Source: Watersipora subatra (Eukaryota > Bryozoa > Gymnolaemata > Cheilostomatida > Watersiporidae). From it: a DNA stretch of 64,000 nucleotides. The DNA lies in assembly GCF_963576615.1 (NCBI RefSeq), contig NC_088708.1, positions 27,473,191 through 27,537,190 on the forward strand. Reading direction: 5' to 3'. This document shows, piece by piece, positions 1 to 64,000 of the stretch (its first letter is position 1; every line of letters begins with the position of its first letter). The notes beneath the pieces were generated by a model that saw only the letters and a list, made by a program, of their open reading frames with translations, had not been told where the DNA came from and searched no databases. The translations under genes were made by a program, and so were the position numbers.

Positions 1-306
1 GATTACCAACTTTTAAAACGCATTTGTTCAACTCACTTAATACTTCTTGACATCTGTTTGTTTTTTTTGGCATGTAATGAAAAACATGATTTTTTATGTC
101 AAGTGGATTTTGGTTAGCAGACTAAAGGAGGTTGTCCAATCCCTGACCCTTTGTTCACAGGCATTGCAACTTCAAACTTTCTGCTGGTTTTAAAGGAAAA
201 ATAATATTTTGTATGGGTCCTGACAAGTGGAAATTGCCAGGGAGACACAACTGTCCTACTGGTGCACAGTGGTAACCCAGCCTCTTGGAGAGAACAAATC
301 AAATTA

Positions 307-470
307 ATGCATTTCAAGAGATTGCCAACCTAGTTGCTTATTGAAGATGATGTTTGCTGGTATACTGTGACGCTGGTGCAATTTAGGAGATTGCCAACCT
401 AGTAACTTATTGATCATGGTGCTTGCAAGTGCACTGTAGATCCTGATGCAATGCAGACAATTGCAGCTCG
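307..470. repeat. Imperfect tandem duplication, unit about 70 bp
   Basis: Two adjacent copies share GAGATTGCCAACCTAGT near their start and end in a CTGGTGCAA / CCTGATGCAA motif. A third partial copy starts near 451. The copies are clearly diverged. Confidence 0.7.
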
Positions 471-957
471 TTGATGCTTGTGAAAAAATACAGCGAAGGT
501 TGTAGTTTGTCTTGTATTTTGCACAAGAATGAATATAACTATACATACAGAAGTATTTATACCCTATATGGTGGGTCTTAGCAAGTTCAAGAGGGTAAAA
601 GTGAATGTGTCAACTATCTTAAGCGGCTAGTCATATAAGAGTTACAATGATTTGTAGTTAGTAGAAAAAAGATCCTGCCCTCAACTTATAGAACATGCCT
701 ATGCTTATAGAACACATCTAATGGTTACACACATAAAGAGATAGATGAGGATATATATTGTAGTTTATACGCGTCTACATCATTTGATTATCAATACCAA
801 TAAAAAGTAATACAAAGACGTTTATTAAACATCATCAACAATCCAAAGGCAGGTGAAAGTTACGATAAAAAACAAATTATTGTATATTTTGAATAAATTT
901 ATCCACAAGACAGCATTCTTCCAGCTATGTCAGTCGAGCTGGTTCTTTCTATTAAAC

Positions 958-996
958 CAATGATATACAGCCCCCCATGGGGGCTGTATATCATTG
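958..996. repeat. Short palindromic repeat, AATGATATACAGCCCC family, copy 1
   Basis: Nearly perfect palindrome: CAATGATATACAGCCCC is followed at once by its complement. Two other copies with the same arms but different centres lie at 23828-23881 and 55591-55670, which marks a small dispersed hairpin element. Confidence 0.8.
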
Positions 997-1545
997 ATTA
1001 AACGATGTGAACTATAGTGTACCGAGTTGTTGCTCATATTACGTACATTGCCTTACTAATGTAACTCACACGTCTAATAATTTTCTCATAATCATTCTAA
1101 GGTAATGGAGATCGAATTTGACCTGCATATATTCATACAGCGTTCACAATGAATGTCATAACAGGTTTACCTGGTAGGAATGGGAATAAACGTAGGCTAG
1201 ATCTCAGAATGGAATCTGCAAAAGTTCAATTATATTATCACTTATTAAAATACATTAGCTATCATTTGTGTAAGCATAGCTAAAAATTTCTTATATAAAT
1301 TGGCTCAACTTATGGCTTTGAAACCTTATTCTAAAGTTTGTGTGAGCAATCGCTTTCGACACATGGGCGAATTTTGCGAAAATATTATATCAGGGTCGCT
1401 AAGTCTGCCTAAGTTGCCTTAGCAGGTCTTAGTTGTATACGCAGGCGTCTCTTGCGTCTTCGACTATGCAGTGAGAACTCGAGTTACGGATGCTAGATCA
1501 GGTCCTATAGGTGCTATGCTGTGGTAAGGGTACAGCCAGAGCCAT

Positions 1546-1905
1546 GTAGCTTCACCGAGTGCCGCGACCCATAGAAGCGTGTATGGGAGCTCGCTTGTTT
1601 CCAAACAAACAGGCCGCGCCTACAATTTTTATATGAGTAGTGAAGGAGAGGCCGCAACACTAACCAACAAAAATTACTTTGAGTTTCAATTTTGTAAAAA
1701 TTATTTTTGAAATTACACATCATATAAAAAAACAAAAGCTACTACATGTAATAATTATTTGTAAAAAAGAAATTAAATGCAAAAACGAAAGGTATTGAAA
1801 GCGAGGTATGAATATTCCATTAGAGATCATTATGTCGATCGTGTTTGTTTGGAAACGAGCGTTTTTGTTTCCTGTTTTGGTCGCGGGACTTGGTGAAGCT
1901 GTACA
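1546..1905. repeat. Diverged inverted repeat, MITE-like
   Basis: Left arm (about 1548-1615) contains CTTCACCGAGTGCCGCGACC and CTTGTTTCCAAACAAAC. The right arm (about 1843-1902) carries the complements in reverse order, GTTTGTTTGGAAACGAGCG then GGTCGCGGGACTTGGTGAAG. The outer ends and any target-site duplication could not be fixed. Confidence 0.55.
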
Positions 1906-4900
1906 ACTCCGGAATACGTAATGAATTGCTACACAAATGCAACGTTTGCATAAGTATTAAATTGGAGTCGCTAGGTTTGCTTACGTAGCCCTCGCTCGTA
2001 ATATTTTTCCGCTATTCGCTGCGCTGTTTTTGTTACACACGCGAGGCTCTAAGGTTAATATTCCTATCGTGTTTTGAAGTAGTCAGCATCATTTGAGATT
2101 GAACTGCATTTGATCTTCTTGTTGTATACGGTATTATTCTAGAAAAAAATTTATTATAAATTATACATCACTCCGTTAATTGCCTAATTTTAAATGTAGG
2201 AGAGTCCACTTTAACAGCTTGTCAACGGTAGCCGTAACGCGAATCTCCTATATTGCTTGATTTGATAGACTGATACCAACTGATACTGATTTGATTAGAT
2301 TGATAATAAACGTTGATGGATTGCGCAATGAAATGGCGTTTAATGTATTGTATGGAGATATAATGTTGGGATAGTGTTAAAACTCATCAAGTTTGCTAAA
2401 CACGAAGGTTGTTTACTAAATGCAGGAATCTTAAAGCTATTCTGATTGAAAACAAAAACATTAGCAGCCATCATGCTGTGGGATGGAAAAGTCAACTGTC
2501 ATATACACGACACACAAGTTGTCAGTTAATCATGATTGAATGTGGTCTTAAGGATTCTGTTGGAAGCCCATGATTATGGGCTGATTCGTGCCTTTGTAGA
2601 CAAAATTTAGAGTAGGTTTCTGTTACATTTAGATAAGCTACATAATAAGTTTAAGTAGTATTGCATAAAGCCGTCATATTCATATGTCAACTACAAAAAT
2701 ATGGAAAAAAATCAGCACAGTCTGTACAAAGTTGCAGTTGGATGGCCTATTTGACAAGTATATTGTTGTGTTGGTAATTAGTAGAACTGGTTTATCCTAC
2801 CAATTACTCTACAACATATTGGGAATGGCTCGGTTTATTATTGAGCGCAGATTGGCTGCTTCAAGTAGTTATTGCTAATAGCTCTTCAGTAAGGTCTGAT
2901 CCTGATTAGTGACTGTTTTAATCAATATATCTTGTTGATTAATGTAACCAAAGTCTTACAGCTGACTTTCCCAGATGCTAAAATTTAAAACTACAGTTTT
3001 AAAGGAAATGAAATTTCTAAAATGAAGAATTTGAAGTGGTTTTCTTATAACCTTATGTTTATTTTAACAACAAGGAACAGATATAATAGTTATGCATTTA
3101 GATTAAATTATAAGAATAGAAAGTAAATGTCTGAGATTTAAAATATAGTCACCCTCTTGATAATCGACTCTTTGGCTCGCTCTGCTGACACGTCTGTCTG
3201 CCATGATGACGCTGTATTGAAAGAGTGAAGATTATGAGTGAATATTTGTCTTTTTATATTGATTCAGCATTAGCCTTAGTGTCCAGGAGTGAAACTATGT
3301 TTCAGGTCTTTGATTGTGAATCTTGTAGTTTTGGGGGTTTCTGACAACTTTCAGATTTCCACATGTGTAATCTCTAATCATAATCCCAGGTCTGGTGTAG
3401 ATTGGTACCAGATGCGAATCTTGATATTGCATGATACCATTTGTTATAGTCTGGACTATAACTACAGTCTTTTGGTGATTGTCTGAGATTTATTTATGCC
3501 AAGTTCTCAATGTACTAATAGTACAATGGGTAGGTTGAATCTGGAAGTTGGCTTGTAATGGTGATCATCTCATCTCCGGAATTTGTAGATGCTGTAACTG
3601 TGGCAATCTGTTATGAAATTTGCATTGGTGCTGTAACTTGTTATTCTCTGTATGTCTATGTGTACATTGCTGATATCAGATACAACAATATCGAAGTCAT
3701 ACATTTTTATGAAGGTATTTAGTTGAAGATCATAGAGACACCTTATCAAATGATCAAATGTATATAATGAATTAGCAAATCTCTATCACAATGCAATATA
3801 GTAGTTAGACAAGGTAACATAAGCAATATAGGCTAAGTTGTCAGTCAGCATATCATAACAGCTTCTTACCAAAAATGGCCGTAGAACAGCATTTCTAGCT
3901 AATGATTACTTAAAATGTTTTTAAGGCATCGCCAATACTGCTAACAATCTATGAAAATAAGTTTCAGTATAAAATGTGCAACCTACAGCACAATAAGGTT
4001 GCTATAATACTAGTCATGCATGTCAGTCAAAACCTGAAATTGTTCTATGTATTTACTAAGCACAAAGGGTGTTAAAGTAAGTGATTTTTTTTTGACGGCG
4101 GTGTTCTATTTGAAGCATTTTTCTTATGCGTATGCAACACATGATATTCTCAAAACTTTTGGGTAGACTAAATTATTATCTTTGGGAAGGTCAACAAGCT
4201 CTTTTATAGTAGGAGTAAAAATATTGGTCACTCTATAGATGAGCTCAGTGCACATAATGATTCAAAATACAAACTGTTAGACTTGAAATGAATAGCAGGT
4301 ACAGCAATTTTGAAGATGCAAACATTTAAAAGTAAGTTTGAGCTTCAAGATACACTTGTGTGGCTTACTTGATGAGACTAAACATTTTCCTATTTACTTC
4401 AGTCTTATTTTCATGTCAGCTATTTCATGCTCTATCAGCCATTTTGTTAAGCAGTAGTCTGTCATTGCTTGAGTCTCATCATACATGAGAGTTTTCAGCA
4501 TGATATCAGATTTGAGGAGCGAGTCAAGCAGTTTTCTTATGCACATGTGCATTATAAACCTATTACCAGTTGCATAAGATGCCCTCACCCAACTCATCCA
4601 AAATTTTTACTTTATGCAGTTCACCTTTTGCGTTTGTACTTTCATCCGTATGCATGTACAGTATGTCATTCTTGGCTACAGAGTTTCTTCTGTCACATCA
4701 TTACTGGTTTAGATTCTGTGACCATCATTGAAATCATGTAAACCATTAGTTTTCTTGCCATTCTAACACAGCTGCTAAACTTCCAAACTTTCTTCTGTTG
4801 TAAAGTTAATATAAATGTTTTGGCATAAATAATATCGATCGTTTTTTTCAACACATGTTTATCATATCTCTCAGAATCATTGAAAGTGAAGCCAAGTTAA

Positions 4901-5400
4901 AGTAGAGTCTAATCTATTTTTTGTTCGGAATCGTGATAAAGTTTGCTTGTGTAATTTTCATGTCCTCGCTCACAAAATTAAAACAATATATAAGAACAAA
5001 ATGGCTAATACATTTCATGCCTCTGAGATCAAAAACAAATATATACTTTGTATGTTGTGTTGAGTATTTTAAAAAAAATGACCACCACTGAACCCAACTT
5101 TCTCGGTTGAACTGATCTACAATTATATTTATATTCTATAAAACAGAAATTTCAAAAACCATTTCTTAACAAGGTATCTAAAAACCTTATGGTAAGGCCT
5201 ATTCGTAAATATGAATATACCTTAGCTAAAATAACATTGATAGTTTAGTGTAGTTTTATATTTTCAGCATACAACCGTGTCAACATGGATGTATTCAATG
5301 TTGACAAAGTTTTAATTTAAACTAGAGAAAAAGAGATATTTATTTTGTTGTTATGGCACTTTGACGTTGTTGTAGATATCTCCAGGACTCAGGTCAAATC

Positions 5401-8400
5401 ATGGCCGTGTGTGTGGCTGTCATAGCTAAGGATGTATGTTTCTATTGATAATTATTTTACTGCTTTTCTTTTCTCTATATGTTCTTGCCTTCACCGTTTT
5501 GTCTTGCAACATCACTGAATTCATTTATTGCTCATGTTGAGTAACAATAGCGAGGCCGTTGAAGAGCATTTAAACACTGCTTGCAGAACTATCCCCTGTT
5601 TGTGAAGACTGTGCCTGCTGAGGATGAGCTTAAGTTTACCTACATAGTACACACATCTCTTGATGTGGTGGAAGAGAGGCTAAACAATACTAGCAGAGCT
5701 GCTGGAGATATGAGGGAATTATATCTAGGCCAGCTCTATCCCACAGAAGACTACAAAGTGTATCCTTGTCATTTTGTATTCGTACCAAAGCTTACAGCAA
5801 ATATGTTTCTCCCAATTCTCATTTAACTTGGAATATCACATAGACTTTATACACCCGTCTTGTCATCCATGTATGAGTACTATTATGAATACTAGCAGTT
5901 ACTGTTAACAAGCTTATGTGAGACTTTGGTCATGCCACGTACTCACTGAGCCATGGAGACAAATACATGTATTAGACAATTTCCTATTTTACTTGTTACA
6001 AGTGATTTTCACGACTAGGAGACCTTGGCTAAATTTTTGATCGCGAAATGACATGACTAGTTTTTTGATGTTTTTCGCGAAAGGTTTCTATTGTGTTGTT
6101 TGGTTCTTGTCAGTCATAATGTTCTATTCATAGCAAAATGCTTCCGCAGGATCTTTTAGGATCGTCTTGATTTAATTAATATTACATATGGTAACAGGAA
6201 TGAGCTTGAAATTCATTTTTTGATTTATTTTTCCTTACTATGTATTGTCTATTGTTTTGCTTCTTTTTCTTTCATGTAATAAGCTTTGTTAGTTTAAGAA
6301 TGATTCTTAACAAGAGACCTCAGATATGGTTTTGTAACCAACACCAAGGTCAAGTTCATTCTAATTGTTGAAGCCTCAAATGCAAATCTTAGAGACAATG
6401 AAATTCGAGGGGTGAGTCAATACCTTCATCAATTGATGTATCAGCTATGATATGTTGGTTTTCTAAGAACTACATAAAGCTATTCTTAAAGTGTGTATTA
6501 ATAAAATTTTCTAAAGGGTTTGCTATTTTCTGAGTAATAGCAATGACACGCAATTACAGGGAACAACTTTATTACACAGGTTATTTAGTGGCAGTGTACT
6601 TATATTTAGTTCAATAAATTTTCAAAATATTTTTGCTTTGACAAGTGTGCTGCATTCTATCATGGCTACAAAGTTTTCTGTCCACAAGACTTTGCACACT
6701 GATTTAGTTGGGAAAAGCATACAGGACTATAGAGCTAATGTATAATTTTTATATTGTTTGGAAGAGAATGATTAAGGAAGTCTCACTGCAGTGTTGACAC
6801 TGTAAAGAACACTTACATACCCTTGACCACTTTGGAACATAATCTATATATATAAATCTCAAAGTTTGTGCGTGACTTTTTGTGTCCGACCATAGCTATT
6901 AAAATCTTGGAATTAAGAATCCGTATCGCAAAAGATTTGATCTCAGAACCTCTCAATCCCCATACGATATGCTAATCCAATGCGCTATGCGAGATTTGGA
7001 TTCATTGGGCGATATGTGTTGCAATGTGGGTGAAAATACGCATGTCGCTTTCCGTTGCAACGTCATTTTATGCTTGCTCTCATAGTTCTTATTTGTAAGT
7101 TTAGCAATAAGTTACCAGCTTACTCAAATTAGTCATTGGCAATGTCCCAGGCTGATGGCAAGTGGCAGGCAACTCATTACGTATCACTGTTTATAAGCCG
7201 ATTTTTTATACCCGTGCAACGTCGGACATTCCGCTAGTCTTGTATATACAAGTAGGTGCCCTGATTGTAGATCGCATTCACAACTTCTCATTGACTGAAA
7301 GAACTTATAATAGCCCAATTCCTTCTAACTGAATGTTGTTTTGAAGTTCTAAGCTGGTGAAACTTGATGAGAAAAACAGAAATCAAATATATTAAAGAGT
7401 TTTTTCTACACTCTTTCAGAGAAGTGATGTTTTAAAGATCATTTAAGAAACATAATGATTGTAGTACACTTAATTTGATAGACTGTTTATATTTGTTATG
7501 AATAGAAAACGAATACCATAAATTCCAGGGTACAAGTCGACCCTGCATATAAGTCGAGGTCTAAAGTTTGGTTTAGAAATCTAGTTTTGACAAGTACCTG
7601 CCGTATGAGTCAACCCTCTTCTCTAGTTCAAATTGTTTGATTGCCAATAGTTCAGTCGGCATCAGAGACAGGCAATGCGCAGCTGAAGAAATGGCATTCA
7701 AAGACGCCATCAACAATAACGCCCGTTTTTTGTGCCATTAGCAGTATGTACAGCAATTAACAAAATAACGAGGAACGACAATTCTACTGAAAACCGCAAC
7801 GCATGAAAAACAATACTTCACCATCATATTTACCTACCTCGCCAATAGAACGAAACTGGATGCTCTGATAATATATACATGTATGTAAATTATTAACAAA
7901 AAAAGCCATGCCCAAGATAGATTTCAGGAATCATGATTCATGTACATAAAAAGGATGGATGGACAATAGTGGATGTGTCAAATGGATTACTGAAGTGTGG
8001 ACTTGTAGGCAGATACTACGAGAAAAAGCATTGAATTAAAAAAAAACATGTTGTTCCAGAAGAGAATCCTAGTGATGACAATTTGAATGAAGAATGGGAC
8101 TTTGAGTTTGATTACTAGTATTTTGCTATTTCGTAAATAAATCCTTATATGTCATATCGTGTAATTTTGATTTGCGATGGTTTTTTTTAGTTAAATTTTA
8201 CTAGAATTCGTGTCATGAAAAACGTGACCGCCGTAGGAGTCGAGAATGAATGTTTAGCTTGAAATTTGGTGTCAAATTTCAACATATACGCCGAAACTTA
8301 CGGTAGTTTTAGTGTGAAACTCTTGTTGCTGAGGAGAAGCTTCATTTATTTTTTATCCTTCATTACAAATAATTTCATTCAATGGGTCATTAGAAACTAA

Positions 8401-9693
8401 TGTTCTGTTAGCAGCCATTGTTTATTTTTTAGTTGGTGAGAATTGACTCGGTATTTTGAGGATATTTCAAGAACTAATAAGCCAATCAACTTGAAGGTCA
8501 GAATAAGGTTTAAAATATATTAAACACAAAGCGACACAAGTTTTATTAATCTTACGTAAAACCAAAAGTGCGAAAAAAAGGCCAAACTACGCAGTTGAGT
8601 TTACTCGGGTGTAGGATCAGGTGGGAAGACGATTCCCGGATGAGTCACAGTTGTGATTAGTCACAGGTCCTCCGTGTCAGCATTATGAGCTGAACGATTG
8701 AGGGTATAATTCAGTGCAGCAATGCTGTGATTTTTTATTATCTTTGAAATACGAGCAAAAACAAGCCATAGCACTGCAGTCGTACATATGTGCTGCTTCT
8801 CTTGTGCCAGTAGGACCCAGTGCTGTGATGACTAGTGATTATTGTTGTAATGGTTTATTGTAGATGTTTCGTAAGCTACACAATGCTTATGTCAGTATGG
8901 TATTCAATCCATTCTATACAACATCCCAGCCTATTTCATCCAGGTAATCTTTGTTCCTGTATTTTAAAATCAGGATTTGTCTGTATCTACTTTATTCTTG
9001 AGGTCCTGAACATCACAAAAGAAGACATTTTCTAATAGTTGAGACATTCACTAACTCTAGATTTAATGTTTTTGACAAGTTTTTTAAACTCAGCATTAAA
9101 TTAAATGGAAAAATTGTTTGTAATATTGATTGTTTTGTTGACTTAGTAACCAAAGCAGTTTGGAATTTAGACAGTACTATAATAGATATTGTCCATCCTT
9201 TTAGCTTCACCAATATTTTACATGTTGCTATTTATTACGGCTAGTGTTAGGACTTCAGATTATACTATTCCTGTTTTAGGATATTTTAGTAGCTTCAATT
9301 GTAAGTTTTAACGAGTCCTACATGTGATAAAAGTGTTGTAAATGAGGGTTTTTTATGCCAAAAAAGTGCAATTGTTATATTCATGAAACCCTTAAAATTA
9401 CTCATGTCAGCAAGTTTTTGGCTTCATTTTACTCTTAATTTTATGCATCTACATCTTGTATTAGAAACACCACTCATTGGGAACTCCAGTAGCCCAGGCC
9501 CTTGTGATGAAACTAAACTGACTGGACTATTCTTGTAGTCGCTTTCTAATTGAAAGTTTTAGTTACAAAAAAGTTTATTTATAAAACAACAAATTATTTA
9601 TGTTAGACAACTTCATTATATTTATATTGTGGTTAATTTTATATTTGTAGATCATTTGAGAAAACAATATCTACTATTCTGATTGAAGACTGA
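5401..9693 (+). CDS. TRAPPC2L: Trafficking protein particle complex subunit 2-like (TRAPPC2L)
   Basis: Five exons: 5401-5433, 5587-5759, 6324-6411, 8864-8943, 9651-9693, giving 138 residues; the human protein is about 140. TRAPPC2L is a small longin-fold (sedlin-family) subunit of TRAPP complexes, which act as Rab GEFs and tethers in ER-Golgi and Golgi traffic in the cytosol. Diagnostic segments are [11 protein letters not shown] at the N-terminus, [30 protein letters not shown] across the exon 2/3 junction, [18 protein letters not shown] and FNPFY. All introns are GT..AG and the phases match (0, 2, 0, 2). The short last exon encodes [13 protein letters not shown], which aligns in position with the conserved tail of the family. 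Intron 3 (6412-8863) carries a SINE-like copy and a pogo-like relic. No promoter or poly(A) signal is obvious. Confidence 0.95.
6838..7240 (-). mobile_element. tRNA-derived SINE-like element, copy 1 (in TRAPPC2L intron 3)
   Basis: Read on the minus strand, the element starts near 7240 with the hairpin-like CGACGTTGCACGGGTAT. It has a tRNA-like part with a B-box-like GAGATCAAATCTTTTGCG and ends in AAACTTTGAGATTTATATAT. The same order of blocks occurs on the plus strand at 29862-30192, and the 3' half recurs at 46618-46768. No coding capacity. The family name is unknown to me. Confidence 0.7.
7516..8303. mobile_element. Dead pogo/Tigger-like DNA transposon relic
   Basis: Both ends show related inverted termini beginning CCRTAAATTYC next to TA dinucleotides (TA at 7514-7515 and 8304-8305), with a repeated (A)TAAGTCGA subterminal motif. 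Inside, on the plus strand, [16 protein letters not shown] (about 7954-8001) resembles the conserved GWMD..G...W segment of pogo-type DDE transposases, and an acidic tail [17 protein letters not shown] precedes a stop near 8118. Most of the transposase is deleted, so this is a non-functional internal-deletion copy. Confidence 0.65.
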
Positions 9694-10615
9694 GATACAC
9701 ACAAGTAAAACTTATTATTTTACTATTTATTGTTGGCAAGTTTGGAGTTTTCTACTCTTGTTGTTAAGTTTTATTCAAATCTAATTAATTTTTCAAGCAA
9801 CTACTCACTCAATGAGCTGATAAGCTAGGTGGCTGCAAATGGAACATTGATATTTGACATTTTGTCAATAGTTAGTATCACTATTCCATGACGTAGGATG
9901 TCTTGTGGGTCAGCCCGAAAGCCTCAAGTTCTTAAAAGTACATTCATGATTTACGTCAGCGTGCTCTGTGTGTATGAAAGAGAGTCTTTAATTTAAATAG
10001 ACATTTATAAGTAAAAGTAGTCGGCCTAACTTACACAAAACATGTGCACTCTATGTCAGCAGAGTCTCTAATGAATTCTATACCGATTTTGATGCATTTT
10101 ATAATGAGTAAATTATTATAATACATCGGCAGCAGTTAGTCGCTTTGACTCACTACTAAGGATTTATTGGTAGCAACTCATTTTTCCGAGTCACTACTCT
10201 GAGCTTGCTTCATGGATACTGATAATCTGAAGAAGGTTGGAGACAGAAAGGTTGCGAATTTATTGGATCATTCATTCTTTGCCTGGAACATTCTAGAAAC
10301 AAGCACTCAATGCTGGAACATGTATCGGATTAGATTACTCTTGTTTCTTAATATTTCAACACTCTAATTTATTCTTAAGATGATCCCACAGTCTAGGGTA
10401 CTTGTTGAATCATCTCTAACAATTGTGTACCTCCTTAAAGTGTCTACAAGAAACTATATGCCTCGCTGAACATAGTATTACATCTTTATGAAAATCTATA
10501 TAGAGATTAGTTAGGTCACGACTGATGCAAAATTATGGCTTTCCTAAAATCAATAGAAAACTATTATAAAATATCAGCAAAATGGAATGCAGAGATTCAT
10601 TTCAAAAAGATTGAA
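9694..10615. other. Intergenic gap between convergent TRAPPC2L and the LRR gene
   Basis: About 0.9 kb separates the stop codons of two convergent genes. It should hold both 3' untranslated regions. I see no canonical AATAAA close to either stop and no other feature. Confidence 0.5.
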
Positions 10616-13600
10616 TCAAGAATAAAATTTATCTTCCTTTCCCATTACATAATCGAACCAGTTGATATAAGAATACAAGGGTGTGTGCTTGTGTATTATA
10701 GAGTTTCCTGACCTTGTTCGTCGCCATTCCGCTGTTGTTAGACCTGCCAAACCCCAGTCTGTATCGCGAATTCCGAGTCGAACGTATATCGGAGCATCTG
10801 TAATGGTTTGTGTACTTGGAGATTTTTTCACGAACCTTGAACATATATATTTGCCTGATGAGCAGAGTTTGGGAGCCAGTTTTATTTTCTTAGATGTCAC
10901 ATCCAACCATTCTTTCCCTCGTCCATATGTTATCATTCCGACCTTAAATTCTTTGATAGTCCTTGTCAGATCTATTTCTGAGACGATACACGGAAAACTG
11001 CTGTATAGCTCCGCTGCCTCAGGAGCACCTGCTAGCTTTATGAGAGCAATGTCGTATCTTCTTTTGTTCCTCCTTTCGAATTCTGGGTGAATCACTACCT
11101 TGCTTATGCTACGGAGCTGTTCTCCGACATCCCCATCAAGATGCCCGATGGCAACCTTGTACTTATGTTGCGACTTTTGTATGGTTTTTCCCTGAATGCA
11201 ACTAGCTCTTAGTGTGACCCATTTCTCGTCAAGTCGCACACCTGTGCACAAGACTGTCTCTGTATCTTGCTCTATCAACCGTGCATGCCAGTTGATTAAC
11301 AGCCTCTTACCTCTGCAATAAGTACAGGTTCATAATATACCGCTAACATTTGAGTACGAGTTGCAACTAGACCTACACGATTTCCAAAAATCGCCAGGTA
11401 ATTCAATATTGGAAATTTGCAATATTGAATCCGCGATATATCTAAAATTGTCTTTTTTTAAACGATTCGTGATATATCACAATATTATTACTTACAAAAA
11501 ACTTTCAAGTTTTTATCAATATTTGTTTGTATATTTTAACTTTTTAAAAAATGGTTTTATGTTTGGAATAACTAGAAACATTTATGTCATGAATGCCGGT
11601 GTGCGCGGAAGGATATGGAATGAGTACATTATAATACTAGAAGACCTGTGCATTTTAATTCCAGTTTTTTTAATTCCAGTATCGCTCACTGAAAATCGTC
11701 AGGCGTGAGATAAATCGCCATTATGCGATTATATTGTTTATACCATTGGCGATATCTCTTTAAATGGTGGCAATTTTCAAATCATCTACCTTCAAAATCG
11801 CCACCAAACAATTCGCCATATTGAGAAGCTCTAGTTTCAGCCTTTATGCATCAGGTGAGTAGCGTAATATAACAATGAGTAATAAACAATCTGGCATCTC
11901 CAAATGAAATTTAAGAGTAAAACACTGACATATATGTCTGACACCACATCAAGAATGAAGCATGCCAATGAAGCCATCGGCATGCTGATAAAGATGGCCG
12001 CACCAAGTATTAGACTCATTTATACCTACCTATAGGTTGTGTTGTGTTGAGGAATTTGATCACATAGCAGCTTGGGCATGGCTGGCAGTGGACCAATAGG
12101 CATATCAGCAGATGCTATGCTTGATGTGAGAGGACGAGTTTGCAATGTTGTCTTTGGAGTTGTCATCTCCGCTGTAATAGGTTTCATCGCTGTTGTTGTA
12201 GTTTTCATTTGTGAGGTTAGGTTCGCTGTACCACACAACACATCTGCTCCTAATGTCAGCATCTATGACAATGAAAACATCATTTATGGCCCTATCTCAT
12301 CCGTTTGTAGAAATAGACTAGAAATGTATTGTATATAGTGCTCAGCCCATTGTGCTGCCATACCGGCCCTCTGAATTTTCTGAAGTTAATAAGTTGTGTT
12401 TATGTAGAAATACACAAAAACCTGTTGGTATATGTAGAGAGAATATACAGGGAAGAAAGAGGTACCTCTAGCCCGTGTAAGTAGGTTGGGCTATAGCAAT
12501 GTAGTGTGTCGACGTCCCGTAGTGTTTGGAGTAGCCTTTCATCCATCAACCAGAGTAATTGACATGAGCAATGCCAGTTATTGCCTTGCAAATATATCTT
12601 GCCATCTGCGCACAGAATATGTATACAATATTTCTCTTTTAAAGAAAGCTCACTAGTATATATTGGCTAGTCACTCGCTTACCCTGCATTGCTCAAGTCT
12701 CTAAAATAACTAGACGTTAGACAACTCTGCATAATTTGTGTTAATACCTTTGGATATATTAAATTGATATTTTCAGATATCATTATTACATCGATATCTT
12801 CAGATATATTACATTGATATCTTCAGATATATTACATTGATATTTTCAGATATATTAAATTTTATAGAATAGTTCAAATCATATTGAAGTAAGCTCAATC
12901 ACTTGAATGGTTGCATAAGTTAAACCTTCAATTATTACAGATTAAATTACAGATGAAAAGGCAAATATTTCAAATTTGACTAATCACCTTGAGTAAGTGA
13001 GCTCATCATGGAAACTGAGATGGTGTGTAGATGATTATAGCGCAAGTCAAGTACATCAAGGGCAGCGGGTATCCCCCTGGTTGGTTCAACGCGCTCAACA
13101 ATATTATACGATAAATTGAGATACCGAAGACTTGCCATTTCTTTGAAGAAATCCATATCAATTCTATGTAGGAAGTTTTGAGCTAGTTGGAGTTGTCTTA
13201 TTTCGATGAGCCTTTCAAATGTGCCGGTCTGAAAAGATGAGATGGAATTGTTCCTGAGATTCAAGTCCATTAGTCTGGTTAAACCATCAAATAGTCTTGG
13301 CTGTATCATACTCAAGTTGTTTGAAGCTATGTCTAGCTTGACCAATGATGGAAGAGAATGAAAGAGACTCGGTGGTAAATAGTTCAATTCATTATACGCC
13401 AAGTCAGCCGTAATTAGTTGAGGGCACTGCCTAAAAGCGGCATCAGAAATGAACTGAATGTGATTATTGCTGACTCCCAAATATTTAAGAAATGGCGTAC
13501 CAACTAACACGTCATCTCGAATGTAACTCAGCCTGTTGTAGTCGAGAAACAACCACGCCAACCTTGACACACTAGACACCGATAATACCACAAATGCGTC

Positions 13601-16600
13601 GTCTTCAACATCTTCGATCAGGTTATGGTCGAGATGCAGCACTTGTATCTTTCCCGTGTTTTGGAATGTTTGGGCTTTGATGACTTGAATCTTGTTGTGG
13701 GATAGATGTAAGCTTTCTATATTTGGTAAAGCCTTCAAGCTTCTCATGTAACTGATGTCTGATATGCTGTTGTGGCTCATGTCTAACAGTGTCAGAGAGG
13801 AAAGGCCGGTAAAGGTATCTTCTCTAAGGAATGTTATAACGTTGTTCGCCAAGTGTAGTTTCTCAAGCTGCCTTAGCATGGCGAAGGAATTGTCTTCAAT
13901 CACTCCGAGTTGATTTCTGTTTAGATTCAACACTTTCAAACTGTGCAAACCTTCAAACGCTACAGGGTCAATGCTGCTGATTTGGTTACCTGACAGATCC
14001 AGATGCTCGAGGTTACGCAGGTCTATAAAACTGTTATCTCTTAGCATTGTAATTAAGTTGTTGGCTATATTCAGCCATATCAAAGTTGATGCTCGGTAAA
14101 ACCATGTATGTGAAATCGTTTTTAGCCTGTTTGATGCAAGATTTAGCTTTTGCAGCCGAGTAATGTGCGTAAACATTTCTCCGCTGATATATTGTAGAGA
14201 ATTGTTAGATATATCCAGCTCTTCAAGCATCAGTGTGTTTGCAAAAAGATCGTTTGTTAGCTCTTCAATGTTATTACTGTTAAGAATAATTGTTTTAAGC
14301 TGAAGAAGTGGAGCGGCTGACAGTTTGGAAAGAAATGAAAGTTGATTCTTTGACAAGTCTAGTCTCTTTAGGTTGAATAGACCTGCAATAAAACTAGTTT
14401 ATAAATACATTCAACTACAATTAAATCTTTTAGGAAATATTATACATTACCAGAATTTTTAATATCTAAAGTGATATAAACTAACATTACAGATGTCCCG
14501 AGAACTCTAAAATATTACAACTCATGCGGTCAGTGATTCTTTACTGTGAAGCTTTTGTGGTTGGGTATTTTTTATCAACCAAGTATAACTTGGTTCAAAT
14601 AATCAGTGAATTAATGGATGCAGTGGTAAATATCCTGCATCCACAACCACTTATAGTCTTATACCAACTGCTATTGGAATGGCAGACTTTCAACCTTATA
14701 TAATAGTACAAATGATGGAAGTCAATTGCTGATTATAAAAAAGATGATAGAAGCGAAATTAATAAGTTTTGCATTTTTTCACATTTTTTATGCATTTGAC
14801 AGGAAGCCATCAAATGTGGTCTGAATTAATATATTTACAGTCCTTATTTTTCAAAGGTTTATAGTTGAAAAACGGCAATTGTTCACCAAGTGTGGTCTGG
14901 AACTTATGTGGAATTTAAACTGTGTGTTTCTTTTTGCAAATCTCTCAAGTATTCATAAAATATTACTACCAGTCCTACAAGAGATGCTCAGTGGCAAGCC
15001 AGCTACCAAATCCTTAGCCACAAATTAAAAATTATCACACTGATATTGTTACTTTTTTTTCATTTGCTCAAAATTTTATTTTTCAATCGTGATTATAAAC
15101 TAGCGCTGGCATGCAGTCGTCGGCATGCGGTCGTCGGCATGTGGTCATCGACATACGGTCGTCGGCATGTGGTCATCGGCATGTGGTCATCGGCCGTCGG
15201 CATGCGGTCGTCGGCATGCGGTCATCGGCATGCGGTCGTCGGCATGCAGTCGTCGTCATAACTGCCTTATAAACTAAAAAGCAAGAGTACAGCATATGTA
15301 AATTTGCCTGCATTTATATGTTTATGCGTAGTATTAGTAAATACGGACATTCACAAATATTTACATTGTATAGGCAGTAATTGTAGGCAATAACTTTTTT
15401 ATAATTTAATATGTAATCAGAACATCTGACCAATTTGATGTCTTGTAGGTATTACCACCTTTACCGTTTATAGGGTTCAGCAGACACACAGGGCTGAATT
15501 GATTGTCTCATTTTACAGCCGGCCGACTAGCTTCTGCGTAATTTAGTGTAATAGTTTATAGATTAGTGTCTCAGCAGGACCTGGCCTAAGAAGATAAGCG
15601 TATCCTCTGCCAGACTTATCATTTTATTTCCTCCGCTACGTCGCCACGGCTACACACGAGTCTGATACTCTACAGTCTACACATACCCCAGCTCAGCTAA
15701 CATAACTAGGAAATACTAGTGTATGGTCATTATCAGTTTACAGAGAATAACAGTCTTAGAATAGCAATAGTTGGGTAGTATAGTCCCAGTCCCCTACTCG
15801 CAGAGCATTGCAACGTCTAAAGGTGTTCTTAGTTATTTACTACCTTTTATATGCATTAAAATGAAACTCTTCAACTGTAATGAAGATACGAGGTTACTAG
15901 TTTACCATCAGAACATACTGGGCCGCAACCATAGAAGGACCTAGAGCTAGATTCAGCTAAGATTTCCAAGTGTGAATATTTCTACTAGTTCACCATGGAG
16001 GGTCCAGTTAGAAACATGGCCTAATAACACTCAACTCGAAGTAGCCAACTTCAACCTGAATCTTGTTGCGGGATAGATGTAAGCTTTCGATATTTGGTAA
16101 AGACTTCAAGCTTCTCACGTAACTGATGTCTGATTGCTATTGTAGCCCATAACTAAGAGTGTCAGAGAGAAAGGCCAATAAAGGTATCTTCTCATCGGAA
16201 TGTTATAATGGTGTTCGCCAAGGGGAGTTTCTCAAGCTGCCTTAGTCTAGCGAAGGAATTGTTTTCAATCACTCCGAGTTGGTTTCTGTTTAGATTCAAC
16301 AATTTCAAATTGTGCAAACCTTCAAACGCGACAGGATCATTGCTGCTGATTTGGTTTCATGACAGATCCAGCATCTGAGCTTATACTGTGTTAGAGTTTT
16401 CTTTATGAAGTGCACCTTGTTTCTACAGCTATTATATTTGGCTCTGGGTTTGGGTGGGGCTATTGGTGTATGAAAATCTAATTTGTCCAATCTTTTTTTA
16501 TGAGAACAATACTTAAGGTTATTAACATAAAATGACAGCATTCTACTAATAGCAGTAGATATATGTACTGACCACTGAATGCATATGGATAAATATGTGT

Positions 16601-19600
16601 CAGATTGTTTTCTGCCAGCGAAAGCACGGATATCATCTCCAAATAAACAAACTGATCCCAGGAGATGGCCTGCAAACACAAATCAAAGAGTAATAAGAAA
16701 CTAACAGCTTACGACAATGACTTGTGGTTTCACTTTACAGTTGCTCCTGAGGCTAGAGCTCTAATAGCATGTAAACAGATCAACTCGTTTTAACATAGAA
16801 TCTAAGATGGTGAGTTTAAAAAATATGTATATAAATACTAACATTTATGTTGTTTCCTTCGATGTGTAATTGCTCCAACTTGTCTAGTCCTTGAAAATTC
16901 GCCGTGTTCAGTTGTGTCAACTGCTGTGGCCGAGAAAGGTAGGAAGTGGGTACATTGTGGTAGATTTTTCTCCGGGTGCTTCCATAGATCGCTAGCTGTG
17001 CAGTGTCTACAACAATGTGATCTCACCTGATTTAATCAAAGGCTAATATTTTAGATTCTAATTTAGTCAGATTAAATGAAACTGGAGCCCTAAAGTTAGT
17101 GCATTCAGATTGAAATTCAACTTGAAAATTATCGTCGAGTGTAAAAAGATTAAGTATTTGGATAGATAATTACAGCAACTCAACGGTATGAGTGTAAATG
17201 ATCCTGAGGCTTCAGGTAACGGTTATTTTGTAGCCAAAGTGTCTGAACTGGTAATGAGACCTCACTTTCACTTCTCGTACTGACTAACAGTGGTACGGGA
17301 TACTATGGATATTATTTTAATGGCTTAACGTGATCTAATAATCACTCAAGTTAGTGTGGGATGATGTGACCAGGGAGCCAGAGTAGGTAACAAAAACTGT
17401 TGGCAATTAAAAGAATAATAGAAACATCTTGCCTATGGTGAGGTTTATTCTATGCCAAGCATCTTACTTATTCCAAGTCGACAGACCAACAACTTAAATC
17501 TATTAACCAATATATAAATATGTTTGGCTACCATAGCCTGCGTTATTGAGACATATTTCGTCACAAGTCGTACCTTTAGGAAGGTTTGCTGGAATCTCAA
17601 CCAATCCTATGCATGTAACTTTAGTAGTGGAGGGATTCATATTGAGGTAGCTGGATCTCTTCCAAGTTTGCTGGCTCTGTCGGCCAAACATCGCTTGCAG
17701 CCTGGACAGGGCGCATTGTAAAGTACATAGTATATCTTATAAGGCTCACAATGCTGAAGTGAGTCAGCTAAACATGTTCGAGGGACTGGCAGGCCTCCGA
17801 GTCAAGGATCAATAGTATAGTTGTATTTACAGATGGGGTTTTCATGTTAAACAGTACTTTTCAGCAATCAAACTCTGTTTATCCAAAGGCTATTAATGTG
17901 TCATTCTAAGTCAACTAAGAGCTGTTTCCAATAGTTGTCAAAAGTTGTTTTTCAAACGTTAACATTCTTAAGGGTTTAACCATTAATTACTATGCAGGTG
18001 GCAGAGTGTGAGTGGTTCAGCGTATGAGTGACTCAGTGTATGGTTAACTCTGAGTATGAGTGACTCAGGGTATGGTTGGCTCAGAGTATGAGTGACTCAG
18101 TGTATGGTTGACTCTGAGTATGAGTGACTCGGTGTATCATGGTTGGCTCAGTGTATGGTTGACTCAGAGTATATGAGTGACTCAGTGTATGGTTGGCTCC
18201 GAGTATGAGTGACTCAGGGTATGGTTGGCTCAGAGTATGAGGGACTCATAGTATGATGGAATGTTCGTAGGAGTGTTTACCAAACTACTGAAACTTGTAT
18301 TTAGTAAGTCCTCTCCTGTTACATACAAGTGTCAGAGTTTTTGCGAAGAGTATCTTTTGACAAACTTTCAGGTTTTATAATGATGATAATAATAATAGTT
18401 TAGTAATGGACTCGCTGAGATGAAAAATCGACATCATAAAGTTAGGACTCAATAATCCAGATCTTATAATGGTGCATGAGCTCATTTGAAATCTACAAAC
18501 TTAAACATTATCATTTAACCATTTTAAATTCAAATAATTGTTTAAGGAGATTTGAGTAGTTATGATATACCAACACCTGTGTTTCTGTTCTCATACATGG
18601 TTGCGTGCACGAGGTTACGCGTATCTTTAAGTTATAAATAATTTTAAATTTATTTGTATATAAGAATAGGTATACCTTATCGAAATAGGTGCAAAGCAAA
18701 TCTTACTTGGGAAGGTCAAGGTGAGCAACGGTCATGTCAAAGATGGCATACACACAGAATCAAAAATGCAATGTAATCAAGAATAACCCATTCTACCTCC
18801 CACAGAAATAACATTATAAAACTATACTATTTTTCTATGTTACTCATGCTAAATGTTTATTTTACATCCATTAAAGGTTTCCAGATCTTTTCTAGTTTGT
18901 GTACTCGTTTTTTACAGCATAGTTACAGGTTTCCAATTCACTTCAACTTCTGCGGTATGAGCAAATTACTTACAACATCTAACAATTATTTTGAAAATAT
19001 CATTGCTAGCTGCTTTAACAATCTTCCACCTATTATCCGTTCTCTTAGAAGGGAAAGATATTTTAAATGTTATATTTCAAACCATTTATTTGATTATAGT
19101 GTTTAACTGTTGCCTTTTTTTGGTTTGTTTTTTTTTGCTTTACGGTTCTTGTATGGTATAGTTTGAAAAGCATTTTTGTTTGAAATGAAACTATTGCCGG
19201 TAATGTAATATATTTATTATGGTAGATAACTGTGAGCCAAAGACACCATGTCATATTTTTTCTATTAGTCTCTGTTATGGAATATTTGATTTACTAACAC
19301 CTAAATTATGTCGCCGTCTGCTTTTTCGCACAGTGCGTTTTGTTGGTAGCCTCAGGTCCTGTTTACGTTTACAGCACTTACACCCTACATGTAGATGATA
19401 TCTCAAAAGGCAAAGTATTTTGCTAAGTCAAAACAAAATGTGAATTGTTGTTAACTGCAAAAATAGAGTGTGGCACAATAAGCTGCTGATATATAAATTT
19501 ACCTGCTGGCAGAGTTGAATATAATCAGCTGACGGCTGCTGGCGGATAGCCCTGGAGAACATTGACATCTTTCTGGACATGCTGCTCGTGCCCAGGTCAT

Positions 19601-19648
19601 AAAAGCGCATGCAAGGAGATACACCCATACGGAAAATAAATTCCTCAT
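10616..19648 (-). CDS. Secreted leucine-rich-repeat protein with C-terminal inactive trypsin-like domain
   Basis: Eight exons in transcript order: 19648-19503, 17701-17574, 17021-16843, 16669-16573, 14382-12988, 12605-12466, 12262-12030, 11312-10616. They encode 1004 residues and every junction is GT..AG with matching phase. Residues 1-22 look like a signal peptide (MRNLFSVWVYLLACAF...). An LRRNT-like cap follows, with CPERCQC at 24-30 and a further Cys in VTCIGLVEIPANLP. About 22 LRRs of the LxxLxLxxNxL type run to about 648, 19 of them in one 1395-bp exon. The LRRCT cap starts at NNWHCSC (Cys661/663). Residues about 706-760 are Thr-rich. A chymotrypsin-fold S1 domain starts near Cys762 (INWHARL, YDIALIKL). 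Ser810 replaces the catalytic His (TLRASC instead of TAAHC), Asp860 is kept, and the GDSGGP site reads TDAPIYV, so the nucleophile is missing. No membrane segment was seen. Likely an extracellular binding protein; the partner is unknown. Confidence 0.85.
12750..12862. repeat. Tandem repeat, about 24 bp unit, in intron 5 of the LRR gene
   Basis: Four or so copies of GATATYTTCAGATATATTACATT, A+T-rich, between the large LRR exon and the LRRCT exon. Confidence 0.75.
15110..15258. repeat. Minisatellite, about 14 bp unit, in intron 4 of the LRR gene
   Basis: About ten copies of CGGCATGCGGTCGT, with GTGGTCAT and ACGGTCGT variants. It is much richer in G+C and CpG than its surroundings. The unit contains the palindrome GCATGC. 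Confidence 0.85.
16057..16372 (-). pseudogene. Decayed partial duplicate of the large LRR exon
   Basis: This stretch matches 13685-14002 of the same gene almost base for base over about 316 bp, in the same orientation. It includes the blocks CAATCACTCCGAGTTG and GATTCAAC and the segment encoding the repeats around NLEHLDLSGN to the HLSHNK region. Small deletions break the frame, for example in the CTGATATGCTGTTGTGGCTC equivalent and in GAGAGGAAAGG. It lies inside intron 4, between exon 4 and the intact exon 5, so it looks like an internal exon-segment duplication that was never used or has decayed. Confidence 0.85.
18003..18252. repeat. Minisatellite in intron 1 of the LRR gene
   Basis: About eight imperfect copies of a roughly 32-bp unit built from GAGTATGAGTGACTCAG and GTATGGTTGGCTCAG. 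The half-units resemble each other, so an older 16-bp repeat may underlie it. TGACTCA inside the unit is an AP-1-like heptamer, but nothing shows that it acts as one. Confidence 0.85.
18840..19106 (+). pseudogene. Possible 3' remnant of a non-LTR reverse transcriptase
   Basis: An open frame ending at 19104-19106 reads FENIIASCFNNLPPIIRSLR, followed by YFKCYISNHLF. It resembles the C-terminal tail of many LINE polymerases, where a W/F-N-x-L-P motif is followed by R-S and F-K-x-x-L. No catalytic core is present. It could equally be a chance frame; the resemblance is by eye only. Confidence 0.3.
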
Positions 19649-21483
19649 ATTACGCATCGTTCAAGTGACTCAAATCATCTAGAGTTCATTCTTCAAATAT
19701 CTGAATGGTATGAACGAGAGAGACTTGTTATAAAATACAGCAACTTTCATTTCAACTCTAAATTATTTATATAAATGTGCTGCTTTTTTGCTTCACAGCA
19801 TTTTCAGACAAAACAGAGATGAGTCATGACAAATGATGAGTCTTAGTACATTATGTAATTGAATTTAAAATACTGTACAGAAATACTTCTTTCAATTTTT
19901 TTAATTCACGTTACAGTTTTAACAGCACAGAATTATTACAAAAATTGGAATAAATCATAGCGTGTCACATATTTGATGAATTGATAATGAAATACAAAAA
20001 TGTTCATAGTATTGAAATACTTTATTCATATGCATTATATTTTTAGTTTCTGAGTGGAAGAATTTAACTTACCATTGAGAGGAGCAGAAACCACCTTGTC
20101 TTCTTTTATAATAACAACCTGCTTATCCCATTTTCAGACAATACAATAGCGTGGCTCCATATTCCCGTCCATTCAAGTATTACACGCAATACTCAATGAG
20201 AGCCATACAAGGCTGCATATCTCTAGCATAGAAAGTGTAATTAAAGCTAGGCCCAGTGAAGACTCGGCAGAGATAACACTCTATTATTTTCTCAGGCCGT
20301 ATCAAATTTCCCACCCATATAGTTTGGCATAATGGGCCTGGATAAACTGCAGAAACTTCGTATATTTGTATGCATTAGGATATTATATATTAACAATGGA
20401 ACTAGAGAAGTATCTTTTTACAACAATAGCTTGCCTCGCTACATTCCGGGTGAACAATGTGAATACTTTAGATTGTTTGCTTCTGAAATGAATAAGAGTT
20501 CAAGGACTTGTTTATGGCGGATCTTTCAGCTTTCAGTGCTTGCACGAATACTACCAATTCTCAAATAATAATTAATACAGGAAAATGTGACAATAAAAAA
20601 ATTGTACACTCGGCTAGCATTTTTTCACATAAATTGTGCTTGCATTCCAGTTTAATATATCTCAGTTTAGGCTGCAGGCATAGTTTGTGGTTTATAGGTT
20701 TGGTACTTCTTAGACATTAGCAGCATATGACAAATCAACCTGCAGTGGTTTTATTTGCTTCAGTCAGCCTATAAATTCTTTTCATCAAAGATCATCAGAT
20801 GATCATCGTTTACCACCTTATCTCAAGGCAGCTGTTCAGTGCAGAGAATAGCTAACATTTTATAGAGTACACAAATTGCACACAAAACGAGCAGTAATTT
20901 GCGAATATGCCTTATTGCGTACACGAGAAAACTTTTTACTTGAATACAGTAAAACATCGCTCACATACATTACATGTCCTTAATGCTGAAGAGCTAAATG
21001 TGTTTTTAGATATTCGCTGTCTAAAATACTCAATTCGTATTTCCAATCTGCCTGACCATCCACTACATTTCTACATTCCCAGAAAATCCTCTACACCTTA
21101 TACCAGACACCAACACCTCGCCGATTTACATTATAGAACAACGTTATGCAGAAAAAGTTTTTCCTTCTAAAACGCATAATTTACTGTTCGCTTTTTTTTG
21201 TCTCATGGTTTAATTTGATTTGAACAGCATTGATCGGTGATAATGAAGTTCATATCTATTGATACGTTCAGCTGCATGTAGTGTTAAATAAAGGATATAT
21301 AAGGTGGACCAGCAATGTCAGAGCTAACATTACAATAGTCGAAAATACATCCTTTACAACCTTCAAAAATGTTAATCATTAAATACAATTCAATATTGTG
21401 TTATTGCACTTTTTATTGATATACTCAAAGGCAATACGGAAATATTTAAAGCTTTTTTATATAATTATAATCAATTTTGGTAG

Positions 21484-21745
21484 CTAGCAGCCGGGTCAGT
21501 GGTTGGAGCTCTGACTTATGATCACATGATCAGTAGGATGGTTGTTTGAGCCACACAAGGACCTTTGGCGTGTTAGGAAGGGCATGTAACCACAATTGCT
21601 TCTGCGCCATGAACAAATTGTCGCAACAAATCCTATATAATGGAAAAGAGTGTTTGTGGTGGCTCTTAACATGAAAAGCTAAGACAAGAAGATAAGTTAT
21701 TTTTTGTATTAGTTGACAAATATGCATATACATGTCATAGATCAT
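21484..21745 (+). mobile_element. tRNA-headed SINE-like element
   Basis: GGGTCAGTGGTTGGAGCTC resembles an A box region, and GGTTGTTTGAGCC, about 40 bp on, a B box. The body CTTTGGCGTGTTAGGAAGGG and ATTGCTTCTGCGCC is of a type common in animal tRNA-SINEs. Limits are approximate and the family is not assigned. Confidence 0.5.
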
Positions 21746-22023
21746 GCTTACTGATTATAAAAGCTTTTTATTGCATAAAGTGCTCTATCAGATTATAATC
21801 ATAACACATGATGTGCCATATTTACGCTGTACAAGTTTGTTGGTATGCTACGCTGTGGCTTATAGCTCATGGTCTGGTCTAGTACAAAACCAACCAATAC
21901 CTTGACTCGGCTCATTCTCGTATTCAACTATTTTAATACTTTAGTTTGTAATTTTATTGCTAGTTACAAATAGATGCAGAATTTAAATCCAGCTGATTGT
22001 CTTTGATCTCATGATTTCATAAC

Positions 22024-22094
22024 ATACGTTTATGTAGAGAGATGTATGTTACGTCTATGTAGAGAGATGTATGTTACGTCTATGTAGAGAGGAT
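22024..22094. repeat. 25-bp tandem repeat, about 2.7 copies
   Basis: Unit GTCTATGTAGAGAGATGTAT plus GTTAC; the copies are nearly identical. Confidence 0.85.
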
Positions 22095-22130
22095 TTAGTC
22101 CCGCAAAGGTTTTTCATCATTACAAGTGTT

Positions 22131-22276
22131 AACCTTGTTCAAGGAGCCTGAAATATTTTGGTTTCCTAATTTTGATTAAAAACTCATCAATGCGAAATTA
22201 GAAAACCAAAATATTTCAGGCTCCTTGAACAAGGTTATTGAGGTTATTATAAGGTGCATTGATGAGTTTTTAATCA
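22131..22276. repeat. Interlocked inverted repeats (pseudoknot-like layout)
   Basis: A 42-bp arm (22131-22172) pairs with 22195-22236 with one mismatch. The 22-nt loop between them contains TGATTAAAAACTCATCAATG, and this 21-nt segment (22173-22193) is perfectly complementary to 22256-22276. The order is therefore A-B-A'-B', not a simple fold-back. Confidence 0.85.
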
Positions 22277-23827
22277 AACTCGTTTTTTTAAGTTTCTGGA
22301 CACAAATTAGATAGAATGCTTCTTAAAAACTAAAATTTTAAATCTAACTGATGGAAATTTTGGATAGAAAAATTTTATGAGTTAATATAATTTACTAAAT
22401 TGATGTACTTCAAGCAATTATGATTAAGCTGCTTAATATAGTATCCCATTATATTGGCTTCTGAGTTAATTATACAAGTATTTTAGCTTTTTGTGTTGAT
22501 GATAAGATGTAAAATACTGCATTTCTAAAACATATTTAAAGCTTTTCGTTACTCATAATTGAGGTGTTTAATTTTCTTACCAAACTGAGCTTACAAATAT
22601 TCTTCTAACATTACTAGAAACAAAGATCAAGCAGTCAAAATCAAATCAGCCTTCGATTATTTACATCTCCCATACTAACTAAAATACTTAACCAAAATTA
22701 ACAAAGAAACTATATTGTCAAAGATGGCAACATTTTAAAGCTGGAAACTGACTCATCAATAACTGAGTTGCAAAGTGGCCACTGATAGAATTCTGATTAC
22801 TACTATTTAATTTACGTAGTCAGATTAAATTTAATTTAAAAATTAAATTTTTCTTAGCCATTTAATTGTTCTGTTTGTATCATCAAGCAATTTTTATGGC
22901 TCTGTAACATCTACCGTATGTTCCTTAATTTAATCTGCTCTTGTTCTCAACCTTTAGGATTCCATCAATGCTCACATTAGCTATTCGTTTCTTTAAGCAC
23001 ATTAGTCTGAGCATGCTTCAGTTACCTAAAATTCATACCCAGATATTCAATGGAAAAAATTCTTTTATTTGATTCTTGATGATTTGTAATCGGTAAGATA
23101 CCTAAATATTAGAATTTCTAAATTCATATTTACAAACTCGCTATATGGATCAATCAGATTTTATTATATTATATTCACTGCCTATCCATTTTTTGTGACA
23201 AAATAGTTAATTTTTTTTGAAAACTTTTTTACAAGCTTTTGATTAAAAACTAAAATCTAAAGCCTTGGGAGCAAAATGAGATGTCGGTTTGAAGATGTCT
23301 AATCATAAAATCAATGCTGACGCATACATCTATCAGAGCACATTATTGTATTATAGTGCCGCTACAATAGCTTGTCATCATTACTAAAGTAGTACACATC
23401 TTTTGAAGATCTTAGATTAATATTGGCAAAAATTGTTTTATTTTAAAGTTTGTAATATTGATACTCGTAGTTATCTTCTCTCTTAACATGTTTTATTCGG
23501 AGTTATCGTTTTTCGGTCATTAAAGTGTTGATACATCTACAGAATTTACTACTGTGGTTATTTTTATGTAATAGATTGTCCTGCTGGTGGGCTATTGTAA
23601 TATTTCAAGGTCGACGCTAGGCAATCCCACGTAAGGCTTAATTTAGAATTTCTATTTGGTTGTTGCTGTCGCAAAAAATTATTTAATATGTTTCAAAGAA
23701 ACAGTTTTTAGTGCTTATATGAGTAAAATCTGTTGAAATTTGGTGTTGCATCACAGGTGAACTTTAAATCAAGTTGTATACATAGCTTTTTTATAATTTA
23801 TTTTTAACAAAGAAACACGGAGTCACA

Positions 23828-23881
23828 CCAATGATATACAGCCCCCATATACATGATATATGGGGGGCTGTATATCATTGG
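23828..23881. repeat. Palindromic repeat, AATGATATACAGCCCC family, copy 2
   Basis: CCAATGATATACAGCCCCC and its complement flank a short A/T core. Same termini as at 958-996 and 55591-55670. Confidence 0.85.
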
Positions 23882-23930
23882 TCACGCTTTTCAAACGTGT
23901 GGCAATGATATTAATCCTTCCACTGATCAC

Positions 23931-24017
23931 CATATTGTGAGCTGAGTGCAAAATTGTTGTAGCTTCATATAAAACATTAGGAAAGTTGCAACAATTTTGC
24001 GCCCAGCCCACGATATG
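23931..24017. repeat. Hairpin element, CACGATAT..GCAAAATTGTTG family, copy 1
   Basis: Arms of about 35 bp around GAGTGCAAAATTGTTGTAGC and its complement, with several mismatches. A better preserved copy lies at 51489-51595. Confidence 0.8.
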
Positions 24018-24126
24018 CTGTATTTTTTCTTATTATGGGTGCAACTGCTAGTACTTGAAATTGCTACTAACGTTGCACAGCTCGTACAATTACTAATTTA
24101 TGTTTTAGAATGTTGGTAGCGTTTCG

Positions 24127-27100
24127 ATGAGCAATTCATCGCTAGTCTCTGGAGATGTTGTTGAGCCTGTAAAATGCTCTTCAACCCTGTTTAACCAATC
24201 TATAACTAATTTGTCATCTGCTGAAGCAGAGACAAAAGATGATGACAAGCAAGCTTCACTGAAATCTTGCTTTGCCTCCTCAGCAGTTTTAACTTGTTCG
24301 GAGCCGTCATTTGAGGAGGTGCCAGTAGATGAACAGAGAGCACAAAGCAACTCTTTGTCGAACTGCAAGATGCTTATGGGCGTGGCAGTGTGCTATTTTT
24401 TTGCAATCTTAGTTCCTGATATTGCTAAGCAGTTAGTTCAAGCATCAAGGGAGAGTCTCTCTGCCTCTCTAACAAGGTTTGCAATCTTTCATCAGTATGT
24501 AAAGTAACTGATAGCACATGTTATAAGAGCACTTTATAGGCAACCTAATAACTTTGAAAGTGGAAGTAAAGAAGGAGTATTTGTAAATCTGAATATGGTA
24601 TTGTTGCTGTATAATTACTCATTACAGAGCGATTTGGCGATCTTAAATTCAGTACGGAATATTTTTATAGTGTACTTTTTTACATCATCATGCAACTATT
24701 CAGTATTCAGTCTAATTTTTTTCCTGCAGTGTGCCAACAGATGGACCGTCTACAATATATCAGTCAGCAAAACCAGCGGAGCCGTTCTTTGCTTTTGAAA
24801 GCCCAGTACATGACTCATACACAGGGGCTCTACATGTGGCTGGAAAAGTTGTCAAGGAAAATGGCTATGTATTTGTCATGTATTACGCTTCATGGTCTCT
24901 GAATAGCATGCTTGCTCGTAAGGAATTTGAGACAGCCGCCAATATGCTCAACGACAGGGTAGGTGACACCGCTGACTGTATTGACCATCAAATTGTATGT
25001 TTGACATGTTAGTCTGTAATTCTTCTGTCATTTGTGTCATTATATTGCTACTTCTTTTCACTTAACATGAATAATTCAAAACTTCAATTTATATTTACTT
25101 GTTCAACTTTTTCAAACAAATTACTGTATCACTATGATTTGCTCTTATAATAGTGGTTTGCATTATCCGGTACTATTTTGGTACTATTCTACTAATCAGA
25201 CCAGTGTGATGTGTTCTTTGGTGGTTACTATAGCATTTTTGAAGTTGTCCTTTTTTATTGGTTTGTCTTTTATTCACACACTTATAATCAAACGTCCGAT
25301 TTGGTTTGTTCTTTTATTCACACTCCTACAATCAAACTTCCTGTATGGTTTGTCTTTTATTCACACTCCTATAATCAAACTTCCTGTTTGGTTTGTCTTT
25401 TATTCACACTCCTATAATCAAACTTCCTGTTTGGTTTGTCTTTGATTCACACTCCTATAATCAAACTTCCTGTTTGGTTTGTCTTTTATTCACACTCCTA
25501 TAATCAAACTTCCTGTTTGGTTTGTCTTCTATTCACACTCCTATAATCAAACTTTCTGTATGGTTTGTCTTTTATTCACACTCCTACAATCAAACTTCCT
25601 GTTTGGTTTGTTTCGTAATTACAGCTTACAAGCTTGCTTCCCAATTGGTTATTTTTTCCTCACATCCTTACAATCACATTTTCTGATTAGCTTACAGTCT
25701 ACTCACACTTATACTCTCTATTTATATTATAGCCTAATTTTATATTTTAGGTGCCATTCATAGCCATTGACTGCTCCAACTCCAACCAATGCAAGTCTAA
25801 ATATAAATTTTACAGTTTTCCTTCTTTTTACTTTTATGCATCTGGCATGGACATAGGCTTTTCCTACACAGGTTAGTCAAACATTGAAACTTATTATAAT
25901 TTATATGTTATTATTAGTCTTATATTGTAGTGTCAACTAGAGCGGGATACAAACTCCTCGCTTACATAGCACTCTTATTAAATTTTTATCTTATTTCTAA
26001 TGCTGCTCGATCAGGTTTGCCACTATCGCTTATCAAAATTATGTGCTAAGCTGCATTCATAGATGTAAGCTCCAACTCCCATCAGCTTTTCTCTATCACT
26101 CTCCATTTTGAAACACAATGTAAATTATTTGGCTAGCGCTAGTAAATAATTATTAATACTATGATATCCGCTACCTTTCTACTGATTTTGAATTTGGTCT
26201 ATTTCTCATCTCTCAGTTTTCGGATTTGCCCATTTTGCTTATCAAAGTTTTTAAAACAGCTCATCACACCCTGCCTATTTCATAAGACACTCTCTAGTGT
26301 CACTCGCTGTTTCCTGTTGGATAGCAGCACCGATGTATAGCCAGTTAGAAATACACCCTTCTAACTAACCCACTTACACCATCATTACAAAATCTGCTTC
26401 ATTTGTTAAGCCACCCAGATTGTTATATATATTTTTGTGGTTTTGCACATCAACTGGCTGTTCTATTGGCTATTACACACATAGGCACTCATGGCTAATT
26501 TTATATTTTTCTGATTTATATTCTACTGCTGCTACAATGTTATGATGCATACATACTGCTATTGTAGGAGTTGCCAAGGCCGAGTATTTTGTCAGGTTCA
26601 TAGAATCTCTGCTCAATCCAATCACTCATATATTTAACTCAAGTCAGCTCACCAGTTTTGTTTCTAGCCATGAGGTAGGCCCTTTAGGATTTGAATCTTC
26701 CACTGCCTACTCTTGCTATTTAAATAAGCCATAACAACTGAAAGTAGGCATGCGCGTGAACCTTACAAATGAGTTATCTCATCTTGGCAAATTTTCCAGC
26801 AAAGCTTGCTGGTATTGTTTGTCACAAGCGGATAACTCTTCGATATAGCTCTTTTAATTAAAGAATTCTTAAAGAAACGAGCTAATGAAAAACAATTGAT
26901 GTCTCGCCATCCTATTCATAATTAACAACTACCGTATATTATGTGGCTAAACTTAGTAGGTGAATGTTTAGCATTTGACTGTTGCTACTTGCTGATGCTG
27001 ACATATTCCTTAAATAGCTGTTAAGTGTAACTTGTTATAATTACTAGTACATTGGAAGTCTAGCGTGCCATTAGATGTGGTCAGGTGTGCCGTGGGAAAT

Positions 27101-30100
27101 TATCTATAGATCATATTTTTTTCTAACTTTATTTATCGTATTTCTGTTCACTCTTTTTATCATAAAGCACAGAGAAGAACTATTTGCACAATTATTATGA
27201 AATTGGGGAAGACATTCGATTAGTACAGATGTTAGAGTGTCAGTCTAATAAGGCAGATGTTAGAGTGTCAGTCTAATAAGGCAAGTGTTAGAGTGTCGGT
27301 CTAATAAGGCAAGTGTGAGAGTGTCGGTCTAATAAGGCAAGTGTTAAAGTAGTGTCGGTGTAATAAGGCAGATGTTAGAGTGTCGGTCTAATAAGGCAGG
27401 TGTTAGAGTGTCAGTCTAATAAGGCAGGTGTTAGAGTGTCAGTTCAATAAGGCAAGTGTTACAGTGTCAGTCTAATAAGGCAGATGTTAGAGTGTCGGTC
27501 TAATAAGGCAGATGTTAGAGTGTCAGTCTAATAAGGCCAGTGTTAAAGTGTCAGTCTAATAAGGCAGGTGTTAGTGTGAAGATCTAATAAGGCAGATGTT
27601 AGAGTGTCGGTCTAATAAGGCAAGTGTTAGAGTGTCAGTCTAATAAGGCAGATGTTTGAGTGTCAGTCTAATAAGGCAGGTGTTAGAGTGTCAGTCTAAT
27701 AAGGCAGGTGTTAGAGTGTCAGTCTAATAAGGCAGATGTTAGAGTGTCGGTCTAATAAGGTAAGTGTTAGAGTGTCAGTCTAATAAGGCAGGTGTTAGAG
27801 TGTCTAATAAGCTGAATGTCATAAGTTAAAGGCCCATAAATTGCCATTTTTTATCCCAGTCTCTAACCTTGGCATCAGATGAACAGACACTTCTCCTGTT
27901 GTGGTAAAGCTTAGCATTGGCTTAAGAGATGTTCTGTTTTTGTTTCTGCTCCATAGAATAGTTTGTCCATGTTTACCTATAATTTTAACGTGATAGATTA
28001 ATTCCCTTTGCTATTGTTCACATTTATTCATGTAGTAATTTTCATTCCAGATGGAATGAAATTTACTGCATGGAATGGAATAATGTGGATTGCAATGTTG
28101 GTTTTATTTAGAAAAGTGTATGATTTTAAGTTATATAAATATATAATGTACATGGATATGTAATATATAATAACTATGACTTGCTTTAGCTGCATATTAG
28201 CTATGGCATCTAAAGCATCATATCCATTATATACATACTATATAATAGATACGATAGATCTCATATCTATTATACAGGATACACACACTGGTAATAAAAT
28301 ACTTACCCAATGAATTAGAGTAACTTACCTCGTAAGGTAGTAGCCTCAATTTTTACTAAATTTTTAAACAATAGCCGTGTTTTAAGCCAGCTTAATAATC
28401 GTTACGTTACACGTAATGATCAACTGTGCTAGTTAATAACCCTAATGTATGTATATGTATATACGCGGTATTTGGGTATTTGTTTGTTTATATATAGCAT
28501 ATGATAGATATGGCTTATATTAGCTGACATCTGTCACACCTGTTTGCAGTCTTCCTTAGTTGGCTATTTCAACCTTTCAAAGACAGAGCCAGCTGGCAGG
28601 TTCCAGCAGTTTTATTACGCCTCTCTACGTTCCATAGAGAAAGGTGAGCTGTTTGCTTGCTTCTGCGTTTTATTTGTCAGAAGCGCAAGTAGATATGCTG
28701 AGTATCTAGTCTTTAGTATAAAGGTTTTTCGCATTAGCAGCAATGTGTGTTACATTGTATTTACCATTGATTTTAATCTAAAAATTGTATTATTTCTGTC
28801 AAGTACTTGTCACTTTTAATTTCAGGGTAGCTTAAAAATTGTTTTTAGGTGAAACACATTTTAATAAATAACAAAATCTGCATCAAGCTTTGTTCGAAAG
28901 ATTTTGAAAGTGATAAGTTTTTGCAAAGGCTTGGTTGTATGTAAAGCTTAACATATGCATCGCAGTGACAAAACAGAAACAAAGGTAGTAAATAGCAAAT
29001 ACATTATCATTGTTGCAATGTGATTCATTTAAAAATCTATTTCTAAAATACAATTCACAAAATAGAGATTTTTATAAATAAAAATGTGGAAGTCAGAAAA
29101 TATCAGTCAGAAGATATCATTCTGCCACAAATGGTGACTAATTTGTCTAGAAGCATTTTTATAGCGTATCATTATCAAGGGTAAACAACTCCACATATAT
29201 AATTATTTACCTTTGTCAAATGCTGTAAAGCGTCTTTCACATGGTCATAATTCTATCCATTAAGATCGAGTGTGATCAAAATAATTTTTATTTTTTATTA
29301 AGACTAGCAAATTATTTGGAATTTTTAAAAGACAATCCATATTTCTAAAGGCAAAGCCCGCTTAAAAGGTTATATGGTAACTGTCTAGCTACTAAGTAAT
29401 ATTCCAAGTCTGGGATTAATTTGGTTTAGTAGTTTTAACTGTTGTTTACAATTTGTATTGACTGTTTGAATGTCTGCAGCACTTGAATTAGCTCACCTGG
29501 ATTCAAGATGCCACTGGCAAAGCACTGTAACAGTTGATGTCTAATATATCATACGCTGGGCCTATAGGTATCCTTCACATTTCCTTAGCTGCAACCACTA
29601 ATTCTGCTTTTAGATTTCCTTCAACCCGTACGATTCGGTGTTTTGTCCGACCACAAGTTTGCCTCTCAGTATTCTATGAATGAGGACAGGAACCTAATGC
29701 TTGTCCGCAGCATTGAAGAGAATTTGGTGGGTTGAGTCACATGACAGTTTTTTAACGCTCTGTGTGTTGGGGCTATCTGAGTGTGTTTCATAGCAAATAA
29801 CAACTATTCTAGCCAATCTACATAGATTAAATAGTACATACTGTTCAACTTTATTGTTTAATTAGCTGTGCTACCCGGCGTTGCCCGGGTATTAAAAATC
29901 AGCTTATAAACAATTTGAGGTAATGAGACTGCTACTTGCTATTGGTCCGACATATTGCCAATGGATAGTTTAAGTAAGCTTATCAATAAGAGCTACCTTC
30001 TCATGAAGGTGCGTCGTAACGGAAAGCTAATTTATCAAGCTCGTGTGGCTGAATTAGTAAAGCATCGGACTGGTGAATTGGAGGGTTTGAGATCAAATCT

Positions 30101-33100
30101 TCTGCGGTACAGATTCTTTATTCCAAAATTCTAATATCTAATACAACAACAGATAATAACATAAACTTTGAGAAATATATATATATATATAAAATTGTTT
30201 CCTCACCCCGGATACCCCGTATGGGTGGTAAATTCTGCTCTAACTCGGGTCTCCTACCAGAGACCTGGGAGTTTGAGCACTCGCCTCAAGATCTTAGCTG
30301 TTTCCAATAGCGCACTTTTCTGCGACTCACCTGAGTTGATTGCTGTTGGTATTTGGGCAAGCCAAATTTTATGCGCCGGTGTTATTGCGCCCAGTGCCAC
30401 AATGACTACTGGGATTACAGTTGTTCTTACATTCCAGCATTTTTCAATTTCTTCTCCAAGAGGGAGATATTTTTCTACCTTTTCTTTTTCTTTGCTGGCT
30501 ATATTGTAGTCATTGGGTACTGCTATATCTATAATAGTAGCCCTCTTGTTCTCCTTGTCTACCACCACTATATCTGGTTGGTTTGCCAGGACATGCTTGT
30601 CAGTTTGGATGTAGAAGTCCCAGAGGATCTTAGTGCGGTCATTTTCATTGACCTTACCAGGAGCTTCCCACCAGCGTTGTGGTTTATTAAGGCCATACTC
30701 ATCACATAGACTTCTATACACAACACCTGCGACATGATTATGCCGCTCAGTGTATGCGTTCCCTGCTAGCTGCTTGCATCCACTGATGATGTGTTGGATG
30801 GTCTCAGGTGCATCTTTGCACAGTCTGCATCTAGGATCGTCTCTAGTGTGATAGATTTTCGTTTGGAGTTGCCTTGTTGGGAGCACTTGCTCCTGGGCTG
30901 TCATGATTAGCGACTCTGTATTGGCCGTTAGGTTTCCTTCGTTCAGCCACATATATGTCTGGTGAAGATCGCCAACCTTAGATATTTGCTGGTGGTAAGC
31001 ACCATGAAGAGGTTTCGTGTGCCAGTCAATTTCTTCATCATCAGGGTGTAGGTCCGTTGTAAGAGCAGCCGATTGAAATTCAGCTAGCAACTTATCTGAG
31101 ATGGCCATGGAGGCTGCATATGCTTTGATGCTTTGCTCCTCCTCTTTCACTGTCTGCTGTACACTTTTGAGTCCCCTACCGCCATCTTTCCTATCAAGAT
31201 ACAATCTAGTAGTATCAGATTTTGGGTGGAGTGCTCCATGCATGGTCAGCAGTTTACGAGTTGCTATATCCGTTTCTTTGATGGCTTCCTCAGTCCACTT
31301 TATTATGCCTGCTGGATATCTTATTACTGGCAGTGCTTAGGTATTTATTGCCATGACTTGGTTCTTGGCATTGAGCTGGCTCCGTAAGATCTGCCGAGGC
31401 GTTTCTTGTATTCGGTAATGGCTTTGTGACGTACCTCAGCTTCATGGTTGATGTTGCTTTGCATAATCCCCAAGTACTTGTACCCTTCTTCTATATCTTT
31501 GATGGTACCATTTGGCATTCTTAGGCCATCTGTGAGCATAGAATGGTCTTTCTTAAGAATTAGCCTTCCACATTTCTCAATACCGAAGGTCATTCTGATG
31601 TCCTTGCTGTATACCTGAGTGAGGTGTATTAGCGAATCAATGTCCCTTTCTTTGTTAGCGTACAGCTTGACGTCATCCATGTAGAAGAGGTGGTTTATCT
31701 TGGTGCCACTCTTAAACTGGTACCCATATTGAGTCTCCTCTAGCATATTGCTTAGAGGGTATAGGCATATGCAGAAGAGCAGCGGTGATAAGGAGTCACC
31801 TTGATAGATGCCTCGCTTAATTTGTACACTCGCCAGCTTTTTGCCATTAGCCTCCAGTTCTGTCTTCCATTTGGTCATTGACATCTTGATGAATGCCACA
31901 AGAGCAGGGTGAACATTGTACATACTGAGGCACTCAAGTATCCAACTATGGGGAATTGAGTCATAGGTCTTTTTGTAGTCAATCCAAGCCATGGCAAGAT
32001 TGGTATGCCTTCTCCTGCTGTCTTGACAGACCGTCCGATCCACCAGTAACTGATGTTTAGCTCCTCGGGTGTTGCGCCCAATTCCTTTCTGAGCACTGGT
32101 CATATAGTGACTCATGTGCTCTTCCAGTTTGTGTGCAACTATTCCTGAGAGCAGTTTCCAAGTGGTGGGCAAGCACGTTATTGGTCGATAGTTTTTAGGA
32201 ATCGGCCCCTGCTTTGGATCTTTTATCAGAAGTACAGTTCGTCCTTTGGTCAGCCATTCTGGATGGTCACCTTGTTCTATTAGGCATTCCATCTGCTTAG
32301 CCATTCTAGTGTGAAGTGATGTCAATTTCTTTAACCAGAAGGCTTGAATCATGTCATGGCCAGGTGCTGCCCAGTTCTTCATACGCTGCACTCTGCACTT
32401 GATGTCCTCTTCGCTGATGGTGAGTCCTTGCTGGGCCACAGTGTGTTGATGGCTCTCTTTAAGCCTCTTCAGCCAATTTGCAGTGGTGTTATGAGTAGTC
32501 TCTTTCTCCCAGATGTCCTTCCAGAACTTTGAAGTGCTAGATCGGGGAGGCTCAGACATTGGCCTCTGCAGTTCACCTTTGAACTAGGAATACACTCTAG
32601 ATGGATTATTGATGAACAGTTTGTTCATTCTCTTGTTATCCCGCTCTTTGGTGTACCGCTTCAGTCGTGTCGAGAGTGCTACTAGCTGCTGTTTGGCAGA
32701 TTCTAGAGCTTCTATTGTGGCTTCCCTTTTTGGACGCTCCAAACTGTGGTTAGACTTTTCACTGAGCCTACTAACTTTCTTGCGCAAGTCCTTGATCTTA
32801 TTTTGTAGCCTCAGCTGCCAGGATGGAATGGCTTGAAGCCTTGTTGGCATTGGCTTAATATCCATCTCCTCCAAGATGACGGTTGCTGTACTGTAGATTG
32901 AGGCATTAGTCTCACTGATTGATCCAGTTGAGATTGACTCCAGTGCCATGTTAATGTCTTCTAACAGCTTCTTAGGTATGGCCTTGCTAACTTTTCGTAG
33001 TGGTACCCTGCTTCCATAATCATTAGCAGCTGACATCTTGTTGATGATATTTTCCGCAAGCTCTCTCACCCTTGGGTCAAGGTCCAAGTGCATGTCTTCT

Positions 33101-36100
33101 TCAACCCGTGAGTCAACACATGATCGTGTATGTGTGACAGTGTGTGATGATATGCACTCTCACTAAGATGCACTATCACTCTCACTATGCAATTCTCTCT
33201 TAGATATGCACTCCTCGTTGGTTGAGGTTACTTGGGTGAACTGTTCCCTAATTTCATCTACCTCAAGTTCTGATATGAGCTGCCGCTTGATTATGTTACT
33301 CCTCTGAGCTACAAGTTGCTTAGCGGTTAGTGGCAATTCAGGGCGCATTTTTATCCACAGTTGACGCATCCTTCCCATATAGCCCCACTTTTGAGGTTCA
33401 CTCATAAAGTAGCACTGCATGAGGTCCGTGTTATCAGTCCGAGTCCATTTCATCCGTTTTGAACCAGTAGCCCATTTTTCACTGCCTTCTCCTGGTTCAG
33501 CTACAGGCAGCGCGGACCTTGTTTGATCGGGCGACGTCCGAGCCGGCATGGCTTTGGTTAGTGCACTCATCATAGAGGTTGTAGACGTTATACAAGCAAG
33601 GGTCTTGTCCAAGGACCACCAGAAAAGTGCAGTTGTTGGGGTTTGAACCGAGGACCTAATGATCATGGTCCCAATACCTTACCAACTGCACTATCTGTCC
33701 TGTATATATATATATATCTATATATATATATATATATATATAGGTTGTTTTAAAAAGTCTTGAGCAGTCCAGTTAGTTTGATAACTTGTTCAGCTGTATT
33801 TGAACTACTGAACAAAAACAAGTAGGTAGATCATAATGGCAGTACAAAGAAGAGTACATAATTATAGAACTAAAGCAAGTGTCTGGTTGAACCAAGTGTC
33901 AACATGTAGGGCAGTTAACAGCAAGATCATACTACAACATCTAGTTATAACTAGTATGTATATCAACACGTACGACCAACTACCTGTTTTATAATGCAAA
34001 GTTTATTTAAACTTTTACCGGTTGGAATTGTGTTGATGAAATCGATCCCTTTTACTCCCATGACTAACTTACAGCTTCTATATTTGTCCTGTTTTAAGAC
34101 TGTCAGCTGTTACCTTTATCCACGGGTTAGTTTATGTTGGCTACAGGCTACTACTACCATACATTCTGATATGTAATAACCGCCTCGAGCATTAATTTCA
34201 GGTGTATCCAACAGGGCGTAACTTCACCTCTACAGCCATATCAGCTTGGGTGAACAAGTACAGAGCTGAGGTAAGCAGTACCTTGTTGAGTACTTGCGTT
34301 TATGGTTCGACCTAAACTTCCTGTGTCAATTAATCCCGCAGTCCATGTTCAAGGTTTCTTCCTTCTTTCACTCACCCATTAGTCAGGTGTATCCTCCTCT
34401 CCTAGCCAGTCACTAATATATTGGTTTTTAGCAATAGTTTGAATGCTTTTTCTTTTTTTTGTTAAACTAAGACAGACTAAACTAGAAAACTTCTTCTTAT
34501 CAGCAAAAAGAGCTTTACACTAAAACTGTTTGTTTTTCTATTCATAACAAATATACAGACTGTATCAGACTCGGCGTACATCAACCATTATGTTTCTTCA
34601 GTTACCTCTAAAACGTCACTTCTTTGAAAGAGTGTGAAAAAGAACCATTTACTCTATTTGATTTCTGTTTTTTCATTGAGTTCTGCAAGCTTGCATTTTC
34701 AAAATGATGTTCAGTTTAAAAGGAATTGTGCTTTCACAGTCGACGAAGTTGGTAATACAGTCTAGAATCAGGTGGATTGCTTGTATATACATGGCTAGAC
34801 TTCAAAGAGTTGACTGGTTTTTCTCACTTACCATTGGTGAACAGAGTTTTTTCCCCCATTAGCCTCTCGTCAAATGGCTTCTCCCTCGAGGAAAGAAGGC
34901 TATCGAGCTGTATAAAACGCTAAAGTCTGGTCCAACAGTGCTGCTGCTCACTCCCTATGATGCCTGCTCTTCCCACAACCGTGATGCAATGCTCGTGAGT
35001 TTATTCCTAAATCTTTTTTTATACACGGAAGGTGTCAGTGAAATAACTAACCTTTGATATGTGTAGATAATGCTATGCTTTCCTTTCTAATGTCTTCGGT
35101 CGACGTTAACAGGCCTACAGAAAGACTGTCACCCCTAGTTTTATTTCTCAATACAAACTTCTACATATGTTTTAGCTATTGCTAATATTTTTATTAGGTA
35201 AGTGAAAATTATATATGGCTACATCGCAGTCAGTCATAGTATTAGGTAAGATGCATGGGTGTTAAATGACGAACTACGATTGCAATACTAACACACTGAG
35301 GGATATTTAGTCGGTGGTTCAACTGCATTTGTCTTTGTTTTTTATTAGACCGAAATGGATTCGCAGGTAATTCTCTCTTAGACTGATAATACACAGATAG
35401 CTGTATAGCAGATCATGTAGCTGTGTGTTTAGTAGCAGAGTTTGTGAGACAGAACTAGGTTTTAGAAGATGTTAGTAGTGACAAGATTTGTCTTTGTTTT
35501 TAGTTGCGCGAAGTCGTGCTCAATTATTACTCGTGCAACGGTAGTTCGGAGGCTAAAAAGAAGGTGCAATCCTTTATAAGAGGGTCAATACAGGCTCGCA
35601 GTGAATCATCAGCCACCTTCTGCATGGTCTGTGAGTCACCTGTGATGCCATGCTGCTACACCGTGGCTAACTCATCTCTCTGTCAGGTGAGTCTGAGCAT
35701 TCAATTGTACGTATATGGTATACTGGCTTTCGTTTGACAACGTGGGAGTTGTTTTCTCCATCAGAGAATATGTAGTAGTCTGTACACAGAGTATTTTAAA
35801 ATAGTGCATTTGCTTCTATGCATTTACACGTAGTAAGTATGATCCTGTATTTTATGAAAGTATATGACCTGTTAGGTCTATTATGTAATAATAATAATTA
35901 ATGACGCACGCAAACATAGTTATTTCACATTTCTACCTTTTTCTGTGAAGTTATCCAACCGTGAATTAATAACTATTCTATAACAAATCTAATTGCACAA
36001 ATGCCTAATTGTCTCATAATCGAATCATTTTGCTGTAAATATTTTAGGTTTGTGAGTCTCGAACAGCCTGTAAAGGAAACTGTAGTCCTTGTGAAAACCT

Positions 36101-39100
36101 ATTAAAAGAAAAAAGTTTACCTACAGCAATGCATGCGTGTTCATCTGTTCGACGTCAGCTGCCAGGTCTCCATGACAATGAGGTAAACATAGTTTTCCCC
36201 GTCGTATGAATATCAATTTTCTTTATCACTGTCCTAGTTTGAAACAGATTAAATGTCAGATGAAAGTATATTTAGAGTGCAGACACTGGGTTTGTGATGG
36301 TGTTACTCATTGTTTACAGTAAGTCAAACAATTCTTAATAATTATTGCTTTGATGGTTATGCGCATACATGTACAACTAGCTAGCATTGTATTACCCAAA
36401 GTATCAAGGATTAGCTGGGCATTTCTCACCAGAGTGTATTTTATGATAACTACAGATTTACCTTCCGTCATGCGGGGTGACAAGACCCTTTTACTCTATA
36501 GTGAAAGGTATTGTTTTAGCCGATTTACTGTAATCAAATCATATAGGTTGTGCTGAAAATCACGTATAGCAGAGCTTTGCTCATTAAATTTATGAGGAAA
36601 ATTGACGAGGCTGCCTAATTTTTGTAAACTCGGCTGAGAGTTATCGTCCCATAAATGTCTTCGCTGTCAGTTCCTGATCCTTTAGTTCCGCTGTAGGTAC
36701 TATTCTACCATCAGAGCTATAAGTAAGCTTTTCAGTGGTTATTATAAGAGAATCACAACACATCAGTATGCACTGAGTTTTTAACACATTTACATGCCAA
36801 AGCAATTAACTTTATATTGCATTATAGTGATACCTAGACATTTTTTGTACCAGTTGTTAAATAATTTATTTTTTTATATTACACATTATTGTCATCTGAT
36901 TGGAATTTAAGGGTAGGCTAAAGGGGTGGTCACATGAGAGCCGAAACAAACTAAATGACGCAAAACGACGTCACTGTCAGTTGTAAACTGTTCGGCCGAA
37001 GACATTTCTGGTCTGCTCGAAATTTCATGGCCGAACCCTTGCTCTCATTGGCTGGTTAAAATTCTAGCGAGCACGCATCACATTTCTCCTTACGTGCGTG
37101 TGAACAAAATTAACAAAGAATTGGGACGATATTTTTATTTCGTTAAATAAACAACATGAAGCAATTTACGACAAGGCTCACCCGGACTTGTGATTGTGTT
37201 GCATAAATGTAAGACAATGGTTGTGGTTTTCTTTTGTGTAGATTAGAAGTAATGTGTCATATTCATCCTGATGAAGTATCGTTGACCGATTTATTTATGT
37301 AAAACCACAGTTCTATGATAAAGACCGTTTTTGTTTGTTATGTACTCAGCATAGAAAAACACTCATATGTTAACAAAAAATATAATTTTGTTGATGGGAA
37401 GGGTTGGCAAAATCTTTGTATCGAGTGATTTATTTTGAGCAACTGTACGATCTTCTGATAAATCTGCTGCATAATTATAATTATTAATTGTTCCTCAAAG
37501 TTTTTTGTTTACAATAGAAATATTTAGCTCAAATACATAAAAACTACCAATGAAACAGTGTCCTGTCTCCATGCGTATGGTATCTAATAAGCGAAGTGGC
37601 TTCGGATGCCATGTGACATGTGGCTTAGCCGAACCGAAGTAAAACAACCTCTAAACCAAACTTAAGTCATTTCGGCCATCGTGTTACCACGGCTTAACTC
37701 ATTTTGTTATGAATTCTTTACAGTTCAATGTACAGTTCGACCTCTTCTTACACCGGTATTAATATTTAAATTTGCCATAATTTGCGATGTTTTGTAAATC
37801 ATCACAGTTTCACAGGTAACTGTAGAGGGGCCTGCGAAAATTAACAAGAAAATATAAAGATATAAAATAATTAAAATATTTAAACTAAATTAGTTTAAAA
37901 TTTACTTAGTTTAAACTAGAGTAAGTTATATCACCTACTGCATTTCTATCACCACCTCTACCTCGGAACCCACGCATAGCCAAGTCTACTCTTCCGTTTC
38001 TACGATAAAATAATGAAATATTTTGATTGCTTATTATTTTATTAATTTAGTTGTTTGTGTACTAGTTTTGTATATATTTTTAGTACTTTGTGTAATTACG
38101 TGCAGTTCTTACTAAATAGTTATTAAAGTTTTATTGGTTGTGGAATGCATTAAACAAATTACAATGCATCTTCATAGAAATATTTGCTCCGACATACAAT
38201 AGGTTTAATATACGAAGCGGGTAGTGGAACAATTTAGTTCAGTATATGAAGGCTGTATTTTTATAAATACACCCGACTGCCTCTTCATATATGCATCCTT
38301 TAAACCATAACTGTCACGAACAACTTTTATCGTATTTACTAGGTAAATCAGACACGCTGATTCCGATTTTGTACTCAAAATAAAGATTAGTCCACTAACC
38401 TTCAGTCATTTAGGCTTTTTTAAAGCGTTTCAATATCCATTTCGAAAACAATACAATCGGCATTACAAGCTCCGCCCATAAATATGTGACGAAACCTAGC
38501 TTTTTCAGAAACGGAAGTTAGGTATGTTTAGTCCGATTTAGAATAATAGAGATGGGTGTCTTAAAACCCATTATTATCTATATCCAGCCTGTAAAATAAT
38601 TTCAGTTTTTTATGAAAGGGATATAAACTATTTAAAATTGCTCGCAGCTTGTTACATGACGTTTAAATGGGCTGGACGCCAAGAAAAATGAGCTCAAAAA
38701 GCGCGGTTTTATCACAAGCTAGCGTCGTTATCGCGCTTTTTAAATATGCAATGCTAAATAGCTTATCTACCTTTCAGAAAAGACTGATATTATTTTTAAG
38801 GCTGAATTTAGATATTAATCTCTATTATTCTTAATCGGTCTAAACATCCCTACGTAACTTCTGTTCCTAAAAAGCTAGGTTACGTCACGTATTTATGGGC
38901 GGAGCTTGTTATGCCGATCATGTTGTTTTCGAGACCGATATTAAAACACTATAAAAAATCCTTCATTACTCTGAAAGTTAGTGGCCTAATCTTTATTTCG
39001 GAAACAGCGTGTCTGATTTACCTAGCAAATACGATAAAAGTTGTTCGTGGCAGTTTTGGTTTAACATCTCAAAATTGCAGTATATTATAAAATTTTAGGG

Positions 39101-42100
39101 AAGTTGTCTTCTTTCATTATCAGCCAACCCAACAACTTTGAGGGTTTAAACTGTTAAAGGTTGATTTGCAACAAAATTCACATTACTGTTGTTTGGTATG
39201 AAAAGATTCACCATGTCTTACTCTGTTGTGTTGTAGGTGCAAAATATGTGGAAAGGTGATTACAAGCTCTTAAAAGCTCAAAAACGAACAGAAAATCGCA
39301 GCCACACGAGACCGCCGTAGTTCGGATTTCCTTTCCAAAACGGCTCAAATGTGATGTAGTTGTGAGAAATGGTTTCTGTTTACACTTTCTTGCAACCTTA
39401 TTCGTCGAAATATTTTCACAAATATACTTCACGCATTCAATAAAACTATGTCTATTGTTCTTACGCGTCTGTTTTATCGTCATCGTAATGCTGTCACTTT
39501 TAGCAGTGATATCTTATAACTTACCGTAAAAATTCGTTTAATTTTTTAGCCTTAGCTTGAAGGAGTACATATCATTGTTTGATAATCATGACGAGCCTGT
39601 TGGTCACTTGTGATAATTGAAAAGTGCTGCAGAAATTATTTGCGAAGTATTGGGTCACATGATCAGATCACGACTTGCCGATTAGACCAAACCGAAACAA
39701 AACTGTAAAGTAGCGAGCATCTATATTTGATACGGAGTCTTCGGTAAAACCCGAAGTGTTTGTGATAAACTAGTACTACGATAAGTTTTATATTGAGCTT
39801 TGTATTGGCCTTTCAATTCACGTGAGAACATACGTGACAAGACAATAACCAAATTTCGTGGTTACGTCATCGAAATAAAGAGATTTTAATCTACGGCGGC
39901 TTTTCGTTGTTGAGCTTTTAAGAGCTTGTAATCACATTTCCACCTATTTGGCACCTACTGCACAACATAGTAAGACATGGTGAATCTCTTGATACCAAAT
40001 AACTGTAAAGTGAATTTTGTTGCAAGTCAACCTTTAAGAGAAAGTGTAGCCTAGCCTATTGTCTACTTGGCAGTATGTCCTGGAAACATCAATAATGGTA
40101 TTATATCCTCATTTTTATTGATATCCTACAAACATCAGCACTCAGAGGTCGTGTTATATGACATCATTTTATTATGGTTAGACTGCAACACAACTTAAGG
40201 TGACAGTGAGTAACCCAATAAACCCAATAAATCAATGTATAAATAAAATCTGAGTCATTGCAAATAACTGGGGATTTTTTTCTTATATGATTGAAAGATT
40301 TAACCATTCTTCTCCAGATTAAATAAACATCGTAAGTGCTAACCTAATCATTTCTCTGTCTCTTTTGAATTAAGAAACCTGAGAAATGTAGTTAAACTAC
40401 AATATTCAATAATTCCACAATTGTCTTCATCTGCATAAAAGAACTTTGGTTCAGTTTTTAAGTCAAGAATTTGAGAACCAATTTTGATATTACTAAATCT
40501 ATTCTTGGCCCACCCGCCTGTCTCATTCATTCTATTCTTGTTGGCTATCTCTTTTGGCTCATCTAGCCCCACCAGAAATGCCTGAAGGTGTTCCAGCCTT
40601 CCAGCAATATGGTGGCGTTAAAGCTGCTTCAGTGAAACCAGTCAATCACTGACTAGGAATGCTTCAGTGAACCTTCTTGTCCACAAGTTCTTGAGACCCT
40701 CTTGAGATCGAGATGGAGCAGCACTCTCAATCCCTGACTCTTCTCTCTCCTAACAGATTTCAGCTAATTTTAGTTTGAATAATTTTACTTGCTGCCCTAT
40801 TGTTTAGAGGGGTCTATTTAAGGCTGGCTGCTTCCTTTTGCAGCTTTTTAAAAAATGATCCGGAAAATTTTTGGCACCGATTAATTCAGCTCTGGTTGTT
40901 ATGGGGGTTGTTCTGAGAAAATAGAACATCTTTGTCCTCCGCTGTGGCTATTTCTAGTGGTATATTTTTGCAGCCACTCTAGAAGAAGTTATCCTGACCA
41001 CAAATTTGCAGGCTCCCACTTTTTATATTACCAGTTTTAAACTAAGACTGAATCAGTTTATGGTCTTTCTTCCCAAAGTCTGCAGAAGCTCTCTCCACGT
41101 GATGCCCATCTCGATACATAAATGGTGGCAGAGTATTATATGGGTCCTGTAGCCAAATAACTCTTCATTGTTTTACCAAATCTGAAATGGTTCACTTATT
41201 TTTGTTTGCCAATAGTGGTCTAGAATGATCATGTGGGAAGAGCTGAAACTAGTGTTACAGCTGTTTCCATCCGATATTTGGTCGAAACTACACAAAAACA
41301 TTATTGAAACGTCAATCTGTAATGCTATCTGTTATGCTGTTAATGCAATAAACATATCTGCTGTCAGTTAACCTTTAAATTCATTGCCGAACAAACTTTC
41401 AAATCTTGAAACTATCGCTTGCCATTTTTGTAAGTTTTTCAACCGTTTTCTTGAATTCATCAGCAAACTCGTTCTGTAATTGGCACCTAGAGTCATAGAC
41501 CTATTAACTATACAGTATAGTTAATAGGTCTATGTGGTACCTCTCAATATTGGTACAAATGTATAGCAATGAAGCGCGTGGGGGTACTTTGTTTTTGTAC
41601 GTTGTAGATTTAGCTATTGCCCTTGGAGAAACCTTGTACAACAGCACATTTGAAATTGAAACAGCACATTTAAAAATTACAAATTAAAAAAGTAGGTAAT
41701 GAACTTTGTAATGGCTTTTAGAAAAATTCCAAAATATAAACAAACGTAAAAGGTATTATTAATTCATAATAAAAAGTACATATATAGTTAATAACCTGCA
41801 ATTGTGATAACGATAGATAAAGAGTGAAAAATTGTCAAAACATTTCAGCCTAGTGGTTACATTTCTTGTGTGTTGACTGACTGGCAATTTGAATGTCGCT
41901 AGTTCAAATCCCCAGTGACACGGATTTTTTCTTACTAAAACTTTATCGCTATTACTGGACAGGCGAGCAACGACAGACACTCACATCCATATATATAGAC
42001 TAGTTAAAGTTCATATTTCGGAAAAGCAAAATATGTTAAATTTTCTATTTTTAGCTGTAGGAAATAGTACTACTAGAAATATGAAAATTGCTTGTTTTTT

Positions 42101-45100
42101 TTAATTTTTTGGCTTCCTATGCTCATATGAAGTATTGTGTAGGGAGCAGTACAGGTAATCAAATGTACTCATATAAAGGGCACACCTGGGAAGCAAATAT
42201 AAAATTGTTTTACAATTTGTGAAAAAGCTACTGCAGTTAGTGAATATTTCATGTCATACCTTGTTTAGGGAGTATCCTCTACCAGGGTCGTGTGAGATAT
42301 CAGATTAACAGCCTAACCGGGAATCAACACATGAACCAATTTACTCATGTGCATATTTGGTCAATCTTTTCCGCAATGAAGGTAGTCAATAAAATAATGT
42401 TGTTTTATCATGGCATTGGGCGGCGTAGCATTGGTGAATGTTGAGTATAAATAATCGCATATCTATGTCATAGTTCAATTTTTAACTTGTAAAACGAAAA
42501 ATTTCTGGCTATGATATATGCGCTAGTTGTTGGTTCCGTTTAAAAATACAACAATCATACATTCACAAGTCGTTTCTATGATAATACGTGTAGTGTATTA
42601 CTATAAATTGATATTCATATAAAACATCTACTTGTATTACCTCATCTTTTCTCAGCACCGGGCAGAATTGAGCTCAGTATTTTCATGCCTTTTCAAGATC
42701 CATAATCAGACCTACTTTCACAAATACAATTCGAAAATGTATTGAGCTCTTGTCAAGCTCTTTCCTCTTCTCAAGCATTATAAGCATCAATAAGCATTCT
42801 AGGACAATAGGTAGTAATCACTTAACGATGGGATTATGTTCTGAAGGCAAAACAAATCTCCCATTCAATCCTCCACTGCACTGTACCTTTTCACCATTTC
42901 TCTTTTTCTGTTTTTCATTAGCGTTTTTAAAAATAAGTGTAAACTTTTAAAAAGTACCTTAAATTTTAATTTAACATTTAGCTTTTGCGTCTGCACGAGC
43001 ATGTAAACCAATGATAGGCTACCATAGATTACAATGCGGTAGATCTTACGTGTTTTACCTCTTCTTTACATTTAGCGAGCCTCACTCCCGGTAGAATGCT
43101 GTCAAATAAGTGCTCTCAGAAGGCTGGTCCTTCTGATCAGATGTCTGATGTAGCATTCAATTACTAAAATACTGTTCTTGTTGACAAGTAGGATATAAGT
43201 ACGTATGTAAGTATGTAAGAGTATAGCTAATTTATTTGCAAGACTATGTTGAGATCCATTTTATGAATCTACATTTCACCAGGTCTTTTAAGGTAATGAA
43301 GCTACAACATCATTCAGTAGAGTCTGATAATAACTGTAGTTTTTTTTAGCCTTGTTGAAGGCAAACCGAGGAATAAATAGCAGAATATGTCCGCATCAAG
43401 TGTAGAGTATGTCCTCGTGATGGGCTTTATCACGGCTTTTGTATGCATCCTAGCTTTCGAAGTAACCTAACCGATGAGACCTAGCATCATTGTGTTTCTC
43501 CGAGTCGTAGAAATGGCAAAATCCGAACGTATTTGACGCCATTTTGCTTCATTTAGCTTCTCTAAATTTGTGCAAAGGCATTTGCCGTGATAAAGCGAGT
43601 CTACTTCAACAAGTTTTGTTTTGAGGGATACACAGCGAATCTTGGAAATGTCTGTAGTGCAACACTAAATTGTTGAAATGGTAGGTTGGGAATCCGAACC
43701 CATTAGAAGCATGGAAACAAAGTGTATGAGTATTAGTCCAATACAGGTGTAATATGTAACCACCTCTACTAGTCTGACCTCAAGCTTCGTAATGAAAGAA
43801 AGGTACTTAACTCATTGATGCAACTTACTTGAGCTGACAGCAAGTAATTGAAATAAGATTTGGGATTGACACATAGACGGGTGATCCTGAATAGCAAAAA
43901 ACACTGTGGAAGCTGATACTATAAAGTTTCTCACTGCCGCTAAAAGGCTGTAAGAGTGTGCAAATACTAGGACACATGAAAAAGTGGATTCCTTATCAAA
44001 GCTGAAATAAGTCTCAAGTCCATTACTAACTAAAGGAATTACATCTACGTAGCAGGCCCTACTATGCAAGGTGAACACTATGAACCAGGTGACCGAGATA
44101 ACGGCCTGTACAGCGCAGTCACCAGGTATGTTGCAACACTTATAAATGATTTGAAAATGATGGAAGCTGGCAGCACTACGAAGTGACAGTAATATGGGAT
44201 GCTTTCGAGGCTTAAAATCTAATTCCCTTTGATTTTACCATGCCAAAAAGAGTGATAGAAGGGTGCTCAAAAGGGGCACAAGGTGCTCCTGAAGAAGACC
44301 AGAGAATGAGAACATGCAGACTCAGTCTATGGAACTAGACATGACTATAATAGCGAAGTTGCAGCAATACCAGCATCTCTCAGGGCTTCATTGGCTGCCA
44401 AGACTGTTAATCATGTCTATTATTGACCAGTATCAGATGTTGCTGACCTTCCTGAGCATTTAGGTGATGGACTAATTGCAGTCTAATGACTACTTTGAGC
44501 ATGCTAGTACCCTCACAGTCCAGGATGGGCAACGTTGACCAAACAGGCCAATAGATACACAAATATCTTATTAGAAATCATTAGCGATAAAGAATGCTTG
44601 ATGTATATGGGTCAGTGAATGGATCTAAGCATCAAGCACTCCTGAGATATATAATATCTGTCACAGCAGTAGTCTGTAAAGAACTGCATAAGGAACAGTT
44701 TTCATCAGTCACTAAACTTGTCAGAAACCTCAAATGAGACAAAATAAACTAATTGTCCTAAGCTTTTTTGGGCTCTTGTCAAACTAACCAAATATTTTGA
44801 GGTGATGACCAAAAGGTAAAGAAAGCAGGACTCGAGAACATTACTTGCGAGGAAAAAAGGGAAGTTTGAAATATATAGTTAATTAAGATACTATGGCACA
44901 TAGAAGAAAAATTGTTGAAGCGATAAGTACACTGGGAGCAGTTGTGCCTGTCTATCGACCATTCCTCAAAGCAATGACGTCAATGATAAACATGATCAAT
45001 TGCGCTGGAATGTGTTGTAAGAAAGCAGTTAATGTGTTGATAGGAACCCTGTGTACTACCATGCCTTCACAGGTGGAGGATACTTGTCTGAGATGTTTCT

Positions 45101-48100
45101 TTTATATTTATTTTTCTTTGCTTGGCCATTTTTAAATGTAAACAGGCAGGCGAAACAGTCTGCTAAGACATTTGTCTTTAAAGGTTGACTTGCAACGAAA
45201 TTCACATTACCGTTATTTGATATGAAAAGATTCACCATGTCTTACTCTGTTGTGTTGTAGGTGCAAAATCTGTGGAAAGGTGATTACAAGCTCTTAAAAG
45301 CTCAAAAACGAACAGAAAATCGCAGCCACACGAGACCGCCGTAGTTTGGATTCTGTTTCCAAAACGGCTCAAATGTGATGTAGTTGTGAGAAATGGTTTC
45401 TGTTTGCACTTTCTTGCAACCTTATTCGTCGAAATATTTTCACAAATATACTTCATGCATTCAATAAAACTATGTCTATTGTTCTTACGCGTCTGTTTTA
45501 TCGTCATCGTAATGCTGTCACTTTTAGCACTGATATCTTATAACTTACCGTAAAAAATCGTTAAACTTTTAACCTTAGCTCGAAGAAGTACATATCATTG
45601 TCTGATAATCATGACGAGCCTGTTGGTCACCTGTAATAATCGAAAAGTGCTGCAAAAATTATTTGCGAAATATTGGGTCACATGATCAGAAAAGGACTTG
45701 ACGATTGAATAATGCCGAAACAAAACTGTAAAGTAGCGAGCATCTATATTTGATACGGGGTCTTCGGTGAAACCCGAAGTGTTTGTCATAAACTAGTACT
45801 GCGATAAGTTTTGTATTGAGCTTTGTATGGGCCTTTCAATTCACGTGAGAACATACGTGACAAGACGATAACCAAATTTTGTGGTTACGTCATCGAAATA
45901 AAGAGATTCCAATCTACGGCCGCTTGTAGATCCAATCTCTTTAGAGCTCAATCTCTTTAGAGCTTGTAATCACATTTCCACATATTTGGCACTTACAACA
46001 CAACAGAGTAAGACATGGTGAATCTTTTGATACCAAATAACTGTAATGTGAATTTTGTTGCAAGTCTACCTTTAAGTTATTCTCTTCATACTGCTAACAA
46101 TTTTCCCCAATTTATAACTATCATTAGAAGAACGTATTAACTGCTCTCTTGGTTTGTAAATTACTGTAATACCATACACTGAACCAGAATAGGCACTACA
46201 TACATAGGTACTAGTTTGCATTTTTTTACTTGAATTTTGTACTTGTTAATATTGCAGGTATGCTGTTCCCGGGTGAGCCATGACGGGAGACATTTTACTG
46301 ATGATTATGTAAGAAAGCATCGGCATTGTTCACCAGCTAACAGCGGATTCACTCAGCCTCATTTTAATGATACAATGCGACTGTCTACAGAGAGCTACGT
46401 GTGTAAACACAATGCTACCCCTAACTTCCTCGCTATGGACAGCCACCTCTATACAGACCTTGCCAATAGATTTGGAATTGGTTCCATGGGCCTTTCTACG
46501 AGTCATCTAGCGCTCGTTGATCTCTCTGATGAGTCATACTACCTCATGAAAGGCAGCTTTAATCGCACTAACATAGGTAATATGAACATATGTCAGCCTT
46601 TGGCTATCTGGTCTAACATAACGTAGCTTAATTGGTAAGGTATTCGCTTAGCGAATGGGAGGTTCCGAGATCAAATCTTCGGCGATATGGATTCTTCACT
46701 CTAATATTTTTAAGTTTATAGCTGGACAAACTGAAGTACACACACAAACTTTGAGATTTATATACATGTACAGTCAAACTCGGATAACTCGCTTTCGGAT
46801 AGCTCGAACACATGGTTAACTCGAACGGATTTATTCGGTCCGTGCCCACGCAATGATAAATTGCTTTCAATAACGACCTCAACATCATTAACTCGAACAG
46901 TTTTTGCCCAACGGCTACCAAGACGGTTGTTCTTAGGCGTCGTTATAACTATCATCGGCAAGATATTTTCGTTAACGATTTTTCTAAAGGTTTGCAAAAA
47001 TCAAATTTTACCAAACATCCTTAGGCCGACAGCATTAATGTCACTTTGCCCGAAGGAGAGTGCAAAATAAAGGCAAAATTAGCATCACTTTTCCCGTGAA
47101 AAGGTTAAATTTATCTTTCAAAAATTCTTATGAGCTAGTCGAAAAATACTAGCTTTCAGTTGCAATTAGCCCGCCTATCTTAATATACTGGGTGGTGTGA
47201 ATATCAGGCGCTCCTAATGTATGAGAATGCGCAAGCATCCACTGCTAGTGTTAGTTGCAGCCTCCACATAGGTGGATTCACTCCATGGTTCTCCGTGTGC
47301 TTGAGCCTATTGCAGTTAGGAGGTTGAAGTGACTGAGCTCGCAAACTGCAAATGTACTAACTTAGCCCTGGAACTTTACAATGATGTACTTTCTGACAAT
47401 CACAATCTGTTCCATATTAATTGCAGGCCTTGCATAATGTTTCAGATGTTCTATTTTTGGCCTTCAGGCCACACCTACTTCCTCAGTACTTCATTTTGAT
47501 GGAGAAAAAGCTTGGTTATGAGCAGCAATTTAGTATAGTTGAGATGGGTTCTTATTGGCTCCGTCAAACTTGGAAGTATTGTGAGACCGTTTTTGGCAAT
47601 GTTTAGGAAGAAAAAAATTCTTTTATCTGGGAGGTCCTTCTTGTCCTTATTACCAAGGAAACATTTTATAATTGTTTGGAAAAGTGTATAAAAATTACTC
47701 ATTTTTGCAATACAGCAAGCACACTGTGAGACAAACTTACTATGCCTCAGCTTAGAGATGGACTCGCACAAAATTTTAGCAGCTCTTCTCAGAAGGTATC
47801 AGTATTTTTCTATCATTTGCGATTGTTGTTGGCGTTTGATGTGATCTGACTGCCAGGATGTTTCAAGGTTAAAATCAACAAAAATGTCTCGCGGTCTACA
47901 CACTGAGATCAAACAAAAGTGGAGTTATGCCATCTATAGTTGCAAAGAGACTGCTAAAATAGAGACGCGTAACGCTGCAACTTGAAAGCAATCGCTAATA
48001 TCAACTTTAACAGCTAGTGAAGTCGTGTTGCACATAGTTTTTTTCGGAGCGTTTCAGCCGCGATCAAGTTTTGACAATTCTAATCTTGAAACATTGTGGC

Positions 48101-51022
48101 AGTCAGACCACCTCAAACATCAACAACAATCGCAAATGATAGAAAAATACCGATACTTTCTGATAAAATCTACTAAAATTTTGTGTAAGTTCAGGTGTAA
48201 GTTCGAAGGTCATATTCTCCCTTGTTAAGTAAACACTGGAGACTTACTGAGATTATGCACACTGTTGAATGAGTATTGAAATCACTGGTTCAAAAGTTAC
48301 TAACCATCTGGTTAACATGATAAACTAGGCTCAGTTGGGTTGAGCTATTGCTGGATTAACTGGTCATTGTTAGCTTAGGATCATGTATGAAGCAAACTAG
48401 CTGTTGACCCGCGATCATTGAATGACTTTCAGCAATGTGAATTTGTTGGAGATTCAATGCGGTCTTTAATTTGTTGAATATGTTTTGTGATTTAGTAAAC
48501 TTCTTGGAGGATTATAACGCAGGCAACATCGTCCGTTCATATGATTCCATTGTGTCAAAAACATCTAATCCGATGAACGACTCCAGTGATAAGATCTCTG
48601 TGAGGGACCTCAATGTTGTTCAGTTTGAACAAATCGTGTCTAACATGAATAGGAAAAGAGTAAGTTATTCAAAGGTCCACCATTAGAGTTGAGTTATACA
48701 TATTCATTACTAACAACTTGCCTGATGTGTTTATGACCTGCTAGTTGAACTGAAGGTAAACAGTTTTTAAACAAGATAAGCTGTTTTGTTGTTGGTAAAG
48801 CTCATATTTAAAACTAATTATTCTCTAAAAATATATATCTTATACTATAGAATATAAATATTATATACAAAATATATATATTATATATAAAATATATATT
48901 ATACCATAATTGCTTTCTTTTTCTTCTAGAAGCTATAGTCAAGACTTGTTTTAGTTTCCTTTCATTCTCTTTCTTGCTTTCATAGGATGTTGTGGTGCTC
49001 TTCTATTCCAAGTGGTGTATCCATTGTAAAGCTGTTAATCACATATTTCTCTCCGTTATGGAATACTTGACACAGTTTACATCCATCAAATTCTATAGGT
49101 GAGTAAAGTAGTTCATACTCATTCGATAATTAAGCAAAACCGAAGAAGGGGCAATATTATACCTTTGCTACAGACAGTACTGTTTTGGCTATTGAAGCCT
49201 CATCAGTGCAGCTCAGAGCCGGCAAGATCTATCAATAGGGTCACTACTGTATATATCGATAGAGTGACTACCATATCTGTCAATAGAGTGAGTACCATAT
49301 CTATGGATAGAGTGACTACCATATCTATCAATAGAGTGATTAATGTATCTATCGATAGAGCAACTATGGTATTTATTGATAGAAAGACTAGCGTATCTAT
49401 CGATAGGATCGTATCTATCGATAGAGTGATTACCGTATCTATGAATGGAGTGACTACTGTATCTATTGATAGAGTGACTACCATATCTATCGATAAAGGG
49501 ACTACTGTATCTATCGATGGAGTGACTACTGTATTTATCGATGGAGTGACTATTGTATCTATCGATAGAGTGACTACCATAGTTAGAAGAAAATCTGAAG
49601 ATATGTGCAAAGTTCAACTACGACAAAATGGAACAAGTCTTTTTCATTTGTATCATGATAGTATGTAGCTGACATGGTTTATATGAATAACTCTACAGAA
49701 TTTAAGGTTAAGCAATGTTTTGCAAGAAAGCTGGACTCCCAACTCTTTCTATTTTAGTTAATCCTTAATTTTTAGTTTATTCATGTGGAATTGCGATATC
49801 CATTATTTATTACTTTCTAAAATAGATGATCAACTCTGTCATAGCTCCCACAAATATTAGTTCTTGAGAATTAAGCTGCGATGATAAGTAACACCGCAGC
49901 TTTCTAGTTTATGAGAGCTAGAATGCCTACCATGCCATTAGTGTAGCTAACCTGTTATTCAAGCCATTATCATGCTATAGCCAATACAAGCATTGCTATT
50001 GGTTTGCTATCAAAATAACTACATACACCAAGTTGTTGTTTTGCGGTCAGTGTACTGTCACAGGACCTTCTTATATTATTGAACGCTAGGGTAATTCTAT
50101 TTTTGTCAACAGGATACAAGTGATAAACATTGAAAATCTTTTACTTACTGCGAGTTTTTAACACTTACAGTTCATGTCTGAGCCTCAATGGCTATGTACA
50201 ATTCTTGCTAAAATCCAAAACACTATCTCGCAACTTTTGCTTACATTAGCTTCTCAATTACATTCAGTTGTTGTTTGTTGTTCATCAGTAGTTATCCAAC
50301 TGACACTAAAATCTCTTTTGAATTCCATGAACAGCATATTTGCATTGCGCTGCCTGATTTCAATGAAGTGAGCATCCATTCATCGAGTCGATGAAGTCTA
50401 CCTAAATAAGTATGTAATGAACTATGTATTTGCAGGATGGATATTCACTCCAACACACTACCATGGAAATATGCTGTGAATCGGGTACCAGCTATCGCAA
50501 TTTTTCCCTACAGGTTAGATTATAGTCCTTGACATACTAATGAGTAATAGGAACTGTTGATTTATTAAAAGCCTGATGGATTAACTGAACTAACACAGCT
50601 CATTACTAAAGTATGTGATTTGCAGAGGTGATGCAGAGCAAGTGCCTTTAATGAATGATATGGAACAGCTGCTAAGGTACATAGTAAGCCGATGCGGTCT
50701 CAAGCACCTGATAGAGCTGACAATCAGAGGAACATACTCCAGCCTTAGAAGCATGCTGCCCATCATACGGTCTCGTATAATAACACTCGAGAGAAAGCTT
50801 TCAGTAGATAATCCCTTTCTGTACAGTGTTTCAAATGCGCATCAATTAAATGCGATGGTCATAAAAACATTATACAGTACCAGGCATACTTTGCACAATC
50901 TTAGAAAATTGTATTTCACTATATATTGTAGTACAACACATGAAAAAAAGCTCATTTCACCAGTTTCAAAACGGAGATTATACAGGATTATGATGATTTC
51001 ACAGAAATGTAGAATGTTCTAA
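24127..51022 (+). CDS. TXNDC11: Thioredoxin domain-containing protein 11 (TXNDC11/EFP1-like)
   Basis: Fifteen exons: 24127-24476, 24730-24958, 25751-25871, 26568-26674, 28550-28643, 29614-29726, 34202-34270, 34863-34994, 35504-35686, 36048-36182, 46258-46576, 48496-48659, 48986-49098, 50436-50513, 50626-51022. All introns are GT..AG with matching phases, giving 867 residues. TXNDC11 is an ER-membrane thioredoxin-family protein linked to DUOX maturation and EDEM-dependent ER quality control in mammals. The N-terminal part is polar, with one hydrophobic membrane segment at about 82-97 (MLMGVAVCYFFAILV). The first thioredoxin-like domain has a degenerate site, YYASWSLNS (168-176), with no Cys. 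The last has FYSKWCIHC, an intact CxxC at 683/686, and the cis-proline motif RVPAIAIFP (Pro728). The region encoded by exons 9-10 is Cys-rich. The C-terminus (737-867) is basic and shorter than in vertebrates. An upstream coding exon is possible because an acceptor-like TTTTAG ends at 24108. Confidence 0.93.
25225..25612. repeat. Minisatellite, 43-bp unit, in TXNDC11 intron 2
   Basis: About nine copies of a 43-bp unit containing CACTCCTATAATCAAACTTC and CTGTTTGGTTTGTCTTTTAT. The unit is not a multiple of three, and the reading frames through it are by-products of the repeat. Confidence 0.9.
27216..27815. repeat. Minisatellite, 28-bp unit, in TXNDC11 intron 4
   Basis: About 21 contiguous copies of a unit reading GTTAGAGTGTCAGTCTAATA followed by AGGCAGAT or AGGCAGGT. 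Variants (CAG/CGG, AGAT/AGGT/AAGT) are interspersed, as expected from local duplication of blocks. Confidence 0.95.
29862..30192 (+). mobile_element. tRNA-derived SINE-like element, copy 2 (in TXNDC11 intron 6)
   Basis: It starts with AGCTGTGCTACCCGGCGTTG and a CCCGGCG/CCCGGG hairpin. A tRNA-like section follows (GTGGCTGAATTAGTAAAGC, then GAGATCAAATCTTCTGCGG), ending in AAACTTTGAGAAATATATAT. The (TA) tail abuts the 3' end of the Dong-like element at 30193. Confidence 0.7.
30254..33666 (-). pseudogene. Disrupted reverse transcriptase / endonuclease ORF of the Dong-like element
   Basis: Four open pieces of one former ORF can be followed: 33666-33163, 33093-32584, 32559-31345 and 31243-30254. 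The N-terminal piece has the GYMGRMRQLW and KQLVAQRSNIIKR region. The third piece is the RT: AWIDYKKTYDSIP (motif A), RGIYQGDSLSPLLF (motif B) and the catalytic FYMDDVKLYA. The last piece has a Cys/His knuckle, CRLCKDAPETIQHIISGC, and PDIVVVDKENKRATIIDI, matching the P-D...D pattern of restriction-like endonucleases. Breaks: tandem stops after SDSAS (about 33163), a TAG near 32585, a frameshift near 31398 and an in-frame TAA near 31337. The copy cannot make a full protein. It lies antisense in TXNDC11 intron 6. Confidence 0.85.
33610..33697 (-). other. tRNA-like 5' head of the Dong-like element
   Basis: On the minus strand, GGACAGATAGTGCAGTTGG is followed by an A-box-like stretch, and GGTTCAAACCCCAAC is a good B box. 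The spacing is tRNA-like, but the cloverleaf does not continue into a proper acceptor stem. It is either an internal pol III promoter belonging to a tRNA-SINE head fused to the element, or an older SINE that the element inserted next to. Confidence 0.5.
33702..33742. repeat. (TA)n microsatellite
   Basis: Nearly pure TA dinucleotides with one TC interruption, directly beyond the 5' end of the Dong-like element; the probable insertion target. Confidence 0.9.
35349..35366 (+). other. Candidate 18-nt microexon of TXNDC11
   Basis: The sequence ACCGAAATGGATTCGCAG is preceded by TTTTTTATTAG and followed by GTAATT, and its length keeps the phase-0 frame between exons 8 and 9, adding TEMDSQ. Exons 8 and 9 also join correctly without it, so if it is real it is probably optional. 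It falls in a region where family members vary in length. Confidence 0.3.
36915..37697. mobile_element. Diverged terminal-inverted-repeat element
   Basis: Left end GGGTGGTCACATGAGAGCCG then AAACAAACTAAATGACG. The right end, reverse-complemented, is CGTGGTAACACGATGGCCG then AAATGACTTAAG. Similarity over about 35 bp with gaps supports a MITE-like element of about 780 bp. Target duplication unclear. Confidence 0.5.
38304..39060. mobile_element. Fold-back element with long arms, flanked by TTAA
   Basis: Arms of about 270 bp are inverted copies of each other: left starts ACCATAACTGTCACGAACAA, right (complement) ACCAAAACTGCCACGAACAA. Shared internal blocks include AAGCTCCGCCCATAAATA. TTAA occurs immediately outside both ends (38300-38303 and 39061-39064), suggesting a 4-bp TTAA target duplication of piggyBac type. 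No ORF. Confidence 0.8.
39158..40033. mobile_element. TTAA-flanked inverted-repeat element, family 1 copy A
   Basis: Starts AGGTTGATTTGCAACAAAAT and ends with the complement. Arms of about 160 bp include CACCATGTCTTACT and AGCTCTTAAAAGCTCAA, and TTAA flanks both ends. A close copy of 890 bp lies at 45182-46071. Non-autonomous; an open frame of about 90 codons is shared by both copies, but it spans the arm and is probably incidental. Confidence 0.85.
41494..41534. repeat. Perfect 41-bp palindrome
   Basis: CATAGACCTATTAACTATAC is followed by one base and then its exact reverse complement. No other copy of it was noticed in the window. Confidence 0.9.
41846..42003 (+). mobile_element. tRNA-headed SINE-like element
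   Basis: CAGCCTAGTGGTTACATTTC (A-box-like) and GCTAGTTCAAATCCCCAGTG (B-box-like) are spaced about as in a tRNA. The 3' end runs into TATATATAGACTAGTT. The family is not assigned. Confidence 0.55.
45182..46071. mobile_element. TTAA-flanked inverted-repeat element, family 1 copy B
   Basis: Same termini and internal sequence as 39158-40033, differing by scattered substitutions and a short insertion near the right arm. TTAA lies at 45178-45181 and 46072-46075. It ends about 190 bp before TXNDC11 exon 11. Confidence 0.85.
46618..46770 (+). mobile_element. SINE-like element, copy 3 (short)
   Basis: GTAGCTTAATTGGTAAGG and GAGATCAAATCTTCGGCG form the tRNA-like part. It ends AAACTTTGAGATTTATATAC as in copies 1 and 2. 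It starts 42 bp after TXNDC11 exon 11 and lacks the CCCGGCG-hairpin 5' half of the longer copies. Confidence 0.65.
46771..46915. mobile_element. Pogo/Tigger-like terminus or MITE fragment
   Basis: CAGTCAAACTCGGATAACTC follows a TA and resembles the CAGT....CTCG.TAACTCGAA ends of pogo-family elements. The TAACTCGAAC motif recurs twice within 130 bp. No matching right end was found, so this may be a solo or truncated terminus. Confidence 0.45.
47795..48175. mobile_element. Inverted-repeat element, diverged relative of part of 54038-56188
   Basis: The left arm (about 47795-47900) and right arm (about 48040-48165) are inverted copies sharing AACAACAATCGCAAATGATA, the adjoining GAAAAATAC and GGCAGTCAGA. 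A similar but more diverged stretch occurs at 56040-56150. Confidence 0.7.
48820..48905. repeat. A/T low-complexity tract in TXNDC11 intron 12
   Basis: Runs of ATATATA and ATTATATA, not a regular tandem array. Confidence 0.8.
49226..49662. repeat. 24-bp tandem array with fixed right flank, copy A (TXNDC11 intron 13)
   Basis: About 14-15 copies of a unit such as ATCTATCGATAGAGTGACTA plus CCGT, containing the palindrome CTATCGATAG. Beyond the array, the single-copy flank GAAGAAAATCTGAAGATATG and TACGACAAAATGGAAC also follows the similar array at 62085. The unit length is a multiple of three, so long open frames arise on both strands by chance. Confidence 0.9.
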
Positions 51023-51193
51023 ATATAGACGAAGTACCAATTGCATGAAAGATGATTGTTCTCTCTCATTGCAATGTAAAAGCTTTCCAAATCATGCTCG
51101 TTCAAATGCTGTTCTCATATGATAAAGGCAGTATCGGTAATGTCTCACATCTATACTTGGTGAGGCATAGATCAGGAATGGTGATTCGGTTGC
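51023..51193. other. 171-bp gap between convergent TXNDC11 and FKBP1A stops
   Basis: The two stop codons lie 171 bp apart on opposite strands, so the 3' untranslated regions must be very short or overlap. No clear AATAAA signal is seen on either strand here. Confidence 0.6.
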
Positions 51194-54100
51194 TTACTTA
51201 ATAGCAAGAAATTCAACATCAAATGTTAGAGTAGCATTAGGTGGTATGACTCCTGGATAGCCCTGTGGTCCATAACCATAGTCGGGGGTGCATGTGAGTA
51301 TTGCCCTCTCACCAACGCTCATCTACACAAGATATACAAAAAGGCTGTAACAACTTCTAGACGTCTTTCTGTAAAGAGAAAAATGTAACAATCGAGTTTT
51401 GAATAGTAAAACAATCTCACAATAATTGACTTGCCTCTCATAGGTCGACGAAAATACACTAGCCATCGCTTCGGAAAGACTCCCATCGCCATTTTTTATA
51501 TATCGTGGGTTGAGTGCAAAATTGTTGTAACTTCCCTCATGTTCTATATGAAGTTACAACAATTTTGCGCTCAGTCCACGATATATAAAAAATGGCTTAA
51601 ATTTAGGATGGTAAATGAACTTTCACAGCAACACTATGGAAATAATTACTGTCTCAGGCTAATAATGGTTCCTTGTTTAACGCGGTCCTGATACTTCGAA
51701 ATACATGTACATATATAAAAACAGTTTAAATCTACGATGGTAGATGCAACTTTGAAAGCAACGCCATAGAAATAGCTACTGTCTCAGGCTAATAGTAGTT
51801 CCTTGTTTAACGTTGTCCTAATACTTCAAAGGAAATGCATTACCCTACAGGATGAATTTATTCGCCGAGTTAAATTTCGCGAAAATTGTATTTCATGCAT
51901 ATTCGCGGATCAATTTATTCGCGGCTGAAAATTGTCACTCTCTATGAAGAGTTAACTCTATTACGTCTACCAATAGAGTTAACCCTACGCATGTGCTCAT
52001 TGCGTGTTTCGTTTTCTATTTAGCTTACAACTACGAGTGGATCGTGCTAAGCTATAAGTTTTTTGCTGGGTTCAGAGGTTTTTACGAATATTCATAGATT
52101 TGGAGGCCTTTGATGAACCAACAATTTGTAGTAAGTAATGAGTTTTTTCAAAACCATTCACTAAATTAGTTGAATTTTACTTTGGTTCTTCGGTAAAAAG
52201 CAATATTTATTTTTTCCATCCCTACCGCTTCATTATTTGTTTTAGTGTGAGAGAGAGATTTTTCATCATACACGCAAGCACAATGACAGCAAGGGTGGTA
52301 TATGTCATTCTTAGAAGATCACCAATCATTCAGGGAGGTCTGGAAATTGAGGTAGAAGTGACCGCAGCTACTTACTAGGAGAATATATGTTTTAAAAAAT
52401 GGAACAAAAACGCCTTTACGAGCACAAATCTTTGGCCAACCGGCAGAACTTTGCAATAGTAAGCCACGAGGAGATTTCTGATGATAACTTCCTTCCCAGC
52501 CATGTAGTAGCGAGAGAATCGCCTTTAACATCTACCCAGGAGTGACAGCAATATAGAGCTGCTATTACCAAAATAACTAGTCAGAGAGCACCATCACACG
52601 CTAGTATTCACTTATCATGAGTATCAGTTTAATTTTACTGCTGTAGACAACCGCCATATAGACTAAACTGTTTATATTTACTCCATTCATCGTTTGTAAA
52701 AGTTTATTTGTATTTGAAATGTTTTATTTGTACACTCAAGTTTGTAATAAATTATAATATATCTATAGATGAAGTAAAATATATAATTTAATCATGTTTG
52801 CTGCAGCGATATCAAGGAGTTGTTGTCGATGAAGGGGTCTAGGTTGACTGGTTGCTTCTCTGCCAATATTCCTGCCTTGATGAATATTACTACTTTTCTC
52901 TAGTTTTCATAATCGGAGTAGGTTGTTTCATTCTCAATCTGCAGTAAACACAAAAAAGAAAAAAATATTAGTAAGTGTTAAGGAAGTGTAAAAACAATGG
53001 CTGAAGTATTTAATGAAAGCGATCAGTTTTTAAACAAAAGAATTAACTAATGCAGTTAATTATGAAAAAACGTATATGCACTGCAAATCAAATACATACC
53101 ATAATGTCCAGATCAGAATCATAATCGTCCTCAACTTCGGTATTAGAGATTGATGGAGTTGATTTCAATGTAAAAAAAACTAGGAGAGATTTTGCCATGA
53201 TTCAAGCCATGCCGAATAACTTGTGAAAACCTTGAATAATTTTGTAAAGTTTGAGGCAATAAAACTCGAAGCCCGGCGATGATTTTAAAGAAGTTTTGCA
53301 GTTCAGCTACGTTTAGTACTTCTGCCTAGCGGCTATTTTTGCGATGACGCCATTCTGCATATCTTGTGACAACCTTGAATAATTTTGTAAAGAAATGTGA
53401 TGCATTGGCTATGGTATTAGCTCAAAGCCCAGGCAATGATTTTAAAAATGTTTTGGAACTCAACTACGTTTAGTATTTATATTAAAAGCTAGCCTAGCAG
53501 CTAGTTTTTAATTTGATGCAGTAGTTATTCTCCCTTGTGATTGAAAATAGAATTAATTATTCACGGAATTTAATAATTCGCGAAATCGCAAATTTTTATA
53601 ACCAATGAATATTTTCATCCTGTAGGGTATAAAAACCGGTTCGCAAGTTTTGAACCAAAGGTTATGTTTAGCGAGCAAACAGTGCTAAGTGCTAACGAGT
53701 GCTAAGTGCAGCACATGAAAGTTTTGCTTTGCCAAAAAATTGTTTAGACGCTAATATCGACTAGTTCAGCAGTGCAGAAGAAAAGTAGAGGCTAGAAGAT
53801 ATTGCGGAAAGTATTGGACAACTAGAAGATGTTCGTTCCGTCAAAAGCAACAATCAGAACGCAGCTATCCGAGCAAACGATGGAAACATTTTTGTTTTAA
53901 AAACGTTAATTTTTGTTTCAGCATGTAATATAAGTATGGTTCGTTTATACCACTTGTTCATGAATATATTTTTGTACCATTTGATAGATTATTGTTGTAT
54001 AACTTATAAATATGCAGATTTATAGCATGTTAGTTAAAGATGTGGTTGCGTCAAAAAATTCGATTTAATGAAATTAAGACCCATAAAAGGCTAAAACATC

Positions 54101-57100
54101 AGCTACAATTTGATGCCATTTTTGTCTTTGTAGACCAACCCTGTCCAGAGATATATGCGTTTGAATGAGGCCCTCTTTTAAAAAGCTCACGTTCCAGCGG
54201 GTGCTTCTTTCGTGACGTCACAAGCAATATATCTGAAAAGAAACCACGAGCGATAAATATGAAGTCGCTTCCTTAGCCAATCATCACTCGTAAAACGTGT
54301 GTTATCTCAAATTTAGGGATTTTACTCTATTATTAAATCGCATGGACATCGATATTTACTAAATTAATTAACATCGTTACTTTAATGAATTACTCTTTCG
54401 ACCCGTTTTATTGGCGAACAACATACATGTAATTGTAAACTTGCTGTAAAGTTACTGCGAAGGTGACTCCGAGATTTTTTGGCATCAGGTAGTTAAAGTT
54501 CTACGGAGGAAGATCGGAGAATGGAGGTAAATTTATCTTTTACTTTGAGTCTCCTATAGCGTTTCCTGTTGAGTTTACATTCAGATTATATTTCCCTGTT
54601 TGAGGCTAAAAAGTAATTTCCTGCGCGTGCGAGATACGTATGTACAGTGAGTTCTTGACGGCTTCTTTTTAATCTTTAGCATCTAGCTATACAATGGCTT
54701 GGATTGATGAATATACTAAAGGTAATATTTTAGTACTTATTAATACATGTACTAATTAAGAAAATTATAACTTTTTGCTATCACTAATCATCGTTTTATA
54801 TTTTTTATCGGTTCACCTAGCTACATTTGCTTTAAATTTTCTGTGGCAGCTTCATCTAGTAAATTAGATTTACGATTTGACATTAGATGTTCACTTTTCA
54901 TTTGTAGAAAGTGAAGAAAATCGATTGATCAATGCAAATCTTTAATTTCCAGAACCAAAGCTTCAAATCGTTGGCTTGGCGTATTTGTGCCTTTGTTAAA
55001 CGTTTATTCGTTTTTAAAATTACACTCGCAATCTATTTAACTCCCAATTTGAAAGCTTTCAATAGATACGCTTGAGAATGATATATCTATGAATGACATA
55101 TATTTATTGCATTTGTTTTACTGATTACAGTATGTTTATGTCGTCCCACCAGCCGAAGCAGCTTTGTCAGTGTGGAAACTGCCATAAAGGGGAAAGAGAG
55201 ACTTGAATGTGTGCTGCATAAACCATGATGTTTTGTTTGAGTTTGTTGCAGTAGATGAATTTGTCTTATTGTATCAGCTAAAACTATGTGAGTGGCCACA
55301 ACTTGATGAATATTTTTAATAAAAGCTTTATGCCGAGATGAAAATATTTTTGCTTGTAAAAATTATATAATAAAATAATATTGTTGAAGATAATGCAAAA
55401 CATGATTTGCAGAATATTGTAGTGAATTGGATATGGTATATGGATGTCTGCAGAACTGGAGAAAGTGAGTTCAAATTCAGTTTGCAGCAGACTTCTCATC
55501 CTTAAAACTCTATCCCTGTGTATATTCTTTTCAAAGACGCGGCTTGCTTACCAGTTTCTTACGGTAGTAAGAAACTAGTAGTCGGTGTAGGCAATGATAT
55601 ACAGCCCCGCCCCATGGATAGGTGACGGACATAAGGTGGGCGGGACTTATGGGAGGCTGTATATCGTTAGTATGGGTAGCGGCGGAACTTTGCTGATACA
55701 AAGACCTTATTCTACACAGCTAGCTTGACAGAATTACCGTAGACCGGTAGAATTGGTAGTCGGTACCCAAATGTTTACACAACATTTGGAGAAAGTAAGT
55801 AGAACAAATTTTCAATTTTCGTTATTTGATGCCTTTGAAACATTCATAATAATGCATCTGTAACTGGATTTAAAATTTTATTCTAGCCAACATGAGCAAA
55901 TACAAAATAAGATATATGCCAATAGAGCCGCGTAGGACTAGGCTTATCGCAAATAGCCGATGTGAATACGAGAGATAGAGACAGGTTGTATAACGCGTGA
56001 CATCATTTTGGGCAAGTCTGGGCACGTTTTTTGTGGCCTGAGCGTTTTTACCGCGATCAGATTTTTTCGATTTTAATCTTCAAATATCTTGGCAATGAGA
56101 TCGCGTAACACAACAAACAACATATCAACTGATAGAGAAAAAAAATGCTTTCTTTTAAGATCAACTCAAATTTGACGCAACCACATCTTTAATCGCAGCC
56201 TTGCGGCTATTAAAGATCTAATTCCATTCTAAGCTGTGTTAAGATAGCCTTGCAGCTATCTTAACACAGCTTACAATGGATTGATGCTCATGACTCCACT
56301 TCTATTGCACATAAAAAGCTAGTTTTGGCTGCAAACTAGCAAACATATTAATGAGTGCAATGAGCTTTTATTCAACAATGTTAAATATAGATATAAAATA
56401 AAAATATGTCTTCAAATTTAGAATTGCAAGCAATAGATATCAACCGGTAGAGATCTTTCTCGGTTTCTCCATGCACATTTATTAAGAGATCTTTGACAAG
56501 TTAAAAGTAAGTCAGCAAATTTATTGCATTCAAAATGTTTAATATCGGTCCACCGAAAAAAGGGCAAATATAGGCGACATTTGCTTCGCCCTAATACGGC
56601 TAAATTTATCTTCCGACAATTCTGATAAGCCATTTGAAAAATACACCGCCAGCCTCTATTTGAACTCCGCCTCCAATTGATCGCGACCACAGAGGAACGG
56701 TTCAAAAATTAAAGCGCCATGGTATTCAATTAGAGGTTTTACGGTAAGTCCGTTTTCCATTTTCAAGTCTTTAGGTTTTTTTGTTAAAAACTTTGATTGC
56801 AACACCATAGAATTATTAGCTGTCTCAGGCTAATTCTATCATAATAGCATATCAACATAATAAGGAACCCGCTACTATCATGGATGACTCATCATTACTG
56901 CATTGTTTTCTATTGTTCTGAGATTTTTTAGAACAAATATTCATCACAAAAACAAATTCTACAAAAATAGTTAGGGATGCATTGTTTGCAGCGCCAATTT
57001 TTTTGAACATCTTATAATGCTAAAAATGACCGAAGTTTGTTGTTACTTCAATTTTTTGTGCTGCTTTGACAAGACTTATTCAAATATTAAAACAGCAAAA

Positions 57101-59703
57101 GTACAATCTTCCATAAGCTGCACCAAAAATAAAACACTGCCAACTTTTTCATTTTTGTGATATATATGAAGTAATGTTGAGATAATGTTAAATTATATAG
57201 GCAGAAATGATCAGCGCCATTCAGTGCTTTTTACCTTTGCTACGCCTTCATCCCAACCTTTAATGACTTGACCAACACCTAGAGTAAATTCAAAGGGTTT
57301 CCCTCGATCTCTTGATGAGTCGAACTTAGTACCATCAGTCAGAGTGCCTAGATTAGCAATATAAATTTAGGTTATAAAATCTAAAAGACAATAGAGTTAT
57401 CAGTGCAGAAACCAAACGTAACCCTATTGAATACTATAAACGTAGCTGTGTTATTGTAACCGAAAATTTACTACTAACTTACCACATGCTTTCAAAAAGT
57501 AACAAATAAAAAATAATGTAAGGAAATGTGATTAATTAAAATGTAAAATTAAATACATACAATAGCAGCTAACGCCGGCATTGGCCAGGGAGGCAGAGAT
57601 ATGTTATCCTTCATTACAACAGTTGACTTTGATAAATTTGGATTTTATCAAAGTCTTAAAAGACAAACTTAGAAGCAAACCGAGAAGCAAACTTTCATTT
57701 TAACTTAACGTAATTAACATTTCTCCAGGGTTCGTAGTTTTAAATTTCTCGCCGGTTAGCTAATTTTTCCTTTGTTTTGTTCTCACGACCAGCCGGCCGT
57801 TTTAAGAGAAACTTATCTAAGGACGTTTGCCTTTGCCATCCTTTCAATATGTTGCGATTAGGACGAACACAGGGGTCTTCACAAAGGGTTAATGCACGAC
57901 CACTAGCCAACTTGTCCAAATGTCTATTTATTATAGTCTTGATAGATAGCACCAGCCTTTTCACATAGCATCGTTTCAGTTACGCTGTCACCGACCAATT
58001 GTGTGTCTTTTATCCACAACCTGAGCAGTCTCTTCATCAGCAGTCGTGAAGATCGCTGCGTCGTTTAGAAATTATGGGTAGTCCTTTTGCAAACTAAATG
58101 CCCAGAATATAATCTTTCTGTTTGATAATTGTGGATGTATTTCTGTCATATTGCTGAGCTAGCTCAATCACGCATACACATTTCGCATTATTTTTCAATA
58201 ATTTTCCGTTTAATATCAATTGTTATCATTCGCTTTTTCTTTGCATTATCTTTCCTTTTACTGTCAAACCTTTGGTCTACACACAGTACTTTTAATTCAC
58301 TTAATTCTGCGATGAAAATTGCGCACAAAAAACACGGTACAAAAGTATAACCTGAGTAGTTGAAAAATACAGAGTGATGCTGTTCTCATAAAGCACCTCC
58401 GACATCCTTGGCAACTGACTCACGTACTCGTATCTCAAACATGTTAGTGCTAAAACTTGTTTAATAGCTGGCTCGTATCTCAAGTTTCTCGTGCGGTGGG
58501 GGCACTCATAAGTTGAAGTATTTCTGTAGTTAGATCGAGACGAGATCGATCCGAGACAGGTCGATACTCGAGATGTCTCATGTCTCATTCTACCTCTAAG
58601 AAATAGTGTAGCAATTAAAGTGATTTTTACAATTAGTTTATTTTATAAAATATTACGGCTGGTATAAAGAATGTTTATTTTTTCTAACCCTATAATACAC
58701 CAGTAGAAGTGTGCCCTACATTATCTCTAGAAATGGCATAGAATTAATTTTGTTGTAACATATTCTTCAGCTCAGTATAGTAAAAAACGCTGAAAACCTG
58801 ACTATTTTGATATGCATTGTTCAAAATCCGCCTAAAGGGGTATTGCCCATGTAATAGTCCAGCATGTTTATATAACGAGCTACTCAAGCCAATAGATTAA
58901 TACTTACCTGTGTAGTGAACTTGAATCATTTGGCCCACTTTGGCATAAGTAATACCTACAATAAAAAGCATAGGCAGGTTAGTAACATGCAGACCGGCCA
59001 ACCCAAGAGTTGTGCAATGCGTGAGATTTTGTTTTGGGGCAATTGATGTATCAATGATAGTATATATAAAATTGTGGAAATTGGGGCAAAAATCTCACGC
59101 ATTTTCATTTTTTCTTTGGGGTGATTGCGCGAGTCTCACGCCCAATGCGTGAGAGTTGGCAGGTATGGTAACATGCCAGTTATCATAGTTGGCTGGAAAC
59201 TAGTAAATTGTTCCATCGCGATTAGTCGTCAAATTCGTGTTGCTTGCTTGATTAGCTATAGGGACCTTAGTCACAAAATGTAAACACGAGACTTCGAGTT
59301 CTTGCACTAACATACAACTTCTACCTACTGTACAGAGCCGAAGAATCTGTTGAATGATCCAAGGTTTAACTAGATGAGTTGTTCAAAACGTAGCTGCAGT
59401 ACGAGAACACACGTACTACACTTTTTAGGGTCAACTACTTGGCTAGTAGCAATTTTACAGTGACAGCCTGACAACTCAATTGGCAACTGTTGTAAAAGTC
59501 ACCACACTGATATTTGTATCACCAAAGCACTTGCCCACAAATGATGTTACGCATGCGTTATAGAACTGCTTGTATATAACATTGTAAAAATGCTTTCTTC
59601 ATAAAGAGCTTTACAAATATTTAAAAATTAATGATAAGCGTGAATTTAATAATTAAAACAAATTACCATCTCCAGGCTTTGTTGTTGCAACATCAACGCC
59701 CAT
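51194..59703 (-). CDS. FKBP1A: Peptidyl-prolyl isomerase FKBP12 (FKBP1A)
   Basis: Four exons in transcript order: 59703-59667, 58955-58908, 57347-57235, 51322-51194. They give 108 residues, the same length as human FKBP12, with GT..AG introns and matching phases (1, 1, 0). FKBP12 is a cytosolic prolyl cis-trans isomerase that binds FK506/rapamycin and regulates ryanodine and TGF-beta type I receptors. Visible: [54 protein letters not shown] and FDVEFL. Pocket residues are kept at Tyr27, Phe37, Asp38, Arg43, Phe47, Val56-Ile57, Trp60, Tyr83 and Phe100. The position equivalent to His87 of the mature human protein is Tyr, and that of Glu54 is Gln. The gene is convergent with TXNDC11. Intron 3 is 5.9 kb because of inserted elements. 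Confidence 0.97.
51489..51595. repeat. Hairpin element, CACGATAT..GCAAAATTGTTG family, copy 2
   Basis: Arms of 45 bp with two or three mismatches: CCATTTTTTATATATCGTGG... pairs with its complement ending ...AAAAAATGG, with a loop of about 17 nt. Same core as 23931-24017. It lies in FKBP1A intron 3. Confidence 0.9.
51598..51832. repeat. Diverged tandem duplication, about 125 bp unit
   Basis: Two copies share TACTGTCTCAGGCTAATA and GTTCCTTGTTTAACG. A third, partial relative with GCTGTCTCAGGCTAATTCTA is at about 56795-56880. Confidence 0.7.
51843..53627. mobile_element. TA-flanked DNA transposon-like element, copy A (1785 bp)
   Basis: Begins CCCTACAGGATGAATTTATT and ends with the complement of CCCTACAGGATGAAAATATT. 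TA occurs directly outside both ends (51841-51842, 53628-53629). Subterminal TTCGCG motifs occur at both ends. Inside, plus strand about 52281-52380 reads [20 protein letters not shown] before a stop, and the frame resembles that of copy B. On the minus strand, two small acidic exon-like pieces, [13 protein letters not shown] with a GTATGT donor and [12 protein letters not shown] after a CTGCAG acceptor, precede a stop. These may be remnants of its protein. Confidence 0.75.
54212..54221. promoter_or_regulatory. Palindromic CRE-like site with a nearby CCAAT
   Basis: GTGACGTCAC is a full CRE palindrome, and AGCCAATCATC lies about 65 bp downstream. Both are inside the 2151-bp TTAA element. Function is inferred from the motif only. 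Confidence 0.3.
54694..55228 (+). CDS. Speculative short spliced ORF inside the TTAA element
   Basis: ATG at 54694 opens MAWIDEYTK, which ends at a GTAATATT donor (after 54721). The acceptor CTGATTACAG (ending 55130) continues in phase as [10 protein letters not shown]... to a TGA at 55226-55228, 41 residues in all. An alternative first exon ending ATGGAG|GTAAAT near 54528 would use another frame and give about 34 residues. No family is recognised. This may be a non-coding transcript or chance. Confidence 0.2.
55591..55670. repeat. Palindromic repeat, AATGATATACAGCCCC family, copy 3
   Basis: The outer arms match the copies at 958-996 and 23828-23881. The longer centre (GCCCCATGGATAGGTGACGG...) makes a second imperfect stem, CCCGCCC/GGGCGGG. 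Confidence 0.75.
56224..56279. repeat. Strong hairpin
   Basis: TAAGCTGTGTTAAGATAGC pairs perfectly with its complement across a 6-nt loop, and the stem extends outward (CCATT/AATGG) with one mismatch. Confidence 0.9.
58990..59166. mobile_element. Small MITE-like element in FKBP1A intron 1
   Basis: Ends AGACCGGCCAAC and, reverse-complemented, ATACCTGCCAAC. Subterminal GCGTGAG motifs lie on both sides (AATGCGTGAGA and TCTCACGCCC), and both flanks contain TAACATGC. It is compact and has no ORF. Confidence 0.55.
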
Positions 59704-62084
59704 TTTTCTCCTCAAGCTTACGATTCCGCCAACAAGCCGCCTGAACGGAATGAATGAATGAACTAATTAAAGATGGCGCGTTTTGCAATACAATTTGAAC
59801 TACAGTAATAAAACCTTATTGTAAAGGCAAGGAACGCACGCTAAATGCTAAAAACGCTTATACATGTACTTTATTACAGTAATTAGCTTCCCCTGCGTAC
59901 GATTCCTTGTATACGATTTCCGAGTCCATTTCTACAAACATTTTCGAAAAGAGCAGACAAATCTATTCTAGTAGCAAACATTTCAGTTCAGTTTTTTTGA
60001 CGACAAACTGATATGTTGATGTCAAATAAGCGATTGTATGATACGGTAAACTACGTACGTACGTATACGTGAATGAAATTATCTACCATTTTGTATTTTA
60101 TTAACACAATTGGTTACCTATGTTTCGACCAAGCCATTAAACCTAAGATGGCCTAAGATCATAATTATATACTTTTTATGAGAAGCTGTAAGCAGCTAGA
60201 GGGCAAAGCCACACAAAATCTGCTATCCTTTTTAAACATTAGCTGGGCTAAAAGAAGCCATCTAAAACATGTTCGCACTTTGTTTTTAGTGTTTAGTGGT
60301 GTTTAGTATCAGTGACGCTCATTATGAACTGCGTCTACTAGCTCAACTAGTATGCTCACTACTATACATACCATGTTTGTAATATTGAGAGGTTGCTGAG
60401 ATACATTGAGCAATGCCGTTAACACTGCATTTTGTTACAAAATCAGGAGATAATAGCAAAAAATTCAATTGAATAAACCCAGAATAGTATAGTTGAACTA
60501 GATAAACGCGTCAGATAATTTCACTGTTGTAGCCTGTCAAGCACAGAGTTACAAATGATTTGTTCAGAAAAAGGTTCGTGACATAATGGTGCAGCTAAAT
60601 CTAACACAGTTGTTGATACATGTGTACAACGCATCACTTATGGTTAGCTTCTTCTGTAATTTAGCTCCTATGGATATTATCCAGCAGCATTACACCAACC
60701 GACAAGGATGTACATGAAGAGTCAAAGGAAATACAAGCAATCAACGTTATTAATTTATAAGGCTGTTTTGCTAGCAACACTCTTGGAATAAATATGCAGC
60801 AAAAGACAAAGGGTGCCATCATTGGTTGTAACAAATTGGGGAGTGAAGCAGCCCAACGGTAAATCATCATGCTAAGCTTTGCTGTCAGCTTTTGAAGGGG
60901 ATGGACTGGTGTGTGTTCACCTAACTCATGTACTCATATTTGCTTTGAGGGTTACAAATACACAGGAACAAGGCAGCCATAAAGGTGGTGTGACAGTGGT
61001 CAAATCTCTTTGTTTTGAATCAACAGGACAGGCAACTCTTAGGTAAAAAAAGAGGGATTTACTCCTGGAGTAATTCACAATCATTCCATATGCTTACAAA
61101 TGAGTTCGTAGAGCAAGTCAATGACAAATGTAAACCATTATCTTTATGGCAGATTATACACACAAATAACTAAAATACTTTAAGGCATCTTATCACCTCA
61201 CTCTCTTTTATCTGAAGGTTTCGTAGAACATTTTTTAAAGATTAGCTAGTATCCGTGACAAAAACGAATCGGCGTTGCGCGTGTCTGTTATGGAAAGGGT
61301 GAGAAGTCGGAAGTGATTGTTCATGATCGTGGTATTCCTTAAACTCGAGCTCTAATATGATATTGTTCATAGCCCATCCTGGGCATTCTAGCTTATTTAT
61401 TGTTTCTTACTGAATGAACTTGAAGCTAACAAGTGAAAGAGAATTGTCTTTGATTCTGTCTTGCTTGGGATAGATGAGAGTGTGTGATGATCAAGTCAGG
61501 TAGTGTCCGATGAAAGTGAATAGGTACATGTGTGGTTACGCATTAATAAAGTCATTTGTAAATATCTTTAAATTTTTAGGCTATGAGAATTAAACGCTTA
61601 CCTTTTTAAGCGTGTTCTATGTATACTAAGATTTTTCATTGGAGTCAATAGTAGGTTATCAATGACAGTAATTACTGCATTGGTCGCATGTAGCTAAAAT
61701 TGGCATCTAATGAACTCAAAGTTTATCGATATGGGTAGGACTAAACGATAGCTTATCATGAAACCCATTCTACAATATATATTTTTTCGATATTGCTACC
61801 TGTACCCTTCATTGTACATGTGGGTGATCTGAAAGAACCATTAGATTCTGGTCATGCGCCCTTTATCAATTATAAACAAATAGTGGTAGTTTTTTGGATG
61901 GTTAAGACGCGATGGTACGTCATTGGCAGCGGGAAAGCATGGGCTTCGCAATACATCAGTAAGACAACTCTTCAAATCTTTGAAAATGTTTTGTAGGCTG
62001 CAATAACAGAATAATCTGGTGGGTGATAGTCGTAAAATCTTTATTTTTAATTCATTTGTGTGTCGTAATCAATAAAATGATTAC
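59704..62084. other. Gene-free stretch upstream of FKBP1A
   Basis: This holds the FKBP1A promoter and 5' untranslated region. AAGATGGCG at 59770-59778, 67 bp upstream of the start codon, is a YY1-like motif often found near housekeeping starts; its use here is inferred. No other gene or clear repeat is seen up to the array at 62085. Confidence 0.5.
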
Positions 62085-62526
62085 CGTATCTATCGATAGA
62101 ATGACTACCGTATCTATCGATAGAGTGACTACTGTATCTATCAATAGAGTGAGTACCATATCTATCAATAGGGTGACTACTGTATACATGTATATCGATA
62201 GAGTGAATACCATAGCTATCAATAGAGTGAGTACCATATCTATCGATAGAATGACTACCATATCTATCAATAGAGTGACTATCGTATCTATCGATAGAAT
62301 GAGTACCATATCTATCAATAGAGTGATTAACGTATCTATCGATAGAGCAACTACGGTATCTATTGATAGAATGACTAGCGTATCTATTGATAGGACCGTA
62401 TCTATCGATGGAGTGACGATCATATCTATCGATAGAGTGACTACCATAGTTTGAAGAAAATCTGAAGATATGTGCAAAGTTTGACTACGACAAAATGGAA
62501 CCAGTTTTTTTCATTTATATCATGAT
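62085..62526. repeat. 24-bp tandem array with fixed right flank, copy B
   Basis: About 15 copies of the CTATCGATAG-containing 24-bp unit, followed by GAAGAAAATCTGAAGATATG and TACGACAAAATGGAAC exactly as at 49226-49662. The shared flank shows that both arrays belong to one dispersed element. It is directly followed by a TA-flanked element at 62528. Confidence 0.9.
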
Positions 62527-62527
62527 A

Positions 62528-64000
62528 CCCTACAGGATGAAAATATTCGGGGAGTTAAGTTTCGCGCAAATCGCCTTTTCACGCAAATTCGCGGACTAAT
62601 TTATTCGCGGATGAACACAATCTCTCTCTATTAAGAGTTAACTTTATTGCAGCTAGCAATAGAGTTAACCCTTCCCATGCGTACACCACGTGTTTAGGTT
62701 TCTATTTAAGCCTGGTTTCCATATGACAGCGTAAGGCGCGCAACAAGGCACGCAACAAGGCGCACGACATCGTGCGTAGGCCGGCTGTGATATGGAAACG
62801 TCAACGCACGACGATCGCGCGATGTGCGTACGCTGATCGCAAGGATCCAACAGAATGGATCCTTGCGACGAGTGCGCGCGATGATGTATCCCACAATACA
62901 TCGCTCGACCTTTTCAACCTATCCCACAATTCAAACCGAGGGCTGTTTTCCCAAGAAATCAGTCTCCCGTACGAAAGAGTAAGCCCAGTTTTCATATGAC
63001 AGCGCAATATCTCAACGGAGGACTGTTTTTCCGAAGAAATCGGTCTTTCCTACGAGAAAGTAAGGAAATTACCCACCCTGTCCAATGCAAGCATGGCGCC
63101 TACGCGCGATATGGAAACACTGCATCGCAGCCCAAGAAATGCATTGCGTACGATCACTGGGCCGCGCACGATCATTGGGCTGTCATATAGAAACCAGGCT
63201 TTAGCTGACAACTACGAGTCGATCATGCTAAGCTATAAACTTCTTGCTGCGTCCAGAGGTTTTCATGAATATTCATCGCTTTGGAGGCCTCTGATAAACC
63301 AAGAACTTGTGGTAATGAGTTTTTTCAAAACCATTTACTAAATTAATAATTGAATTTTACTTTGGTTCTTTGGTAAAACGCAATATTTATTTTTTTCATC
63401 CCTACCGCTTCATTATTCGTTTTAGTGTGAGAGAGGAGCCCAATAATTTGCACGACCCATTTTCAGTAAAGCTAATAAACGCAACTGCGCAACGGTTGGT
63501 CATCTATCTCATGAAATAAGTAGAGTAAGCAGCTTTTTCATCATACACAGAGGCACAATGACTGCAATAGTGGTGGATGTCATTTCTAGAAGATCACCAA
63601 TCATTCAGGGAGGTCTTGAAATTGAGGTAGCAGTGACCGCAGCTGCTAAGGAGGAGAATATATCTGTTTTAGAAAAGGAATAAGAACACCTTTACGATCA
63701 CAATTTTTTGGCCAACCGGCAGAACGTTGCAATAGTAAGCCACGAGGAGAGTTCTGATGATAACTGCCTTACCAGCCATGTAGTAGCGAGAGAATCGCCT
63801 TTAACATCTACCCAAGACAGTGACAGCGATATAGCGCTGCTATTACCAAAATAACTAGTCAGAGAGCACCATTACACGCTAGTATTTACTTTTCATGAGT
63901 ATCAGTTTAATTTTATTGCCAGACAACTGCCATATGGGCCAAACTGTTTTTATTTACTCCATTCATTGTTTGTAAAGTTTTGTTTGTATTTGAAATATTG
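62528..64000. mobile_element. TA-flanked DNA transposon-like element, copy B (cut by window end)
   Basis: Starts CCCTACAGGATGAAAATATT after a TA, and follows copy A (51843-53627) base for base apart from a 492-bp insertion and short indels. In the plus frame, [20 protein letters not shown] continues further than in copy A. A second piece, [20 protein letters not shown] to DSDSDIALLLPK, ends in a stop. The right end lies outside the window. Confidence 0.75.
62709..63200. mobile_element. 492-bp MITE with TTA target duplication (PIF/Harbinger-like)
   Basis: Termini AGCCTGGTTTCCATATGACA and (complement) AGCCTGGTTTCTATATGACA, with TTA on both sides (62706-62708 and 63201-63203). The uninterrupted sequence CTATTTAGCTTACAAC is present in copy A at about 52016-52031, which shows the empty site with a single TTA. 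The interior is CpG- and GCGC-rich and unlike its host. A 3-bp TTA duplication fits PIF/Harbinger, but no transposase is present to prove it. Confidence 0.85.

Follow-up and report, generated by a model that had tools for sequence, protein, structure and literature searches.

A predicted Watersipora subatra gene joining an extracellular leucine-rich repeat solenoid to a non-catalytic trypsin-fold domain

Leucine-rich repeat (LRR) proteins and inactive proteins of the S1 (trypsin-fold) type are both common in animal defence, clotting and growth-factor transport. IGFALS (acid labile subunit, ALS) and Toll-type proteins have LRR solenoids with 24-residue repeats that are secreted or form ectodomains, and TLRs in addition span the membrane and carry a TIR domain. 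Haptoglobin, the HGF/MSP beta chain and insect clip-domain serine protease homologues (SPHs) have a secreted S1 fold without working catalysis, and the modules that accompany it are of the CCP, PAN/kringle or clip type instead of LRRs; in mosaic proteases the two chains are tethered via Cys1-Cys122. Among LRR proteins, platelet GPIb and carboxypeptidase N subunit 2 also hold or bind a protease; the enzymes are active there and the complexes non-covalent. According to the accessible text of PMC11957333, the Anopheles LRR proteins LRIM1 and APL1C and the non-catalytic SPCLIP1 act on TEP1. The accessible part of PMC13194640 describes pseudoproteases as ligands, cofactors or scaffolds, and attributes to PRSS23 and PRSS35 a furin motif and no activation switch, with Thr for Ser in PRSS35 of most species.

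The gene considered here was predicted in the window, by which we mean the whole 64,000-nt stretch of DNA that was analysed, and it would unite LRR and S1 parts in one polypeptide. Its repeats are of the 24-residue kind seen in IGFALS and Toll-type ectodomains, and the start of its C-terminal cap is common to IGFALS, whereas ALS has no S1 domain. The S1 part resembles those of haptoglobin, HGF/MSP and clip-domain SPHs in being a putatively secreted fold without working catalysis, and tethering via Cys1-Cys122 as in mosaic proteases would be possible. PRSS23 and PRSS35, as portrayed in the portion of PMC13194640 available, are similar in being secreted pseudoproteases with an RxKR before the domain and no Ile16-Asp194 switch. 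LRR and non-catalytic S1 parts likewise belong to one pathway in Anopheles, but they are separate polypeptides there, as far as the available portion of PMC11957333 goes, and one gene here; no TEP link is implied. Both parts appear to be of known kinds, and what would be new is their joining in one gene. Searches of the open-licence PMC library, which omits most subscription papers, gave no title or opening of an abstract that names an LRR-S1 fusion, and this is consistent with the original prediction, in which no named family with this combination was known. In their accessible portions, PMC11957333, PMC11797021, PMC9334734, PMC11788884, PMC12849515 and PMC13194640 do not place LRRs and trypsin in one protein. 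Predicted, unnamed proteins of this architecture may well exist in other proteomes, and the present finding is one predicted gene in one genome.

Gene model and the LRR arm

When exons were re-derived from the raw sequence, eight of them on the minus strand (Table 1) gave a single open frame of 1002 aa, in which all seven introns are GT-AG and the exon end phases are, in order, 2, 1, 0, 1, 1, 0 and 2. The predicted arrangement of eight phase-matched exons in one protein was reproduced, and the signal peptide, about 22 LRRs, Thr-rich linker and S1 domain that had been proposed were all recovered. From the N terminus, the signal peptide and about 22 LRRs of the extracellular type are followed by an LRRCT-like cap with four Cys, the linker and the S1 domain. 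Exons 4 to 8 have GT-AG at each boundary with fitting phases. At the 5′ end, the exon 2 acceptor may be 17701, 17674, 17656 or 17650, all of which keep the frame, and exon 3 may start at 17006 or 17021, with 16991 open as well. Enumeration of all acceptors leaves 12 open combinations for exons 2-3, encoding 980-1007 aa, and matching phases therefore lack the power to fix the 5′ end. Our model uses acceptors 17701 and 17006; the 1004 aa claimed earlier, against 1002 here, result from a second in-frame Met in exon 1 (at 19648) together with the acceptor before 17021. The signal peptide has a best 11-residue hydropathy of 2.24, and splicing in vivo and secretion are both predicted from the DNA.

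Table 1. Predicted features of the locus, in window coordinates
Feature	Position	Strand	Content
Exon 1	19503..19657	-	Signal peptide and start of N-terminal cap (Cys27, 31, 33)
Exon 2	17574..17701	-	Remainder of N-terminal cap (Cys82)
Exon 3	16843..17006	-	First LRRs
Exon 4	16573..16669	-	LRR
Decayed copy of the middle of exon 5, in intron 4	16054..16371	-	Outside mRNA model
Exon 5	12988..14382	-	Main body of LRR solenoid
Exon 6	12466..12605	-	LRRCT-like cap, Cys659, 661, 683
Exon 7	12030..12262	-	Cys703 (fourth of the LRRCT), linker rich in Thr, Cys760 (S1 'Cys1')
Met-initiated hydrophobic ORF in intron 7	11840..12019	-	Candidate alternative first exon, S1-only form
Exon 8	10616..11312	-	Entire inactive S1 domain in one exon, then stop

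Twenty-one repeats stand in register over residues 138-623 and are preceded by one poor N-terminal repeat; they recur every 24 residues apart from one step each of 25, 29 and 23, and the loose LRR pattern used also returned off-register matches. These are the tandem 24-residue LxxLxLxxN repeats expected of extracellular LRR proteins, and Pfam LRR_8 matched the whole protein with E = 3e-99. The joins between exons 3, 4 and 5 are supported because the LRR register runs unbroken through both junctions. Within the best 60 of 111 PDB matches, the closest sequence relative of exon 5 was IGFALS (E 1.4e-56), followed by LGR5 and TLR3; LRRC32 (GARP) and LRRC33 are also among the matches listed. We read this likeness as generic ectodomain similarity. 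NCBIfam returned eight bacterial LRR families for the LRR part, each far below its cut-off.

The two caps fared differently. The C-terminal cap has the LRRCT pattern CxC...C...C (Cys659, 661, 683 and 703), and the ranges of PDB matches to LRRC15, LRRTM, LRRC4B and CD180 extend past the third of these cysteines, not the fourth. The N-terminal cap fits Cys27, 31, 33 and 82 by a CxxxCxC motif from which the fourth Cys is unusually distant, and its CPERCQC start scored -1.2 bits against ALS, which is not significant. Pfam, scanned over the whole protein at E up to 1, names neither LRRNT nor LRRCT. The LRRCT originally proposed accordingly stands by its cysteine pattern and the PDB match ranges, while the LRRNT is weak. 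TLR identity was rejected: an S1 domain follows the LRRs, the whole-protein Pfam scan contains no TIR, and none of the 12 most hydrophobic 19-residue windows is C-terminal, all of them falling either within the signal peptide or inside the LRRs (196-197 and 443-445).

Cysteines and the case for one polypeptide

The protein contains 16 cysteines, of which Cys17 lies within the signal peptide. Fourteen of the remaining 15 occupy expected cap or S1 positions, the exception being Cys501. We take Cys793-809 and Cys921-928 to be C42-C58 and C168-C182 in chymotrypsin numbering, and Cys760-Cys879 presumably corresponds to the link that mosaic S1 proteases have between C1 and C122. These pairings are the ones that family knowledge would suggest; the Cys191-Cys220 pair is absent from the S1 domain.

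Exon 7 carries both the fourth LRRCT Cys (703) and the S1 Cys1 (760), and the expected partners of these residues sit in exons 6 and 8, so that the two pairs would span the 6/7 and 7/8 junctions. The earliest in-frame ATG of exon 8 comes at residue 897, in the middle of the domain. A single protein is best evidenced on these grounds, since exon 7 holds Cys703 together with Cys760 and the S1 exon has no early ATG. Eight of 60 donor-acceptor pairs for exons 6 and 7 keep the frame, and only 12466/12262 gives a short C3-C4 spacing, 20; a spacing of about 20 is usual for LRRCT. We consider it highly probable that LRR solenoid, caps and inactive S1 domain belong to one protein, and both the LRR-S1 fusion and the loss of catalysis are well supported at the level of sequence.

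Fold and catalytic positions of the S1 domain

The S1 domain was recognised most clearly through its first half. Pfam Trypsin matched the exon 8 ORF with 39.4 bits (cut-off 20.6, E 7.9e-10) and the whole protein with E 1e-8, both matches being limited to roughly the first 138 of the profile's 220 positions. The original prediction had been staked on a profile search detecting a chymotrypsin fold, and Pfam Trypsin did so above its cut-off. A phmmer search against the PDB gave 132 matches at E up to 0.01; within the best 60 of these, mite Der p 3 (3.3e-5) and thrombin (1.8e-4) came first, and the thrombin alignment reaches weakly into the second S1 barrel. An HMM built from 76 bacterial trypsins scored 38.2 bits over residues 778-871 and found no match in residues 866-1002. 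Shuffled controls for the latter region used a less strict threshold, at which 371 of 500 gave a score (highest 5.1 bits), and are thus not a matched control for this search of the C-terminal half. The missing HMM match counts against a well-preserved second barrel. NCBIfam gave no family for the S1 domain, and tblastn of the domain against phage sequences gave no match.

Structure prediction, applied to exon 8 only (residues 772-1002), gave a trypsin-like model in one of two settings. From the single sequence the model failed, with a pLDDT of 31. With 74 bacterial trypsins supplied as alignment, AlphaFold (AF2) gave a mean pLDDT of 72.3 and a pTM of 0.74, and the model has trypsin-like secondary structure: pLDDT is 81-91 in the first barrel, about 69-78 in a strand at 957-967 and about 71-90 in a C-terminal helix at 983-993, while residues 872-941 are poorly modelled (44-64). 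Built as it is on an alignment of trypsins, this model is not independent evidence; it supports compatibility with a trypsin fold and is not proof of one.

At the catalytic positions, His57 is replaced by Ser808 and Asp102 is kept as Asp858, as had been predicted (Ser810 and Asp860 in the earlier numbering). In a MAFFT alignment that runs ungapped through the GDSGGP site, Thr942 takes the position of Ser195 and Ile941 falls in the Asp194 column. The nucleophile previously assigned, Ala946 (944 here), requires a deletion or gap, in which case Asp943 would be Asp194. Neither alignment places a Ser at the nucleophile, and its loss is upheld, whereas its identity as Ala is not, the ungapped residue being Thr942. 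Where an active peptidase has the triad His57/Asp102/Ser195, this domain has Ser808, Asp858 and Thr942. The IVGG activation segment is also gone, RGKRLLINW standing in its place; an IVGG cassette exon in intron 7 was rejected, none of 16 open candidates containing an IVGG-like motif. RxKR motifs occur twice, at 771-774 (RGKR, at the start of exon 8) and 852-855, and a furin cut there is possible, yet the motifs are not specific evidence for one.

Membership of two described groups was rejected. A clip-domain SPH is contradicted by the whole-protein Pfam scan, in which no CLIP was found at E up to 1. Against PRSS23 the S1 domain had a local score of 59, where 500 shuffles averaged 31.7 and reached at most 64. 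Scores against 76 bacterial trypsins were higher, with a median of 79 and a best of 111, and PRSS23/35 membership was dismissed on this comparison. The PRSS23 sequence used was checked at seven residue positions printed in the accessible part of PMC13194640; in blastp it shared with the S1 domain one 35-residue stretch of 43% identity, with E 7e-4 for a single pair.

Proposed role, alternatives and neighbouring features

We tentatively favour, with a probability of about 0.45, the architecture above together with a scaffold or cofactor role for a secreted LRR-pseudoprotease. The product would be a single secreted, soluble protein whose cysteine-capped, Toll/ALS-type solenoid serves as an arm that binds a target or partner. 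A Thr-rich stalk and a disulfide anchor (Cys760-Cys879) would carry the non-catalytic S1 domain, which would offer a second binding surface, and the bound target or partner would meet whatever docks on the pseudoprotease, be it a protease, a zymogen or another protein. Optionally, cleavage at RGKR might yield two chains still linked by Cys760-Cys879. Family knowledge suggests that the LRR arm would bind a ligand and the S1 surface a partner, and the earlier description of the product as a recognition or cofactor molecule seems reasonable. It is quite unlikely that the gene represents an undescribed animal family in which an LRR recogniser and a serine protease homologue act, from a single gene, as a one-chain recognition cofactor. 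If it did, one arm would dock the target and the other a protease; in mosquitoes the two kinds of part are separate proteins, employed in complement-like and melanisation control. An LRR-S1 fusion gene would hint at partners that possibly cooperate elsewhere as separate chains, and would provide a defined construct for asking what the pseudoprotease docks on.

The fusion fits the scaffold or cofactor reading, and its main rival is ligand carriage resembling that of HGF and ALS: the pseudoprotease would be a receptor ligand like HGF/MSP, carried or presented by the LRR arm as ALS and GARP do for growth factors. ALS is the best PDB relative of the LRR part, LRRC32 (GARP) and LRRC33 match it too, and the S1 fold serves as a receptor epitope in HGF/MSP, according to the accessible text of PMC13194640. 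Such LRR similarity is generic, however, and Pfam shows no kringle or other HGF module, so that we regard this alternative as unlikely. A dead S1 domain might instead be a decoy or serpin sink, binding inhibitors or substrates and so regulating an active protease at a location set by the LRR arm; cofactor and decoy pseudoproteases are both known from the portion of PMC13194640 available, and we give this version very little credence. Distinctly improbable, too, is a decaying gene or functionless lineage-specific by-product, in which an S1 exon was captured at the 3′ end and is drifting. The active site, the IVGG segment, Cys191-Cys220 and the second-barrel profile signal have all been lost, and a decayed exon 5 copy lies inside intron 4, but the 697-nt exon 8 is open throughout, the remaining disulfide positions are retained pairwise and the LRR part is intact.

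The locus might also encode two products, an LRR-only secreted protein ending, for example, in intron 6 and an S1-only protein with its first exon in intron 7. If intron 6 is retained, the frame picks up one further Cys, 28 residues past Cys683, before it reaches a stop, and an LRR-only product could conceivably have its fourth Cys in this way. In intron 7, the ORF starting at 12019 opens with Met and a hydrophobic segment (2.63), and two of its GT donors are in phase with exon 8. A similar start candidate is nevertheless present in 325 of 1000 Markov introns, and the ORF is treated as a chance occurrence for that reason; its use as an alternative first exon is possible at chance level. Both donors (GTGTCA and GTTATA) look poor, Cys703 and Cys760 share exon 7, exon 8 has no start of its own and introns 5 to 7 have no AATAAA, all of which make two products very unlikely. 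On the minus strand, the interval from 14382 to 11312 contains two ATTAAA (11674 and 11659) and no AATAAA; the latter signal occurs once within exon 8 (10886) and again past the stop at 10373, 10264 and 10168. The single LRR-pseudoprotease remains our preferred reading.

Several other features of the window were recorded. The exon 5 copy in intron 4 has 89% DNA identity to exon 5 over 320 columns, with stops and indels. Minisatellite-like tracts were seen by eye at 15115-15260 (intron 4) and 18010-18260 (intron 1). Broken remains of a reverse transcriptase, which we take to be non-LTR-like, occupy 30254-33678 on the minus strand (RVT_1 E 4.7e-26 on 31348-32583). The segments 39208-39529 and 45232-45553, about 6 kb apart, are near-identical dispersed copies as judged by their translations, and repeat arrays open on both strands, with SIDRVTT-like units, lie at 49203-49613 and 62047-62484. 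A possible thioredoxin-domain exon at 24716-25012, presumably TXNDC11-like, matched no Pfam family at E up to 0.01. The exon at 5563-5823 matches Sedlin_N (E 1.2e-6) and, we presume, resembles TRAPPC2L.
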